Below, piece after piece: positions 1 through 64,000 of a stretch of DNA of 64,000 bases. The first letter of the stretch is position 1. Every line of letters starts with the position of its first letter. This DNA is from Heliocidaris erythrogramma (taxonomy: Eukaryota; Echinodermata; Echinoidea; Camarodonta; Echinometridae): the NCBI GenBank assembly GCA_025617745.1, contig CM046867.1, positions 24,420,705 through 24,484,704 on the forward strand, read 5' to 3'. Below the pieces are notes generated by a model. It ran no database searches. It worked only from the letters and a program-made list of their open reading frames with translations, and was not told the origin of the DNA. The position numbers and the translations under genes are program-made.

Positions 1-47
1 AAATTTGGTGCAAATCCGTTCACCCGTTCTCTTGTTATCTTGTACAC

Positions 48-111
48 AAACAAACAAACAAACAAACAAACAAACAAACAAACAAAAAAAAAAACAAACA
101 AACAAACATAC
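48..111. repeat. (CAAA)n microsatellite
   Basis: About a dozen CAAA units are interrupted once by a run of A. Confidence 0.95.
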
Positions 112-166
112 GGAGCCCTTTACATAACCCTGCCGATTTCATCGGCGTGGGTAATAAACATACTAT

Positions 167-237
167 GATTGCTTTACTACGCGTTACATTGGTGTGCTAA
201 CTTTGATTGCTTTACTACGCGTTACATTGGTGTGCTA
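167..237. repeat. 38-bp-period direct duplication
   Basis: Two identical 33-bp copies (GATTGCTTTACTACGCGTTA...) start at 167 and 205. They lie just upstream of the TMEM272-like start codon and may fall in its promoter or 5' UTR. Confidence 0.9.
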
Positions 238-354
238 GTCTTACAGACGACTCTTTTCAGCAGTACATCCTTTTCCGACCAAGCTAACCGGGGCTGCATT
301 TTATCTTTTAACCCCGCCCAGTTTCCTGACAGCAGCCTTCATAATCATCTCACA

Positions 355-357
355 ATG
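355..357 (+). CDS. TMEM272-like exon 1, coding part: start codon only
   Basis: ATG at 355-357 is followed at once by the strong donor GTAAGT. Joined to the acceptor at 4643 it opens the frame MAEENTAIDMSS, continuous with the rest of the protein. The 5' UTR lies upstream, start unknown. The alternative is that 355-357 is not used and translation starts at the in-frame ATG 4668-4670, which gives 216 aa. Confidence 0.6.
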
Positions 358-3300
358 GTAAGTGTTATCTCAGAAGTAATTACTCTCAATAATCAGTAAA
401 AACAGAAAGTGAGTGTTACGTGATATTTGCAAGTAATTATAAAGGGAATGAAAAATACCACCTTTGACGCGTTATGTCTGTCGTGCTTGATAACAACTAA
501 AAGTGCAAGTCATGCATGCTGCAACTCTTTAATCAAAGGTGATGTTATATAATAAGTGTTCAAGTCCAACTTTGAAAATCTTAAGTCGCATATATCACAA
601 ATATGCCGTTTTTTGTTGATATGACTTTTAATTTTACGTTATATCAAATATATTATCTTGCACTTTGAATTAGAGACAATGAACTTGCCCATATAGTGAG
701 AGCAATAATTAATGGCGTTATATTTGGTGTGGGGTTTTTTTGCCGTGATATTGCATGGGGATTAAAAATAACATAATGATATCATTCAGTGGCACACAGG
801 CGGCTTAACTGCATGCATTTTAGGTATATCACCCCTCCCCCATGTCCATGGAGAGACCCCACCCCCCCCCCCCCCCCCCCCCCCGTTTATCAATTTCTGG
901 ATACGCCATTTCATTTATTGTGAATGCTACGGTTTCTTTTCTTTACCCTTCCGTTTATAAAATCATTAACATCATCTACATAAACCACAAGCAGGATTTA
1001 ATGCAAATATCAAAACAATAGGCTACATTGTGTGCTTCGGGCCAAATTCGTTATTATGCCCAGCCACCATTAAATCCGCCTGACCAAGTGAATATTTAGT
1101 CAAGTTTCTTGTGTTTTTATTATTGAAATTGTGATCATTTTCAAAGAAATAAACGCTATTGTTAATTCATAACTGAAAAAAATATCAGTCCAGAAGAGCA
1201 GGATTCGAACCAACAACATTGTCATGATTGTAGAACGTGCGGTGTGGAATAAGGATACTTCGACCATGCAGATTTCTTTACCACTAGACCAGGCGCGGAT
1301 CCAGGATTGAGTAAAAGAGGGGGCACAAAAATTAAAGTTTGTCAAAAGGTAGACCGGTATTTTTTTTGGTCTCGCCAGCTTCTCCAAAAGTCGCTCAGCG
1401 GGGGGGGGGGGGGGGGGGGGGGTGTTAAAACAAACAAAAAATTGCCAAACCTTCAAAAATCGGTCAGTAAGGGGTTATGGGGGCCCAGTTTCCATGCATA
1501 ATTCCCTGACAAGCAAAAAAAAAAGGTCCTCAGTCTAAAGGGGGGGCACAATCCAGAAAGGGGGGGGGCACGGGCCGGCTGTGCCCCCCTGGATCCGCCA
1601 CTGCACTAGACCACGAGCAGTTGACGGTACAGTTTGTTGCTCTTAGTCTTAATGCTTTATACCTCCACTCTATAGAAATTCAGTACCTCTGTTCTGCTCA
1701 CTGTTTTTTCGATATCCTAAGTAGGATTTTTTTCCAATTTGAGGATTACTGGGCATATTAGCTAATATAGCCGTACTTTGCCTATGCTACACTGATGCAA
1801 ATATGAAATACATTTACCATTCTATTTTGCAATCTTACCTGGTTTGCCAAATAATTTTAGTTCGTCAACCTTTTCCCAATAGTGCGGTATATTTCCTATA
1901 TCACATGATGAAATGTCTGGCACTGTTACTGCAAAACAACGCCAGGGCCCCATTTCATAAAACTTGTTATCAATAACAACTGCCACATAATTATATATGA
2001 CAAATTGCTCTCAGCTAATCAAAGGATTTCAGTAGCTTTTATCAATTATTGTAACTTGTTATTAATAACAAGTTGTGAGAAACAGGGCTCATGAAATGGA
2101 AAGTTTACATTGAAACATGCCAACTATCAAACATGCAGATGCAGGTGTGTCAGGCCATATTGCATTCAGACGTGTCAGGACAAGAGAAATAAGTTCTTTA
2201 GACAGTAAATTAATCACGATATACAAACATCAGTGTGAAATTTATAATGTTTTTGCGAATCCATATTCTGTTCATAAACATAACATAGATCATGTAAATC
2301 ATACTACGTGACACTTTAGGATAATGTACCAGAAAAATATAGATACGAAGAAATAGACAAGGGTCCCAAGTCCTTGTGTTGCCATAAAGCCATTATGGTA
2401 ATAGCCGGGAGGGCGCATTGTTATACATAATTTGTATATATATATATATATATAATTGTGAGAAATTAAAATGAGAGAATAATGGTTCCGTACGTAGCTT
2501 AGATCAAGTTCCCCAGAGCTGTCCTCCCTTTTAATAATTCAAAAATGGAGGACAGCTCTGGAGAACTTTGATTTAAGCTACGCGACCATTATTCTCTCAT
2601 TTTCATTTCTCACAATTGTAATTATTTCCACGAGAGCTGCCAAAGCTGATGTATATGTTATTACCTTACAATTATATAATATGTACTAAGATATTTGTAT
2701 CAGATATTATTTTACGTGGCCTAAACTCCATTACTTATTTTTATCTCCATCTATAAATGAAATCATAATACGTGAAGTAAACACTATTAACCAAAATATA
2801 TTCTAAGTCGTTTTATTTTATTTCAATATACGGTATTGTCAGTCATTCCGCTTCGTGTAAATATAATGTAAGTTATTTCGTCTGATCTATAAATCATATT
2901 ACATTAATTAGATGATAACAAAATACATTTTATGTCATCTGAAAGAATGTAAACACAAAAAGGTAATAAAGCAAGATAAATGATTATGATTTGTCGTGGA
3001 ACTTCGTAGTTTTCTTTTCAAACATCTTGTTAAAGCTTTACAGATATTTTAAATCGTTTCCATTTTCACCTGTACACAAATCATTGCTTGTGGCTGCTAA
3101 ATATCAATATGGATACCCACAAATTTCAGCTGATGCTATTTTATTCTAGAATAGAGTTCGAGGTTCAAGAAAGGTGAAAACTATTTTAGATCCGTGGTTG
3201 CAATTTGATTTACTATTTTCTTGAAAACTTTGTTTATCATATTTTATATAAAAACCTTATGCCTTGGATTTCGCTATAGGCCTATGTGCAGGAGAGAGCG

Positions 3301-6300
3301 GTCTGTATTTTTTCAGAAGGAACTGAACCTCATTAAATTGTCACTTTACTCACATAGAATTTGCTAATCAATATAGAGGTTATTTCTATTTGAATACAGT
3401 AGTTAGATGACGGAAATAATATTTTATTGTGTGAAGGTTTATCATTGCGGTATCAATGGAAACATGTTGGACATTGCCTACCCACCCCTCAACAAAAATC
3501 TATAGAGGTGTTATCTCCTTCCGGTATTCAAATCTGTGAATGTGTTTAAGTCATTTTTAATTTTATTATGCCTTACATACTCTGTTTTGTTCATGCATGC
3601 AGTCATCTTCTGTGCACACAATGGAGGCCGACACTTCACATTTAAAGACCTAAGAAGTTAAGAAAATTTTGAACAGAATCATATTAAGGAGAGGGAGCGG
3701 GATAAGTCAGAGCGAGAGAGAGAGAGAGGGGGGAGGGGAGAGATAAAAGAAGGAAGGGAGAGAGATGAGATAGAGAAAGTGAGAGAAAAAAAGAAAGAAA
3801 TAAAGAGAGAACGGAAAGAGAGAGGGAGAGATAAAATAAGAAAGGGAGAGAGATGAGATAAACAGAGAAAGTGAGAGAGAAAAAGAAAGAAATAGAAAGA
3901 GAACGGAAAGAGAGAGAGAGGTGGGGAGAGATACGTGACGGGTATATACTATTCTTAGCCGTGACGATGACATATAACGGGTTAACATCATACATGCACC
4001 ACTCAGGTATAACAATGGCTTATGGAAACTACCAGAAGAGTCAACATATCCTTGTGCTTTCTTCTTTTATTGGGGGGGGGGGGCAAATAATAGTATGGAT
4101 CGATTACATTGCTTACGTTTACCTGTAATGTAACTGAACGTTTTGCTAGGCTGTGACGAGGCGGCATAGCCCCAAAACAGGCTTTAAAAAAAATTGGCAC
4201 CTAAATGGAGCGGGTACATGAATTCATGAAAAATAAACAGCACAGTGTAAGACCGTGGTATGGTATCAAACCACAAAATGTATATCAAAGTTCCTTTGCA
4301 ATTGAGCTTCTAGGGCTTTTCAATTTATTGGTCTAATATTGTGGTCGTTTTCATGTTATTCTTTTCTTCTTCTTAGGGAGAATAAAAAAAAACATAATTA
4401 TGTGAAAAGAATCAATTTAAATTATATATAAATAAAACGATTAACTTAAAACATTGTAGTTTCAGTCACCCCTTTGTATCGACCGACATCATAACTCGGG
4501 TTCCTTTTTTTTCTGGGGTCGCGGGAATGACCAAACATGCTAAAGATGTCTATTAGGTCATTCGTGCATAACATGCTTAAGACCTTGAGAATCACTGCTA
4601 TTGTTTGTAACTTTTTGGTGATAATTTTTTAATTATTTACCAGGCGGAAGAGAACACAGCTATAGACATGTCGTCGACTGATCAACCTTCTCCACCACCG
4701 TATGAAGCAACGCAACAAGGTTAGTATCGAGACCTATATTGGTTCTGGCGTAGCCTGGTTGATGGTATAGGGGTGACAGTCTCCATCTCGCATTATCTTT
4801 CTACTTTTTTTTTTTAATAATGTACGTTTGCCAGTATAGGAATTCAAAGTCAAATTCTGTTGTTATTTAATTAAGATCCAAACATAGAGGATCATTATCA
4901 ATTTACCAAAAACAAAAGAAAGAAAAAATAGGGGGAGAAATAAAGCTAATATATCGTCATCACACTTATTCCCGGTCGTTTTAAATGAACATTTTTCATG
5001 AGCACCTAACCCCCTTACGTTGAAAACCAGAGTATAACTTTTGCTATGAAAGTAATTATGAGTTTTTGCAGTTGCAATGCTTATGCCTATAAACATGAAA
5101 CAATGGACTTAACAACAGAGTTTATCCATGTAGCTCCACAGTGAAACCAAGAGTATAGCTAGAGTGCCCCCTCCCTCAACGGATGGGGAAAAGGAAAGGA
5201 ATTAATTCATAAATAAAATGAGAAAAAATGGAAAGGGGAAAAGAAAGAACCTAAAAAAAGATGACACGACATTATCCCACGCCCCTGCATTGCATCCGCA
5301 AGGAAAGGAAAGGAAAGACCCATGCTACGCCACTGCATAAACCACAATATGACGCAAAGCACACAGCTTTTATAATGTAGGCTTTATTCAATTTGAAAAT
5401 TAACATACCAATCACTCAAAGTTTGCAGAGTACATGTATTAACATTTTTCTAGAGACTTTATCCTATATTGGGGGCGCAATATTTATTAGGAGTCATATG
5501 AATCTTATATGATATAGCGAGCAAAGCAATAACATCTATATTTTTTAAATTTTGAACCGTTTATGTATTTAAGAACTATACTGGGGGCGCGATATTACAA
5601 TATCCTGAAATAAAATAATTATGCGAGGGTGCAAACCGACTGAGCTTTGAAAAATTATCCCATTTCAAATCTTCAAAAACTAAATTTCTGGTGCAATTAC
5701 CCTGAGGATTTGGGGGCGCATAATCTGTATAAGAATTATGATATTTCTTTATTTCCCCCTTTTTTTCCTTTCTCTCCTTTGCGTTTTTACTGGGGCGGGG
5801 GAGGCACACCAGGGACTTTTTAAGAAATCTGTCTATAAAAATTGTATTTTAGAGCATCCCAAAATTGTTTTTAATGAAACGGAGGAATGCAAGGATTTAC
5901 GCCAATGGACGGAACACCTATTGAGAATAACAATGCGAGCGAACGAATGTTATTCAACATTTTTGCATTTAAATTATGGCAATTCTTATTTCCTTACTTC
6001 TAATTATTAAAGAATATGATGTTATTTCAAGATCAAAAATAATGAGTTTAGATAACTATTAGTTTTAAGTTAATGTATGATAATTTTTGTATCCAGAAAA
6101 TATTGGGGATGATAATACAAGCCACCCCATCTCAAATGTTAGGGGGATATATACCCCCATCCCCCACCCCCGGGATCGACTCCCATGTCCACTGTCTTGA
6201 CTGTACCGGCATAATATTAAGAATAGTAACGGTTGCTTAATGAATATATAAGTTAACATTATGACTTTGGATGTATGAATTAAGCATTAATTTATTGGTA

Positions 6301-9300
6301 TAAATCTGCACCAGTGATGTAAAGTACAGTATGGTAATACAACTTTAACTAAAAAAAAAAAAAACTAAATCAACTTTACATAAGCTGAGATAAGTTTTAT
6401 TGACTTTATCGACCCCTTCTCGGGGTATGATAGTACAAACAAAGAAGCGAATTGATAATTGTTATACATACTTTATAAGTGTGAATAGATAAAACATTGT
6501 GTGAAAACATTTACATAGTCATGTCTGTACATTTGATAGGTTTTACATCACCTACATCTACATCATGTACAGTCAAGGCAGTACGACCTGGTCTTTACAC
6601 ACATGCTTATAATTTTTCAACAAGCCAGATATGTCAATTCTCTGTTCGTCAGAGAGATATGCTTCAGTGCATCATCCAAATTTTCTAACATTTCTGAGTT
6701 AGACAATTTCACTCCACATGGTTCATTTTTCGACACATCAGTGTGAGACAATTCACTCTCTGTCTCTTCATTGCCTTCATTTCCATCTTCTAGCTTCTCT
6801 TCTTTTACAACATGTGCTATACCTACTGGCTGATTAACCTCACGTTCAAAGTATTCTTTCAGCATGTTTACATGACATACTCTTTGACTCTTTCTTCTGT
6901 CAGGGGTACTGATCACATAGTTGACATCATTCAGTTTCTTTTTGACAGTATAGGGACCACTAAACCTAGCTTTCAAGGGCTCACCTAGCAAAGGCAACAA
7001 CACTAACACCCTATCTCCAGGCTTGAAGTTGCGCTCTTTTGCTTTTTGTTTGCCTGTGTTTTCATTTTAGCTTGCGACACTTTCAAGTGTTCCTTGGCTA
7101 CTTTGAAGCCTTTTTGAAGCCTTTTTGAAGCCTACTTTGAGCCTTTGAAAGCCTTTCTCGAAACTGTGACACATAGTCAAGAAGGTTTACCTTGTCATTC
7201 TGACCCATAAACTTTTCTTTGATCAGCTTAAGGGGGGCCCTAACCTCGTGACCATAGACCAGCTCAAATGGACTGAAGCCCATCGACTCATATGGGGAAT
7301 CCCTGGTCGCGAACAGCAAGAATGGGATACCTTTATCCTAGTCATCAGGATACTCTTCACAATAAGCCCTAAGCATGGTCTTCAGGGTCTGGTGATATAG
7401 GCGTTCTAATGCACCTTGGGACTGTGGGTGATAAGCGGATGACTTGATCTGCTTTATCCCTAACTCATCCATCACTTGCTGAAACACTGACATGAAATTC
7501 GATCCTTGGTCTGAATTTCCTTGGGCAAACCATACCTAGTGAAAAACTGCACTAGCGCCTGTACTACTGTCTTTGCAGTGATACTTCTCAACGGTATTGC
7601 CTCTGGAAAACGTGTAGACAAATCCATAATCGTAAGAAGATACTTGTGACCCGATCTAGTTCTGGGTAAGGGTCCAACACAGTCAACAAGAACCCTAGTA
7701 AAATGTTCATCAAATGCAGGTATCGGTATCAAGGGATACCGATACCTGATAGAAGGCTGTGCCTTCCCAACAACCTGACATGTATAACATGTCTTACAGA
7801 ACTGCACAACATCCTTGTGCATCTTCGGCCAATAGAAATGCCTCATGACCCTATCCTCTGTCTTCCGAATACCTAAATGACCTGCCATAGGCAACTTGTG
7901 AGCCATCCTCAGAATCTCTGTGCGGTAACAGGGAGGAACAACAACTTGGTGAACTACACACCACTCTTCATTAGCTGGTCTCCGGGGAGGCCTCCACTTC
8001 CTCATCAATATGTCACCTTTGACATAATAGCACTCAGGAACCTTATCAGCCTCAGCCTCAGAACATGCCTTCTGTGACAAGCCTTTCAATTCTAGGTCCG
8101 CCTGTTTTGCCTGTACAAGGGAAGATTTGATAAACAACCCATCATTGTCTGCAACAGAGCCTTCAACATTATCCCCATCCAAGTCCTTGAAAAAGGTTTC
8201 AGCTAACCAGACATCAGTACTCTCCTCCACATCAATAGAATCCACATCATCCTGTTCAGCCCTACGAGCCTGAGACCTAGTAACAACACAATCCGGGAAA
8301 ATTCCAGGAAAATCCTTCTGCAACAGTTCAGTTCCAGCTACCTCAACCGGCTTCTCTGGAACCACTGGAGATGCCACAACTTTATCTCCAGCCAAGTTGT
8401 TACCCAACAAAAAGTCAACACCGTCCATGGGTAATTCCGGTACGACACCAACAGTTACAGGACCACTAACTAGGTCACACTTTAAGTCGACATAATGCAA
8501 TGGAACCGACACATAATCCGGACCAATGCCTCGAATCAAAACTTTGGCATTCTCTGAACTCTCTGGTGGGAGAGTCAAATGCCCTGACGTCATAAGGGAC
8601 TGAGCAGCCCCTGTATCTCGAAGGATAACCACTGGCTTACCTACAGCACCAGTCGAACAGGGGGATACCTCACCATCATGCTTCTAAAGCTCTCATCAAC
8701 CTTCTTGACCTTATCGGCAAATACTAGAGAAACACATCTTGGACTGATTCCAACTGGACAGACTCCGTGAGCTGAGCACTTGTTTGCTTGACTAAACCCA
8801 CATCTTTCTTACTTTTGGTTGGTTTTCCAATCAATTCCCAACAGGACTTTTTTAAATGTCCTGGCTTATTACAATGAAAGCAGACTTTGAAACTTTGACC
8901 AACAGGTCTTTCATTTGATTTCGCGCCTCTATCTGCCTGAGACTTGTCAGTGTCATTCTCCTTGCTAGCATTTTTTCCCTCACCAAATTTCTTTTGGGAT
9001 TCACATGACCCTTTACCTTTCTTAGTCTGAAATTTTTTTGAAAGGAAGCCTATCCCCACTACCTCTGTGTGTGACCTCAAATTCATCAGCTACCACAGCT
9101 GCCTTACTCAACTGAGTAATTCTTTGGTCATCTAGGTGAGACTTACCGCCAAAAGGAACACTCTTTTTGAATTCTTCTAGGAGGACAACTTCTCTCAGTT
9201 GGGCGAAATCTTTGTCAACTTTCAGTGATCTGTACCACTTGTCAAACTTCATTTCCTGTTCCCCAGCAAACTCAACATAGGTCTGGCCTGATTGTCTTTG

Positions 9301-11394
9301 CATATTCCTAAATTTACGTCTGTATGCTTCTGGGACCAACTCATATGCATTAAGAATAGTATTCTTCACTGTAGCATAGTCACATGATTGCTCTTCAGAG
9401 AGTGATGAGTAGACTTTTGCAGCCTTTCCCACAAAAACGCTTTGAAGAAGCAGAGTCCAGTATTTCTTAGGCCATTCCAACCTCTTGGCCACTTTTTCAA
9501 ATGATACAAAATATGCATCCACTCCCTCTTCATCAAATTTTGGCACAAGGCGGATGTTCTTCGCTACATCAAAACCTTGGGGAGATTTGTCTTTGGTAGA
9601 GTTAAGTATTCGCATGTGCTAACTCCATTTCTCTCAATATCAACTGGTACTCCCTTTCTTCTCTTTCTCTTTCCCTTTCCATTTCTCTTTGTTTTTGTTT
9701 TTCTTCTCTCTCAAATTCTAATTTCATTCTCTCTTTCTTCCTCTCAATTTTTGCTAACTGGAGTTGAACATCACTTGAAATATTAGAAGGAACCTCACTT
9801 TCTTTACTTAGCTTCATGTGACTAGCTCGCAGATCAAATATCTCTGCCTTCTTTAACCCAGGGGTAAGAACTACTCCCAAATGCTGACAAACAGCTCTCA
9901 AGTCATCTTTTCTTAGTAACTTCAACTGACCAAGGGACAAATCAGTCCTCTTAACAAAAACTTCAACATCTATTGTTGTCATGATGAAGCATGTAACAAA
10001 CAATTACAGAATTTAAGATTTTATCTGCAATACGTATTCTAGGAGTTTCCAGAGATTTCCAAAAATTCTCTCTAAATTTTGTTGTTTTTGACTTGTTATA
10101 TTTGGCTACTTTTTTTCCGGACAAGCCCCCAGTTTGTAATGATCAAAAATCCACAAAAGATAAGAATCAAACAAAAGATATTAACTGTGTATGATTTATG
10201 GTTTAATTTAAATCTTTACCAACATCTGGTATGACATGATATAAAAGAATTACAGATTCTAGTTACAAATACACTACATGTACTTAAACTGGCAAAGGCT
10301 TACAATTTCTCAGCTGGGAAATTCCTATTTGTCCAGAATGTTCTTGAAGTGTAGAGTAAGTTGGCTGCTAATCCACAAATATAAATTCTGAATATTAAAT
10401 CCAAACGGTATGTTGTCCAACTGGCAAAAGAAGATTCTAGAAGATACAGCCGAAGAATGTCCAGGATAATTCAGGAAGTCATCGATGTCGATGACGATGT
10501 ACACGATAATGTCAATGACGATGTCGACCACAATGTCGATAACGATGACAATAATGATGTCGAACACGACGTCAGATATGTCAAGGATGATGTCCAAGAT
10601 GAAGTCCAAGATGAAGTCCAAGATGAGGTCCAAGATGATCTCCACAGGTTGATATCAATATCAATATCAGATGGTGTTAACTGAGAACTTATGCAATATA
10701 TGCTCCACGATGTAATCGGGGTATAAATTCTGAAACTTCTGTGCAAGCTCCCAGCTCAGCCCTTAATTAGAATTTTCTACCTTCTACTACAATATTCATG
10801 AAAGTTTGGAACTCTCTTGTAAGTTCTTGTTGTAACCAACAAAGGAAGGGGATTCCCATGATCTATTTATAGACTCATTACAATGTTACACTCTTACCAA
10901 GAGGTCATGCAAAGGTCAGGATAATTAACACATTGCATGTACATTGTAATTATCACACATCATAGTTACACAATGATCTAGAATGTTCTTCCTCTACTGG
11001 ATGTGCATTATGATTCTTCCACTGCTACACAGCACATTCACTTTTCACATATGAATAATACTCTCTCTTCTGGAAATTTCTATGTTCATAAAATCATACA
11101 TAATCGGAAAAATAACTCCCTTCCAGAAGATTCCTTAATGATATCACAATATGGAATTCATATCATTTAAATAAACACTGATACCAGGCATGGGTATGGT
11201 GTATGGGCATCATGCATGGGTCCAATTGTTTATTTATCTATTTCTTTCTTTCTTTATTTATTTATTCATTCATCTATTTATTTATGATATTTAGGCAGGA
11301 TGGCTCATTATCACCAATAGTGGTGGTAATAAGTAAAAAATAATAGTCAACACAATCATGAAAATAAACTCAGAACAAAACGTAAATAATAACA

Positions 11395-11444
<50 letters not shown>

Positions 11445-13650
11445 TGTTGGTCATAAAGGTGCAATAAAATATTTTTGAATAAAAATTGACAGTTTTGTTG
11501 GTATTTGAAAGGCTTCGCGTAGACAAAATGGTAATTGAGTGATTACATAATGTTTCCCCATTACACAGGTGACATTATAACATGAGAAATTTGGATTACG
11601 TAATAAATTCTTTTGTTGTAGACTATAAAAGCCTATGCATATGATATTCTGTCCCTTTCCCTGATTTAGCATTGTGTATAAGAAGGTTGCATTTTTTCGA
11701 GTTCCTTGTACCGTTTGAAATAAAAATCGGTAGAGACGTTCCCTGGACTATGCCTGGTCCAACGGCAACAGCAACACGCGAGAGAGTGGTAGCACTGCGA
11801 CAGGAGGGCTACAAGCAGACTGATATCACAGAGTGCAGTCTCTAAGATCCTGAAACGTCAACGTGAGGCGGGGAATGTGCGGCCACGGAAATCTCCAGGA
11901 CGTCCCAGATTGACCACAAGAAGAGATGATCGCCAACTGTTGAATTTCAGCCGCAGAAACCGGAAATTGCCCACGAGCCGTCTTCGTCGCTTGTGGAGGA
12001 GATATCATGGGATCAACGTTTCCCTGTCAACCGTTAATCGCAGATTGCTCCAACATGGTTACCGAGCACGACGGTTGACCAAATGTCCACGCCTGTCTGT
12101 TCGCCACAGAGTAGCTCGTCTTCTTTGGGCTAGGGAGCACAGAAGGCTTCATCCAGGACATTGGCAACATGTGGTCTTCACGGACGAGAGCCGGTTCATC
12201 CGTGACCGAAAGGATGGGAGACAACGAGTTCGTCGATTAGCCGGGGAAAACCTTCGCGATGAATGTATCCACGAGACGACTCAAGGCGGAGGCGGCTCAG
12301 TGATGATATGGGCCGGCATCCATTATGGAGGGAAAAAGCCACTGGTGGTTCCGGACGGAAACGTCAACGCCGCCGCCTACAGGGATATCTTGGAGTTCCA
12401 CTGTCTTCCATATGCAAGACGAGTGTATGGGCACAATTTCCGACTGCAGGATGACAACGCTAGACCGCACAGGGCCGCTGCAGTAAGGGAATTCCTGGAG
12501 GCAGAGGGCGTCGTACAGTTGCCATGGCCAGCTTGTTCGCCGGATATGAACCCCATAGAGCATGCATGGGATGCCCTAGGCCGAGCCATCAACGACAGAG
12601 AGGTCATTCCTCAAAATCTGCAGGAGTTGGCAGATGCTCTGAGGGAAGAATGGGACGCTATGCCTGTTGACGTCATCAACAAGCTAGTGGACAGCATGCC
12701 ACGACGTCTGCATGCGCTGGTTCGTGCCAGGGGTGGACATACCCGATACTAGTGACTGAGTAAGAACAATGACTCAAGTTTGATGCAAATTTGTCCATGA
12801 AATCACAAAAAAGAAGTCATCTGGAAAACTGAGAGAGATTGAAAATAAATACTGTATCTCATGATCCTTTAATTTACTGTATATTGTCGTCATTGTTGTT
12901 CTATGCTCATGACATCCATCGCTTAGGACATAAACTTGTAAAATATCACTGTCAAACGTGTGTAAAAGGCAGAATAATAAAGTAAAGTGGTTATCACGCA
13001 CCATAAATGCCATATTCAAATCATGTTGTAATAATTACGCTGTGAAAATTTGGTGAAAAAAAATATTCCACCTTTATGACCAACAGTGTATATATATATA
13101 TATATATACCAAAAAAGTAAGTCCCCCTGAAGGATTTTTCATATATCTCAAAAAATATTTTACCGAGTTTGATCTCGCAAACGACAATGGCTGCGCAATT
13201 TTCTTACGCACAATGTGAATGGTATTTGGTTGCCATAGAATTACGTTTTCATCATCAGAAAATGTATTTTCTCATACAATGTGCAAAAAAAAAATTGCAC
13301 TTCATAAGTTTTATATGGCATATTGGGTGCATTTTGTATACGAGTAAGCATTTTCATTGGAGATCACCCGACACACAATTCTGTTTTATAATTCAGTAAT
13401 ATTGCTGCATTGTTCTTAGTGGAACCATTTTTCAAAAGCATGGTTTTCTGAAACAATAGTCCTGTCAATAGGAAATCGTTGGGGATTCGAGTGGCCGAAG
13501 TCATGTCCTTTTTAATATTTATTGGAGTTGGCCTTATTAATGTCTTTTATGGCCATGTTGGATCATGCCGCACAAATATATCTTCAAAAGAGGGAGACCT
13601 ACAGCCTTCCTCAAGGCTGGAGTGCCCGTTTTTGGTTGAGTGTATATACA

Positions 13651-13729
<79 letters not shown>

Positions 13730-16700
13730 AAGTATCTGGTATCCTAGTTATTCATGTTTGTATTTTACGACAATATCTTTGCACATTCCTTGTATCTTAA
13801 TAAATCATCTCATGTATAGACGGTAATTATTTTCCAAATCCGTTATTGACTTTTTAGACAGTTTGACAGTTTGATGCTTGATTTCATGTTTCCAACCCGG
13901 GTCACTGAACAAACAGTTTCATTGATATATAACATTATTACGGATGCCTCTTGCAAAATTTTATGTGGAGTAATATCGACGGATATCAGCGATCATTTTC
14001 CTGTATATTGTATGTCTAAAAATGATATTTTACTACATCTTCATACCAGCTTGACAAGATTCTGAAATTACAAAAAACGTGCAATAAGAATAATAAATCA
14101 TTCATCTTTTCTTGCCCACAGCGGACCCATTTTTCCTTCAATTAAAATCTTACCATTAAGAGACTTATGTTAATTCTATTTTAAATTGGAATATTTATGT
14201 ATCTATGTAAAAAAAAAAATTAAAAACCCTTCCTTCCTGCATATCTCTCTGCATTTTTCACCTTAAATGATCAGATTCATGCGTATAGAACTAGAAACAC
14301 CGATACGTATACACCTTGAATTAAAAAATCTATCATATACCAGGGTCCATTCATATGGAATTCTGTTCCAACAGAAATATAGAATTGACGATCATTAAAC
14401 ATTTTCAAAAGAAGATATAGTATAGAGTACTCTTGTTGGAGAAAATTGAAAAGACATTTTTAAGTGCTCAATAAATTTTCTTGTTGAACTGTTATTTTCT
14501 TTTGTTGTTCTAAGTTGTATTGCAGTGTACTACTATGTACATGTACTGTGTCTAATTTTCTTTACCATTCACCATTTATAGTAATATATAAATATATTCC
14601 TGGGTCGGCCTCGTACAAGGGCCTTTCTGGCTGCAACCCACTTATTGTTATGTTAAATATTTTAATCCATGTTACTATTGTTTCTATTGTCCGTTTTAAA
14701 ACTTTTATTACTCTGTGAATGTAATGTTGTTATTTTCAGATTGATTGTACTTTTTATTGCAAAGTGAAATGAATTTGAATTGAATTGAATTGAACAACAA
14801 TTTTTTTCAGTCTCAATTTTATTTTCTTATGTTCTGTAACCTTGTCCTGTTTACCTATGGCGATTTTTCAATAATTAAGAGAAGAAGGTTGAAACTAATG
14901 ACACATGTATTTATTTGTTATCTTATAATAATCAAGAAATAAGCAATGACATGCAGGTAGAGGAGACTGTATATTATTGGCAGAGGAAGTACAGTATGTC
15001 GACCCCATTGACCTCCGGACTGAAAGTGAAGGAATAAGAGTTTTTGAAGGATTGTTTTAGGGCTATACTTAAGCGATTTTTAAAATGTAATAATAACATT
15101 AGTGATGTTGGTATATATTTATGTAGTGATGGTGGTATATATTTATCAGTATCTATCTGTATAACTATATTAAACTTCACGAATTGGCAAGACAATAATA
15201 ATCAATTAATTCAAACTTTCGATGGTTCTCCGTGACGGAGGAAAACGAAGTAGATGAAAGTAGTTTGACGTAACGTTTGTCCATATAGTTCTAAACCCTG
15301 CACTGTTTGTTCTTCACAATTTACTGTACATATTAAGTGTAGTTGAATGACGTATGAAAATGTTATAGTTTTTTTTATCCTTAGATGCCTCTCCGCCATC
15401 TTATCAATCCCTCTTTGGTCAGATCAAGGATGAGAGAGAAAAGAACAGCAATCCTGTCAGTTTCATTGTATCTGTCGCCATGATCTTGCTCGGCACATGT
15501 AAGTTTTCTGATTGGCTCTCAGCTTTAATTGATCAGTGGCGGATATTATTTTGGGACGGAATCCTTCCTATGGCCGGGTATGGGTGGTATCTTAGGTTAG
15601 GCCAAAGTTCAAACATTGTTGAAAAGCAGAGGGGCACATTTTTGTGGGTTGTGCACTAAAGATACTAAAGTTTTCCTTATTGGCTTTCAAACCAGTCTCA
15701 TGGGTTGGCTCGATGGGTTGTGCCCCCTCACTCCTCTCCGGACATACATTTATGATATTTTTTAAAGGAGGAGGAGTGCGATAGGTGGGGTCATAATTAC
15801 GCTTGACTCCATCCAATGCTTGATACGCCACTACGAATTGTACTTCCCTATTGAAATTAGCGAGAATGTAATATTCTTCTAGTATTCAAAATTTCGGTTA
15901 TTAGATGCATGCATCTGCTTTTTAATATTCCAATTGCCATTTGGAATAAAAACAAATCACTTGTGCAACCACTTTGGTCGATTGAAAATTTAACCAACAT
16001 GACATCGAATCCAATTACATTCAAGAAAGGCAAAAGGAATCACGAATAGTGGTTTTTGTAAGCGATCAGAGCCCCGTTTCACAAAAACTTGTTATCAGTG
16101 ACAACTGCCACATTTCTATGACAAATTTGCTCTCAGCCAATCAGATGCAAGAATTTCAGTAGCTTATAACTGTTATTGCAACTCGCGGTTATTGATAATA
16201 TACAAATAATGCACAGTAGTGAGTGCGTTGGGACAGTGCGGCGCACTCTGAGATGGTGCGGCGCACCGAGGCGCAACGCGCCGAGTGCGCCGCACCATCT
16301 CAGAGTGCGCCGCACTGTCTCAACGTCACGAACATCACACTGTGCATTATTTGTTTTATAAGACAGGTCATAGGTATAAAATATTTTACTCACCATGAAA
16401 ATTTGCCCCAAAACAGCAACTTCAGTCCAAAGTCCAACACATTTACATTGAAGTCTCAGTCTCAAACTTGTAAGGAACATATTTACATTGAAGTCTCAGT
16501 CTCAAACTTGTAAGGAACATATTTACAGTGTCTAGTTCTGTACATAGCCGAGGCCACAACATCTATTTGTTATAGATGTGTACCTCACAGTTACTGAAAT
16601 TAAACTGAGGTCGACTGCTAGTTTCACATAGCTGTGGTGACCCCTGGTTCTGAGTTTGAATTGAAACACGCTGAAAGCGGCGATATTCATGAACTTGCTG

Positions 16701-19700
16701 GCTGTGCGGAGAACCACTTGAAACTATGGTGGATTGGTCTTCCCTCGTGCTGGTACAAGCAGTGCTTATTTCATTTTCAGTCTGAGTGATAACAGTTTCA
16801 GATTGATTTTGAGGTCTAAGAGGAGTGTGCACTGGTCGATTTCTGTTAGGTGTGTTCTTGACATCAGATCGAGAGAAACATTCAGCATTTGAGGAACTGG
16901 TTGCTTTTGAGTTTGATGGATACAGGTTCGCTGCTAACTGCATCGACATCTCACGTTTCCGCTCCCCACTTGTTCTGCTGTAGTGTTTCAGAGATGATTC
17001 ACTGCGATGTCCACTCACCGCCATTATGTCACGGGATTCAAAGCCTGCGCGGTCCAGCGAGTTAATGCATGTTGCCCGGATGGAGTGATTAGTGTAGGGT
17101 TGTGCGCAGCCTGCATTGGTGGATATGTTCTTCATTTTGTTGGCAATGCCGTTAACCCCAATAGGCACATTCGCGTACCACGGTTCTCCATCTTGTGGTG
17201 TGGTTTCCCTAGGCCGTTGCCAAAGAAACGGACAGTTAGAATTCAGTTTTGAGATGTAGAACAAATATGATTTGACAGGACACTTTTCAGAGTTAGGCAG
17301 TTCATACATGACCCCAGTATTTGAGGATTCATCTTTGTCTTCTCTATTGTTTTTGGTCAGCTCGTCCCTTTTTGTCATGAAACGAATTCCATTTTCATCA
17401 GTCTGGATTGAGAAGTCTGACGGTTTCATTGAACGGAGGTTTTCACGACCTCTGTTACAAAAGAAGGTCATTATGTCAACAAAAACTTTGTTTTGCAAGC
17501 CTTTTGGGGTACTACAATCCATCTGGTCTGATGTTTGAATTATCTCCATATCACGATGTGAAATTATCGGTTTATGTTGCACAGTACCTTTTCCTTCTTT
17601 TTTCAGCTTGACCATCACTGCTCGGAAGACTTTGTTACTTTTGGGAAATTTCACTTTATCGCAGATATCAAAATCACGCTCGTCGACAAAGCGTCGTTGC
17701 ACTGCATAGCGAATTGCTTGCATTGACCGCTTGGTAAAATTCGAGCCGTCTTCTTTGCGTATCGCTGGATAGAATGTAGACAAGAAAGTGTCCAAACTTT
17801 CAACAGAAATGTTCTCCAAGTTTGTAGCAGTATATCGAGCAAAGCTGTCCAATTTTGAACATCCGAATTTTAGAGTCCTCTTTGTACTTTTAGAATCAGT
17901 TCCGTCCACCAAGTCGGTTAATTCTTGCTCAGTAAGCAATCGAAACCTCGGCTCGTTGCAGGCAGCCATTTTTCTCCACAGCTCCAGGGTCGCAATTACG
18001 CAATACCAAACAAATTGCAATCGGCCAAGCGATCGCCAGACTGGTCGTGTATTTACTATACTGATTGTATGGGCTCAGCTGGATTGATCGTCTGCCGTTT
18101 TGTGCGCTGCACAATACGCGAGTGCTTGCTGCGCGAAATCATTCAATGAACACGTGACTCAAATACGCATCTCCTATTGGCTACATTCTTGAACCTGTCT
18201 TATAACAAGTTTTATCAAACGAGGCCCAGATTGGCTCGAGTATTGGGTTCACTCTTTTCAAAGAAAGAACGAAGAGGGAAGAAGATAAAACTAATTATAT
18301 TTTCGAATGAAATTGCGGATTTAGGGAGGAATAACTTTTTTTTTTACTTAACCAGGGAAGCGCCTCTGCTCAGAGGTCTAATCTAACCTACTTTCAGCGA
18401 TTGTTCAAAATTACAGAGACTGAGATATAGATGGAAGAGTTTGTCTTTATACAGCCGTGAAAAAAAGAAGTCATGAAACTGTTCCCGTTCTATGATTTGC
18501 AAATCACTTATTAAAAATATTTTCCATTTATTTACAAGTTTCTATTACAAAAACTTGCCTAGCTAAATTTATGAAGATTATCGTTTACAATTCTGAAGTT
18601 TTTGATTTATCTTTAAATCATTCTTGGTTTCCTTCATTTTTCTACCTTTACAGTTTTCGTGACCCTCATTATGGCAATCCTCCTCGCCGTTCCTATCGCT
18701 ATGATTGTAATTGGTAAGTAAATGATTGGAGTAATATATGATATTAATATAACATATTATAATAATAATATCATATATTATATGACACCTAATTAGATCC
18801 TTGCCATTTGATTGGTTGTTTGATGTTGATCATTTGTCCCATTGAACAATGACGTCATCAATCGTGCAAATTTGATCCATTCACCGTGCAATTTTGGATC
18901 CATACGAAATTGTCCATTGCACTCGCGACCACCAACGCGTCTACTACATACGCAAAAACGACTTGCCTTTGCAGCGTGCATGCGACTATCAAGTAGGCTA
19001 TATTGTAAGTCCCTTCACTCTTGTTTCTTAATTCATAAAATGTCAAATGAGAAGGATACATCCATACATGTAGCTATTTTAAGGTGTCATATAAAACAAA
19101 TAATGAATTTTTTTTTCATTCGTGCAATGGACAGAATATTTCATTCGGTGAAAGATGAAATGATCCATTCAATGGATCTTTTCATCTTTCACCTCATGAA
19201 ATATTAATAATAATAATAATAATATTGGGTATTTATATAGCGCTCGTATCCACCAATGGTGCTCAAGGCGCTCCAATATTACCCTGGCTTTAGCCGAGCT
19301 GCCCTATAAGGCGCTCAAAGCATTTCAAGGAATAAATTCCTACCAGGTACCCATTTACTACACCTGGGTGGAGAGTGGCAAATGTAGATTAATGTCTTGC
19401 CAAAGGACATTAGTGCCGCGGCGGGACTCGAACCGCGAACCATGAGATCCACAGTCCGGTGACGTATCCACTAAACCACGACACCTCCATTCTGTCCATT
19501 GCACTCATAAACATTCATTATTTGTATAATAACGCCTGCACATGTAATGTATATATGTTTGCGTTTTCGCATTTTCGCGATCAACAGCAAATCGTTTTAC
19601 ATTACTTCTTTTCAATACAGAAGTTGTAGCAAATTATTGGAAAAAGTTAGATGGTATAGGCCTAGTCCCACTCAGCCGATAACGATGACGATTTCTATTT

Positions 19701-22378
19701 TCATGATTGGAGGTATAGGATCTGTTGCTATTATTTAAGAAAAATCTTAATAAAGAATGAAGAAAATTGATAAATTATCCGTAGTAAGTCTATTCTAAAC
19801 TGATTGGAACAACATATTGGAAATATTTGGCCCAAGGTATCTTGTGTTAAAAACTAATTTCTGCCTCTCTTGTTGATCCACCCTTTAGATCTTTGAGCTG
19901 CCGATGAAGCCGATCGGCAACTATATCTTATATATTTTAAGGGCATTCCCTTATAAAATACAGACCCTTCTTATTGTCTGTTGGCAAATCCTAATTTTGT
20001 ACTGATACTAATTCTAATACATGTCTTAAACAACCTTGTAAAGAGTTACTAAAATGAATAACCGGTGGAATTTATTTATTATTTTTATTTCTGCATGATA
20101 CATGGCATTGCATAGTATGATCGTTATGACCAAACAAAAAATGACAATAAGTATGAGTAACTCAATAACAGAATAAAAGGAAAATATGATCATAATACAT
20201 GTACAATATATGGATAATGTAGTAACATGCAGAGGTATGGCAATATAAGATAAAGCTTAAAGTATTGCAATACCTTTCCATTTTGTAAATAATAAATGGA
20301 AAATACCTAATGATGACATTAACAACAAACTTTATTTACAAAATAACGTAGAATATAATAACGTAGAACAAAATAACGTAGAATAAAAAAAACACAGAAC
20401 GTAGAATGATGTCCTTGCGTACCAGTCGACTAAGTGGACGTGCAATTCTAAAAGTCCCTATAGTCAATCTTGTGTACCCTCAGATAACATTTCAGATAAC
20501 CTGTGAGACCGACATTGATGGTCCCGTTGGCCGTCGGTCTTGTGGCGGCGTTCTAACTTTTTAGGTATTTTCACTTGCCATTTTTTTAGTATCAATTTTT
20601 TTTTTATTGCTAACAATATAATATCATTCCATGCCATAACATAACTACAGGAGCCATACATCTGGATGACTGCCCAGTTCAGTACCTAATCCCTATCTAC
20701 CTGATCACTATGGGATCAGTTTATATTGTAAAGACAGTGATTAATCTGAAGGGGCGAGTTCAGCGCTCGAGGCTCCCACAAGAAGAACAGGCTGAATTCC
20801 AACCAAACAAAGTGGAGAGCGGAATCCGCCACTTTTTTGTAATATTCTGCATCGGGTTTTTCATCGCTGGTAATTATTTCAAACTTTTTCTTCTCTCTAT
20901 TTGTCTTCCAAACATATTAAATTTATATTTTTTGATTGTTACTCGGTAGGATCGTTTTCTATTCGGAGGACCAGTGGCAAAGCGCTATTTACATAACAAT
21001 TTGAGTACTACCCCAGGGAAGCGGCGTTTCAGAAAAAATAAAAATAATGACATTTTCGTGTCCGACAAATGGGAGAATTGACCGTGAATACGTCACAATC
21101 ACTGAACTCTAGTACGTAGAGTCGCAGATTGCCAATGTGAGATCTGAATGATTTTAGTGATCTCAATTTCCAAACATTCATTTTTGCTTATTACGCTCGA
21201 TTTCTTTCAAACTTGACCATCTGCATGTTTCTTCTATGTTTCTGCTTTCACACAAATCAACTTGTATCACATATTGGATCGCCCTTTAAGTACAAAAATA
21301 TGTCCCATTTTGTGCTCTCGGTAGCAATTTAAAGGGAACGTGGACCCTGATTACGAGTTTATTTTGAATTAAAGAAGCAGAAATATTAAAGAAACAGATC
21401 AGCGAAAGTTTGGGCAAGGTACGGTAAGAAATAAGAGAGTGATGATTGTTTTAAAGTTGTAATCAATCAAACACAAATTGGCAACTCCTTGACGTATCTT
21501 GCGAGCTCCTCTACCATTCTCCCTATAACCCAAAAATCATTGTTTCCATTCACTCTAAAGAAAACATTCAAACATACATGCACCTTAGATATGATCATTG
21601 CTCATATATTCTTACACAAATCTTGTCTGAAACAAATCTGTTCCTTCATCAGAAACTAAGAAAATGAAAGTTTATGACATTTTCTGTACTGAGCAAATGG
21701 AAGAGAAGCTCGCAAGATACGTCATCACAGAGTTGCCAATTTGTGTTTGAGTGATTACAACTTCAAAAATTCATAAATTTCTAAAAGGATTTTGCTTTAA
21801 CTTTTACTAATCTATTTCTATCATATACCAGGGTGGACTACACTTGAAAATATGAAAAACTTTTTATTGTTGTTTTAGTTGCCGCTTCTCAGATAATTTT
21901 GGCGTAAAAGGGCGCCCTAAATGTGATAACATTTTTTTCCCTTTCTTTCCATGTTCTTTTTTTTGTGAGAGATTTCCGGACTTTTGCCCCCCCCCCCCCC
22001 CCTCCCGTTCCAGTAAATCGTGTACCAGCCAATGACCCATAATCATCTAAAAGGTTCACCTCTGATCTCCTTAACCATTCTTATTCAGCCATAGGACTGT
22101 TAAACCCATGCATGTCTGTACGTTTTAATTTTCATGGTTTGATAATTTATCTGTCTTTTGTCAAATTTCCAGGGAATGTGTGGATCTATGGGATCTACAA
22201 GCCCAACACCACGGACAGTACTGCCAATGATTACTGCGATCCGACACTCTATTATTTCGCTTTCTGGGTGACAACTGTCTGCTATATCATCGGAGCTCTC
22301 TTCTGTTTCTGTGTTTGTTGTGGGGCAACAGCTACAGGTGTCTCCAACACAGACGCTGAAAAGGAAAACCTCCCCTAG
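355..22378 (+). CDS. TMEM272-like multi-pass membrane protein, six exons, 225 aa
   Basis: Coding exons are 355-357, 4644-4719, 15385-15498, 18654-18713, 20651-20869 and 22173-22378. They sum to 678 nt (226 codons with the stop), and every junction has AG/GT and keeps frame. Intron 1 is phase 0 and the other four are phase 1. The protein has a proline-rich cytosolic N-terminus with a PPPY motif and a PPSY repeat (possible WW-domain ligands), then hydrophobic stretches around residues 50-85, 94-115, 145-165 and 185-210. Features that made me think of the TMEM272 family are GAIHLDDCPVQ followed by IPIYLI, the WIYGIYKPN segment, a YCDPTLYYFAFW segment and a Cys-rich last helix. Function in this family is largely unknown; membrane location is predicted. 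The introns are mostly repeats. No polyadenylation site can be fixed: AATAAA occurs several times, for example near 27026. Family assignment is from memory of family motifs. Confidence 0.8.
362..1195. other. Intron 1, 5' part: no gene seen
   Basis: AT-rich sequence with no recognisable coding or RNA signal. It includes a pure C run near 862-884. Confidence 0.5.
1196..1640 (-). repeat. tRNA-like (SINE-type) fragment split by a MITE
   Basis: Read on the minus strand, GGTTCGAATCC at about 1201-1212 is a perfect B box. GGTCTAGTGG, an A-box match, reads across the duplicated target bases at 1604-1613. A MITE inserted in this A box splits the two. The spacing between the boxes is far longer than in a normal tRNA, so this is a decayed tRNA-derived repeat rather than a gene. 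Confidence 0.4.
1292..1603. mobile_element. GGATCC-ended foldback MITE, 312 bp
   Basis: The ends are inverted copies (GGCGCGGATCCAGG on the left, CCTGGATCCGCC on the right). Perfect 10-bp target duplications CACTAGACCA lie at 1282-1291 and 1604-1613. The interior is G-rich, with a run of about 22 G near 1401-1422. A 10-bp duplication would suit a Mutator-like element, but no transposase is present. Related copies lie at 29908-30233 and 54189-54368. Confidence 0.8.
1945..2090. mobile_element. MITE with GGGCCCCATTT... inverted ends, 146 bp
   Basis: The left end GGGCCCCATTTCATAAAACT pairs with the right end ...GAAACAGGGCTC, and inner inverted runs are CTTGTTAT(C/T)AATAACAA. A close relative makes up 16071-16200, and the same end reappears inverted at 18195-18226, flanking the tyrosine recombinase gene. 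Confidence 0.75.
2454..2617. mobile_element. Near-perfect hairpin MITE, 164 bp
   Basis: The two halves are inverted copies over about 75 bp each: AATTGTGAGAAAT...GAGAGAATAATGGT...GAGGACAGCTCT on one side and its complement on the other. The spacer is a short AT-rich loop near 2530-2545. It sits in a (TA)n tract, consistent with a TA target. Transcribed, it would form a long hairpin. Confidence 0.85.
2620..3680. other. Intron 1 segment: nothing recognised
   Basis: AT-rich sequence with stops in all frames and no repeat structure I could support. Confidence 0.5.
3690..3935. repeat. GA-rich purine tract
   Basis: Continuous (GA)n-like purine sequence contains an imperfect internal duplication of about 110 bp (GAGAGATGAGATA...GAACGGAAAGAGAG, near 3765 and 3850). 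Apparent open frames here come from base composition. Confidence 0.9.
3936..4643. other. Intron 1, end: nothing recognised
   Basis: Mixed AT-rich sequence with a G run near 4072-4082, leading into the acceptor at 4643. Confidence 0.5.
4644..4719 (+). CDS. TMEM272-like exon 2, PPPY N-terminus
   Basis: The acceptor is a T-rich tract ending TTTACCAG at 4643 and the donor is AAG|GTTAGT at 4719/4720. All 76 nt are coding if ATG 355 is used, or coding from 4668 otherwise. It encodes the Ser/Pro-rich segment with PPPYEA and ends in phase 1. Confidence 0.75.
4720..6504. other. Intron 2 start: no gene; TGGGGGCGC motif recurs
   Basis: Non-coding AT-rich sequence. The word TGGGGGCGC with AT-rich surroundings recurs near 5469, 5582 and 5710, suggesting a decayed short repeat. 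Confidence 0.4.
6505..7471 (-). pseudogene. pol: integrase C-terminal part and pre-RT leader, broken
   Basis: Coding continues on the minus strand through the third catalytic residue (SQGALER near 7405-7425). Next come LLFATRDSPYESMGFSPFEL (7319 downward) and a chromo-like tail (LKARFSGPYTVKKKL and RVCHVNMLKEYF, about 6850-6990). A small duplication of TTTTTGAAGCC at about 7107-7135 and several frame changes break it. The reading peters out after HDVDVGDVKPIK, where RT would begin. Confidence 0.65.
7472..8632 (-). pseudogene. pol: aspartic protease followed directly by integrase
   Basis: The 386-codon frame has an aspartic protease at the start (DTGAAQSL, DTG at residues 6-8; LLGNNLAG at about 75-82). 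A spacer follows with CVVTRSQARR at 115-124. The integrase zinc domain has His 245 and 252 and Cys at 279, 282 and 285. The catalytic core begins at LVDCVGPLP (first Asp 317). The core breaks at residues 374-380, where a small deletion and frame change remove the second catalytic Asp. No reverse transcriptase lies between protease and integrase, as expected for Gmr1-type order. Confidence 0.75.
8724..9086 (-). pseudogene. gag nucleocapsid with CCHC zinc knuckle
   Basis: The 120-codon frame has CFHCNKPGHLKKSC, a perfect C-X2-C-X4-H-X4-C knuckle, preceded by a Lys/Glu/Ser-rich linker. The knuckle binds the element's RNA. The frame closes at 8724, before protease. Confidence 0.75.
9022..9615 (-). 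pseudogene. gag capsid-like region (Gmr1-like)
   Basis: The 197-codon frame starts with a region reading QGFDVAKNIRLVPKFDEEGV and a SCAN/capsid-like helical domain containing FEKVAKRLEWPKKYW and YRRKFRNM. Such proteins assemble the particle that packages the element's RNA. A second frame change occurs near 9060, just before the zinc knuckle. Confidence 0.65.
9602..10003 (-). pseudogene. gag N-terminal region, coiled-coil (Gmr1-like)
   Basis: This 133-codon frame begins MFVTCFIMTTIDVEVFVKRT, has a short helical domain (LSLGQLKLLRKDDLRAVCQHL), then a long charged coiled coil (EREEKQKQREMEREREREER). This is the usual start of gag in fish and echinoderm elements of this type. The frame ends at 9602, while capsid-like coding resumes in another frame from 9615, so a frameshift lies near 9605. 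Confidence 0.65.
10116..10131 (-). other. Primer-binding site, tRNA-Pro-like
   Basis: The minus strand reads TGGGGGCTTGTCCGGA, close to the tRNA-Pro-type primer sites of many gypsy elements and retroviruses. It starts 3 nt inside the LTR edge and about 110 bp before the first gag ATG (10001-10003). Confidence 0.7.
10135..11150 (-). repeat. Probable 5' LTR of the Gmr1-like element
   Basis: The inner edge is well placed: minus-strand sequence ends ...GATCATTACA directly before the primer-binding site. The outer edge is a guess at about 11150, where the minus strand begins TGTGATATCATT. With no second LTR in the window the length cannot be confirmed. Confidence 0.4.
10476..10645. repeat. GATGTC/GATGAAGTCCAA minisatellite in the LTR
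   Basis: A degenerate 6-bp period (GATGTC, GACGATGTC, AATGTC) passes into four 12-bp units GATGAAGTCCAA. Open frames on both strands here (Asp/Val-rich or Ile/Asp-rich) follow from the repeat. Confidence 0.85.
11402..11442. repeat. (TA)n microsatellite
   Basis: About 20 TA units form the left target of the Tc1-like element. Confidence 0.95.
11443..13088 (+). mobile_element. Tc1-like DNA transposon, about 1.65 kb
   Basis: The terminal inverted repeats are ACTGTTGGTCATAAAGGTG on the left and its complement on the right (CACCTTTATGACCAACAGTG, with one mismatch). It lies between TA tracts, consistent with a TA target. Inside is a DD34E transposase with one frameshift. Size, ends and catalytic spacing all fit the Tc1 branch of the IS630/Tc1/mariner superfamily. 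It lies in intron 2 of the TMEM272-like gene. Confidence 0.9.
11750..12752 (+). pseudogene. Tc1-type DD34E transposase with one frameshift
   Basis: The ATG at 11750 opens MPGPTATATRERVVALRQEG, the first helix-turn-helix. The frame shifts near 11830 (at ACTGATATCACAGAG) and then runs unbroken from about 11840 to the stop at 12750-12752. In the long 291-codon frame (from 11877) a second DNA-binding helix (SRLRRLWRRYHGINVSLSTV) is followed by the catalytic triad. The first Asp is in FTDESRF (residue 103), the second in QDDNARPH (193), and Glu in NPIEHAWD (228), with exactly 34 residues between the last two. Length is about 330 codons, usual for Tc1. Only one lesion is visible, so the copy is fairly young. 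Confidence 0.85.
13660..13728. repeat. (TA)n microsatellite
   Basis: An almost pure TA run with one phase slip near 13688. Confidence 0.95.
13866..14795 (+). mobile_element. LINE remnant: endonuclease end joined to 3' tail
   Basis: The translation near 13871-14065 reads MFPTRVTEQTVSLIYNIITD, then STDISDHFPVY. This is the C-terminal part of an APE-type LINE endonuclease with its SDH motif. Near 14340-14365 GPFIWNSV-like coding resembles the end of a LINE ORF2. The segment finishes in a (GAATT)n tail at 14774-14795, typical of a LINE 3' end. The RT is gone, so a large internal deletion joined the two ends. Confidence 0.55.
14796..15384. other. End of intron 2: nothing recognised
   Basis: Plain intronic sequence leading to the acceptor at 15384. 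Confidence 0.5.
15385..15498 (+). CDS. TMEM272-like exon 3, start of first membrane segment
   Basis: The acceptor follows a T-rich tract (TTATCCTTAG at 15384) and the donor is CAT|GTAAGT. It is 114 nt, phase 1 to phase 1. It encodes ASPPSYQSLFGQIKDERE, then the hydrophobic run SFIVSVAMILLGT. Confidence 0.8.
15499..16070. other. Start of intron 3: nothing recognised
   Basis: Unique-looking intron sequence without support for a gene. Confidence 0.5.
16071..16200. mobile_element. Second copy of the GGGCCCC-ended MITE, right end missing
   Basis: It aligns with 1945-2090 from GCCCCGTTTCACAAAAACTT through the ATGACAAATTTGCTCTCAGC block to TTATTGATAA. There it passes into the 151-bp hairpin instead of the MITE's own right end. 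A matching right end (ATAACAAGTTTTATCAAACG then AGGCCC) occurs 2 kb away at 18195-18226. Confidence 0.7.
16203..16353. repeat. 151-bp GC-rich hairpin
   Basis: Outer arms of 15 bp (16203-16217 and 16339-16353) enclose a perfect 35-bp inner stem (16232-16266 and 16285-16319). The loop itself folds (GGCGC AAC GCGCC). GTGCGGCGCAC recurs within each arm. It is 210 bp past the stop codon of the tyrosine recombinase on that gene's own strand, so it could sit in that gene's 3' UTR. Confidence 0.9.
16441..16530. repeat. 40-bp tandem repeat, 2.25 copies
   Basis: ATTTACATTGAAGTCTCAGT... starts at 16441 and 16481, with a partial third copy from 16521. It lies between the hairpin and the recombinase stop codon. 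Confidence 0.9.
16563..18020 (-). CDS. Crypton-type tyrosine recombinase, uninterrupted
   Basis: The frame has 485 codons; I prefer the start at codon 18 (17967-17969, MAACNEPRFRLLTEQELTDL), giving 468 residues. Residues 25-115 look like the N-terminal core-binding domain (SKSTKRTLKFGCSKLDSFAR). Residues 150-350 form the catalytic domain: Arg near 190-192 (CNRGRENL), NHSIRAT (His 312, Arg 315), SGHRSE (His 338) and the nucleophile in LKHYSR (Tyr 347), so all catalytic residues are present. The tail is Ser/Thr/Gln-rich. Such domains occur in Crypton DNA transposons and in host genes derived from them (KIAA1958, QRICH1, ZMYM2-4). The flanking MITE-like sequences and intronic antisense position favour a transposon over a host gene. 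No stops or frameshifts are visible, so it may be recent or under selection. Confidence 0.8.
   Translation of the reverse strand: MQFVWYCVIATLELWRKMAACNEPRFRLLTEQELTDLVDGTDSKSTKRTLKFGCSKLDSFARYTATNLENISVESLDTFLSTFYPAIRKEDGSNFTKRSMQAIRYAVQRRFVDERDFDICDKVKFPKSNKVFRAVMVKLKKEGKGTVQHKPIISHRDMEIIQTSDQMDCSTPKGLQNKVFVDIMTFFCNRGRENLRSMKPSDFSIQTDENGIRFMTKRDELTKNNREDKDESSNTGVMYELPNSEKCPVKSYLFYISKLNSNCPFLWQRPRETTPQDGEPWYANVPIGVNGIANKMKNISTNAGCAQPYTNHSIRATCINSLDRAGFESRDIMAVSGHRSESSLKHYSRTSGERKREMSMQLAANLYPSNSKATSSSNAECFSRSDVKNTPNRNRPVHTPLRPQNQSETVITQTENEISTACTSTREDQSTIVSSGSPHSQQVHEYRRFQRVSIQTQNQGSPQLCETSSRPQFNFSNCEVHIYNK
18021..18226. mobile_element. Recombinase 5' flank and inverted GGGCC-type end
   Basis: At 18195-18226 ATAACAAGTTTTATCAAACG leads into AGGCCC, the inverted counterpart of GCCCCGTTTCACAAAAACTT at 16071. 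The recombinase gene is therefore bracketed by the two ends of the same repeat type. Either they are the ends of the recombinase element or it inserted inside a MITE. Confidence 0.5.
18654..18713 (+). CDS. TMEM272-like exon 4, hydrophobic segment
   Basis: The exon is 60 nt between acceptor TACCTTTACAG and donor ATTG|GTAAGTA, phase 1 at both ends. It encodes only membrane residues (FVTLIMAILLAVPIAMIVI), completing the first hydrophobic block. It is too short to stand out as an open frame and was found from its splice sites and frame continuity. Confidence 0.75.
18727..18785. repeat. AT-rich inverted repeat
   Basis: TAATATATGATATTAATAT is followed by ATAATATCATATATTAT, a palindrome of about 60 bp just after the exon 4 donor. 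Confidence 0.6.
19137..19205. repeat. Palindrome beside the SINE
   Basis: TTTCATTCGGTGAAAGATGA...GATCCATT and its inverted copy AATGGATC...CATCTTTCACCTCATGAAA meet at about 19170. A wider inverted pair, GTGCAATGGACAGAAT (near 19123) and ATTCTGTCCATTGCAC (near 19489), brackets the SINE. Confidence 0.75.
19201..19488 (-). mobile_element. tRNA-derived SINE with (ATT)n tail
   Basis: On the minus strand it starts GGAGGTGTCGTGGTTTAGTG. It has an A box (TGGTTTAGTGG) and a B box (GGTTCGAGTCC) at normal tRNA spacing. A body of about 200 bp follows with ...GGAGCGCCTTGAGCACC... and TATATAAATACCCAATATT, then (ATT)n at 19201-19225. RNA polymerase III boxes are intact. Confidence 0.8.
19489..20640. other. 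Rest of intron 4: no gene; short AACGTAGAA repeats
   Basis: AT-rich intron sequence. ATAACGTAGAA is repeated imperfectly at about 20340-20407. Nothing else is supported. Confidence 0.5.
20651..20869 (+). CDS. TMEM272-like exon 5, family signature and loop
   Basis: The acceptor is ATAACTACAG and the donor GCTG|GTAATT. It is 219 nt, phase 1 to phase 1. It carries the family-like GAIHLDDCPVQYLIPIYLI, a charged cytosolic loop (RVQRSRLPQEEQAEFQ), and the start of the next membrane segment (HFFVIFCIGFFIAG). Confidence 0.85.
21330..21840. mobile_element. Foldback MITE in and after intron 5
   Basis: Inverted arms read GTTGTAATCAATCAAACACA...GGCAACTC...ACGTATCTTGCGAGCT (about 21457-21507) and the complement AGCTCGCAAGATACGTCATC...GTTGCCAATTTGTGTTTGAG... 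(about 21707-21762). Outer edges near AAAGGGAACGTGGACCCTG and CAGGGTGGACTAC are approximate. Confidence 0.6.
22173..22378 (+). CDS. TMEM272-like exon 6, C-terminus and stop
   Basis: The acceptor is CAAATTTCCAG. The exon encodes NVWIYGIYKPN, an NTT sequon, a loop with DYCDP, the last helix (YYFAFWVTTVCYIIGALFCF), a Cys cluster and a short acidic tail ending ENLP. The stop TAG is at 22376-22378. Confidence 0.85.
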
Positions 22379-22868
22379 ATTACGAAGATGCTGATTAGAC
22401 GATGATGGTGGTGGTTTTTATGCGTCCCCATATTTATAACGTATTAACAAAAGACAACTAGGCTATGTTCTATTTATGCAGTATGATTTAGCCGCCTCAC
22501 CCCCTCCTCCGCTTGAAGTCCAAGAAATCAAATACACTGTATATGTATAGCCTGCCGTGGGCCTTCGGTACACGGGGTTACCCCTCCCCCTTGTTCATAA
22601 CATTTTCTGGGGACGCCATTGAGGAAAGGAAATATGAGGCGCCCATGCTATGACACAATTTTTCTTCTCAGGTTTTATTGCTTTTATTTAGGGGCTGCAA
22701 ATGGAGAAGGGGCATATGTTGGCTTCGCCTATGCTGGATATACCACCGATGTTAACGTTATTGTATCTGTTCGCTACATAAATGCTTTGTGTTAAATGTA
22801 TTCAGAGACGTGTTCAATTAAGCAAAGAATTGTATGGTGTTGACTCAACAGTTTTACGCTTACTCATT
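22379..22868. other. Downstream of the TMEM272-like stop; probable 3' UTR start
   Basis: Contains a GATGATGGTGGTGG stretch after the stop. No nearby AATAAA could be tied to the gene. Confidence 0.4.
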
Positions 22869-22869
22869 C

Positions 22870-25685
22870 TTAACCCTAAAAGGGCCGGGGTGGAATCCAC
22901 CCCCACCCCCAGACGTTTCTCGCGATATGTCCGCAACGCACAAAGCAGTCGCCGCAGCGTTTCATGACTTTTTTCTTTCGAATCTCACGCATCTTTTGAG
23001 ACCAAATTCACGATGTCAGGGCATGCGGTTTCAAAGTTACGCAACATATCGTACATGCACGTCAGACCGAAAATTGCTCAAAAACGTGATTTCATGTATA
23101 ATTTTCAATTTTCAATTTTCAGCCAAAATTTAGAAATCTATGAATATTTTTACATTTGCTAATTGAAATTAATTTATTTTATGCTGTTTGCGAAAGTGTC
23201 CCCGACAAATTTCATCAAAAAAAAAAAAAAAAATCATAAGAAATTTTAAAGGTTGACTAAATTAGAGAGAAAATGGGTGCTCTTTCCATGTAGTTTTGCC
23301 TTCTAATCACGAATCTGCCAATTGATTGTCCAAATTATGTCTTGTTTTTGGCGAAAAAAGGGGAAAAGTAGAGGTTTTGGGACCGTTCCTTAAAACTCGT
23401 GAGCTGATTGGCTAACCCCCAAGTGACGTATGAAAAGTAAGAGGCACAAGATCTGCAGGCTGCAGCATATAATATTGTACACAGAATGCGGTATTTGACC
23501 CCTCTGTTCAACGGACAATTAATGAAAAAAGGAAATTAATCAATATAATCTTAGGAGTGAATAATCATTAGCAATATATTTTCTACAAGATCAGAAAACG
23601 CTTTTGCCCAAATATACAGCTCTTGTTTTGTTTTTAGCTTTTCTTTAGCTTTTCACGCATAAACGCGTGCACAGCCGTTTTATGCGTCTGTATGTACAAT
23701 GTCCTACACATCTTTAGTACGGCAGTGACTATGTTCCCCTCGTACATAGCGACTGGTGAACGCTTTTGTTTTGTTTATTTCACTTACGGTTTTTTAGCTC
23801 ACCTGAGCCTAAGGCTCGAGTGAGCTATTGCGATGGAAATTTGTCCGTCGTCCGTCGTGCGTCGTCCGTTAACTTTTTACATTTTCATCTTCTTCTCCAA
23901 AACCCATGATCGGAATTCAACCAAACTTGGTAGGAATCATCCTTAGGGGTAGGGGACCCAAAGTTGCTAAAATGGTACATGTGGCCCCCAGGGGGGCCCA
24001 GGGGGAGGGCCCCCAATTGTAAAAGCTATGTAAATTTCAAACATCTTCTTCTCCAGAACCAGGCATAGCTCAGACTTGGTATTGTGTATGGAGATACCTC
24101 TATAGACGAAAAATGAAAGTTGTTCATGAATTTTTTCTTGGTGGCCCTATAGGGGGTCTTTGGGTTAACATACTGGAGGGGGGGGTGGGGCAAGTTGTCC
24201 ACCATCCATAAACTTTTTACATTTTCAGCTTCTTCTCCAAAACCCATGGAATTTAACCGAACTTGGTAGGAAGCTCAGACTTGGTATTGTGTATAGAGAT
24301 ACCTCTATAGATGAAGAATGAAAGTTGTTCATGTGCTAGAGAGAACATGCACCAGATGTGAATTGATCCACCTCAGGTGAGCGTCGTGCCCCCCAGGGCT
24401 CTTGTTTTTTACTGCACTTTATATAGTACGTTAGTACTGATTTAGATTTTGGCTGAATTCGAGTAACTTATATAAAGAAAGGAAAAGTGCCCGCGATTCC
24501 GAGTTGGAGGACTTTTCTGAGCCATGCAGATACGAACTCTGATTTATCAGATGATTTATCAGACCCCGAAGGCAAAGAAGCTCGAGTGGCAAGGGGAAAT
24601 TCGACCATATTAAAATTATGTTTGAACCCCTCGCAGAATACGGTGAAGGGCCGTGGCCGGGTGAAGTAACTCCAGGGAACAGATTGGAAGACTTGACTCC
24701 AAGTCTGATCGTTGGAATAGCTGAATCTTTTATAGCTAGCTTATCCTTCTCTTCATGCCAAATTCGGAATACAGGCCAGGATCCTCAAAATCATCTTCGG
24801 CAAAGTGATCGCTGCAGATTGTACTCCACTCACTTGGCCGGCCCTTGCCACTCTGCCCGCGTGAGCTTTACTATTGCGACCCACAATTTCCGTAGATTTT
24901 CTTCTTTAGGAAAATGATGTAGGCTTCCACCATCTTTTAGGGGTCTTGCTACAGCCCGCAACTATACACCGATTAGGCAAGTTATTGATGAAACTGTGTC
25001 CCAAAATCAATTATTGTGAGGAATTAAACACACGAAAATACGCAATGCAAATGGTCGATGCGGTGAATATCATGCTCGGCTCCGGGCTGGGCCTGACGGG
25101 GGCCTCCGGGCGCGCACGGTATAGGTTAGTGGAATATTTTCCCTTACTTTTCATGCGTCACAGATCACGTGATCACGATGTCGCTTCGATGGGTTTTTTT
25201 AGGGGCGGGGCTTATGACTGTGTAAATGAGCAAAAATGTACTTTTCAAATGATTATAAAATATGACTGAATGCATAAAAAATTGTGTGATGGATATTTTT
25301 TGGCTCCTGATGACACCTTCCTACGAAAAATGGGCAATTATTTTTTTATTTTAGTGACCCCTTAAATACAATGAAATACATAAGAAATAAATTTTGATAC
25401 CGATTTTTTTTTCAAGTATATTTGCTAAGAATACTGGAAAGAGTGTCTAGACCAAAAATTAGCATATTTTGAGCTTTATTTAATGATTTAGACTTTTTAG
25501 AGCAAAATTTTGATTTCATGCATAAATTTGCATAATTTATTAATGTGAAAATTTTTCGGAGCATTTAACTATACAGTTTTGTAGATTACGTTGTGGACGA
25601 TGCGCCTGCCGATTTTCGGCGCGATCGCGCGGTCGACGGTCCAAATATCAGGGGGGTGGATTCCCCCCCCCCCCCCCCCGGCTCA
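22870..25685. mobile_element. Possible large element with GGCCGGGGTGGAATCCACCC ends
   Basis: A GGTGGAATCCACCCC palindrome beside a CCGG run at about 22885-22905 recurs in inverted form at 25658-25682 (GGTGGATTCCCC...CCGG). The 2.8 kb between contains the AGCTCACCTGAG repeat and non-repetitive stretches, including an open region at 24603-24800 (MFEPLAEYGEGPWP). I could not confirm a target duplication. Boundaries and unity of the element are tentative. Confidence 0.3.
23797..24404. mobile_element. AGCTCACCTGAG-ended repeat, about 608 bp
   Basis: AGCTCACCTGAGCC at the left and CACCTCAGGTGAGC at the right are inverted. Inside are GTCCGTCGTCCGTCGT, CATCTTCTTCTCCAAAACCC and AAACTTGGTAGGA, a block common in marine invertebrate genomes. 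An internal direct duplication repeats AGCTCAGACTTGGTATTGTG... near 24067 and 24273. Confidence 0.65.
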
Positions 25686-25990
25686 GTATTTACACACTAA
25701 GGTGAGGACAAATTAGTGATTAAAACGATGAATAAATTTGGTATGTATAGCGTGGTATAGTGTTTCGCCTGTATCTCTAGAAAAGAAATTCAGAGTAAAC
25801 ATTCTTGTATAGGAAAATGTTGGATTATATGTTTCTTTGAAGATAACCCTTTAAAAGAATACCATTCAACCTTTAAATAAGAAAGTCTTTATATAAAAAC
25901 TGCTTCAAGATATTTATACCGAATGTAATAGAGTTTTAATTCTGAGTTTAGGACCGTTGCGATTTTTGCAATAGTCCTAATACTGTGTTG

Positions 25991-26375
25991 AGGGCTGGTC
26001 GCATTTTTTCCGATAACGATAATGAAAACGAAAACGAGATTTTTATAAGGTACACACTAGAGCTAAAATAGACACGAGCATTCTCACACGTACTCACCAT
26101 ATACAATAAAGTAGGGTTTACCTTTAATTTTTTTTTAATTTAATTTTTTTAACCTCGAACAAACACTTTTGTTTGCCAACATAAAAAACAAAATTTAATT
26201 TACATTAAGACTAAATAAAATGGTTAAAGAAAAACCTCGGTTAACTAAAGGACCCCATCCCCTCACCCCCAAGTGAAGATTATCCTTCCTGGTATAAAAA
26301 CCATTCCTGAAAAAAATGCTACTTCAAAAGATAACTTGTTATCGATATCGTTATCGGACAAATATGACCAGCCCT
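25991..26375. mobile_element. MITE with AGGGCTGGTC ends and TTG duplication, 385 bp
   Basis: The left end AGGGCTGGTCGCATT...TCCGATAACGAT matches the inverted right end ATCGTTATCGGA...GACCAGCCCT. The 3-bp direct repeat TTG lies at 25988-25990 and 26376-26378. Three-base targets are typical of PIF/Harbinger elements, but no transposase is present. Confidence 0.7.
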
Positions 26376-26378
26376 TTG

Positions 26379-27823
26379 GTCCTAGACTAGTAAGTAGGGG
26401 CCATGAATATTTAGCCTATATAATGGTATCGCATGTTCCACTAGTTCATGATAATATTTGCAGGTCAATAGCCCCGTGCTGAAGCTATAATCTTTATGTT
26501 GGCAGAAAAGAAATGGGATGAAACATAAAAGGTACTATAAGACCGCCTCCTATACCTTTCTTAATAATTTGCTCCTACCCCCTTTCGAAAACCTCGAATC
26601 CAACGTTACTTTTGCAGGTATAGATTATGAACTCAGGAATGGCAGGAATCACCTTAATACTTCAGATAATCATATAAGTTCACGGTTTTATGTGTATACT
26701 ACAAAATATTTGAATGGACATACCGTAGCATATTGGTGGAGTGCACTATTTTGAATAAAAGCACGTATCACCCACCCACTAATTTTCAAAATAGATCATA
26801 CATTTAAAAAAAGATTGTAAACTTTTGTACCACAGATAATTTCTTTTTGTTTTTTGTGTCATAGCTATAAACATACGAAACACTGCATTCATAATTATAC
26901 ATGTATATAATGTAAACTGTTTATTCGTGTGGCGTTTGAGCTTTATGTTAAAGCTGTACAGTTTGATGAGATTCTTTCATGTCGCTCTCACCTCTATTTT
27001 GTATAAAAACATGCATGCTTGGCAATAAAGAAAAGGTTTCGAGGGAAATTTATTTGAGTAATGTTATCAAAATAATGCATGGATCCATTCATTTAGATGT
27101 TCTTGCTGTGTCGGTATTGCTTTACCGGCGGTAACATGGCGTTTTTATGGAGTTTTCCAATATAGTTTTAGGCATACACCGTTTAAGGATCTTTAATCGT
27201 ATATAAGATTTAATCATCTTAATTTTCATTTTCACTTCGTATGGGGGCTGGGGCCTTATTCTCTTCGGCATTATAACTGTACTATTTTGAATTATGTGAA
27301 ATATTCAGATGGTCCATGCATTAGAACTATACATTGTCCAGAGATCATGTACCAAATCATTGAAAAACCGCAATTTATATGAATGTGAATGTGAATATTA
27401 TTTTGAACTCGTCAAGATATAACTTTAGATGATGAGCCAAGCAAGTTATTTGAAAAGGGTGTATTGAGTTTTAGACAATTGCATCAATTGCATCAGTTTC
27501 GTCCTGAAAACTCTGGAGCGGTGCAATTGTCAACTTTAAGGTGACAGTAAACTGAAGCTCATAGCGCCATCTTTTAACAGGATTTGAAAAGTGTCCATGC
27601 TTCTCATTTTCCCATGGTAAAACCCCAGTCAAGTTTTGTAGAAGCTTGTAGAGACTAGAGTATACCTGCAGGCAATTTTCCACATTGCAAGTAAAAAATG
27701 ATAGTTTGAAATATAAAATGTGCCTATTATCCAACATGCCGTTTGTCAAAGTGCAAAATAAAATGCAATTAATTTTCAAATTATAATCTTAAAGGGAAAC
27801 AATCATCAAAATGTTTACTACCC
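26379..27823. other. Intergenic: no gene recognised
   Basis: AT-rich. A GCAATAAAGAAAAGG stretch at 27024-27038 looks like a polyadenylation signal on the + strand and could be the end of a long 3' UTR, but nothing ties it to the TMEM272-like gene. Confidence 0.35.
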
Positions 27824-27827
27824 TTAA

Positions 27828-28270
27828 AGACCTCAGCCTGACCGAATTTTGAAATATACCCTTTATTCATCCACGGGGAGCTATATATTTTCTGAACAAA
27901 TTGAAACCAACTTCATGAGATTCCGTTTCCTGTGGAATGAGTAACAGCGTCCCGAATGTTGAGCCCCGGTGGTTTTTCTGACGAGGGCCCCGTCTCTGAG
28001 GAACGCTACTTTGCGGGGGGTGAAAATTTGATGACGACATATCGTGTAGACGCACTCGGAGCTGTATACATGACATGTCGTCACAAGTCTAGCGACCCCC
28101 TGCAGTTTCCTCTGTTGTTACGCCATAGGGAGGGGCGGACCAAAAAAATTATCTTTTTTATTTTTTATGGATAAACGGAGACGAAAATTTATGAATACCC
28201 AGGGTAATTATATTCTTTGTTTACTAAGCTTTACGTCAATATATGGTTGTTTTGGGTCAGGCTGAGGTCT
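27828..28270. mobile_element. MITE with AGACCTCAGCCTGACC ends at TTAA, 443 bp
   Basis: Perfect 16-bp inverted ends AGACCTCAGCCTGACC are flanked by TTAA on both sides (27824-27827 and 28271-28274). A TTAA target is the mark of piggyBac or Kolobok elements. There is no coding capacity. Confidence 0.8.
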
Positions 28271-28339
28271 TTAAAAAAACTTTCTCTATAATTATGATCC
28301 AAATACTATTTAAAGTTAGTATTTAATAGTATTTAATAG

Positions 28340-28790
28340 TATTTAATTCTCAAACATCCACGGGCGATGTGTTTATGATTAATCACCGTACCGTAATTAT
28401 ATTTGTCACAATAATCGAGTGATTAAAAAAAGTCGGGTAAAGTGTTATATTTTATTTACCAAGAAATATTTACAACATGTGAGTATGTGTTATTTATCCA
28501 AATCTTGCATGAGTTCTGAAGAAAATACATGTTCATCTTGATAAGACTAAATGACATGGATATAATTATGTTCGATATGTATCATAGTGGAAATATTTAA
28601 AAGGAAGTTTTGGTGGGGGGGGGGGCTCCTTATTTACACCGTGGCAACCGATATTAATAAATGACGTGATCTCCTACACCCCCCCCCCCCCCCCCCCGAA
28701 TGGTGTCAACAGATCTGTTTAGTCTGTTATAAGGGAATGGAAAATATATTTGAGGCGATATACAATAACATGTTTCCAACTGTAAGAGGG
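28340..28790. repeat. Segmental duplication, copy A
   Basis: CATCCACGGGCG...CACCGTACCGTA...GTGAGTATGTGTTATTTATC...CTGTTTAGTCTGTTATAAGG recurs in the same order at 29790-30770. It includes the G/C homopolymers near 28614-28624 and 28680-28697. Confidence 0.8.
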
Positions 28791-28875
28791 CCGGTCATTT
28801 TCCCCATTCATGTCAATTTAGTTGTTGATAATAGGAATGATTTATGCGACAGCCAACCAAATGTGCGGTTAGGTA

Positions 28876-28945
28876 AACCCTAAACACCAGCCCTAACCCT
28901 AACCTAAAAACTAAACTCTAAAGTCTATAACCCCAACCCTAACCC
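28876..28945. repeat. Short interstitial telomere-like CCCTAA repeats
   Basis: GCCCTAACCCTAACCTAA and CCAACCCTAACCCTAC, with degenerate units between, match the metazoan telomere repeat (TTAGGG on the other strand). Confidence 0.6.
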
Positions 28946-29785
28946 TACATATTTTTTTTTCATTTTGGGTGGCTGCAAAAGGAAGTTTAACCTAGTAGGC
29001 CTATATGCTTCCATGATATGAGTAAAAAAAGAGTCCTTAAATAGGAAGAGGCCGAAATCCCCCCTCCCCCTCTTTTTTACATTCTAACAGTTACATGTTC
29101 CTCCCCTTTACCTTGTCTCATCGAACATCAACCCCCACAATAAACAAAAACAACTGAAGCCAGAAAGAATTAAGTTCAACTAAGAAACAACACCCCCCTC
29201 AAAAAAAACAAAAAACAAACAAACAAACAAGAAAAACTGTTGAAAGATCAATTTAAGTAATGGAATGCTTACATAATTCAAACTTCCAAATGAGTCGAAT
29301 TGTCACAAATAAAAGACCGAAAAGTTTACAGGCACCTGAATCGATCCGAATCGACCGCGACGACCACCCCGGGGGATGTCTCATTGAGACTTGAACATCA
29401 TCCGCTTAAATCACTTGTTTAATTAAAAAGCAGATTGGAGTATACACGTCACGTTGTTCTTTGGCAATACACCAATTGAGGTTTCCCCCCCTTCACAGGT
29501 AAAGGGTATGGGTTGGGGTATTACAGAAGGTACTTTTTCGTGCTTACGGCACTGCGCTGTTCCATCGGCAGAATTATTACTCCCTCCGGAAATTCAATGT
29601 TTAGAAATGGATTTATGAAATATTGACGGCACGTCAGCCCTTAAAGAGTGACTCTCAACCCTCTAAGAACCATTCTCCGCCCGTGGGTACCAAAAGGTGG
29701 GGACAGAAAGAGTCAGGGAAGGCGCCTCTTCGAACAAAAAAAAGGCCCCAAATCCTTAGCGTAATATATTATACTAGCAGAAGCA
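28946..29785. other. Intergenic: nothing recognised
   Basis: Contains a (CAAA)n stretch near 29207-29230 and no supportable gene. Confidence 0.5.
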
Positions 29786-30790
29786 GCCCGTGGACATCCA
29801 CGGGCGCTAGCTGTGTTGATTATTCACCGTACCGTATTTGTCACAATAATCAAGTGAATAAAAGTCGGGTAAAGTTATTTTTTAGCAAGAAGTATTTACA
29901 ACAAGTGCATTGGCGGATCCAGAGGGGGGGGGCACTTCCAGCCCCCCTCCCCTTTGGAAGGAAAGTATGCAATTTGACCATAGACGATCCGCCATTTTGT
30001 CGATTGTGCCCCCCTTTTAGAATGAAAATCTTTTTTTTTGCTTGCATGCTTGTCAGAGAATTATGGAGGTACCCCTATACCCCCCCCCCCCCCCCCCCCC
30101 CCAGTGACCGAATTTTCAAGAAGCTGGCAAGACCGAAAAAATACGGGTCTGCCTTTTCCAAAAGTTGACATACCTGCACTTGTGTACCCCCCCCCCCCCC
30201 CCCCCCTTATACTAAATCCTGGATCCGCCCCTGAACATGTGAGTATGTGTTATTTATCCAAAGCTTGCATGAGTTCTGAAGAAAATACATTTTCATCTTG
30301 TTGAAGACTAAATGATATGGATATAATTATGTTCGACTAGAATATTCCTGCATAGACCTAGAGGGAGCGATTTGATCTTGCCATGTTTCTGTTAAATACA
30401 TTAAGGCCATGAAAACATAACGTGCATAATTAGCGGTACGTCCCTTGTAAATGATGCAAAAATGAGGGAAAAAATTATTGTCATTTTCTTTTCAGGGGGA
30501 TTATGGGTTTTGGGAGGACCGACTGATTGACTTTTCCCTACTACCCTCCCGTCACCCCCAGCGCGAGGGGAGACGGGAGTAATATCCTAAACGTATCCAT
30601 ATCATAGTGCAAATACAATGTATTTTCGAAGGAAATTTTGGTTGGCTTGGTTGTGGGGAAGGGGCTCCTTCTTTACACCATGGCAACCGATATTCCTGAT
30701 CTCCTACACCTCCCTCCCCGAATGATGTCGGATCTGTTTAGTCTGTCATAAGGCAATGATCTTTGAGGCGATATATACAATAACGTTCAT
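29786..30790. repeat. Segmental duplication, copy B, interrupted by insertions
   Basis: It matches copy A at 28340-28790, with a GGATCC-ended MITE inserted at 29908-30233 and a further insert of about 280 bp at 30335-30615. Copy A preserves the uninterrupted site (TTTACAACATGTGAGTATG). Confidence 0.75.
29908..30233. mobile_element. GGATCC-ended MITE inserted in copy B, 326 bp
   Basis: The ends are TTGGCGGATCCAGAGG on the left and CCTGGATCCGCCCCTG on the right. The target duplication is AACAAGTG (29900-29907) and AACATGTG (30234-30241), one mismatch. Copy A shows the empty site. Two long C runs are internal. Confidence 0.8.
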
Positions 30791-30928
30791 TGTTTTTAAT
30801 GAGTCTTTAATGAGTCTTACTTGTATAATAAATGTATTATTATGTCATGGCTAATGTCATAAATGAAAAGTATTTGCCAGATACTTACCTCAATGTGCAT
30901 GCCTTTAATTCTAAGTATAAAGGTAATG

Positions 30929-32330
30929 ATTTTTTTTTAGTTCCTTTTCATTAATACATTTTAATTGCAGAAGTATGTCACAAAATTTTTATAATTTGAA
31001 TATGTACCTCAATAGTATCAATCATAATTTCAAGATCATAAGTTTAACAGAAACATGGTTGAAGAAATCCTCTCCTACTGATCTTTATCAAATAGATGGT
31101 TACCATTTAATATGTAATAATACAGAAAACAAGCGAGGAGGTGGAACAGAAATATATGTTCACAATTCATTGACTTATTTTATTAGAAATGACTTGTCAG
31201 TTATCACGCAATCATTTGAATGTATTTTTGTAGAATTGTCCAATAATAGCAAATGTAAGAAAACAATCATTGGAGTTATATATCGTCCTCCATGACTTGA
31301 CATAGATTTATTCCTTACTGATTTTACAAACCTGTTAAATAGAATCAATATCAATTCATGTAACTGTTTTATTATGGGTGATATTAATTTAGACCTAACA
31401 CAAATTGGTGTAAATTCAAAAGTTGATTCGTTTATAAATCTTTTGTTTAGTTTTTACTTACAACCGACCATTGATTGTCCTACTCGAATAACTTCTACAT
31501 CTGCTACTTTGTTGGATAATATCTTTTCAAATGTAAATACTTCTATTAACCCAGGTATCATGTTGTGTGATGTAAGCGATCACTTGCCAGTTTTTTCAAT
31601 ATTTTCATCTTTTGCTTATGTTAAGAATAACCCGCCTGTTACCTATAAAAAACCGTTGTATTAATGAATTAAATTTGCAATCCTTTTATACTGAACTTAA
31701 TAATGTCGTATGGGAAACTCATATATTTAAAGACAGTGTTGACATAAGCTATAATAATTTTTTACGTGTTTTCAAGGATAATGAAGAGAGTTTTCCCATT
31801 AAATCCTATTGTATAAAGCAAAAGAACCGCAACCCTTGGTTAACTAAAAATTTACTCAAACTCTGTCATAAAAAATCAGTTTTATATAAAAAATATCCAA
31901 AGAACCCATCATTGTATAGAGAACAAACTTTCAAGAAATTTCGTAATTTTCTAACTATAAAGTTACGACAGGCTAAGAGAGATTATTATAATAGAAAGTT
32001 TGATCAAGTAAGATGTAATATTAAGTCCACCTGGAAAATGATAAATAGTATCTTAAACAGTAAAAAGAATAAAAAAGAAAATAAAATTGAGTCACTTGAA
32101 ATTAACAGTGTAAATATAACAAAAAATGAAGATATTGCAAATTGTTTTAATGACTTTTTTGTTAACATTGGTATCAATTTACAAAGTTCTAATAACATTC
32201 CCTCTGATAATTCTTTTGACGACTATCTTAAACATCCAAATATCCACTCAATTTTCTTTAAACCAGTCAGTAAACATGAAATAGTAACATTAGTTGATAA
32301 CATGAAAAATAATAAGAAAGGAACAGTTGC
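30929..32330 (+). pseudogene. LINE ORF2: APE endonuclease half, RT missing
   Basis: Translation opens before the Met at 30975 (SLIHFNCRSMSQNFYNLNMY) and shows the APE-type endonuclease motifs in order: SLTETWL (about 31050), IGVIYRPP (31270-31295), MGDINLDL (31374) and SDHLPVFS (31580). A Lys/Asn-rich linker follows (NPWLTKNLL, FFVNIG) and leads towards the RT. One in-frame TGA (31293-31295) and one frameshift in an A run (about 31650) are the only lesions. The coding stops abruptly at about 32330, before RT, where the satellite begins. The clade is probably CR1/L2/Jockey-like. Confidence 0.8.
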
Positions 32331-32389
32331 CATCCTGCTATAAGTTTGTTTTTTTACCATGCGGGGATTGAACTGATTTTTTTCCCGGC

Positions 32390-34550
32390 GTCACGGCGTG
32401 AACTTCACCGAGATTCAGCGGGCCATGTCTGGGACTGGCAACCTTCAAGAAATAGTCCATGGGCCAGAAACCGAAAAGGTCCCCCCCCCCCCCTTAGGCA
32501 CAATTTTAAATGATGTTTTTCTGTTAGCTAGAACCCTCAGCTCTCAGAATCTGCTTGTTTGCCATAAAGTTGGTGGTGGGTGTGGCCACCAGGGCCGTTA
32601 CCATGGTAACGGATCAAGAAAAATATGAATTTTAGGAAAAGTCATATAATTCACTTCACAAATCTAAAAATACTTGGTAAGCATCCTAATATATGTATTT
32701 TAAGGTGCCCAATCGATTGCAACAATAATCAGAGCCATTTAAAGTCATGGGCGTGTCCAAAAATGGCCGTTACTATGGAAACGGTACCATAAAAAGCGGG
32801 TATTTTTGACAACTTTCTAAATTTATAAATATGAAATAGCCAAAAAGGTGTATGCACAAGCCTAAAGTATGTTTTTCTATTAGCTAGGACCCTCAGCTAT
32901 CATAATCTGCCTATTTCATGTACAGTTGGTGGTAGGTGTGGCCTGTAGGACCGTTACTATGGTAACACATGAAAAATACTGGATTCTTAGAAAATACTGA
33001 ATCTTTGTAATTTAATAGCTATAAAATATTTGGTAAGTATCCTATTATGTGTATTTCAAGCTACCTGATAGAGATTGCAATCACAATCTGAGCCATTTAA
33101 AGTCATGGGCGTGCCAAAAAAGGCCGTTGCTATGGAAACGGTCCAACAAAAAGCTGTTATTTGTGAAAAAAATCTATCAATAACCATTAAAAAATAGAAA
33201 GAAAAAGTGTCTGCACAGTCTTTGATAATGTTTTTATATTAGTTATGACCCTCAGCTATCATAATTTGCTTGTTTGACATCAAGGTGGTGGTGGGCGTGG
33301 CCGCTAGGGCCGTTACCATGGTAACACATATCGAAATACTGAAATTTAGAAAATACCGTATATTGGTCATTTAGCAGCATAAAATATATGGTAAGGCCTC
33401 TAATATATGTATTTCAAGCTTCCCCACTGATTCCAACCACAATCTGAGTCATTTGAGGTCATGGGCGTGTAAAAAAGGGCCGTTGCTATGGAAACGCTCC
33501 CACAAAATGCTGATATTTGTGGAAAGTATCTATGATTTATCAATACAAAATAGAAAACAACTGTCTGCACAATCTCAAATAATGTTTTTCTGTTTATAGC
33601 TAGGACCTTCAGCCCTCATATTCTCCCTATTTTACATAAAGTTGGTAGTGGACGTGACCACTAGGGTTGTTACCATGGTAAAACACCAAGTAATTGAATT
33701 TTAGAAAATACTATATATCTGTAATTCAACATCACAAAAACTAATTGTACCCATATAAATATATGTATTTTTGGGTGCCCGTTTGATTGCAAGTAGAATC
33801 AGAGTCATTGCAAGTCACCGTCATGTCAAAACATGGCTGTTGCTATGGAAACAGTATGATAAAAATTGAAAATTTCAACACAAGACAAAGAAAAAGTGTA
33901 CGTACGGCCTAAAATGGTGTTTATCTGTCAGCTATCATAATCGAAAGCTTCCTAGTAGCCACAAAGTTGGTTGTGGGTGAGACTGTCAAGGTAGCTACCA
34001 TGGTAAGGCACCAAACAAACAAGAGTTTTAGAATAATAGATAATAATAAGTGTATCTTACTTACCCAGGATAACCACATCAGTAATATTACTGCCCTGCA
34101 ACTATCATTGCCTTGTACACATTTCATACATCTGGGTCAAGCAAAACAAATGTGGGCAAAACATCTTGCCCAGGGATGTAAGCACCGATCAAGGATCGAA
34201 TCCAAGAGCTCTCGTATGAGAGTGAAAGGCTTTCACCAATATACCACAGTGCTTCCACCATGTATTTGGAATGTAACAAAGTACATTGTAGGCATCTAAT
34301 TATATACAATTGAAGCTGCGCCTTTAATTGCAATCAAAAGCCGGATTAGTTTAGGCCAGTCATATAAAAATATGCCGTTGCTAAAGGAAAAGAATGATAA
34401 GAAAGCTCATATTGATTTTTAAGAAAGGGATATTTATGTATCTAAATAATGAATTATAAACAAGTGCAACTGTCCTATTGGTTCAAATCCAGATCAAGGC
34501 CTCGTCAATCAAGATCATGCCTGGTAGGACACTTGCTATGACAAACGAAG
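32390..34550. repeat. X-box satellite: ~357-bp tandem repeat with RFX-like palindromes
   Basis: Two alternating half-units of about 172 and 185 bp each centre on a palindrome like the RFX X-box. Type A (GTTACCATGGTAAC or close) is at 32597, 32953, 33312, 33669 and, decayed, near 33993. Type B (GTTGCTATGGAAAC or close) is at 32769, 33126, 33482, 33839 and, decayed, near 34376. Flanking words recur too: GTCATGGGCGTG before type B, GTGGGCGTGGCC before type A, and CTCAGCTATCATAATCTGC. Repeats decay towards the right. Further pieces lie at 57215-57422, 60197-60860 and about 62900-63200. Confidence 0.85.
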
Positions 34551-34597
34551 ATGGTAGGTGTTATACTGTGGCTGTGGCACCAAAAGCATATCTTTAA

Positions 34598-34880
34598 AGG
34601 GATACGCCACCGGGCGGCCGTGGGGAAAGTCAGGATTGCGTAAGCCCCATTCACCCGTACACAAAGTTTGTGCGTCGAACGCGTCCGTTGGACTAAGTGG
34701 GATTACATTTCAACTGCACGAAGCAGACCGAATCTTGCACGAGAGCTCGAGCTCAGGCGGAGCGTGCATGTTCCAGTCTATCCGAGGTTTGCGCCCCGAG
34801 GGGCAACGGCATGATCCGGTAACGATCACGGTGCCCTCTCGCGGCATTAAAACGTCCACAATCTGCGGTTGAGTATCCCT
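34598..34880. mobile_element. GC-rich MITE with AGGGATAC ends at TTAA, 283 bp
   Basis: AGGGATAC and GTATCCCT are inverted ends, flanked by TTAA at 34594-34597 and 34881-34884. The body is much richer in GC than the satellite around it. No transposase. A TTAA target suggests piggyBac or Kolobok mobilisation. Confidence 0.7.
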
Positions 34881-35228
34881 TTAAAATATTGGCATTTCAG
34901 AAAGTGGCATTGTTTTAGTTTAACATTATTTTAAAACAATATAACAGTATAGACATGCTAGATATCTCCATTGCAAGCAGCCTGAATGATTGCATTGAAA
35001 ATGTTAATCATTTATTCCCAATGATCATATCCAAATATGGTCGCTGATAAGGCAGATTTTGATCGAGAAATCTATATTTAGAAAATAGTGGCATATTTCT
35101 GTGATTTCACAACACGAAAGATAATGTCATAAATAAATTTATTCAATTTGTCTCCAACGGCCCACAAGGGGGTGACACACGCTACTGCTGTGTGATAGGT
35201 TGCCCGGGTGCTGTGAAAAAAATCACAG

Positions 35229-35306
35229 GCGGAACCGGGTGGGATTCGAACCCGCGACCTCTGGATTACTCGACCAGTGTCATAACCACTAGACCACCGG
35301 AGTGCC
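35229..35306 (-). tRNA. Inverted tRNA-Thr-like unit at the array's left end
   Basis: On the minus strand it reads as the other units, but the loop is CGAGTAA (universal T33 replaced by G) and the T-stem has one change (CCCAC). It is the only unit in this orientation. It forms the loop of a palindrome whose arms are 35128-35228 and 35309-35411. Confidence 0.55.
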
Positions 35307-35491
35307 TCTGATTTTTTTCACAGCACCCGGGCAACCTATCACACAGCAGTAGCGTGTGTCACCCCCTTGTGGGCCGTTGGAGACAAATTGAATAAATTTA
35401 TTTATGACATTATATCACCCGACGGATTAATTCAATACCTTTGACTTGATAGTCCCCATATTGGGATAGTTTGAACCTGATCACTCAGGGC

Positions 35492-35564
35492 ACTCCGGTG
35501 GTCTAGTGGTTATGACACTGGTCTAGTAATCCAGAGGTCGCGGGTTCGAATCCCGCCCGGTTCC
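35492..35564 (+). tRNA. tRNA-Thr(AGT)-like unit, representative of 50 direct copies
   Basis: The 73-nt body has standard spacing: acceptor ACTCCGG; D-arm GTC...GAC; anticodon arm CTGGT-CTAGTAA-TCCAG with anticodon AGT; 5-nt variable loop; T-arm GCGGG-TTCGAAT-CCCGC; acceptor CCGGTTC; discriminator C. The A box TGGTCTAGTGG and B box GGTTCGAATCC match consensus. The three outer acceptor pairs (A-C, C-T, T-T) and the last anticodon-stem pair (T-T) do not form, so it is not a normal tRNA. A T7 run 8 nt downstream would end an RNA polymerase III transcript of about 85-90 nt. Across the array 28 direct units read AGT and 22 read GGT. Confidence 0.6.
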
Positions 35565-35752
35565 GCCTGTGATTTTTTTCACAGCACCCGGGCAACCTAT
35601 CACACAGCAGTAGCGTGTGTCACCCCCTTGTGGGCCGTTGGAGACAAATTGAATAAATTTATTTATGACATTATATCACCCGACGGATTAATTCAATACC
35701 TTTGACTTGATAGTCCCCATATTGGGATAGTTTGAACCTGATCACTCAGGGC

Positions 35753-35825
35753 ACTCCGGTGGTCTAGTGGTTATGACACTGGTCTGGTAATCCAGAGGTC
35801 GCGGGTTCGAATCCCGCCCGGTTCC
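35753..35825 (+). tRNA. tRNA-Thr(GGT)-like unit, representative
   Basis: Identical layout to the AGT unit, but the anticodon loop is CTGGTAA, anticodon GGT, also a threonine anticodon. Three units (37322, 40717, 45756) have the loop TTGGTAA. The same acceptor mismatches are present. Confidence 0.55.
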
Positions 35826-38800
35826 GCCTGTGATTTTTTTCACAGCACCCGGGCAACCTATCACACAGCAGTAGCGTGTGTCACCCCCTTGTGGGCCGTT
35901 GGAGACAAATTGAATAAATTTATTTATGACATTATATCACCCGACGGATTAATTCAATACCTTTGACTTGATAGTCCCCATATTAGGATAGTTTGAACCT
36001 GATCACTCAGGGCACTCCGGTGGTCTAGTGGTTATGACACTGGTCTGGTAATCCAGAGGTCGCGGGTTCGAATCCCGCCCGGTTCCGCCTGTGATTTTTT
36101 TCACAGCACCCGGGCAACCTATCACACAGCAGTAGCGTGTGTCACCCCCTTGTGGGCCGTTGGAGACAAATTGAATAAATTTATTTATGACATTATATCA
36201 CCCGACGGATTAATTCAATACCTTTGACTTGATAGTCCCCATATTGGGATAGTTTGAACCTGATCACTCAGGGCACTCCGGTGGTCTAGTGGTTATGACA
36301 CTGGTCTGGTAATCCAGAGGTCGCGGGTTCGAATCCCGCCCGGTTCCGCCTGTGATTTTTTTCACAGCACCCGGGCAACCTATCACACAGCAGTAGCGTG
36401 TGTCACCCCCTTGTGGGCCGTTGGAGACAAATTGAATAAATTTATTCATGACATTATATCACCCGACGGATTAATTCAATACCTTTGACTTGATAGTCCC
36501 CATATTGGGATAGTTTGAACCTGATCACTCAGGGCACACTCCGGTGGTCTAGTGGTTATGACACTGGTCTGGTAATCCAGAGGTCGCGGGTTCGAATCCC
36601 GCCCGGTTCCGCCTGTGATTTTTTTTCACAGCACCCGGGCAACCTATCACACAGCAGTAGCGTGTGTCACCCCCTTGTGGGCCGTTGGAGACAAATTGAA
36701 TAAATTTATTTATGACATTATATCACCCGACGGATTAATTTCAATACCTTTGACTTGATAGTCCCCATATTGGGATAGTTTGAACCTGATCACTCAGGGC
36801 ACTCCGGTGGTCTAGTGGTTATGACACTGGTCTAGTAATCCAGAGATCGCGGGTTCGAATCCCGCCCGGTTCCGCCTGTGATTTTTTTCACAGCACCCGG
36901 GCAACCTATCACACAGCAGTAGCGTGTGTCACCCCCTTGTGGGCCGTTGGAGACAAATTGAATAAATTTATTTATGACATTATATCACCCGACGGATTAA
37001 TTCAATACCTTTGACTTGATAGTCCCCATATTGGGATAGTTTGAACCTGATCACTCAGGGCACTCCGGTGGTCTAGTGGTTATGACACTGGTCTGGTAAT
37101 CCAGAGGTCGCGGGTTCGAATCCCGCCCGGTTCCGCCTGTGATTTTTTTCACAGCACCCGGGCAACCTATCACACAGCAGTAGCGTGTGTCACCCCCTTG
37201 TGGGCCGTTGGAGACAAATTGAATAAATTTATTTATGACATTATATCACCCGACGGATTAATTCAATACCTTTGACTTGATAGTCCCCATATTGAGATAA
37301 TTTGAACCTGATCACTCAGGGCACTCCGGTGGTCTAGTGGTTATGACACTGGTTTGGTAATCCAGAGGTCGCGGGTTCGAATCCCGCCCGGTTCCGCCTG
37401 TGATTTTTTTCACAGCACCCGGGCAACCTATCACACAGCAGTAGCGTGTGTCACCCCCTTGTGGGCCGTTGGAGACAAATTGAATACATTTATTTATGAC
37501 ATTATATCACCCGACGGATTAATTCAATACCTTTGACTTGATAGTCCCCATATTGGGATAGTTTGAACATGATCACTCAGGGCACTCCGGTGGTCTAGTG
37601 GTTATGACACTGGTCTAGTAATCCAGAGGTCGCTGGTTCGAATCCCGCCCGGTTCCGCCTGTGATTTTTTTCACAGCACCCGGGCAACCTATCACACAGC
37701 AGTAGCGTGTGTCACCCCCTTGTGGGCCGTTGGAGACAAATTGAATAAATTTATTCATGACATTATATCACCCGACGGATTAATTCAATACCTTTGACTT
37801 GATAGTCCCCATATTGGGATAGTTTGAACCTGATCACTCAGGGCACTCCGGTGGTCTAGTGGTTATGACACTGGTCTGGTAATCCAGAGGTCGCGGGTTC
37901 GAATCCCGCCCGGTTCCGCCTGTGATTTTTTTCACAGCACCCGGGCAACCTATCACACAGCAGTAGCGTGTGTCACCCCCTTGTGGGCCGTTGGAGACAA
38001 ATTGAATAAATTTATTTATGACATTATATCACCCGACGGATTAATTCAATACCTTTGACTTGACAGTCCCCATATTGGGATAGTTTGAACCTGATCACTC
38101 AGGGCACTCCGGTGGTCTAGTGGTTATGACACTGGTCTAGTAATCCAGAGGTCGCGGGTTCGAATCCCGCCCGGTTCCGCCTGTGATTTTTTTCACAGCA
38201 CCCGGGCAACCTATCACACAGCAGTAGCGTGTGTCACCCCCTTGTGGGCCGTTGGAGACAAATTGAATTAATTTATTTATGACATTATATCACCCGACGG
38301 ATTAATTTCAATACCTTTGACTTGATAGTCCCCATATTGGGATAGTTTGAACCTGATCACTCAGGGCACTCCGGTGGTCTAGTGGTTATGACACTGGTCT
38401 AGTAATCCAGAGGTCGCGGGTTCGAATCCCGCCCGGTTCCGCCTGTGATTTTTTTCACAGCACCCGGGCAACCTATCACACAGCAGTAGCGTGTGTCACC
38501 CCCTTGTGGGCCGTTGGAGACAAATTGAATAAATTTATTTATGACATTATATCACCCGACGGATTAATTCAATACCTTTGACTTGATAGTCCCCATATTG
38601 GGATAGTTTGAACCTGATCACTCAGGGCACTCCGGTGGTCTAGTGGTTATGACACTGGTCTGGTAATCCAGAGGTCGCGGGTTCGAATCCCGCCCGGTTC
38701 CGCCTGTGATTTTGTTCACAGCACCCGGGCAACCTATCACACAGCAGTAGCGTGTGTCACCCCCTTGTGGGCCGTTGGAGACAAATTGAATAAATTTATT

Positions 38801-41800
38801 TATGACATTATATCACCCGACGGATTAATTCAATACCTTTGACTTGATAGTCCCCATATTGGGATAGTTTGAACCTGATCACTCAGGGCACTCCGGTGGT
38901 CTAGTGGTTATGACACTGGTCTGGTAATCCAGAGGTCGCGGGTTCGAATCCCGCCCGGTTCCGCCTGTGATTTTTTTCACAGCACCCGGGCAACCTATCA
39001 CACAGCAGTAGCGTGTGTCACCCCCTTGTGGGCCGTTGGAGACAAATTGAATAAATTTATTTATGACATTATATCACCCGACGGATTAATTCAATACCTT
39101 TGACTTGATAGTCCCCATATTGGGATAGTTTGAACCTGATCACTCAGGGCACTCCGGTGGTCTAGTGGTTATGACACTGGTCTGGTAATCCAGAGGTCGC
39201 GGGTTCGAATCCCGCCCGGTTCCGCCTGTGATTTTTTTCACAGCACCCGGGCAACCTATCACACAGCAGTAGCGTGTGTCACCCCCTTGTGGGCCGTTGG
39301 AGACAAATTGAATAAATTTATTTATGACATTATATCACCCGACGGATTAATTCAATACCTTTGACTTGATAGTCCCCATATTGGGATAGTTTGAACATGA
39401 TCACTCAGGGCACTCCGGTGGTCTAGTGGTTATGACACTGGTCTGGTAATCCAGAGGTCGCGGGTTCGAATCCCGCCCGGTTCCGCCTGTGATTTTTTTC
39501 ACAGCACCCGGGCAACCTATCACACAGCAGTAGCGTGTGTCACCCCCTTGTGGGCCGTTGGAGACAAATTGAATAAATTTATTCATGACATTATATCACC
39601 CGACGGATTAATTCAATACCTTTGACTTGATAGTCCCCATATTGGGATAGTTTGAACCTGATCACTCAGGGCACTCCGGTGGTCTAGTGGTTATGACACT
39701 GGTCTGGTAATCCAGAGGTCGCGGGTTCGAATCCCGCCCGGTTCCGCCTGTGATTTTTTTTCACAGCACCCGGGCAACCTATCACACAGCAGTAGCGTGT
39801 GTCACCCCCTTGTGGGCCGTTGGAGACAAATTGAATAAATTTATTCATGACATTATATCACCCGACGGATTAATTCAATACCTTTGACTTGATAGTCCCC
39901 ATATTGGGATAGTTTGAACCTGATCACTCAGGGCACTCCGGTGGTCTAGTGGTTATGACACTGGTCTAGTAATCCAGAGGTCGCGGGTTCGAATCCCGCC
40001 CGGTTCCGCCTGTGATTTTTTTCACAGCACCCGGGCAACCTATCACACAGCAGTAGCGTGTGTCACCCCCTTGTGGGCCGTTGGAGACAAATTGAATAAA
40101 TTTATTTATGACATTATATCACCCGACGGATTAATTTCAATACCTTGACTTGATAGTCCCCATATTGGGATAGTTTGAACCTGATCACTCAGGGCACTCC
40201 GGTGGTCTAGTGGTTATGACACTGGTCTAGTAATCCAGAGGTCGCGGGTTCGAATCCCGCCCGGTTCCGCCTGTGATTTTTTTCACAGCACCCGGGCAAC
40301 CTATCACACAGCACTAGCGTGTGTCACCCCCTTGTGGGCCGTTGGAGACAAATTGAATAAATTTATTTATGACATTATATCACCCGACGGATTAATTCAA
40401 TACCTTTGACTTGATAGTCCCCATATTGGGATAGTTTGAACCTGATCACTCAGGGCACTCCGGTGGTCTAGTGGTTATGACACTGGTCTGGTAATCCAGA
40501 GGTCGCGGGTTCGAATCCCGCCCGGTTCCGCCTGTGATTTTTTTCACAGCACCCGGGCAACCTATCACACAGCAGTAGCGTGTGTCACCCCCTTGTGGGC
40601 CGTTGGAGACAAATTGAATAAATTTATTTATGACATTATATCACCCGACGGATTAATTCAATACCTTTGACTTGATAGTCCCCATATTGGGATAATTTGA
40701 ACCTGATCACTCAGGGCACTCCGGTGGTCTAGTGGTTATGACACTGGTTTGGTAATCCAGAGGTCGCGGGTTCGAATCCCGCCCGGTTCCGCCTGTGATT
40801 TTTTTCACAGCACCCGGGCAACCTATCACACAGCAGTAGCGTGTGTCACCCCCTTGTGGGCCGTTGGAGACAAATTGAATACATTTATTTATGACATTAT
40901 ATCACCCGACGGATTAATTCAATACCTTTGACTTGATAGTCCCCATATTGGGATAGTTTGAACATGATCACTCAGGGCACTCCGGTGGTCTAGTGGTTAT
41001 GACACTGGTCTAGTAATCCAGAGGTCGCGGGTTCGAATCCCGCCCGGTTCCGCCTGTGATTTTTTTCACAGCACCCGGGCAACCTATCACACAGCAGTAG
41101 CGTGTGTCACCCCCTTGTGGGCCGTTGGAGACAAATTGAATAAATTTATTCATGACATTATATCACCCGACGGATTAATTCAATACCTTTGACTTGATAG
41201 TCCCCATATTGGGATAGTTTGAACCTGATCACTCAGGGCACTCCGGTGGTCTAGTGGTTATGACACTGGTCTGGTAATCCAGAGGTCGCGGGTTCGAATC
41301 CCGCCCGGTTCCGCCTGTGATTTTTTTCACAGCACCCGGGCAACCTATCACACAGCAGTAGCGTGTGTCACCCCCTTGTGGGCCGTTGGAGACAAATTGA
41401 ATAAATTTATTTATGACATTATATCACCCGACGGATTAATTCAATACCTTTGACTTGATAGTCCCCATATTGGGATAGTTTGAACCTGATCACTCAGGGC
41501 ACTCCGGTGGTCTAGTGGTTATGACACTGGTCTAGTAATCCAGAGGTCGCGGGTTCGAATCCCGCCCGGTTCCGCCTGTGATTTTTTTTCACAGCACCCG
41601 GGCAACCTATCACACAGCAGTAGCGTGTGTCACCCCCTTGTGGGCCGTTGGAGACAAATTGAATAAATTTATTTATGACATTATATCACCCGACGGATTA
41701 ATTTCAATACCTTTGACTTGATAGTCCCCATATGGGGATAGTTTGAACCTGATCACTCAGGGCACTCCGGTGGTCTAGTGGTTATGACACTGGTCTAGTA

Positions 41801-43099
41801 ATCCAGAGGTCGCGGGTTCGAATCCCGCCCGGTTCCGCCTGTGATTTTTTTCACAGCACCCGGGCAACCTATCACACAGCAGTAGCGTGTGTCACCCCCT
41901 TGTGGGCCGTTGGAGACAAATTGAATAAATTTATTCATGACATTATATCACCCGACGGATTAATTCAATACCTTTGACTTGATAGTCCCCATATGGGGAT
42001 AGTTTGAACCTGATCACTCAGGGCACTCCGGTGGTCTAGTGGTTATGACACTGGTCTGGTAATCCAGAGGTCGCGGGTTCGAATCCCGCCCGGTTCCGCC
42101 TGTGATTTTTTTCACAGCACCCGGGCAACCTATCACACAGCAGTAGCGTGTGTCACCCCCTTGTGGGCCGTTGGAGACAAATTGAATAAATTTATTCATG
42201 ACATTATATCACCCGACGGATTAATTCAATACCTTTGACTTGATAGTCCCCATATTGGGATAGTTTGAACCTGATCACTCAGGGCACTCCGGTGGTCTAG
42301 TGGTTATGACACTGGTCTAGTAATCCAGAGGTCGCGGGTTCGAATCCCGCCCGGTTCCGCCTGTGATTTTTTTCACAGCACCCGGGCAACCTATCACACA
42401 GCAGTAGCGTGTGTCACCCCCTTGTGGGCCGTTGGGGCTTTTGCTAAACAGTCGGGTAACGTCGCGTCGCGTTGGTAGAAATTTTCGAACATTTTTCAGG
42501 AAGGTGTCTTCAAGGGGACAAATTGAAAAAGAGTCCATCTCAGTATGATTTTCCCGTTTTCAGGCTAAAAACGACAAACAAGGGAATAAAGAAAAACAAT
42601 AGGATAATGCAAAGAAAAACATGAACTATAAAGCGAGAATAGAAGGGTAGGAAGGATGGAAGAAAATATGATGAAAGGAAACAAAGAATACAACAAAAGG
42701 AAAGTTGGAAAGTAAAAATAAGTGGAAAAAACAAAGAATAACATAAAGAAAGATAGAGACATAAATGATAGAAGGATAAAGATATTAAGAGTAACATAAG
42801 GAAAGATAGAAGAGAAGATGATAATTTGAATAAAGGAATAACATAACGAAAGAAAAGATGAAAGGAAAACAAAATGATAGCCTTAAAGCAAAGAATGTTT
42901 TAAGGAAAGTAAGTAAAGATGGGAAGCAGAAAATGATTTTAAAAAGAATAATATGAAAGATAGAGAGAGAAATGATAGGATAAAAAAAAGTTTAACTTAT
43001 ATAAAGAAAGACAGAGAGAGAAATGATAGAAGGATAAAGATTAATGTGAGGAAGGTGGGGGGGGGGAGAAAATGATAACTGGAAACAAAGAATATCATA

Positions 43100-43893
43100 T
43101 AGGATACGCCATTTTGTTTCAAAGAAAATATTAACAATGTTATATAATGCTTTTATTCTGCCTCACATTATTTATGGATTAGAAGTTTGGGGAGCTGCAA
43201 ACAAAACATTTTTAAATCCTTTATTGATCCTTCAAAAACGAATTGTACGAATGATATCTTTCAAAGGTTTATGGCACCACACAGCTCAGTTATTCATTAA
43301 TTTACAGATTCTAGATATATTTAAACAATATAGATATGTAATCGGAATGCTTATATTTGATCTCATAAATGATCGACTGCCTCATAAATTTTCAGATTAT
43401 TTTTCATTTATCAATCATTCTTATCAAACACGATGTAGGGAAAATTGTAACCTCAAAGTAATAAAAATTAGAATAAATGTGGGGAAACAATCTATTTCAT
43501 ATTCAGGCCCTATTACTTGGAATCAGCTGCTAACAGGTTTAAGAAGTATAAATTCCAGAAGATCATTTAGTAGACAATTAAAAAAGATAATCCTCTGTCA
43601 ATGAATTTCAACTATATATGAATAACAAAAAAGTAATTAGTATTAATGCTTTTTCATGTAAATATTGTAAATTGTAAATATATGTATCAATTGTAAATTG
43701 TAAATATGTTTGAATGTAAAATGAGTAATATGTATAATAGTGATAATGGGCTAACCTCGATTAGCATTATGCTATTTTGTTAGCTCATTTTACCATAGTA
43801 TTTCGATCTGTATTTATGCACTGTATATTCGTTGTATTCTTGTATTCTTGGTAATAAATAAATATTCTAATTCTATTCTAATTCTAATATTCT
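43100..43893 (+). mobile_element. 5'-truncated LINE inserted in the foldback element
   Basis: The right arm preserves the empty site (GAATATCATAACGAGAGG read on the other strand), so the insert runs from about 43100 to 43893. It contains the end of ORF2 and a 3' UTR ending in an (ATTCTA)n-type tail (about 43862-43893). At most a very short target duplication is visible. Confidence 0.75.
43137..43604 (+). pseudogene. LINE ORF2 C-terminal fragment
   Basis: The 155-codon frame (coding begins a few codons earlier, RKILT) reads MLYNAFILPHIIYGLEVWGA, the usual sequence just past the RT palm in LINE ORF2. GPITWNQL and a basic end follow. Upstream RT and endonuclease are lost by 5' truncation. Composition resembles the LINE half at 30929-32330, so both may be one family. 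Confidence 0.75.
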
Positions 43894-45114
43894 AATAACG
43901 AGAGGAAGGATGGAAAGATAATTGATAGAAGGATAAAAGCAAGAAATGACAAAGCGAGAGATAGAGAGAAAAATTATAAAAAGATAAATATAAACATGAA
44001 GAGAGGTGGAAGAGAAGATGATAAAAGGGAACAAAGAACAACAAAGTGAAGATGGAAAGCAATAAAAAAGAGGATAAAAAGAATAAATATAAACAGTAAC
44101 ATTATGAAAGATGGAAAACAAAATGATAAAAGCAATAAAAGAATAACGTAATGAAAGGAAAGGTGGAAAGAAAAAATTAATAAAAGGATTAAAAACAACT
44201 GAATTAGTAATTACGCGATGCGTAATATATGTCCCCGCCAGAAGTGTAGATCTGTGGAATGGCAGTTAATTTATGTAATTTCTGATAGAACCTTGAAGAT
44301 AAATGTGAGAAATGAATTATCAAATTAATGTTTTATGATTATAAATGCATTTTCTGTTGATTTTGAATAAATTACAATAAATTTGCATAATTAATGAATT
44401 TCAAAATTCTTTGTTCCCTTTTATCCTTCTATCAAGTATCTTTCCATCCTTCCTCTCGTTATGATATTCTTTGTTTCCTGTTATCATTTTCTCCCCCACC
44501 TTCCTCACGTTAATCTTTATCCTTCTATCATTTCTCTCTCTGTCTTTCTTTATATAAGTTAAACTTTTTTTATCCTATCATTTCTCTCTCTGTCTTTCAT
44601 ATTATTCTTTTTAAAATCATTTTCTGCTTCCCATCTTTACTTACTTTCCTTAAAACATTCTTTGCTTTTATCCTATCATTTTGCTTTCCTTTCATCTTTT
44701 CTTTCGTTATGTTATTCCTTTATTCAAATTATCATCTTCTCTTCTATCTTTCCTTATGTTACTCTTAATATCTTTATCCTTCTATCATTTATGTCTCTAT
44801 CTTTCTTTATGTTATTGTTTTTATCCACTTTTTACTTTCCAACTTTCCTTTTGTTGTATTCTTTGTTTCCTTTCATCATATTTTCTTCCATCCTTCCTAC
44901 CCTTCTATTCTCTCTTTATAGTTCATGTTTTTCTTTGCATTATCCTTCTATTGTTTTCTTTATTCCCTTGTTTGTCGTTTTTAGCCTGAAAACGGGAAAA
45001 ATCATACTGAGATGGACTCTTTTTCAATTTGTCCCCTTGAAGACACCTTCCTGAAAAATGTTCGAAAATTTCTACCAACGCGACGCGACGTTACCCGACT
45101 GTTTAGCAAAAGCC

Positions 45115-48100
45115 GCCGTTGGAGACAAATTGAATAAATTTATTTATGACATTATATCACCCGACGGATTAATTTCAATACCTTTGACTTGATAGTCCCC
45201 ATATTGGGATAGTTTGAACCTGATCACTCAGGGCACTCCGGTGGTCTAGTGGTTATGACACTGGTCTAGTAATCCAGAGATCGCGGGTTCGAATCCCGCC
45301 CGGTTCCGCCTGTGATTTTTTTCACAGCACCCGGGCAACCTATCACACAGCAGTAGCGTGTGTCACCCCCTTGTGGGCCGTTGGAGACAAATTGAATAAA
45401 TTTATTTATGACATTATATCACCCGACGGATTAATTCAATACCTTTGACTTGATAGTCCCCATATTGGGATAGTTTGAACCTGATCACTCAGGGCACTCC
45501 GGTGGTCTAGTGGTTATGACACTGGTCTGGTAATCCAGAGGTCGCGGGTTCGAATCCCGCCCGGTTCCGCCTGTGATTTTTTTCACAGCACCCGGGCAAC
45601 CTATCACACAGCAGTAGCGTGTGTCACCCCCTTGTGGGCCGTTGGAGACAAATTGAATAAATTTATTTATGACATTATATCACCCGACGGATTAATTCAA
45701 TACCTTTGACTTGATAGTCCCCATATTGAGATAATTTGAACCTGATCACTCAGGGCACTCCGGTGGTCTAGTGGTTATGACACTGGTTTGGTAATCCAGA
45801 GGTCGCGGGTTCGAATCCCGCCCGGTTCCGCCTGTGATTTTTTTCACAGCACCCGGGCAACCTATCACACAGCAGTAGCGTGTGTCACCCCCTTGTGGGC
45901 CGTTGGAGACAAATTGAATACATTTATTTATGACATTATATCACCCGACGGATTAATTCAATACCTTTGACTTGATAGTCCCCATATTGGGATAGTTTGA
46001 ACCTGATCACTCAGGGCACTCCGGTGGTCTAGTGGTTATGACACTGGTCTAGTAATCCAGAGGTCGCGGGTTCGAATCCCGCCCGGTTCCGCCTGTGATT
46101 TTTTTCACAGCACCCGGGCAACCTATCACACAGCAGTAGCGTGTGTCACCCCCTTGTGGGCCGTTGGAGACAAATTGAATAAATTTATTCATGACATTAT
46201 ATCACCCGACGGATTAATTCAATACCTTTGACTTGATAGTCCCCATATTGGGATAGTTTGAACCTGATCACTCAGGGCACTCCGGTGGTCTAGTGGTTAT
46301 GACACTGGTCTGGTAATCCAGAGGTCGCGGGTTCGAATCCCGCCCGGTTCCGCCTGTGATTTTTTTCACAGCACCCGGGCAACCTATCACACAGCAGTAG
46401 CGTGTGTCACCCCCTTGTGGGCCGTTGGAGACAAATTGAATAAATTTATTTATGACATTATATCACCCGACGGATTAATTCAATACCTTTGACTTGACAG
46501 TCCCCATATTGGGATAGTTTGAACCTGATCACTCAGGGCACTCCGGTGGTCTAGTGGTTATGACACTGGTCTAGTAATCCAGAGGTCGCGGGTTCGAATC
46601 CCGCCCGGTTCCGCCTGTGATTTTTTTTCACAGCACCCGGGCAACCTATCACACAGCAGTAGCGTGTGTCACCCCCTTGTGGGCCGTTGGAGACAAATTG
46701 AATAAATTTATTTATGACATTATATCACCCGACGGATTAATTCAATACCTTTGACTTGATAGTCCCCATATTGGGATAGTTTGAACCTGATCACTCAGGG
46801 CACTCCGGTGGTCTAGTGGTTATGACACTGGTCTAGTAATCCAGAGGTCGCGGGTTCGAATCCCGCCCGGTTCCGCCTGTGATTTTTTTCACAGCACCCG
46901 GGCAACCTATCACACAGCAGTAGCGTGTGTCACCCCCTTGTGGGCCGTTGGAGACAAATTGAATAAATTTATTTATGACATTATATCACCCGACGGATTA
47001 ATTTCAATACCTTTGACTTGATAGTCCCCATATGGGGATAGTTTGAACCTGATCACTCAGGGCACTCCGGTGGTCTAGTGGTTATGACACTGGTCTAGTA
47101 ATCCAGAGGTCGCGGGTTCGAATCCCGCCCGGTTCCGCCTGTGATTTTTTTCACAGCACCCGGGCAACCTATCACACAGCAGTAGCGTGTGTCACCCCCT
47201 TGTGGGCCGTTGGAGACAAATTGAATAAATTTATTCATGACATTATATCACCCGACGGATTAATTCAATACCTTTGACTTGATAGTCCCCATATGGGGAT
47301 AATTTGAACCTGATCACTCAGGGCACTCCGGTGGTCTAGTGGTTATGACACTGGTCTAGTAATCCAGAGGTCGCGGGTTCGAATCCCGCCCGGTTCCGCC
47401 TGTGATTTTTTTCACAGCACCCGGGCAACCTATCACACAGCAGTAGCGTGTGTCACCCCCTTGTGGGCCGTTGGAGACAAATTGAATAAATTTATTTATG
47501 ACATTATATCACCCGACGGATTAATTCAATACCTTTGACTTGATAGTCCCCATATTGGGATAGTTTGAACCTGATCACTCAGGGCACTCCGGTGGTCTAG
47601 TGGTTATGACACTGCTCTAGTAATCCAGAGGTCGCGGGTTCGAATCCCGCCCGGTTCCGCCTGTGATTTTTTTCACAGCACCCGGGCAACCTATCACACA
47701 GCAGTAGCGTGTGTCACCCCCTTGTGGGCCGTTGGAGACAAATTGAATAAATTTATTCATGACATTATATCACCCGACGGATTAATTCAATACCTTTGAC
47801 TTGATAGTCCCCATATTGGGATAGTTTGAACCTGATCACTCAGGGCACTCCGGTGGTCTAGTGGTTATGACACTGGTCTAGTAATCCAGAGGTCGCGGGT
47901 TCGAATCCCGCCCGGTTCCGCCTGTGATTTTTTTCACAGCACCCGGGCAACCTATCACACAGCAGTAGCGTGTGTCACCCCCTTGTGGGCCGTTGGAGAC
48001 AAATTGAATAAATTTATTTATGACATTATATCACCCGACGGATTAATTCAATACCTTTGACTTGATAGTCCCCATATTGGGATAGTTTGAACCTGATCAC

Positions 48101-51100
48101 TCAGGGCACTCCGGTGGTCTAGTGGTTATGACACTGGTCTGGTAATCCAGAGGTCGCGGGTTCGAATCCCGCCCGGTTCCGCCTGTGATTTTTTTCACAG
48201 CACCCGGGCAACCTATCACACAACAGTAGCGTGTGTCACCCCCTTGTGGGCCGTTGGAGACAAATTGAATAAATTTATTCATGACATTATATCACCCGAC
48301 GGATTAATTCAATACCTTTGACTTGATAGTCCCCATATTGGGATAGTTTGAACCTGATCACTCAGGGCACTCCGGTGGTCTAGTGGTTATGACACTGGTC
48401 TGGTAATCCAGAGGTCGCGGGTTCGAATCCCGCCCGGTTCCGCCTGTGATTTTTTTTCACAGCACCCGGGCAACCTATCACACAGCAGTAGCGCGTGTCA
48501 CCCCCTTGTGGGCCGTTGGAGACAAATTGAATAAATTTATTCATGACATTATATCACCCGACGGATTAATTCAATACCTTTGACTTGATAGTCCCCATAT
48601 TGGGATAGTTTGAACCTGATCACTCAGGGCACTCCGGTGGTCTAGTGGTTATGACACTGGTCTAGTAATCCAGAGGTCGCGGGTTCGAATCCCGCCCGGT
48701 TCCGCCTGTGATTTTTTTTCACAGCACCCGGGCAACCTATCACACAGCAGTAGCGTGTGTCACCCCCTTGTGGGCCGTTGGAGACAAATTGAATAAATTT
48801 ATTTATGACATTATATCACCCGACGGATTAATTCAATACCTTTGACTTGATAGTCCCCATATTGGGATAGTTTGAACCTGATCACTCAGGGCACTCCGGT
48901 GGTCTAGTGGTTATGACACTGGTCTGGTAATCCAGAGGTCGCGGGTTCGAATCCCGCCCGGTTCCGCCTGTGATTTTTTTCACAGCACCCGGGCAACCTA
49001 TCACACAGCAGTAGCGTGTGTCACCCCCTTGTGGGCCGTTGGAGACAAATTGAATAAATTTATTTATGACATTATATCACCCGACGGATTAATTCAATAC
49101 CTTTGACTTGATAGTCCCCATATTGGGATAGTTTGAACCTGATCACTCAGGGCACTCCGGTGGTCTAGTGGTTATGACACTGGTCTAGTAATCCAGAGGT
49201 CGCGGGTTCGAATCCCGCCCGGTTCCGCCTGTGATTTTTTTCACAGCACCCGGGCAACCTATCACACAGCAGTAGCGTGTGTCACCCCCTTGTGGGCCGT
49301 TGGAGACAAATTGAATAAATTTATTTATGACATTATATCACCCGACGGATTAATTTCAATACCTTTGACTTGATAGTCCCCATATTGGGATAGTTTGAAC
49401 CTGATCATTCAGGGCACTCCGGTGGTCTAGTGGTTATGACACTGGTCTAGTAATCCAGAGGTCGCGGGTTCGAATCCCGCCCGGTTCCGCCTGTGATTTT
49501 TTTCACAGCACCCGGGCAACCTATCACACAGCAGTAGCGTGTGTCACCCCCTTGTGGGCCGTTGGAGACAAATTGAATAAATTTATTCATGACATTATAT
49601 CACCCGACGGATTAATTCAATACCTTTGACTTGATAGTCCCCATATTGGGATAGTTTGAACCTGATCACTCAGGGCACTCCGGTGGTCTAGTGGTTATGA
49701 CACTGGTCTAGTAATCCAGAGGTCGCGGGTTCGAATCCCGCCCGGTTCCGCCTGTGATTTTTTTTTACAGCACCCGGGCAACCTATCACACAGCAGTAGC
49801 GTGTGTCACCCCCTTGTGGGCCGTTGGAGACAAATTGAATAAATTTATTTATGACATTATATCACCCGACGGATTAATTCAATACCTTTGACTTGATAGT
49901 CCCCATATTGGGATAGTTTGAACCTGATCACTCAGGGCACTCCGGTGGTCTAGTGGTTATGACACTGGTCTGGTAATCCAGAGGTCGCGGGTTCGAATCC
50001 CGCCCGGTTCCGCCTGTGATTTTTTTCACAGCACCCGGGCAACCTATCACACAGCAGTAGCGTGTGTCACCCCCTTGTGGGCCGTTGGAGACAAATTGAA
50101 TAAATTTATTTATGACATTATATCACCCGACGGATTAATTCAATACCTTTGACTTGATAGTCCCCATATTGGGATAGTTTGAACCTGATCACTCAGGGCA
50201 CTCCGGTGGTCTAGTGGTTATGACACTGGTCTAGTAATCCAGAGGTCGCGGGTTCGAATCCCGCCCGGTTCCGCCTGTGATTTTTTTCACAGCACCCGGG
50301 CAACCTATCACACAGCAGTAGCGTGTGTCACCCCCTTGTGGGCCGTTGGAGACAAATTGAATAAATTTATTTATGACATTATATCACCCGACGGATTAAT
50401 TTCAATACCTTTGACTTGATAGTCCCCATATTGGGATAGTTTGAACCTGATCATTCAGGGCACTCCGGTGGTCTAGTGGTTATGACACTGGTCTAGTAAT
50501 CCAGAGGTCGCGGGTTCGAATCCCGCCCGGTTCCGCCTGTGATTTTTTTCACAGCACCCGGGCAACCTATCACACAGCAGTAGCGTGTGTCACCCCCTTG
50601 TGGGCCGTTGGAGACAAATTGAATAAATTTATTCATGACATTATATCACCCGACGGATTAATTCAATACCTTTGACTTGATAGTCCCCATATTGGGATAG
50701 TTTGAACCTGATCACTCAGGGCACTCCGGTGGTCTAGTGGTTATGACACTGGTCTAGTAATCCAGAGGTCGCGGGTTCGAATCCCGCCCGGTTCCGCCTG
50801 TGATTTTTTTTTACAGCACCCGGGCAACCTATCACACAGCAGTAGCGTGTGTCACCCCCTTGTGGGCCGTTGGAGACAAATTGAATAAATTTATTTATGA
50901 CATTATATCACCCGACGGATTAATTCAATACCTTTGACTTGATAGTCCCCATATTGGGATAGTTTGAACCTGATCACTCAGGGCACTCCGGTGGTCTAGT
51001 GGTTATGACACTGGTCTAGTAATCCAGAGGTCGCGGGTTCGAATCCCGCCCGGTTCCGCCTGTGATTTTTTTCACAGCACCCGGGCAACCTATCACACAA

Positions 51101-51197
51101 CAGTAGCGTGTGTCACCCCCTTGTGGGCCGTTGGAGACAAATTGAATAAATTTATTCATGACATTATATCACCCGACGGATTAATTCAATACCTTTG
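45115..51197 (+). repeat. tRNA-Thr-like tandem array, right block: 23 direct units
   Basis: The array resumes in exact phase after the insertion: 42285 to 45234, minus 2,687 bp of element and duplication, is 262 bp, one unit. Unit positions are 45234, 45495, 45756, 46017, 46278, 46539, 46801, 47063, 47324, 47585, 47846, 48107, 48368, 48630, 48892, 49153, 49415, 49676, 49938, 50199, 50461, 50722 and 50984. The array ends mid-unit at 51197, at AATACCTTTG, and satellite-type flank follows. Confidence 0.97.
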
Positions 51198-51211
51198 ACG
51201 AAAGATAATGT

Positions 51212-51659
51212 TAGCGATGATATGTTTTTATAAAGTTAATTTCTGACTGTACTGCTAACTGTAATTAAAGGTCGCCGGTTTCAATGGGGAAAAATCTGTG
51301 TTTTCTGATGCTGCAAAATAGTTCTTGCGCATACGAAACTAGGTCTAGTTTAAAGTATATTGAGGATCAGCGAAATGTCTTTCTCCTGGGCAAAAATCCG
51401 CATAGATCGCTGTGATATGTTTAAGTTGTACTGAATAGCGAACGAATACATGTTTTGCGCTATGTGTATCCTGCAATCTGCTGTCTGACGCCATACCATT
51501 ATAGAACAAAGCAATTTCATCTTTATTATGGATCATGACACTTTCAGTATTTCGGAGTTAGCGACAGATATCTCAATTCTAAACGTGGAGGGAGATTTGG
51601 AGCCGACTGCCTGTAAATGTTCAGGAAGCTAGCTGCTGCTATAGATCATTATCGCAGCC
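51212..51659. other. Flank between two insertions: satellite-derived
   Basis: GATAATGTTAGCGATGATATG resembles ATAATGTTAGTGATGAAG at 57238. The rest shows no gene. Confidence 0.4.
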
Positions 51660-51819
51660 TACCCTGATAGCAGACGGACGTCTTAAAGACGTCGTATATT
51701 GGTCGTATTCTGGTCAACTGGTCATACGTCGTATGAACGACGTTATCACGACGTCTTCGTGACGACTTTCTAAGACGAGTATGTATTGTCTTATTTGGAT
51801 GACTAGTTTATGACGTGAT

Positions 51820-54112
51820 TTTGACGTCAATTATTTACCACTTATATGATTGATTATTCAAGACCAAAAACGACGTAATTATTACGTCACTTCATTGCCA
51901 GCTCACGACCAGTTACGACTTGCATCATCCATGACCATTTCTTGACGTGATTTTGACGTCAATTATTTACCACTTATAAACGATTATTCAAGACCCCCAA
52001 AAAGACGTAATTATCAGGTCACTTCATTGCCAACTCACGACCAGTTAAGAATTGCACTATCCATGACTAGTTCATGACGTGATTTTGACGTCAATTATTT
52101 ACCACTTATTTGAACGATTATTCAAGACCAAAAGACGACGTAATTATTACGTCACTTCATTGCCAACACACGACGAATTAAGAATCGCACTATCCATTAC
52201 TATTTCATGACGTGATTTTGACGTCAATTATTTACCACTTATATGAACGATTATTCAAGACCAAAAAACGACGTAATTATTACGTGACTTCATTTCCAAC
52301 TCACGACCAGCTAAGAATGACTAGTTCATGACGTGATTTTGACGTCAGTTATTTTCCACTTATATGAACTATTCAAGACCAAAAACGACGTAATTATTAC
52401 GTCACTTCATTGCCAACTCACGACCAGCTACGAATGACTAGTTCATGACGTGATTTTGACGTCACTTATTTACCACTTATATGAACGATTATTCAAGACC
52501 AAAAGACGACGTAATTATTACACACTATCCATTACTATTTCATGACGTGGTTTTGACGTCAATTATTTACCACTTATATGAACGATTATTCAAGACCAAA
52601 AAACGACGTAATTATTACGTCACTTCATTTCCAACTCACGACCAGCTACGAATGCCTAGTTCATGACGTGATTTGGACGTCAAGTATTTACCACCTGTTT
52701 AACGATTATTCAAGACCAAAAATAGACGTTAATATTATGTGACTTCAATTCCAACTCACGATCAGCTAAGAATGACTAGTTCATGACGTGATTTTGACGT
52801 CAGTTATTTTCCACTTATATGAACAATTTAAGACCAAAAAACGACGTAATTATTACGTCACTTCATTGCAAGCTGACGATCAGCTATTTCACCATCCATG
52901 ACTAATCCCTGACGTGATGTTGACGTCAATTATTTACCACTTACGAACGATTATTCGAAACCAAAAACGACGCAGTTATCACGTCATGTCACTGCCAACC
53001 CACGACCAGTTAAGAATCGCATTATCCATTACTATTTCATGACGTGATTTTAGCGTAAATTATTTACCACTTACATGAACGATTATTCAAGACCAAAAAA
53101 CGACGTAATTATTACGTGACTTCAATTCCAACTCACGACCAGCTAAGAATGACTAGTTCATGACGTGATTTTGACGTCAATTATTTACCACACTGCAAAA
53201 ACCAGGGTGTTAATTTAACACGATCTCGGTATCTATATTGGGCTACACCATATAAGTGTTAAAACAACACCAGTTTCGAATCAAACTGGCGTTGTTTTAA
53301 CACTAACTGGTGTTGTTTTGACACTTATCTGGTGTAGACCAATATCAAACTGGTGTTGTTTTAACACTAGCTGGTGATGTTTTGACACTTATCTGGTGTA
53401 GCCCAATATGGATACCGAGATGGTGTTAAATTAACACCCTGGTTTTTGCAGTGCACTTATGAACGATTATTCAAGACCAAAAGACGACGTAATTATTACG
53501 CACTATTCATTACTATTTCATGACGTGGTTTTGACGTCAATTATTTACCACTTATATGAACGATTATTCAAGACCAAAAAACGACGTAATTATTACGTCA
53601 CTGCATTGACCACTCGCGACCAGCTACAATCATGACTAGTTAATGACGTGATTTTGACGTCAAGTATTTACCACTTATATGAAGGATTTTTCAAGACCAA
53701 AAACGACGTAATGATTACGTCACTTCATTGCCAGCTCACGACCAGTTACGACTTGCATCATCCATGACCATTTCTTGACGTGATTTTGACGTCAATTATT
53801 TACCACTTATAAACGATTATTCAAGACCCCCCAAAAGACGTAATTATCAGGTCACTTCATTGCCAACTCACGACCAGTTAAGAATTGCACTATCCATGAC
53901 TAGTTCATGACGTGATTTTGACGTCAATTATTTACCACTTATTTGAACGATTATTCAAGACCAAAAGACGACGTAATTATTACGTCACTTCATTGCCAAC
54001 ACACGACGAATTAAGAATCGCACTATCCATTACTATTTCATGACGTGATTTTGACGTCAATTATTTACCACTTATATGAACGATTATTCAAGACCAAAAA
54101 ACGACGTAATTA
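51820..54112. repeat. TGACGTCA-rich tandem repeat, 17 units
   Basis: Units of about 97-133 bp contain TGACGTGATTTTGACGTCAA, then TTATTTACCACTTATATGAA, CGATTATTCAAGACC, AACGACGTAATTATTACGTC and CTTCATTGCCAACTCACGAC. TTGACGTCAA starts at 51831, 51953, 52085, 52218, 52339, 52456, 52553, 52673, 52794, 52920, 53050 (decayed), 53171, 53531, 53654, 53776, 53918 and 54051. A stretch of about 380 bp at 51880-52260 is repeated at 53725-54105, a larger internal duplication. Confidence 0.9.
53191..53453. mobile_element. CACTGCAAAAACCAGGGTG-ended MITE, 263 bp
   Basis: The element is almost wholly palindromic, with ends CACTGCAAAAACCAGGGTGT and their inverse. The interior has repeated GTGTTAAAACAACACC and CTGGTGTTGTTTTGACAC words. 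It interrupts a unit of the TGACGTCA repeat between TTATTTACCA and CTTATGAACG. The duplication is only about 2 bp (CA). Confidence 0.85.
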
Positions 54113-54188
54113 CAGTGTTTGAACTGGTGCCTTTTGAAGTTCGTTATGCTTCTAGCATTCTGTTTTTAATTGAAAAACAGCTTTACTC

Positions 54189-54368
54189 AGGGGTGGATAC
54201 AGGATTTTCAGAAAGGGGGCGCATTTCAGAAAGGGGGCGCACACTGAGGAACCCTCCGTTTGACGAAGCCAAACGGCCATCTAGGGGGTCCGGGGGCATA
54301 CTTTGTCAGACAAAATGGGCGGGGGCGCACGCCCCTTGCGCCCCCCCCCCCCGGATCCGCGCCTGTTA
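54189..54368. mobile_element. GGATCC-type foldback MITE, decayed
   Basis: It begins GGGGTGGATACAGGATTT and ends CCCCGGATCCGCGCCTG, with two AGAAAGGGGGCGCA copies and a C run inside. It is related to 1292-1603 and 29908-30233. No clear target duplication. Confidence 0.6.
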
Positions 54369-54655
54369 CTGCCAAAGTTTCCTAGAAGTGAACTCGCCAT
54401 CTCCCGTGATACAAAAAGAAAAAAAAGAAAGGTCTACAAAACAATTTTAGTGGTCAGTATATGTGTACAAAGATGCCAGTTTCCAGGCAAAAGCCTGAAT
54501 TCAGGCCATTGCAGTTTATTTTCAGGCCATGTATTTCAGGTATTTGCTAAATGTGAGACATAAAAGAAGTGAAACAATACAGTATCTTTCGGATCTGAGA
54601 GGTAATATTTAAATTTTTAATTATTTTTTCCTTTCACATTCTATTTCTTTTCCAG

Positions 54656-54842
54656 CGACTGTGAGGGGACAAGATCTGCTCCGCTTGACGAGGTGGAAAG
54701 TGGCATTCAATACTACTTGAAGTACATTTATTAAAACGTACCAAAGAATGATCTGGAGCTTCGGAGGCCTGTAACTCCAGAACTGCAGGAGGAAGAAGAA
54801 GCCTTGCCAATGGACACAGAGGAATACTCAAATAATCTGTAA
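54656..54842 (+). pseudogene. Candidate last exon of an unknown gene inside the element
   Basis: After a T-rich acceptor (TTTCTTTTCCAG at 54655) one frame reads SDCEGTRSAPLDEVESGIQY, then a TAA after KYIY. It goes on as NVPKNDLELRRPVTPELQEE and an acidic C-terminus ending EEYSNNL with a stop at 54840-54842. Codon-like regularity on both sides of the single stop suggests a decayed coding exon, perhaps of the element's own protein. I do not recognise the family. Confidence 0.3.
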
Positions 54843-56868
54843 AAAGGTGTAGTTACAACTGGCAATAATTAAAGAAAGAATCCTCTCTACAGGTTTAAAA
54901 CATACAGAAACAAATTAAATATGAAACAATGCTAAAAGATATTGGATAAGAAATAAGGAAGTTATGACATTATGAAAGTTCATATTTGGGGGAAAAACAC
55001 TTTTTGACCAGTCCTTAGTGTTTTAATGAGCGAGGTGATGATATCATTGCCTCACAATTTGTTATCCTTTTCATATACAGAAATGACAAAAGTTTCATAT
55101 TTCAGCTATGAGAATCTAAAACTTGTCCTATCACCGCCCGAAATAAAGGAGAAATAATACATTTTGCTATGGGGATATGTGTTACGAGTGTGAGCTTAAA
55201 GTTTTTTTAGAAATCCATATACAGTGTATTTGAAAAAAATTATGAGGTGATGACATCTACTCGCCCATTTAAATATTTGCAAGGACTGGTCAAGAAAATA
55301 AAAATGAAATTTTGAAATGTCATATCTTCCTGTATGAGATTTGTGTGACATTTGTACTGTTCTGTATGATGTTTTCTCATGAAATAAGAAGAATAATTTC
55401 TGGAGTGGATTTCTTCTATATTTCAAACAACTATCTGTTTTTTAGGATGCTCTTAAGAATTCCACAGATGCTTGCATGTATTTCATATACAATTTCGGTG
55501 GCTCTATCTCCATAAGGAGCGCTAAATGTTTTATTCACATAAAATGTAAATGTTCTACTTGTTTCGTGATTGCATGACATGAAACTTAAACTTATACTAA
55601 ACTGCAGTTAGTTCTGTCCATAAATGTACATTTAAATGTCATCTGGAGTATTGGTAATGCATGGAAGAAAATGGAGAGAGTTCCCATCCATTTGTATCCA
55701 ACCTAAAAGCATTTTATGAATACATTCCATGAAAATAAAGCACCTAAAATGCCCTAAATATTTGTAGAATTTGAAGTTAAAACATGGCAATTGACAAGCA
55801 ATTCAAAAGTAATCATACCCGGGTCGCTATACACACCCTTCCTTGACTTTTGTATTTTCTTGTATTCTCTCATTCCTGCGTTGTGACCCGATGAGTGCAG
55901 GTCGAAAAGCTTCGTCACTATGAATTTGTTAAATGTTATCTAAAAGTAAAGTTAGTGTCAAACTGAAATCACACTTCAAGTACTCCTGATAACCTTTAAA
56001 CATATGACAAAGTTTTATTTGATATAAAATATTAGAAACTAAAATAAAATTGAACTGAATTGAAACTGTGTATGCAATTTTCAGCACTTTCATACTTTTT
56101 GCAGAATATATTGGTAGATGTAAAAGGGTATTTTTACCAATAGCGCATTTTCTTTAGGAGAAGAGCTTGATAGATTTTGTCAATATGCCATATCTTGCAA
56201 TGATTGAGAGTTGCAGTTTTCATAACTCAAAATCTTTTATTTTATTATTCCTAAGACTATATTCGTCTGCCAATCCACAGGACAGAGAATTCATTAGTTA
56301 TACATGTACATCAATTATTCAAAGAGCCACTATGAAGTTTATGTTAATAATGGACTTTTCATAGTCACCAAGTTGTGCGTATTTATTTCTTATGAACTGG
56401 ACTGAAATGCTACGTACAATTAATATGCTTCATTCAGGCATTTTTCCTTGTGAAAAATATATTTGTTAAAGAAATTCAAGGGTAAATCAACTTGCATTAT
56501 TTTGAACCAACTTATTCTGATTACAGTTCCACCATTTGGTTTGTTGTCTTACATAGATTCCTAGCATTTCGTTCCATAATTAACTTTCTTTATTTTTCCT
56601 TGTTCTTGTATAAAACATTGTTCTGGTGCAAGATCTAGATTCAAACCCAAATTGAAAAAAAATGCTTTGCAAATAATTCAGCATTTTGAGTATCTACTTT
56701 ATGCCAATGAGGCAAAACATTCTTAACAAAATCTTATACTCATGCTATTTCATGAGTTAGTAATTCATGTACATTCAACATTACCATTTTTGAGACCATA
56801 GAAATCAGGTACTTTCCCCTCCAATTTTGTCAGTGATGCTGTTTTTTGGTAAATGTTCAAATACTTAA
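54843..56868. other. AT-rich interior of the element: no gene recognised
   Basis: No open frame of note, no repeat array. A GAACTGAATTGAAACTG stretch near 56050 resembles a LINE 3' tail. Confidence 0.45.
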
Positions 56869-57214
56869 TGTACAGGACGTAAAATAGACGTAAACTATGA
56901 CTTAAATATCACGTCATTTTTTACCACCCGCAAGACGTCTAAAAACGTCATAAAGTGGTCATTTAATGACCTGCAAGACGTCAAAAAGACGTCCCAAACT
57001 AGTCATTTGGTGATTTGCAAGACGTCATGAAGTTGTCATTCACTGACCTGGAAGACGTAAAGATGACGTCAAAATAAGACGTCCTCATAATGTCTTGCGT
57101 TGGTGCAAGTTGTCGTCTTATTGACGTAATTACAGGACGTAAAAAAGACGTAAACCACGACGTAAATATCACGTCAATATCACGTCATTTTTACCACTCT
57201 CTGCTATCAGGGTA

Positions 57215-57425
57215 TCTCTTAACAAACAACATAAAAATATAATGTTAGTGATGAAGTGTATCAATTTCAGGCTACCCGTTCAATTAAAATCAAAATCAGT
57301 TGTCAAAGGTCATATGTTATGCTCAAAATGGGCCGTTGCTATGGTAACGCCTAATTTTTTCAGAAAATAGCATATTTCTGCAATAAAAACATAAAAACAT
57401 AATAGAAGTGTTTAAATATATCTAT
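57215..57425. repeat. X-box satellite remnant
   Basis: GGGCCGTTGCTATGGTAACG (palindrome at 57335-57348) and ATTTCTGCAATAAAAACATA match the satellite at 32.4-34.5 kb. Confidence 0.7.
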
Positions 57426-58230
57426 GACCCCGTTTACACAGAGACTGAAGTCGACTTTAGTCGAATTTGAACTCGAGTTCATTTGTGTGTAAACAGGGTA
57501 GTCGCAATTAGAACTCGAGTTCAAAACTCGAATTCGAATGACGACCCAGAGCAACATTTATCGAATTCAAACTCGACTTTTATCGAATTTAAATTCGCTA
57601 TTTGCTGTGTGAACGGACACGTAATTGAAATTCGACTAGCAAATATCCAGCCAGTGACCCCGTCATACGTCACTTCCGGTATTGCTAAGCAACGCGTCAG
57701 TAAATAAGCGTCATCCAACAAGTGAACCACAACGCACGAACGATCCTACAAAACCCGCCGAAGTCACCAGGACAATTCAGACAATACATCCAAATCAATA
57801 GAAAAAGCTGGCTATTTGAGCAATTTAGCTACAAGCAAATCTTTAAAATAACATTTTATCCATTACGGCAGGTTTGTCGGAGCGGGTCACATATCGATTC
57901 TGACCCATGTACAAAAGGTAAATGTGTGAAAAACTGACATGGAGGCTTAACAGAGTTGTCAAGTTTATAGGTTTATTCAGGCAAAGATATTGGAAAATTA
58001 CACTATGAATGAAGCATTGCGTTGCATAGCTCAAACTATTTTAATGTTAAACAATATTTAACCAGTAAAACACTGAAGTATCTTGTAAATTCTACCTTTT
58101 GCAGTCTTTCGCCCCCCTCCCCCCCCCCCCCCCAAAAAAAGAAGCGGCTGGATTGAAGAAAAAAATCTTCCCGCCATCTTCTTAAACGGTCTGCTCGACG
58201 AGCAGATCTGACACGTTACTGTCGCATATA

Positions 58231-59878
58231 CAATGTTGGTCATAATGGTAGCATAATTCGTTTTTTCATAGTCATCCGTTGATTTAATCATATTTAAAAG
58301 CCTAAATAGATAATATTGACCAGGTTCATTGATTACATAATGATTTTGTATTGTCGCGGTAAAAGTCGGTCAAGTGAAACATTCCATCACGTGGACAATC
58401 TTATTGTTTGGTGCTATGAAAGGCAGAGCCTCCTTTCTGCTATTGTTTTGCTGTCCATTTCGTGCAGAAAGCCTACGTGTGTTAACAGCCCGTTTTCAGA
58501 GTTAGCTTGATCAATTCCTATCAAATTTGGTACACTGATTCCTTACACTATGCCTCGCCCAACGGCACTTGCAATTCGTCAGAGGGTCCTTGCACTCCAA
58601 CGGAATGGACGGACACAGGCCCAGATTGCAGATATTCGTGGACTATCGAAGAGTTGTGTGTACCGCATCCTCAGAAGACATCGAAAGGCGGGTACTTTGA
58701 GTGCAGAGAGATCTACAGGTCGACCACGAAGAACATCCGCACGGGATGACCGTCAACTGCTGAACATGTGCCGTATGAACCGAGAATGCCAGCGAGTCGT
58801 CTTTGCCACTTGTGGAGGAGGCACTTCGGAGTGAACGTTTCACGGGAAACCGTAAACAGGAGACTTGCCCAACATGGCTACAGAGCTCGGCGAATGACCA
58901 AGGTTCCACGTCTCACTGCTCGCCACCGGGTTGCTCGACTCCAGTGGGCTAGGAGGCACATGAGATGGCAGCTTGGTCACTGGCGCCATGTAATCTTCAC
59001 TGATGAAAGCCTGGACATCCTTGACCGCACCGATGGGAGGCAGAGGGTTCGACGATTGCGTGGCGAGAACCTCCGTAATGACTGTGTCCAGGAAACCAAT
59101 CAAGCGGGTGGAGGCTCAGTGATGGTATGGGTCGGAATACATTATGGCGGAAAAACGCCATTGGCTGCACCTGAAGGAAACGTCAACGCCGTCGTGTACC
59201 GCGATATCCTGGAACGCCATTGTCTTCCATACGCGAGAAGAGTATATGGCAATAACTTTCAGCTCCAAGACGACAACGCTCGATCACATAGGGCACGTCT
59301 GGTGAGGGAATTCCTTGACGCAGAGACGTGCAGCAGATGCCTTGGCCTGCCTGTTCACCACATGAACCCCCACTGAGCACGCTGGGACATTGTGCCATGA
59401 GCACACGTGCAGGAGTGCCCAGGCACTGACCAAAGAGTGGGATGCACTGTTGCACCATCAGTGGACAGTATGCCACGGCGTGTGGAGGCACTGGTGCGTG
59501 CCAGAGGTGGCCATACCAGGTACTAAGTGACCCAACAAGATTAAAAAGAGGAACACTTCCCTTCAATCATAAAAAGATCCCAAGATTTTATTTTTCACGA
59601 TAAAATTATCATTGTTAAACATTTACCAAAAAAGGTACATTTTTTCAAGGAATCCAAGGTCTGGATGATTGTGTTTGTCAAAAGTGGTTTAAACCAGTGT
59701 ATAAAGTTTGTATGAATTAATTTTGTCTTATATTTTTTATTTCATATGTTGAGAACAGATTTATCAATAAAATCGGTGAAGATATAAGCTTTATTTTGCA
59801 GAAAAATGACTCGTATTGTTGTCAATAATAGTTTACGAAAGGTAGAAAAAAATTATGCTACCATTATGACCAACAGTG
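58231..59878 (+). mobile_element. Second Tc1-like transposon, decayed
   Basis: The ends CAATGTTGGTCATAATGGTA and the inverse of CACTGTTGGTCATAATGGTA begin after TA at 58229-58230. The right TA is mutated to TG. The outer 14 bp are shared with the Tc1-like element at 11443-13088, while inner TIR bases differ. Confidence 0.85.
58550..59525 (+). pseudogene. Tc1-type transposase, several frame breaks
   Basis: The ATG at 58550 opens MPRPTALAIRQRVLALQRNG, a helix-turn-helix, with an AT-hook-like GRPRR. A frame change near 58785 leads to the catalytic part (SRLCHLWRRHFGVNVS, then HVIFTDESLD with the first Asp and QDDNARSH with the second). Further frame changes after 59325 destroy the region around the final Glu. 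The end reads RGGHTRY with a stop at 59523-59525, as in the 11.7-kb copy. Dead. Confidence 0.8.
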
Positions 59879-60196
59879 TGATTATTGATCAGGATATTCC
59901 TATTCCGACGTAAAATCATACGAAACCAGATCAAAATGACTGCGCTTTCAATACTCGCTACCGCCATTTTGAACTCACTCGCGGGGTTTTCACAAATTTA
60001 ACCCGGAAGTTGATAATCACGATATTCCCAGCAAGCGAGGGCGTAATCAAGTCGAATTCACTTTCCTTCTGATTTCGAGTTCGTCCAACGCTTGGTGTAA
60101 ACAGCCCACCGAAAAATAATTTATGCTAATCCAAGGTTGCAATTGAATTCGCTGTCGAATTTGAACTCGAGTTCACTCTGTGTAAACGTGGTCTAT

Positions 60197-60865
60197 TTCA
60201 TGCCAAAACTTTGATTTCCATCAAAATATTGGTCTTGCAAAGTCATATATGTGCCACAACATGGTCGTTGCTATGGCAACAATATGGTTGAAATTGGTAT
60301 TTTAAGAAAAAATATAGCATTTCTGTATCAAAACAAAACATACAACATAATAAGAAATGCCTAAGTACACATACTGTCCACTCTCTGATTCTTTTCAGTC
60401 TAGATGTAAATTTTGAAGTAATAGTCATGCCTGATAGGACAGTTGCTATGGCAACAAATGATGCAAAAGTTAAAGTACATGTAGGTATGCGTAGCTTATG
60501 AAATTAATTTCAGTGCATTTGTTAACATACCTAAAATCTACCCCCTCCCCTTGGACATATTTTTTTTCCTCACTCTGTTCTTTCTTATTACCTAGTTGTC
60601 ATTATCTGCCTCTTTGCCATAAAAAAGGGATGGTGGATAAACGTGCCAGAGGCGTTGCCACGGTAACAAATTAATTTCATAAAATAAAATGTCTTTGAGT
60701 AAACCACTTAAAGGCATAAAGTTAATATCTAAGAACATCTCTCCAGCTACTAGTTAGGCCGCAATTAACATCTGAATTATCCCAGTTCATGGTTATGCTC
60801 AAAAATGGCCGTTGCTATGGTAACGTCTGAATATTCAGAAAAGCATGTATTTGTAATGGAACAAT
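60197..60865. repeat. X-box satellite remnant
   Basis: Palindromes are at 60267-60280 (GTTGCTATGGCAAC), 60442-60455 (same), 60654-60667 (GTTGCCACGGTAAC) and 60811-60824 (GTTGCTATGGTAAC), again about 160-210 bp apart. Flanking CATAAAGTT and ATTTCTGT words match 32.4-34.5 kb. Confidence 0.75.
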
Positions 60866-60869
60866 CAAT

Positions 60870-62840
60870 CAAGTCAGGTAGATAAGTTCTTTCCAGCAAC
60901 CTTTGTCATTCATAAGTTCAGCGATGTCTCGCGTCTCCTGGAGACCAGCGTCCATCGTTAATGAATCGACATGTCCTCCTATGTCTCCCTCTTCTTGCTT
61001 CTCCATGAAGGGGTTTCCACAGGACCACTCAGTGTAGTGTGAGCTCTGGATGCCTTTGATCATGCCCTGAAAGCTTCAATCTCCTCTGGGTTACTTTGGA
61101 GCTGACCTTTGGAAGGTTTCCCTACAGCTCCGATTTCCTCAATCTTGTTGCGAATTGGTTGACGTTCAGAGCCATCCTTTAACATTCTAGTGTAGCACCC
61201 ATCAACCATCTGAGTAAGTCTCTTTGTAAGGGTCCAGGTCTCTGACCCATACAACAAAACATACTCCACCGTAGCTGTGAAGAGACTTATCTTTAGGACT
61301 TTACGGAGGTCTGATTCCCATACCGACTTCAAGCTGTAGCATGCTGCCAGGCGTTCTTCACCCTGTCCACAACGTCATCCTCTGTGTTCCTGATCTTTGC
61401 TCCCAAGTACAGGAAGTCATCCACCAATTCAACTGGCTTCCCACCAGCACTCACGATTCCCTCTGGCTCCAAGACGTTCTCCAGCAGATAGTCTTACTCT
61501 CATTTATCCGCAGTCCTACATTCATAGATACCTCCTCCACCTCTCCTAGTAACTCCTCTGCCTCCTTTACTGTGTTTGCCAACAGAACTATGTCGTCAGC
61601 AAACTCAGCATCTGATATCTTCTTAGCCTTAACTCTCCTGCTCCAAGGCGGAGTTACAGTGAAGCCAGAGTCATGGTGTTTCTCCAGCGCCAGGGTCAAT
61701 TACGATCACAAAAAGATATGGAGCTAATATATTACCCTGGAGTACTCCAGTCTGTATCTCGAACTCTGTCAGTCCATCGGGTGTGATAACCTGGGCTTTG
61801 GTGTTTGTGTACAGCAGGGATATCAGGTCCATCTTCTTGGGGATTCCATAAGCCCATACAATGTTCATCAGGCAGTTTCGGTCTACTGAATCAAAAGCTT
61901 TTCTAAAGTCATTGAACACCATGACAGCAGGGAGGCTCTTTGCTCTGGCACCCTCAAGAATGCTCCTGACTAGTGGCGGATCTTCCCTCTCTAAAGCCAT
62001 TCTGGCTGTCTCTGAGCTGCTTCTCAATCTCTGGCTGGATTCGGTTCAGAATCATCCTGTTGAGGGTCTTTGCAGCAATGCAAGTAACGTTAGTGAAATG
62101 CCCCTGTAGTTGTTGGTGTTAGTGAGGTCACCTTTCTTTGGTACTGGGACAGTGTTACTTATCCTCCATTGATCTGGGAAAACACTCTTCTCAAGTGCCT
62201 GATTACAGAACTCCAGGCTGATATCACTAAAATCACATCTCTTCATCACCTCCCTCCATCATATCCATACCTCTTACCCTCCTTGATCCCCCCCCCCCCC
62301 CCCCCCCCCGCTGGCTCTCTTAAGCTCTTCACTGGTAAAGGGCCTGTCTCGATATCCATTTCTTTGAATAGCTGCCTGATCACCCTGGTGTTCTGATATG
62401 TGGGAGGGGTTTGTCCTCGTAAGGTCTTAAAATGGTCCAGCCACTTCCCCTTCCTACTCAAGGCCTGTTCTTTGATCTGACTCGAACTCCCTCTCTTCCT
62501 CCCCGTGATCCCGTTGATGATCGTCCAACTCCCTATGCTCTTACAACTGTCTGCTGCTCTCTCAACTCTCCAGATCTTCTCAATCAGCAAAGACTCCTCC
62601 CTAGCTTTAGTGTAGTTGGCACGAGTTCTTCCTTCCTATCCTCAACACACTTCTTCTTCTCTCCGAAGGATCAGCACAGAACTCGTCCATAGCAGCTCTT
62701 AGGTGTTCTCTGGCTGCACACACCCTGGGATCTTCAGAGTAGTCATCTGTCATCTTCCTCTTCCTCTTCCTCTTCAGCAACAAGGCCTCTCCAGCTTCTG
62801 ATACTGCAGTGGTGAAGTGGTTCGAAACGCGTAGCAATAT
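60870..62840 (-). pseudogene. Non-LTR reverse transcriptase, broken, endonuclease missing
   Basis: Read on the minus strand, conserved pieces come in the right order but in different frames. They are KMTDDYSEDPRVCAAREHLR (near 62740), QWRISNTVPVPKKGDL and NNYRGISL (62110-62190), FRKAFDSVDR (RT motif, near 61910), GVLQGNILAPYLFVI (near 61720), and the catalytic FADD in SDAEFADDIVLL (near 61600). The C-terminal LLYGSETWTLTKRL (near 61245) and GHVDSLTMDAGLQETRDI (near 60960) follow. A C run at 62289-62308 and several indels break the frame. 5' sequence including endonuclease is absent, so it is 5'-truncated. RTE-like or a related clade. Confidence 0.75.
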
Positions 62841-62854
62841 TTGTCTCAGAGCCC

Positions 62855-63220
62855 CCCCCCCCCCCCCCCCCCACAGTACAAAGGGTTAATTACCCAGGTC
62901 TCAGCTGTTATGATATAACTGTTTGGCATTAAACAGATGATGGGTGTTGAATATTGGAATTTAAAAAAAACATACACTTTCTGGCCTGGCTGACATCATG
63001 AAAATTGAAAATCAGAGTCTAACGTTAAATGTGCTTTTCTGCAAGATTCCCAGTCGATAAAGGCATTGGTTATGCCAGACAAGGGTCATTGCTATAACAA
63101 ACCTGTGATAGACAAAGAGAATGTGTAACAAGATTATTTTTGAATAATTGACAACATTTGGTAATGGATTTGTAGCTGAATCTGGACTGTGCCGAACAAC
63201 GTTCAGCTGCAAAAAAGGGG
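62855..63220. repeat. Highly decayed X-box satellite
   Basis: GGGTCATTGCTATAACAAAC near 63085 resembles the satellite palindrome region. A C run at 62851-62871 precedes it. Confidence 0.35.
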
Positions 63221-64000
63221 GGAGTTAAAAGTATGCGTGCTAGGTCTACAAAATTAATGGGTATAAACGTAATATTGGCTGCTTCAAAATGTTATCCTCC
63301 TGCCTCTCCTATGTAACATCTTAATGCATGTTGTAGGATATGAACTTGTAGATCTTGCCCATCAATAGAGGCTTTTCAGTTCCTGCAGATTATTGAAATG
63401 GCCTAGAGGATGATTATTGCATGTTCCAGCTAGCAAGGTCTTATCTGCAACTAATAGGTGCCATTTCAAGGTCACAACTGAGTTCTACAAAGTGTTAAAC
63501 TAAGTATCAATGAACACAGGAGGAAAACTGCTAGAGGAACTCGTAGATCTAGTCTCCCTTCTGGGCCTGACTTGATCTGGATCTAGTTTATATGCATTTA
63601 GCTAGGTCAGAGCAGAATTGGAGACCTCATAGGGTGCCTCCAGACTTCCAGGTTCATGTAAGCATCTGAGAATGCAGTCTTCGAAGATCAGAGTAACAAC
63701 CGCTGCATGCAGGGCTGGGTGACATCTACTCAGACATTAGAGGCAGAGTTGTCTGCTATTTTCAAGGGAGGTTGAAGCTGGAGTTCCAGAAAAAGGATTT
63801 GTTGGCATTATTTGCGTTTGCCCAGATATTTTCAAAACTGGCATCGGAAACTGGTTTCATTTTACCATTCTTTTTTTTTTTTTTTAAACCACGATCTACG
63901 TATTTAATGTTTTCAAATTGCTATAAATATTGTAAATATTGAAATGTATTACCTCTTGTTATTAGTAAGTAATAATACAATCATATCACATCAATCATAT
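63221..64000. other. Window end: nothing recognised
   Basis: AT-rich with a T run near 63870-63885. No gene or repeat supported. Confidence 0.5.

Follow-up and report, generated by a model that had tools for sequence, protein, structure and literature searches.

A tandem array of tRNA-like units in an echinoid genome, probably retro-inserted from a circular RNA template

The array in the window and its target site

The locus raises the question of how a tandem array arises in which every unit carries a tRNA-like body. In the window (the whole stretch of 64,000 nucleotides that was analysed), ARAGORN detected 51 tRNA-Thr-like bodies, each 73 nt long; 50 lie on the plus strand and 1 on the minus strand. 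The same 51 bodies matched Rfam RF00005 at 36.8–54.5 bits (cut-off, 29). TRF gave a period of 261 over 35304–51199. The original prediction of 50 direct units and 1 inverted unit of about 261 bp was borne out, and the units were near-identical as predicted (98.9% mean pairwise identity among the 48 complete units of the window array, aligned). The limits claimed for the array, 35114–51211, proved to be the outer edges of a 14-bp target duplication. The array in the window is real, and many further unit loci with different flanks speak against the assembly artefact that had been considered.

Table 1. Features of the array and its target site in the window
Feature	Positions	Strand	Basis
Target: left part of dispersed repeat of about 300 bp, resuming at 51212	34879..35127	+	copies compared
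Left copy of 14-bp target site duplication	35114..35127	+	identical to 51198–51211; uninterrupted in L046–L048
Inverted 5' portion of array, one partial unit, tRNA-like body at 35231–35303	35128..35303	-	ARAGORN, blast mapping
First block, direct 261-bp units, 27 tRNA-like bodies	35304..42435	+	ARAGORN, TRF
Example tRNA-like body; A box TGGTCTAGTGG, B box GGTTCGAATCC, acceptor 4/7 pairs	35753..35825	+	ARAGORN, Rfam
Example T-run, pol III terminator-like, within short hairpin, 8 nt downstream of tRNA body	35834..35840	+	sequence
Nested element, 2,679 bp, terminal inverted repeats	42436..45114	.	sequence, limits by eye
Second block, direct 261-bp units, 23 tRNA-like bodies	45115..51199	+	ARAGORN, blast mapping
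Right copy of 14-bp target site duplication	51198..51211	+	identical to left copy

The second block ends at unit position ~215, with the last letters ..CCTTTGAC. The nested element, which contains a retrotransposon-like fragment and is flanked by an 8-bp target site duplication (TSD) of its own (42428–42435 and 45115–45122), is a later insertion, separate from the array proper. Higher-order repeats in the window array were weak (lags 21, 8, and 13; score reached by 71 of 2000 shuffles). An empty site was present in all three fetched copies of the target repeat. Because the 14-bp TSD is perfect and these uninterrupted copies hold the empty site, the window array, to judge from its sequence, is a single retro-insertion inside a dispersed repeat.

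Dispersed arrays and their junctions

The unit is not confined to one satellite: by extrapolation, it is present at roughly 200 loci of the 1.06-Gb echinoid genome, and related arrays are scattered across many chromosomes. Junctions were analyzed in 40 arrays (37 fetched loci, of which L035 and L036 each count as two, and the window array, whose two parts count as one), which are the best-scoring arrays and not a random sample. Arrays of the unit span about 1.7 units (L082, L084) to 51, and the tandem monomer of 261 bp lies inside the 150–450 bp range of retrozymes. Clustered, rearranged copies of the unit occurred on contig C21.

A TSD of 8–17 bp flanked 23 of the 40 arrays, and 17 had no TSD of at least 8 bp. 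With one common criterion, TSDs of at least 10 bp were found in 19 of 40 real flank pairs versus 3 of 1560 mismatched pairs. The 3' ends fell within two zones (unit positions 176–189 or 207–225) in 37 of 40 arrays (expected, 5.1), and the 5' ends were uniform along the unit (26 arrays starting direct; KS p=0.93). An inverted stretch opened 14 of the 40 arrays, with its outer end inside the 3' zones in 11 of the 14. Array ends were cut units, with no other terminal repeat and no LTR seen; the 3' junctions, which were internal unit positions, had no SINE-type tail of simple repeats or A. Several insertions adjoin microsatellites, which we interpreted as target sequence. The TSDs, the empty site, the near-fixed 3' end, the random 5' end and the inverted 5' part indicate that target-primed reverse transcription with twin priming placed these arrays.

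The tRNA-like body and variants of the unit

The full units scored numbered 274: 48 came from the window and 226 from 37 other loci. The A box was intact in 269, the B box in 259, and a T run of at least 6 was present in 273; the unit carries a tRNA-type internal pol III promoter, a trait of tRNA-derived SINEs. In 268 of the 274, just 4 of 7 acceptor-stem pairs form, and the Rfam alignment covers model positions 4–67 of 71 (RF00005). The label "tRNA-Thr" is therefore nominal, and the bodies do not form the complete cloverleaf expected of a functional tRNA gene cluster. Thus, the tRNA-Thr-like gene predicted for each unit holds as a 73-nt body, found in all 51, but the body is defective. "Anticodons" of both kinds, AGT and GGT, occur.

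Across 37 arrays, 28 variants were array-fixed; 2000 shuffles gave 0.97 on average and at most 5 (window, arrays with one full unit, and 81+T excluded). Twelve of the 28 were one old insertion, 223+C, and 6 were private to one array. A tally of 31 ordinary arrays gave 11 fixed, 54 singleton and 9 intermediate variants, two of the last being the same 3-bp insertion in L039. The tally covered arrays of at least 3 full units and disregarded eight homopolymer-length variants, 223+C being one of these; the C21 cluster, with 3 arrays of that size, and the window were handled apart. Recurrent length changes were mostly homopolymeric, apart from a handful of scattered short indels. The most frequent "variant", T180>A (9 loci), was set aside as a likely effect of alignments that overrun the 3' end into target sequence.

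In rolling-circle reverse transcription, template errors recur in every unit of the concatemer and errors of the reverse transcriptase (RT) appear once (PMC11331410). Array-specific variants common to the units of most arrays are as predicted for such copying of a circular RNA, and this signature appeared as a trend. Exceptions to it were the mosaic arrays (the window, L042, L023, and L014) and two mixed loci on C2. L042 had 168G in 7 of 14 units, in both its inverted and direct parts, and the window had G34 in 23 of 48 units, interspersed with A34, a pattern that fits a multimeric template or later exchange.

Position 34, tested within an exact 27-mer, was G in 55 units and C or T in none, with A34 at 652 places. 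For a score-independent sample, we used the first 100 of these 652 (C1 to C3:54.29 Mb). Among the matches listed, 30 loci on C1–C3 were multi-unit, of which 24 were all-A34, 4 all-G34 and 2 mixed, as at C2:34062852(A)/34063249(G); shuffling gave a mean of 9.5 mixed loci and never fewer than 3 in 5000. Among the same matches, mosaics thus made up 2 of the 6 G-bearing multi-unit loci. In the fetched loci, 5 of 9 A>G locus-events were at A34 (4 of 8 with the duplicated L082/L083 as one). All seven units with 32T also bear 34G. The modification m3C32 is known in tRNAs; C32>T as its trace was rejected, the excess being non-significant (2 independent events at C32 among 35 C>T events; P=0.10). The GGT copies look like fossils of wobble A-to-I editing of the RNA intermediate. 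Since A34 to G at the wobble position is what ADAT2/3 editing is expected to leave, the tRNA fold may matter at the RNA stage. A34/G34 pairs are known from some large tRNA gene sets (PMC5372738), so GGT by itself is no proof of editing.

At E values up to 10, no Rfam ribozyme matched either strand of a unit dimer. The unit contained no CTGANGA core or relaxed hammerhead pattern, and twister-like and HDV-like motifs were not convincing on either strand; one weak HDV-like pattern lay on the minus strand. The unit revealed no known ribozyme or other means of forming an RNA circle. Near the array, no other Rfam family reached its cut-off, and a viral collection gave 0 exact matches to a 35-mer of the unit. 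GIY-YIG (Penelope-type) stretches were abundant (121 matches in the 150 candidates scored, out of 1721). The 30 Penelope-type loci examined resembled the unit just in short, mostly tRNA-like matches; hammerhead-like words occurred in 2 of the 30, and 10 of the 30, including both of these, showed no Rfam hammerhead at cut-off.

Origin of the arrays and comparison with known systems

In our judgment, the array is probably one insertion of a non-autonomous, tRNA-bearing echinoid retroelement, copied most likely from a 261-nt circular RNA. We infer both the RNA circle and the RNA editing from sequence. The template would be a unit-length plus-strand RNA, most likely the circle, with which nicked target DNA would pair at GAC/GACA sites and so prime internally. 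The RT of a LINE or Penelope-like element is the candidate for circling this RNA many times into a head-to-tail concatemer, and the inverted head would arise when the second target strand primes too. The RTs of the LINEs R2 and L1 can copy circular RNA by rolling round it, though to different degrees (PMC11331410). The tRNA fold would play its role at the RNA stage, with wobble A34 turned to G through ADAT2/3-like A-to-I editing, and long arrays such as that of the window were probably reshuffled after insertion by exchange between units. A fuller reading is tentative: a retrozyme-like element with a circular or multimeric RNA and no ribozyme may use its tRNA fold as a handle on the tRNA machinery, its RNA being edited by ADAT2/3 and written as G34 (AGT to GGT), which would make the arrays a DNA archive of tRNA editing. 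Several points weigh against the circular-RNA explanation: no known ribozyme or other means of forming the circle was found; the T-run 8 nt past the tRNA should terminate pol III, so that a transcript of the full unit would call for pol II or read-through; the mosaics (four arrays and the two mixed loci) are not what one monomer circle would give; and 17 of the 40 arrays had no TSD of at least 8 bp.

A linear multimer would fit all insertion features equally. Here an array would be transcribed end to end by pol II read-through and the long RNA retrotransposed by a LINE/Penelope-like RT with twin priming, with no circle, every daughter array copying part of a parent. The mosaics (A34/G34 in the window, 168G in both arms of L042, and the mixed C2 locus given above) would be accounted for, especially if tRNAs on one RNA are edited independently. 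Nevertheless, we consider it rather unlikely, since most arrays are homogeneous with array-wide variants, which demands pre-homogenised parents, and the RT would have to copy transcripts several kb long, some 13 kb in the case of the window array. Template jumping is known for R2-type RTs. If the RT, on reaching the 5' end of one linear 261-nt RNA, switched to the 3' end of another, head-to-tail units could also arise in one event; this route is improbable here, because no unit position shows recurrent untemplated or ragged junctions and array-wide private variants would require the same RNA species each time.

The retro-insertion features (TSD, empty site, end anatomy) speak against an ordinary satellite origin. 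DNA-level spread of a satellite by unequal exchange or re-integrated extrachromosomal circular DNA would suit the weak higher-order repeats of the window and the rearranged C21 copies, but is very improbable: it predicts neither 8–17-bp TSDs nor near-fixed 3' ends with random 5' ends and same-site inversions, and the junction anatomy and empty site disfavour it. Amplification of a tRNA-like or SINE unit by unequal exchange or a rolling-circle step had been predicted; this comes close, but on the TPRT (target-primed reverse transcription) evidence the decisive step was one of RNA copying, and exchange was at most secondary because the higher-order repeats are weak. That the array is a true tRNA-Thr gene cluster retained for translation is scarcely credible. 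The 51 matches above the Rfam cut-off and the nearly always intact A box, B box and T-run would favour a cluster, and A34 and G34 genes of one box coexist in some large tRNA gene sets, although they usually do not (PMC5372738); the defective acceptor stem and the retro-insertion anatomy, with dispersed, 5'-truncated copies, disfavour it.

Satellites, SINEs and retrozymes are connected here by a case open to measurement, namely how a tandem array can arise in a single reverse-transcription event and come to be spread across many chromosomes. If the circle exists, circular-RNA retroelements can do without a self-cleaving ribozyme; if G34 reflects editing, transposon copies hold a genomic record of germ-line tRNA modification.

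Among known systems, clustered eukaryotic tRNA genes likewise form dense homogeneous clusters (PMC2888827), but the clusters described here are retro-insertions of defective bodies. Helenus and other tRNA-LTR TRIMs are also short non-autonomous retroelements that contain a tRNA-like sequence, one family with tandem arrays (PMC10886601); unlike these elements, which have LTRs and 4–5-bp TSDs, our arrays have TSDs of 8–17 bp and a random 5' end. With tRNA-derived SINEs and SINE-derived satellites, tandem versions of which are known, the unit shares a tRNA-type pol III head, non-autonomy and target priming, whereas it has no 3' SINE tail of its own (simple repeat or A-rich) and its mobile form is a multimer (PMC10702118). 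Amphibian PolIII/TAN (about 360 nt), OAX (Xenopus satellite I) and Rana/polIII (about 250 nt) also carry a tRNA-like sequence per tandem repeat; they are summarised in PMC10702118 as tandem repeats or satellites, a summary in which we saw no mention of TSD insertion, twin priming or template homogeneity.

A close likeness is to the metazoan non-LTR retrozymes of Cervera and de la Pena 2020 (PMC7229834), which are likewise tandem units of a few hundred bp, from dimers to tens of copies (62-mers in a coral), without LTRs and with TSDs of >4 bp. Their proposed spread, in which the RT of a LINE or Penelope-like element copies a circular RNA, is the one suggested here. Retrozymes are further marked by abundant unit-length circular RNA and by co-existing Penelope-like elements that bear hammerheads; the GIY-YIG stretches may point to Penelope-like elements beside the unit too. 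In contrast, neither strand of the unit showed a type I hammerhead or any other known ribozyme, and for the anatomy of fixed 3' end, random 5' end and inverted head documented here we saw no retrozyme counterpart in that account. The element thus appears to behave like a metazoan non-LTR retrozyme, but with a pol III-type tRNA-like body, its A and B boxes and a T-run in place of a hammerhead.

The tRNA-bearing unit in the window and in the genome

The array in the window contained 51 tRNA-like bodies in repeats of 261 bp; 50 lie on the plus strand, and the leftmost one is inverted. The 48 full units showed a mean identity of 98.9%, and all 51 bodies passed the Rfam tRNA cut-off. We then analyzed 274 full units (48 from the window and 226 from 37 fetched loci). 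The A box was intact in 269 and the B box in 259, and a run of at least six T followed shortly 3' of the tRNA-like body in 273, but in 268 units the acceptor stem formed just 4 of its 7 pairs. Because the boxes and the T-run are kept and the acceptor stem is poor, the unit carries a pol III-type promoter and terminator, with a tRNA that would hardly work. The label "threonine" derives solely from the triplet AGT or GGT.

The genome is taken to be that of an echinoid: its mitochondrial COX1 gave a clean reading frame under the echinoderm code and was nearest to echinoid proteins (97%), ahead of other echinoderms, among the best 120 listed of 7999 scored. A search of the genome (1.06 Gb, 26 contigs) with the unit gave at least 536 matches, with 40 of 487 candidates scored, and at least 19 contigs bore the unit among the matches listed. 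An exact 33-mer of the unit occurred 580 times, 37 of them in the window, whose array was the largest among those seen. Across 247 Mb, the first 100 listed places of this 33-mer grouped into 49 loci, of which 28 had a single exact match and 21 two or more, with matches on both strands in 8; this extrapolates to about 211 loci genome-wide, arrays without the exact 33-mer being additional. On contig C21, at about 1.25-1.57 Mb, array loci L012, L014, L023 and L040 formed a cluster, some with common flanks; in L014 a block of inverted plus direct units was repeated, and the cluster was unlike the simple insertions elsewhere. Two other loci, L082 and L083, had identical insertions and flanks 338 kb apart, indicating a duplicated segment. 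One of their units carried 32T, 34G and an altered position 35, and in L082 ARAGORN called this unit a tRNA-Asn.

The neighbours of the array are listed below. The ends of the nested element were long and near-palindromic, and a retrotransposon-like coding fragment was seen in it by eye; the length of its target duplication suggests a putative hAT-like element. The repeat used as insertion target has a very high copy number and gave 1119 first-look candidates, of which 40 were scored, with 96-100% identity among the matches listed. The sea urchin proteins matching the tyrosine-recombinase ORF were annotated as KIAA1958-like, and we take this ORF to be Crypton-like.

Features of the window around and within the array
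Feature	Position	Strand	Remarks
Putative Tc1/mariner-type transposase ORF	11793-12752		by eye
Tyrosine-recombinase ORF, long	16563-18074	-	best named matches sea urchin proteins, 69% at best
Tandem repeat, 356 bp	32498-33852		
Dispersed repeat, ~300 bp	34879-35127, resumes at 51212		insertion target
Nested element, 2,679 bp	42436-45114		splits the array; terminal inverted repeats, 8-bp target duplication
Tandem repeats, ~133 bp	51799-54112		several blocks, directly right of the array
Putative Tc1/mariner-type transposase ORF	58511-59376		by eye; spans two frames

Insertion anatomy and the RNA template

The 37 best-scoring array loci were fetched, and later five more (three short). Anatomy was compared in 40 arrays, namely those of the 37 loci (two double) and the window array. 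Target duplications of 8-17 bp were present in 23 of the 40. Under a separate criterion, duplications of at least 10 bp were present in 19, compared with 3 of 1560 mismatched flank pairs. A clear duplication was absent in 17 arrays, several of which adjoin microsatellites or are rearranged. The window array had a perfect duplication of 14 bp, and all three fetched other copies of the flanking repeat ran uninterrupted across the target. The 3' (right) ends lay at unit positions 176-189 in 29 arrays and 207-225 in 8, both zones containing GAC, and the 5' ends of the 26 direct-starting arrays were uniform along the unit (KS p=0.93). The other 14 arrays started with an inverted stretch, the outer end of which lay within the 3'-end zones in 11. 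Short insertions of about 1.7 units (L082, L084) had the same form, and no poly(A) tail was seen at the junctions inspected. Such anatomy marks a plus-strand RNA copied by target-primed reverse transcription, with twin priming as the name for the inverted starts; priming was internal to the unit and apparently guided by microhomology. The observation behind the original prediction was right, and the array is a concatemer that a tRNA-bearing element formed by retrotransposition.

Across 37 arrays and 225 units, 28 variants were fixed, each being shared by every full unit of its array (12 are one old insertion, six private to a single array), compared with a mean of 0.97 and a maximum of 5 in 2000 shuffles. 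Units differed by a mean of 1.69 within arrays and 3.11 between arrays, and the variants in 31 ordinary arrays comprised 11 fixed, 54 singleton and 9 intermediate. Eight arrays had full units in inverted as well as direct orientation; five of these shared a fixed variant between the two parts (for example, 209+C in L013), and three had none fixed in both. In a score-independent sample from contigs C1-C3, 24 of 30 multi-unit loci were all A34 (AGT), four were all G34 (GGT) and two were mixed; shuffling gave a mean of 9.5 mixed loci, with none of 5000 shuffles falling below 3. At C1:67665202-67667560 (10 units) and C3:6789675-6790750 (5 units), every listed unit had the 27-mer with A34, and the exact 33-mer was absent.

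This pattern is the one reported for LINE reverse transcriptases rolling on circular RNA in vitro, with template errors in every concatemer and enzyme errors in one (PMC11331410). Because the array-wide variants match circle copying, we favour a unit-length circular RNA as the probable template. Mosaic arrays count against the circle. In that of the window, 23 of 48 units have G34, which combines freely with 173C; in L042, both arms contain 168G, which 7 of the 14 units carry; L023, L014 and the pair of mixed loci on C1-C3 are further cases. Such mosaics are better explained by a multimeric linear RNA or by units exchanging sequence later. There was also modest evidence of later block duplication within the window array (lags 21, 8 and 13; 71 of 2000 shuffles).

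The GGT copies at position 34

The triplet was AGT in 242 and GGT in 30 of the 274 full units. Genome-wide, the exact 27-mer around position 34 occurred 652 times with A, 55 with G, and never with C or T; the G34 copies lay in 22 loci counting the window, which held 20 of the 55, and these counts should be read knowing that the search query itself included G34 units. Within the tRNA part, only two substitutions were found in at least three of 45 loci: A34>G in 5 and C32>T in 3. There were 9 locus-events of the A>G type among 61 A positions, and position 34 accounted for 5 of them, or 4 of 8 with L082/L083 counted once (for the latter, P=4.8e-6; 2.9e-4 corrected for 61 sites). G34 occurred with and without 223+C, with 130T and with 32T. 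In human cells, A34 becomes inosine already on unprocessed precursors, including tRNA-Thr(AGT), and is sequenced as G (PMC4446420); for a given box, a genome usually does not have A34 genes together with G34 genes, some large tRNA gene sets being exceptions (PMC5372738). The A>G excess, the several backgrounds, editing on precursors and the usual non-coexistence together make a fossil of wobble editing a good reading of the G34 copies, although they could have spread from a single G34 source.

Relation to retrozymes and other tRNA-bearing repeats

Tandem repeats bearing tRNAs in amphibians, SINE-derived satellites and retrozymes have been described in the literature covered. No element of the present description was found there in titles, abstracts and passages; because this literature excludes subscription papers and preprints, this is weak evidence of novelty.

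As far as the available text goes, metazoan retrozymes use a hammerhead, their circles are thought to be closed by tRNA ligase, and Penelope-type elements (GIY-YIG) are their proposed helpers (PMC7229834). Penelope-type GIY-YIG stretches were plentiful in this genome. Hammerhead-like words occurred in 2 of 30 GIY-YIG loci, and Rfam at its cut-off gave no hammerhead in 10 loci tested, including those two. One locus with a GIY-YIG match and a hammerhead-like word, L064, contained two tRNA-Arg(TCT) genes of equal Rfam score in inverted relative orientation (2530-2601, minus strand; 2716-2787, plus strand), with similar inverted sequence on the flanks. In the unit, neither a hammerhead nor another known ribozyme was found; speculatively, its tRNA fold might serve as the handle by which RNA is cleaved or ligated into a circle. 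By its defining ribozyme, the hammerhead, the element is not a member of the retrozymes, but its arrays share their layout and it would work like one.
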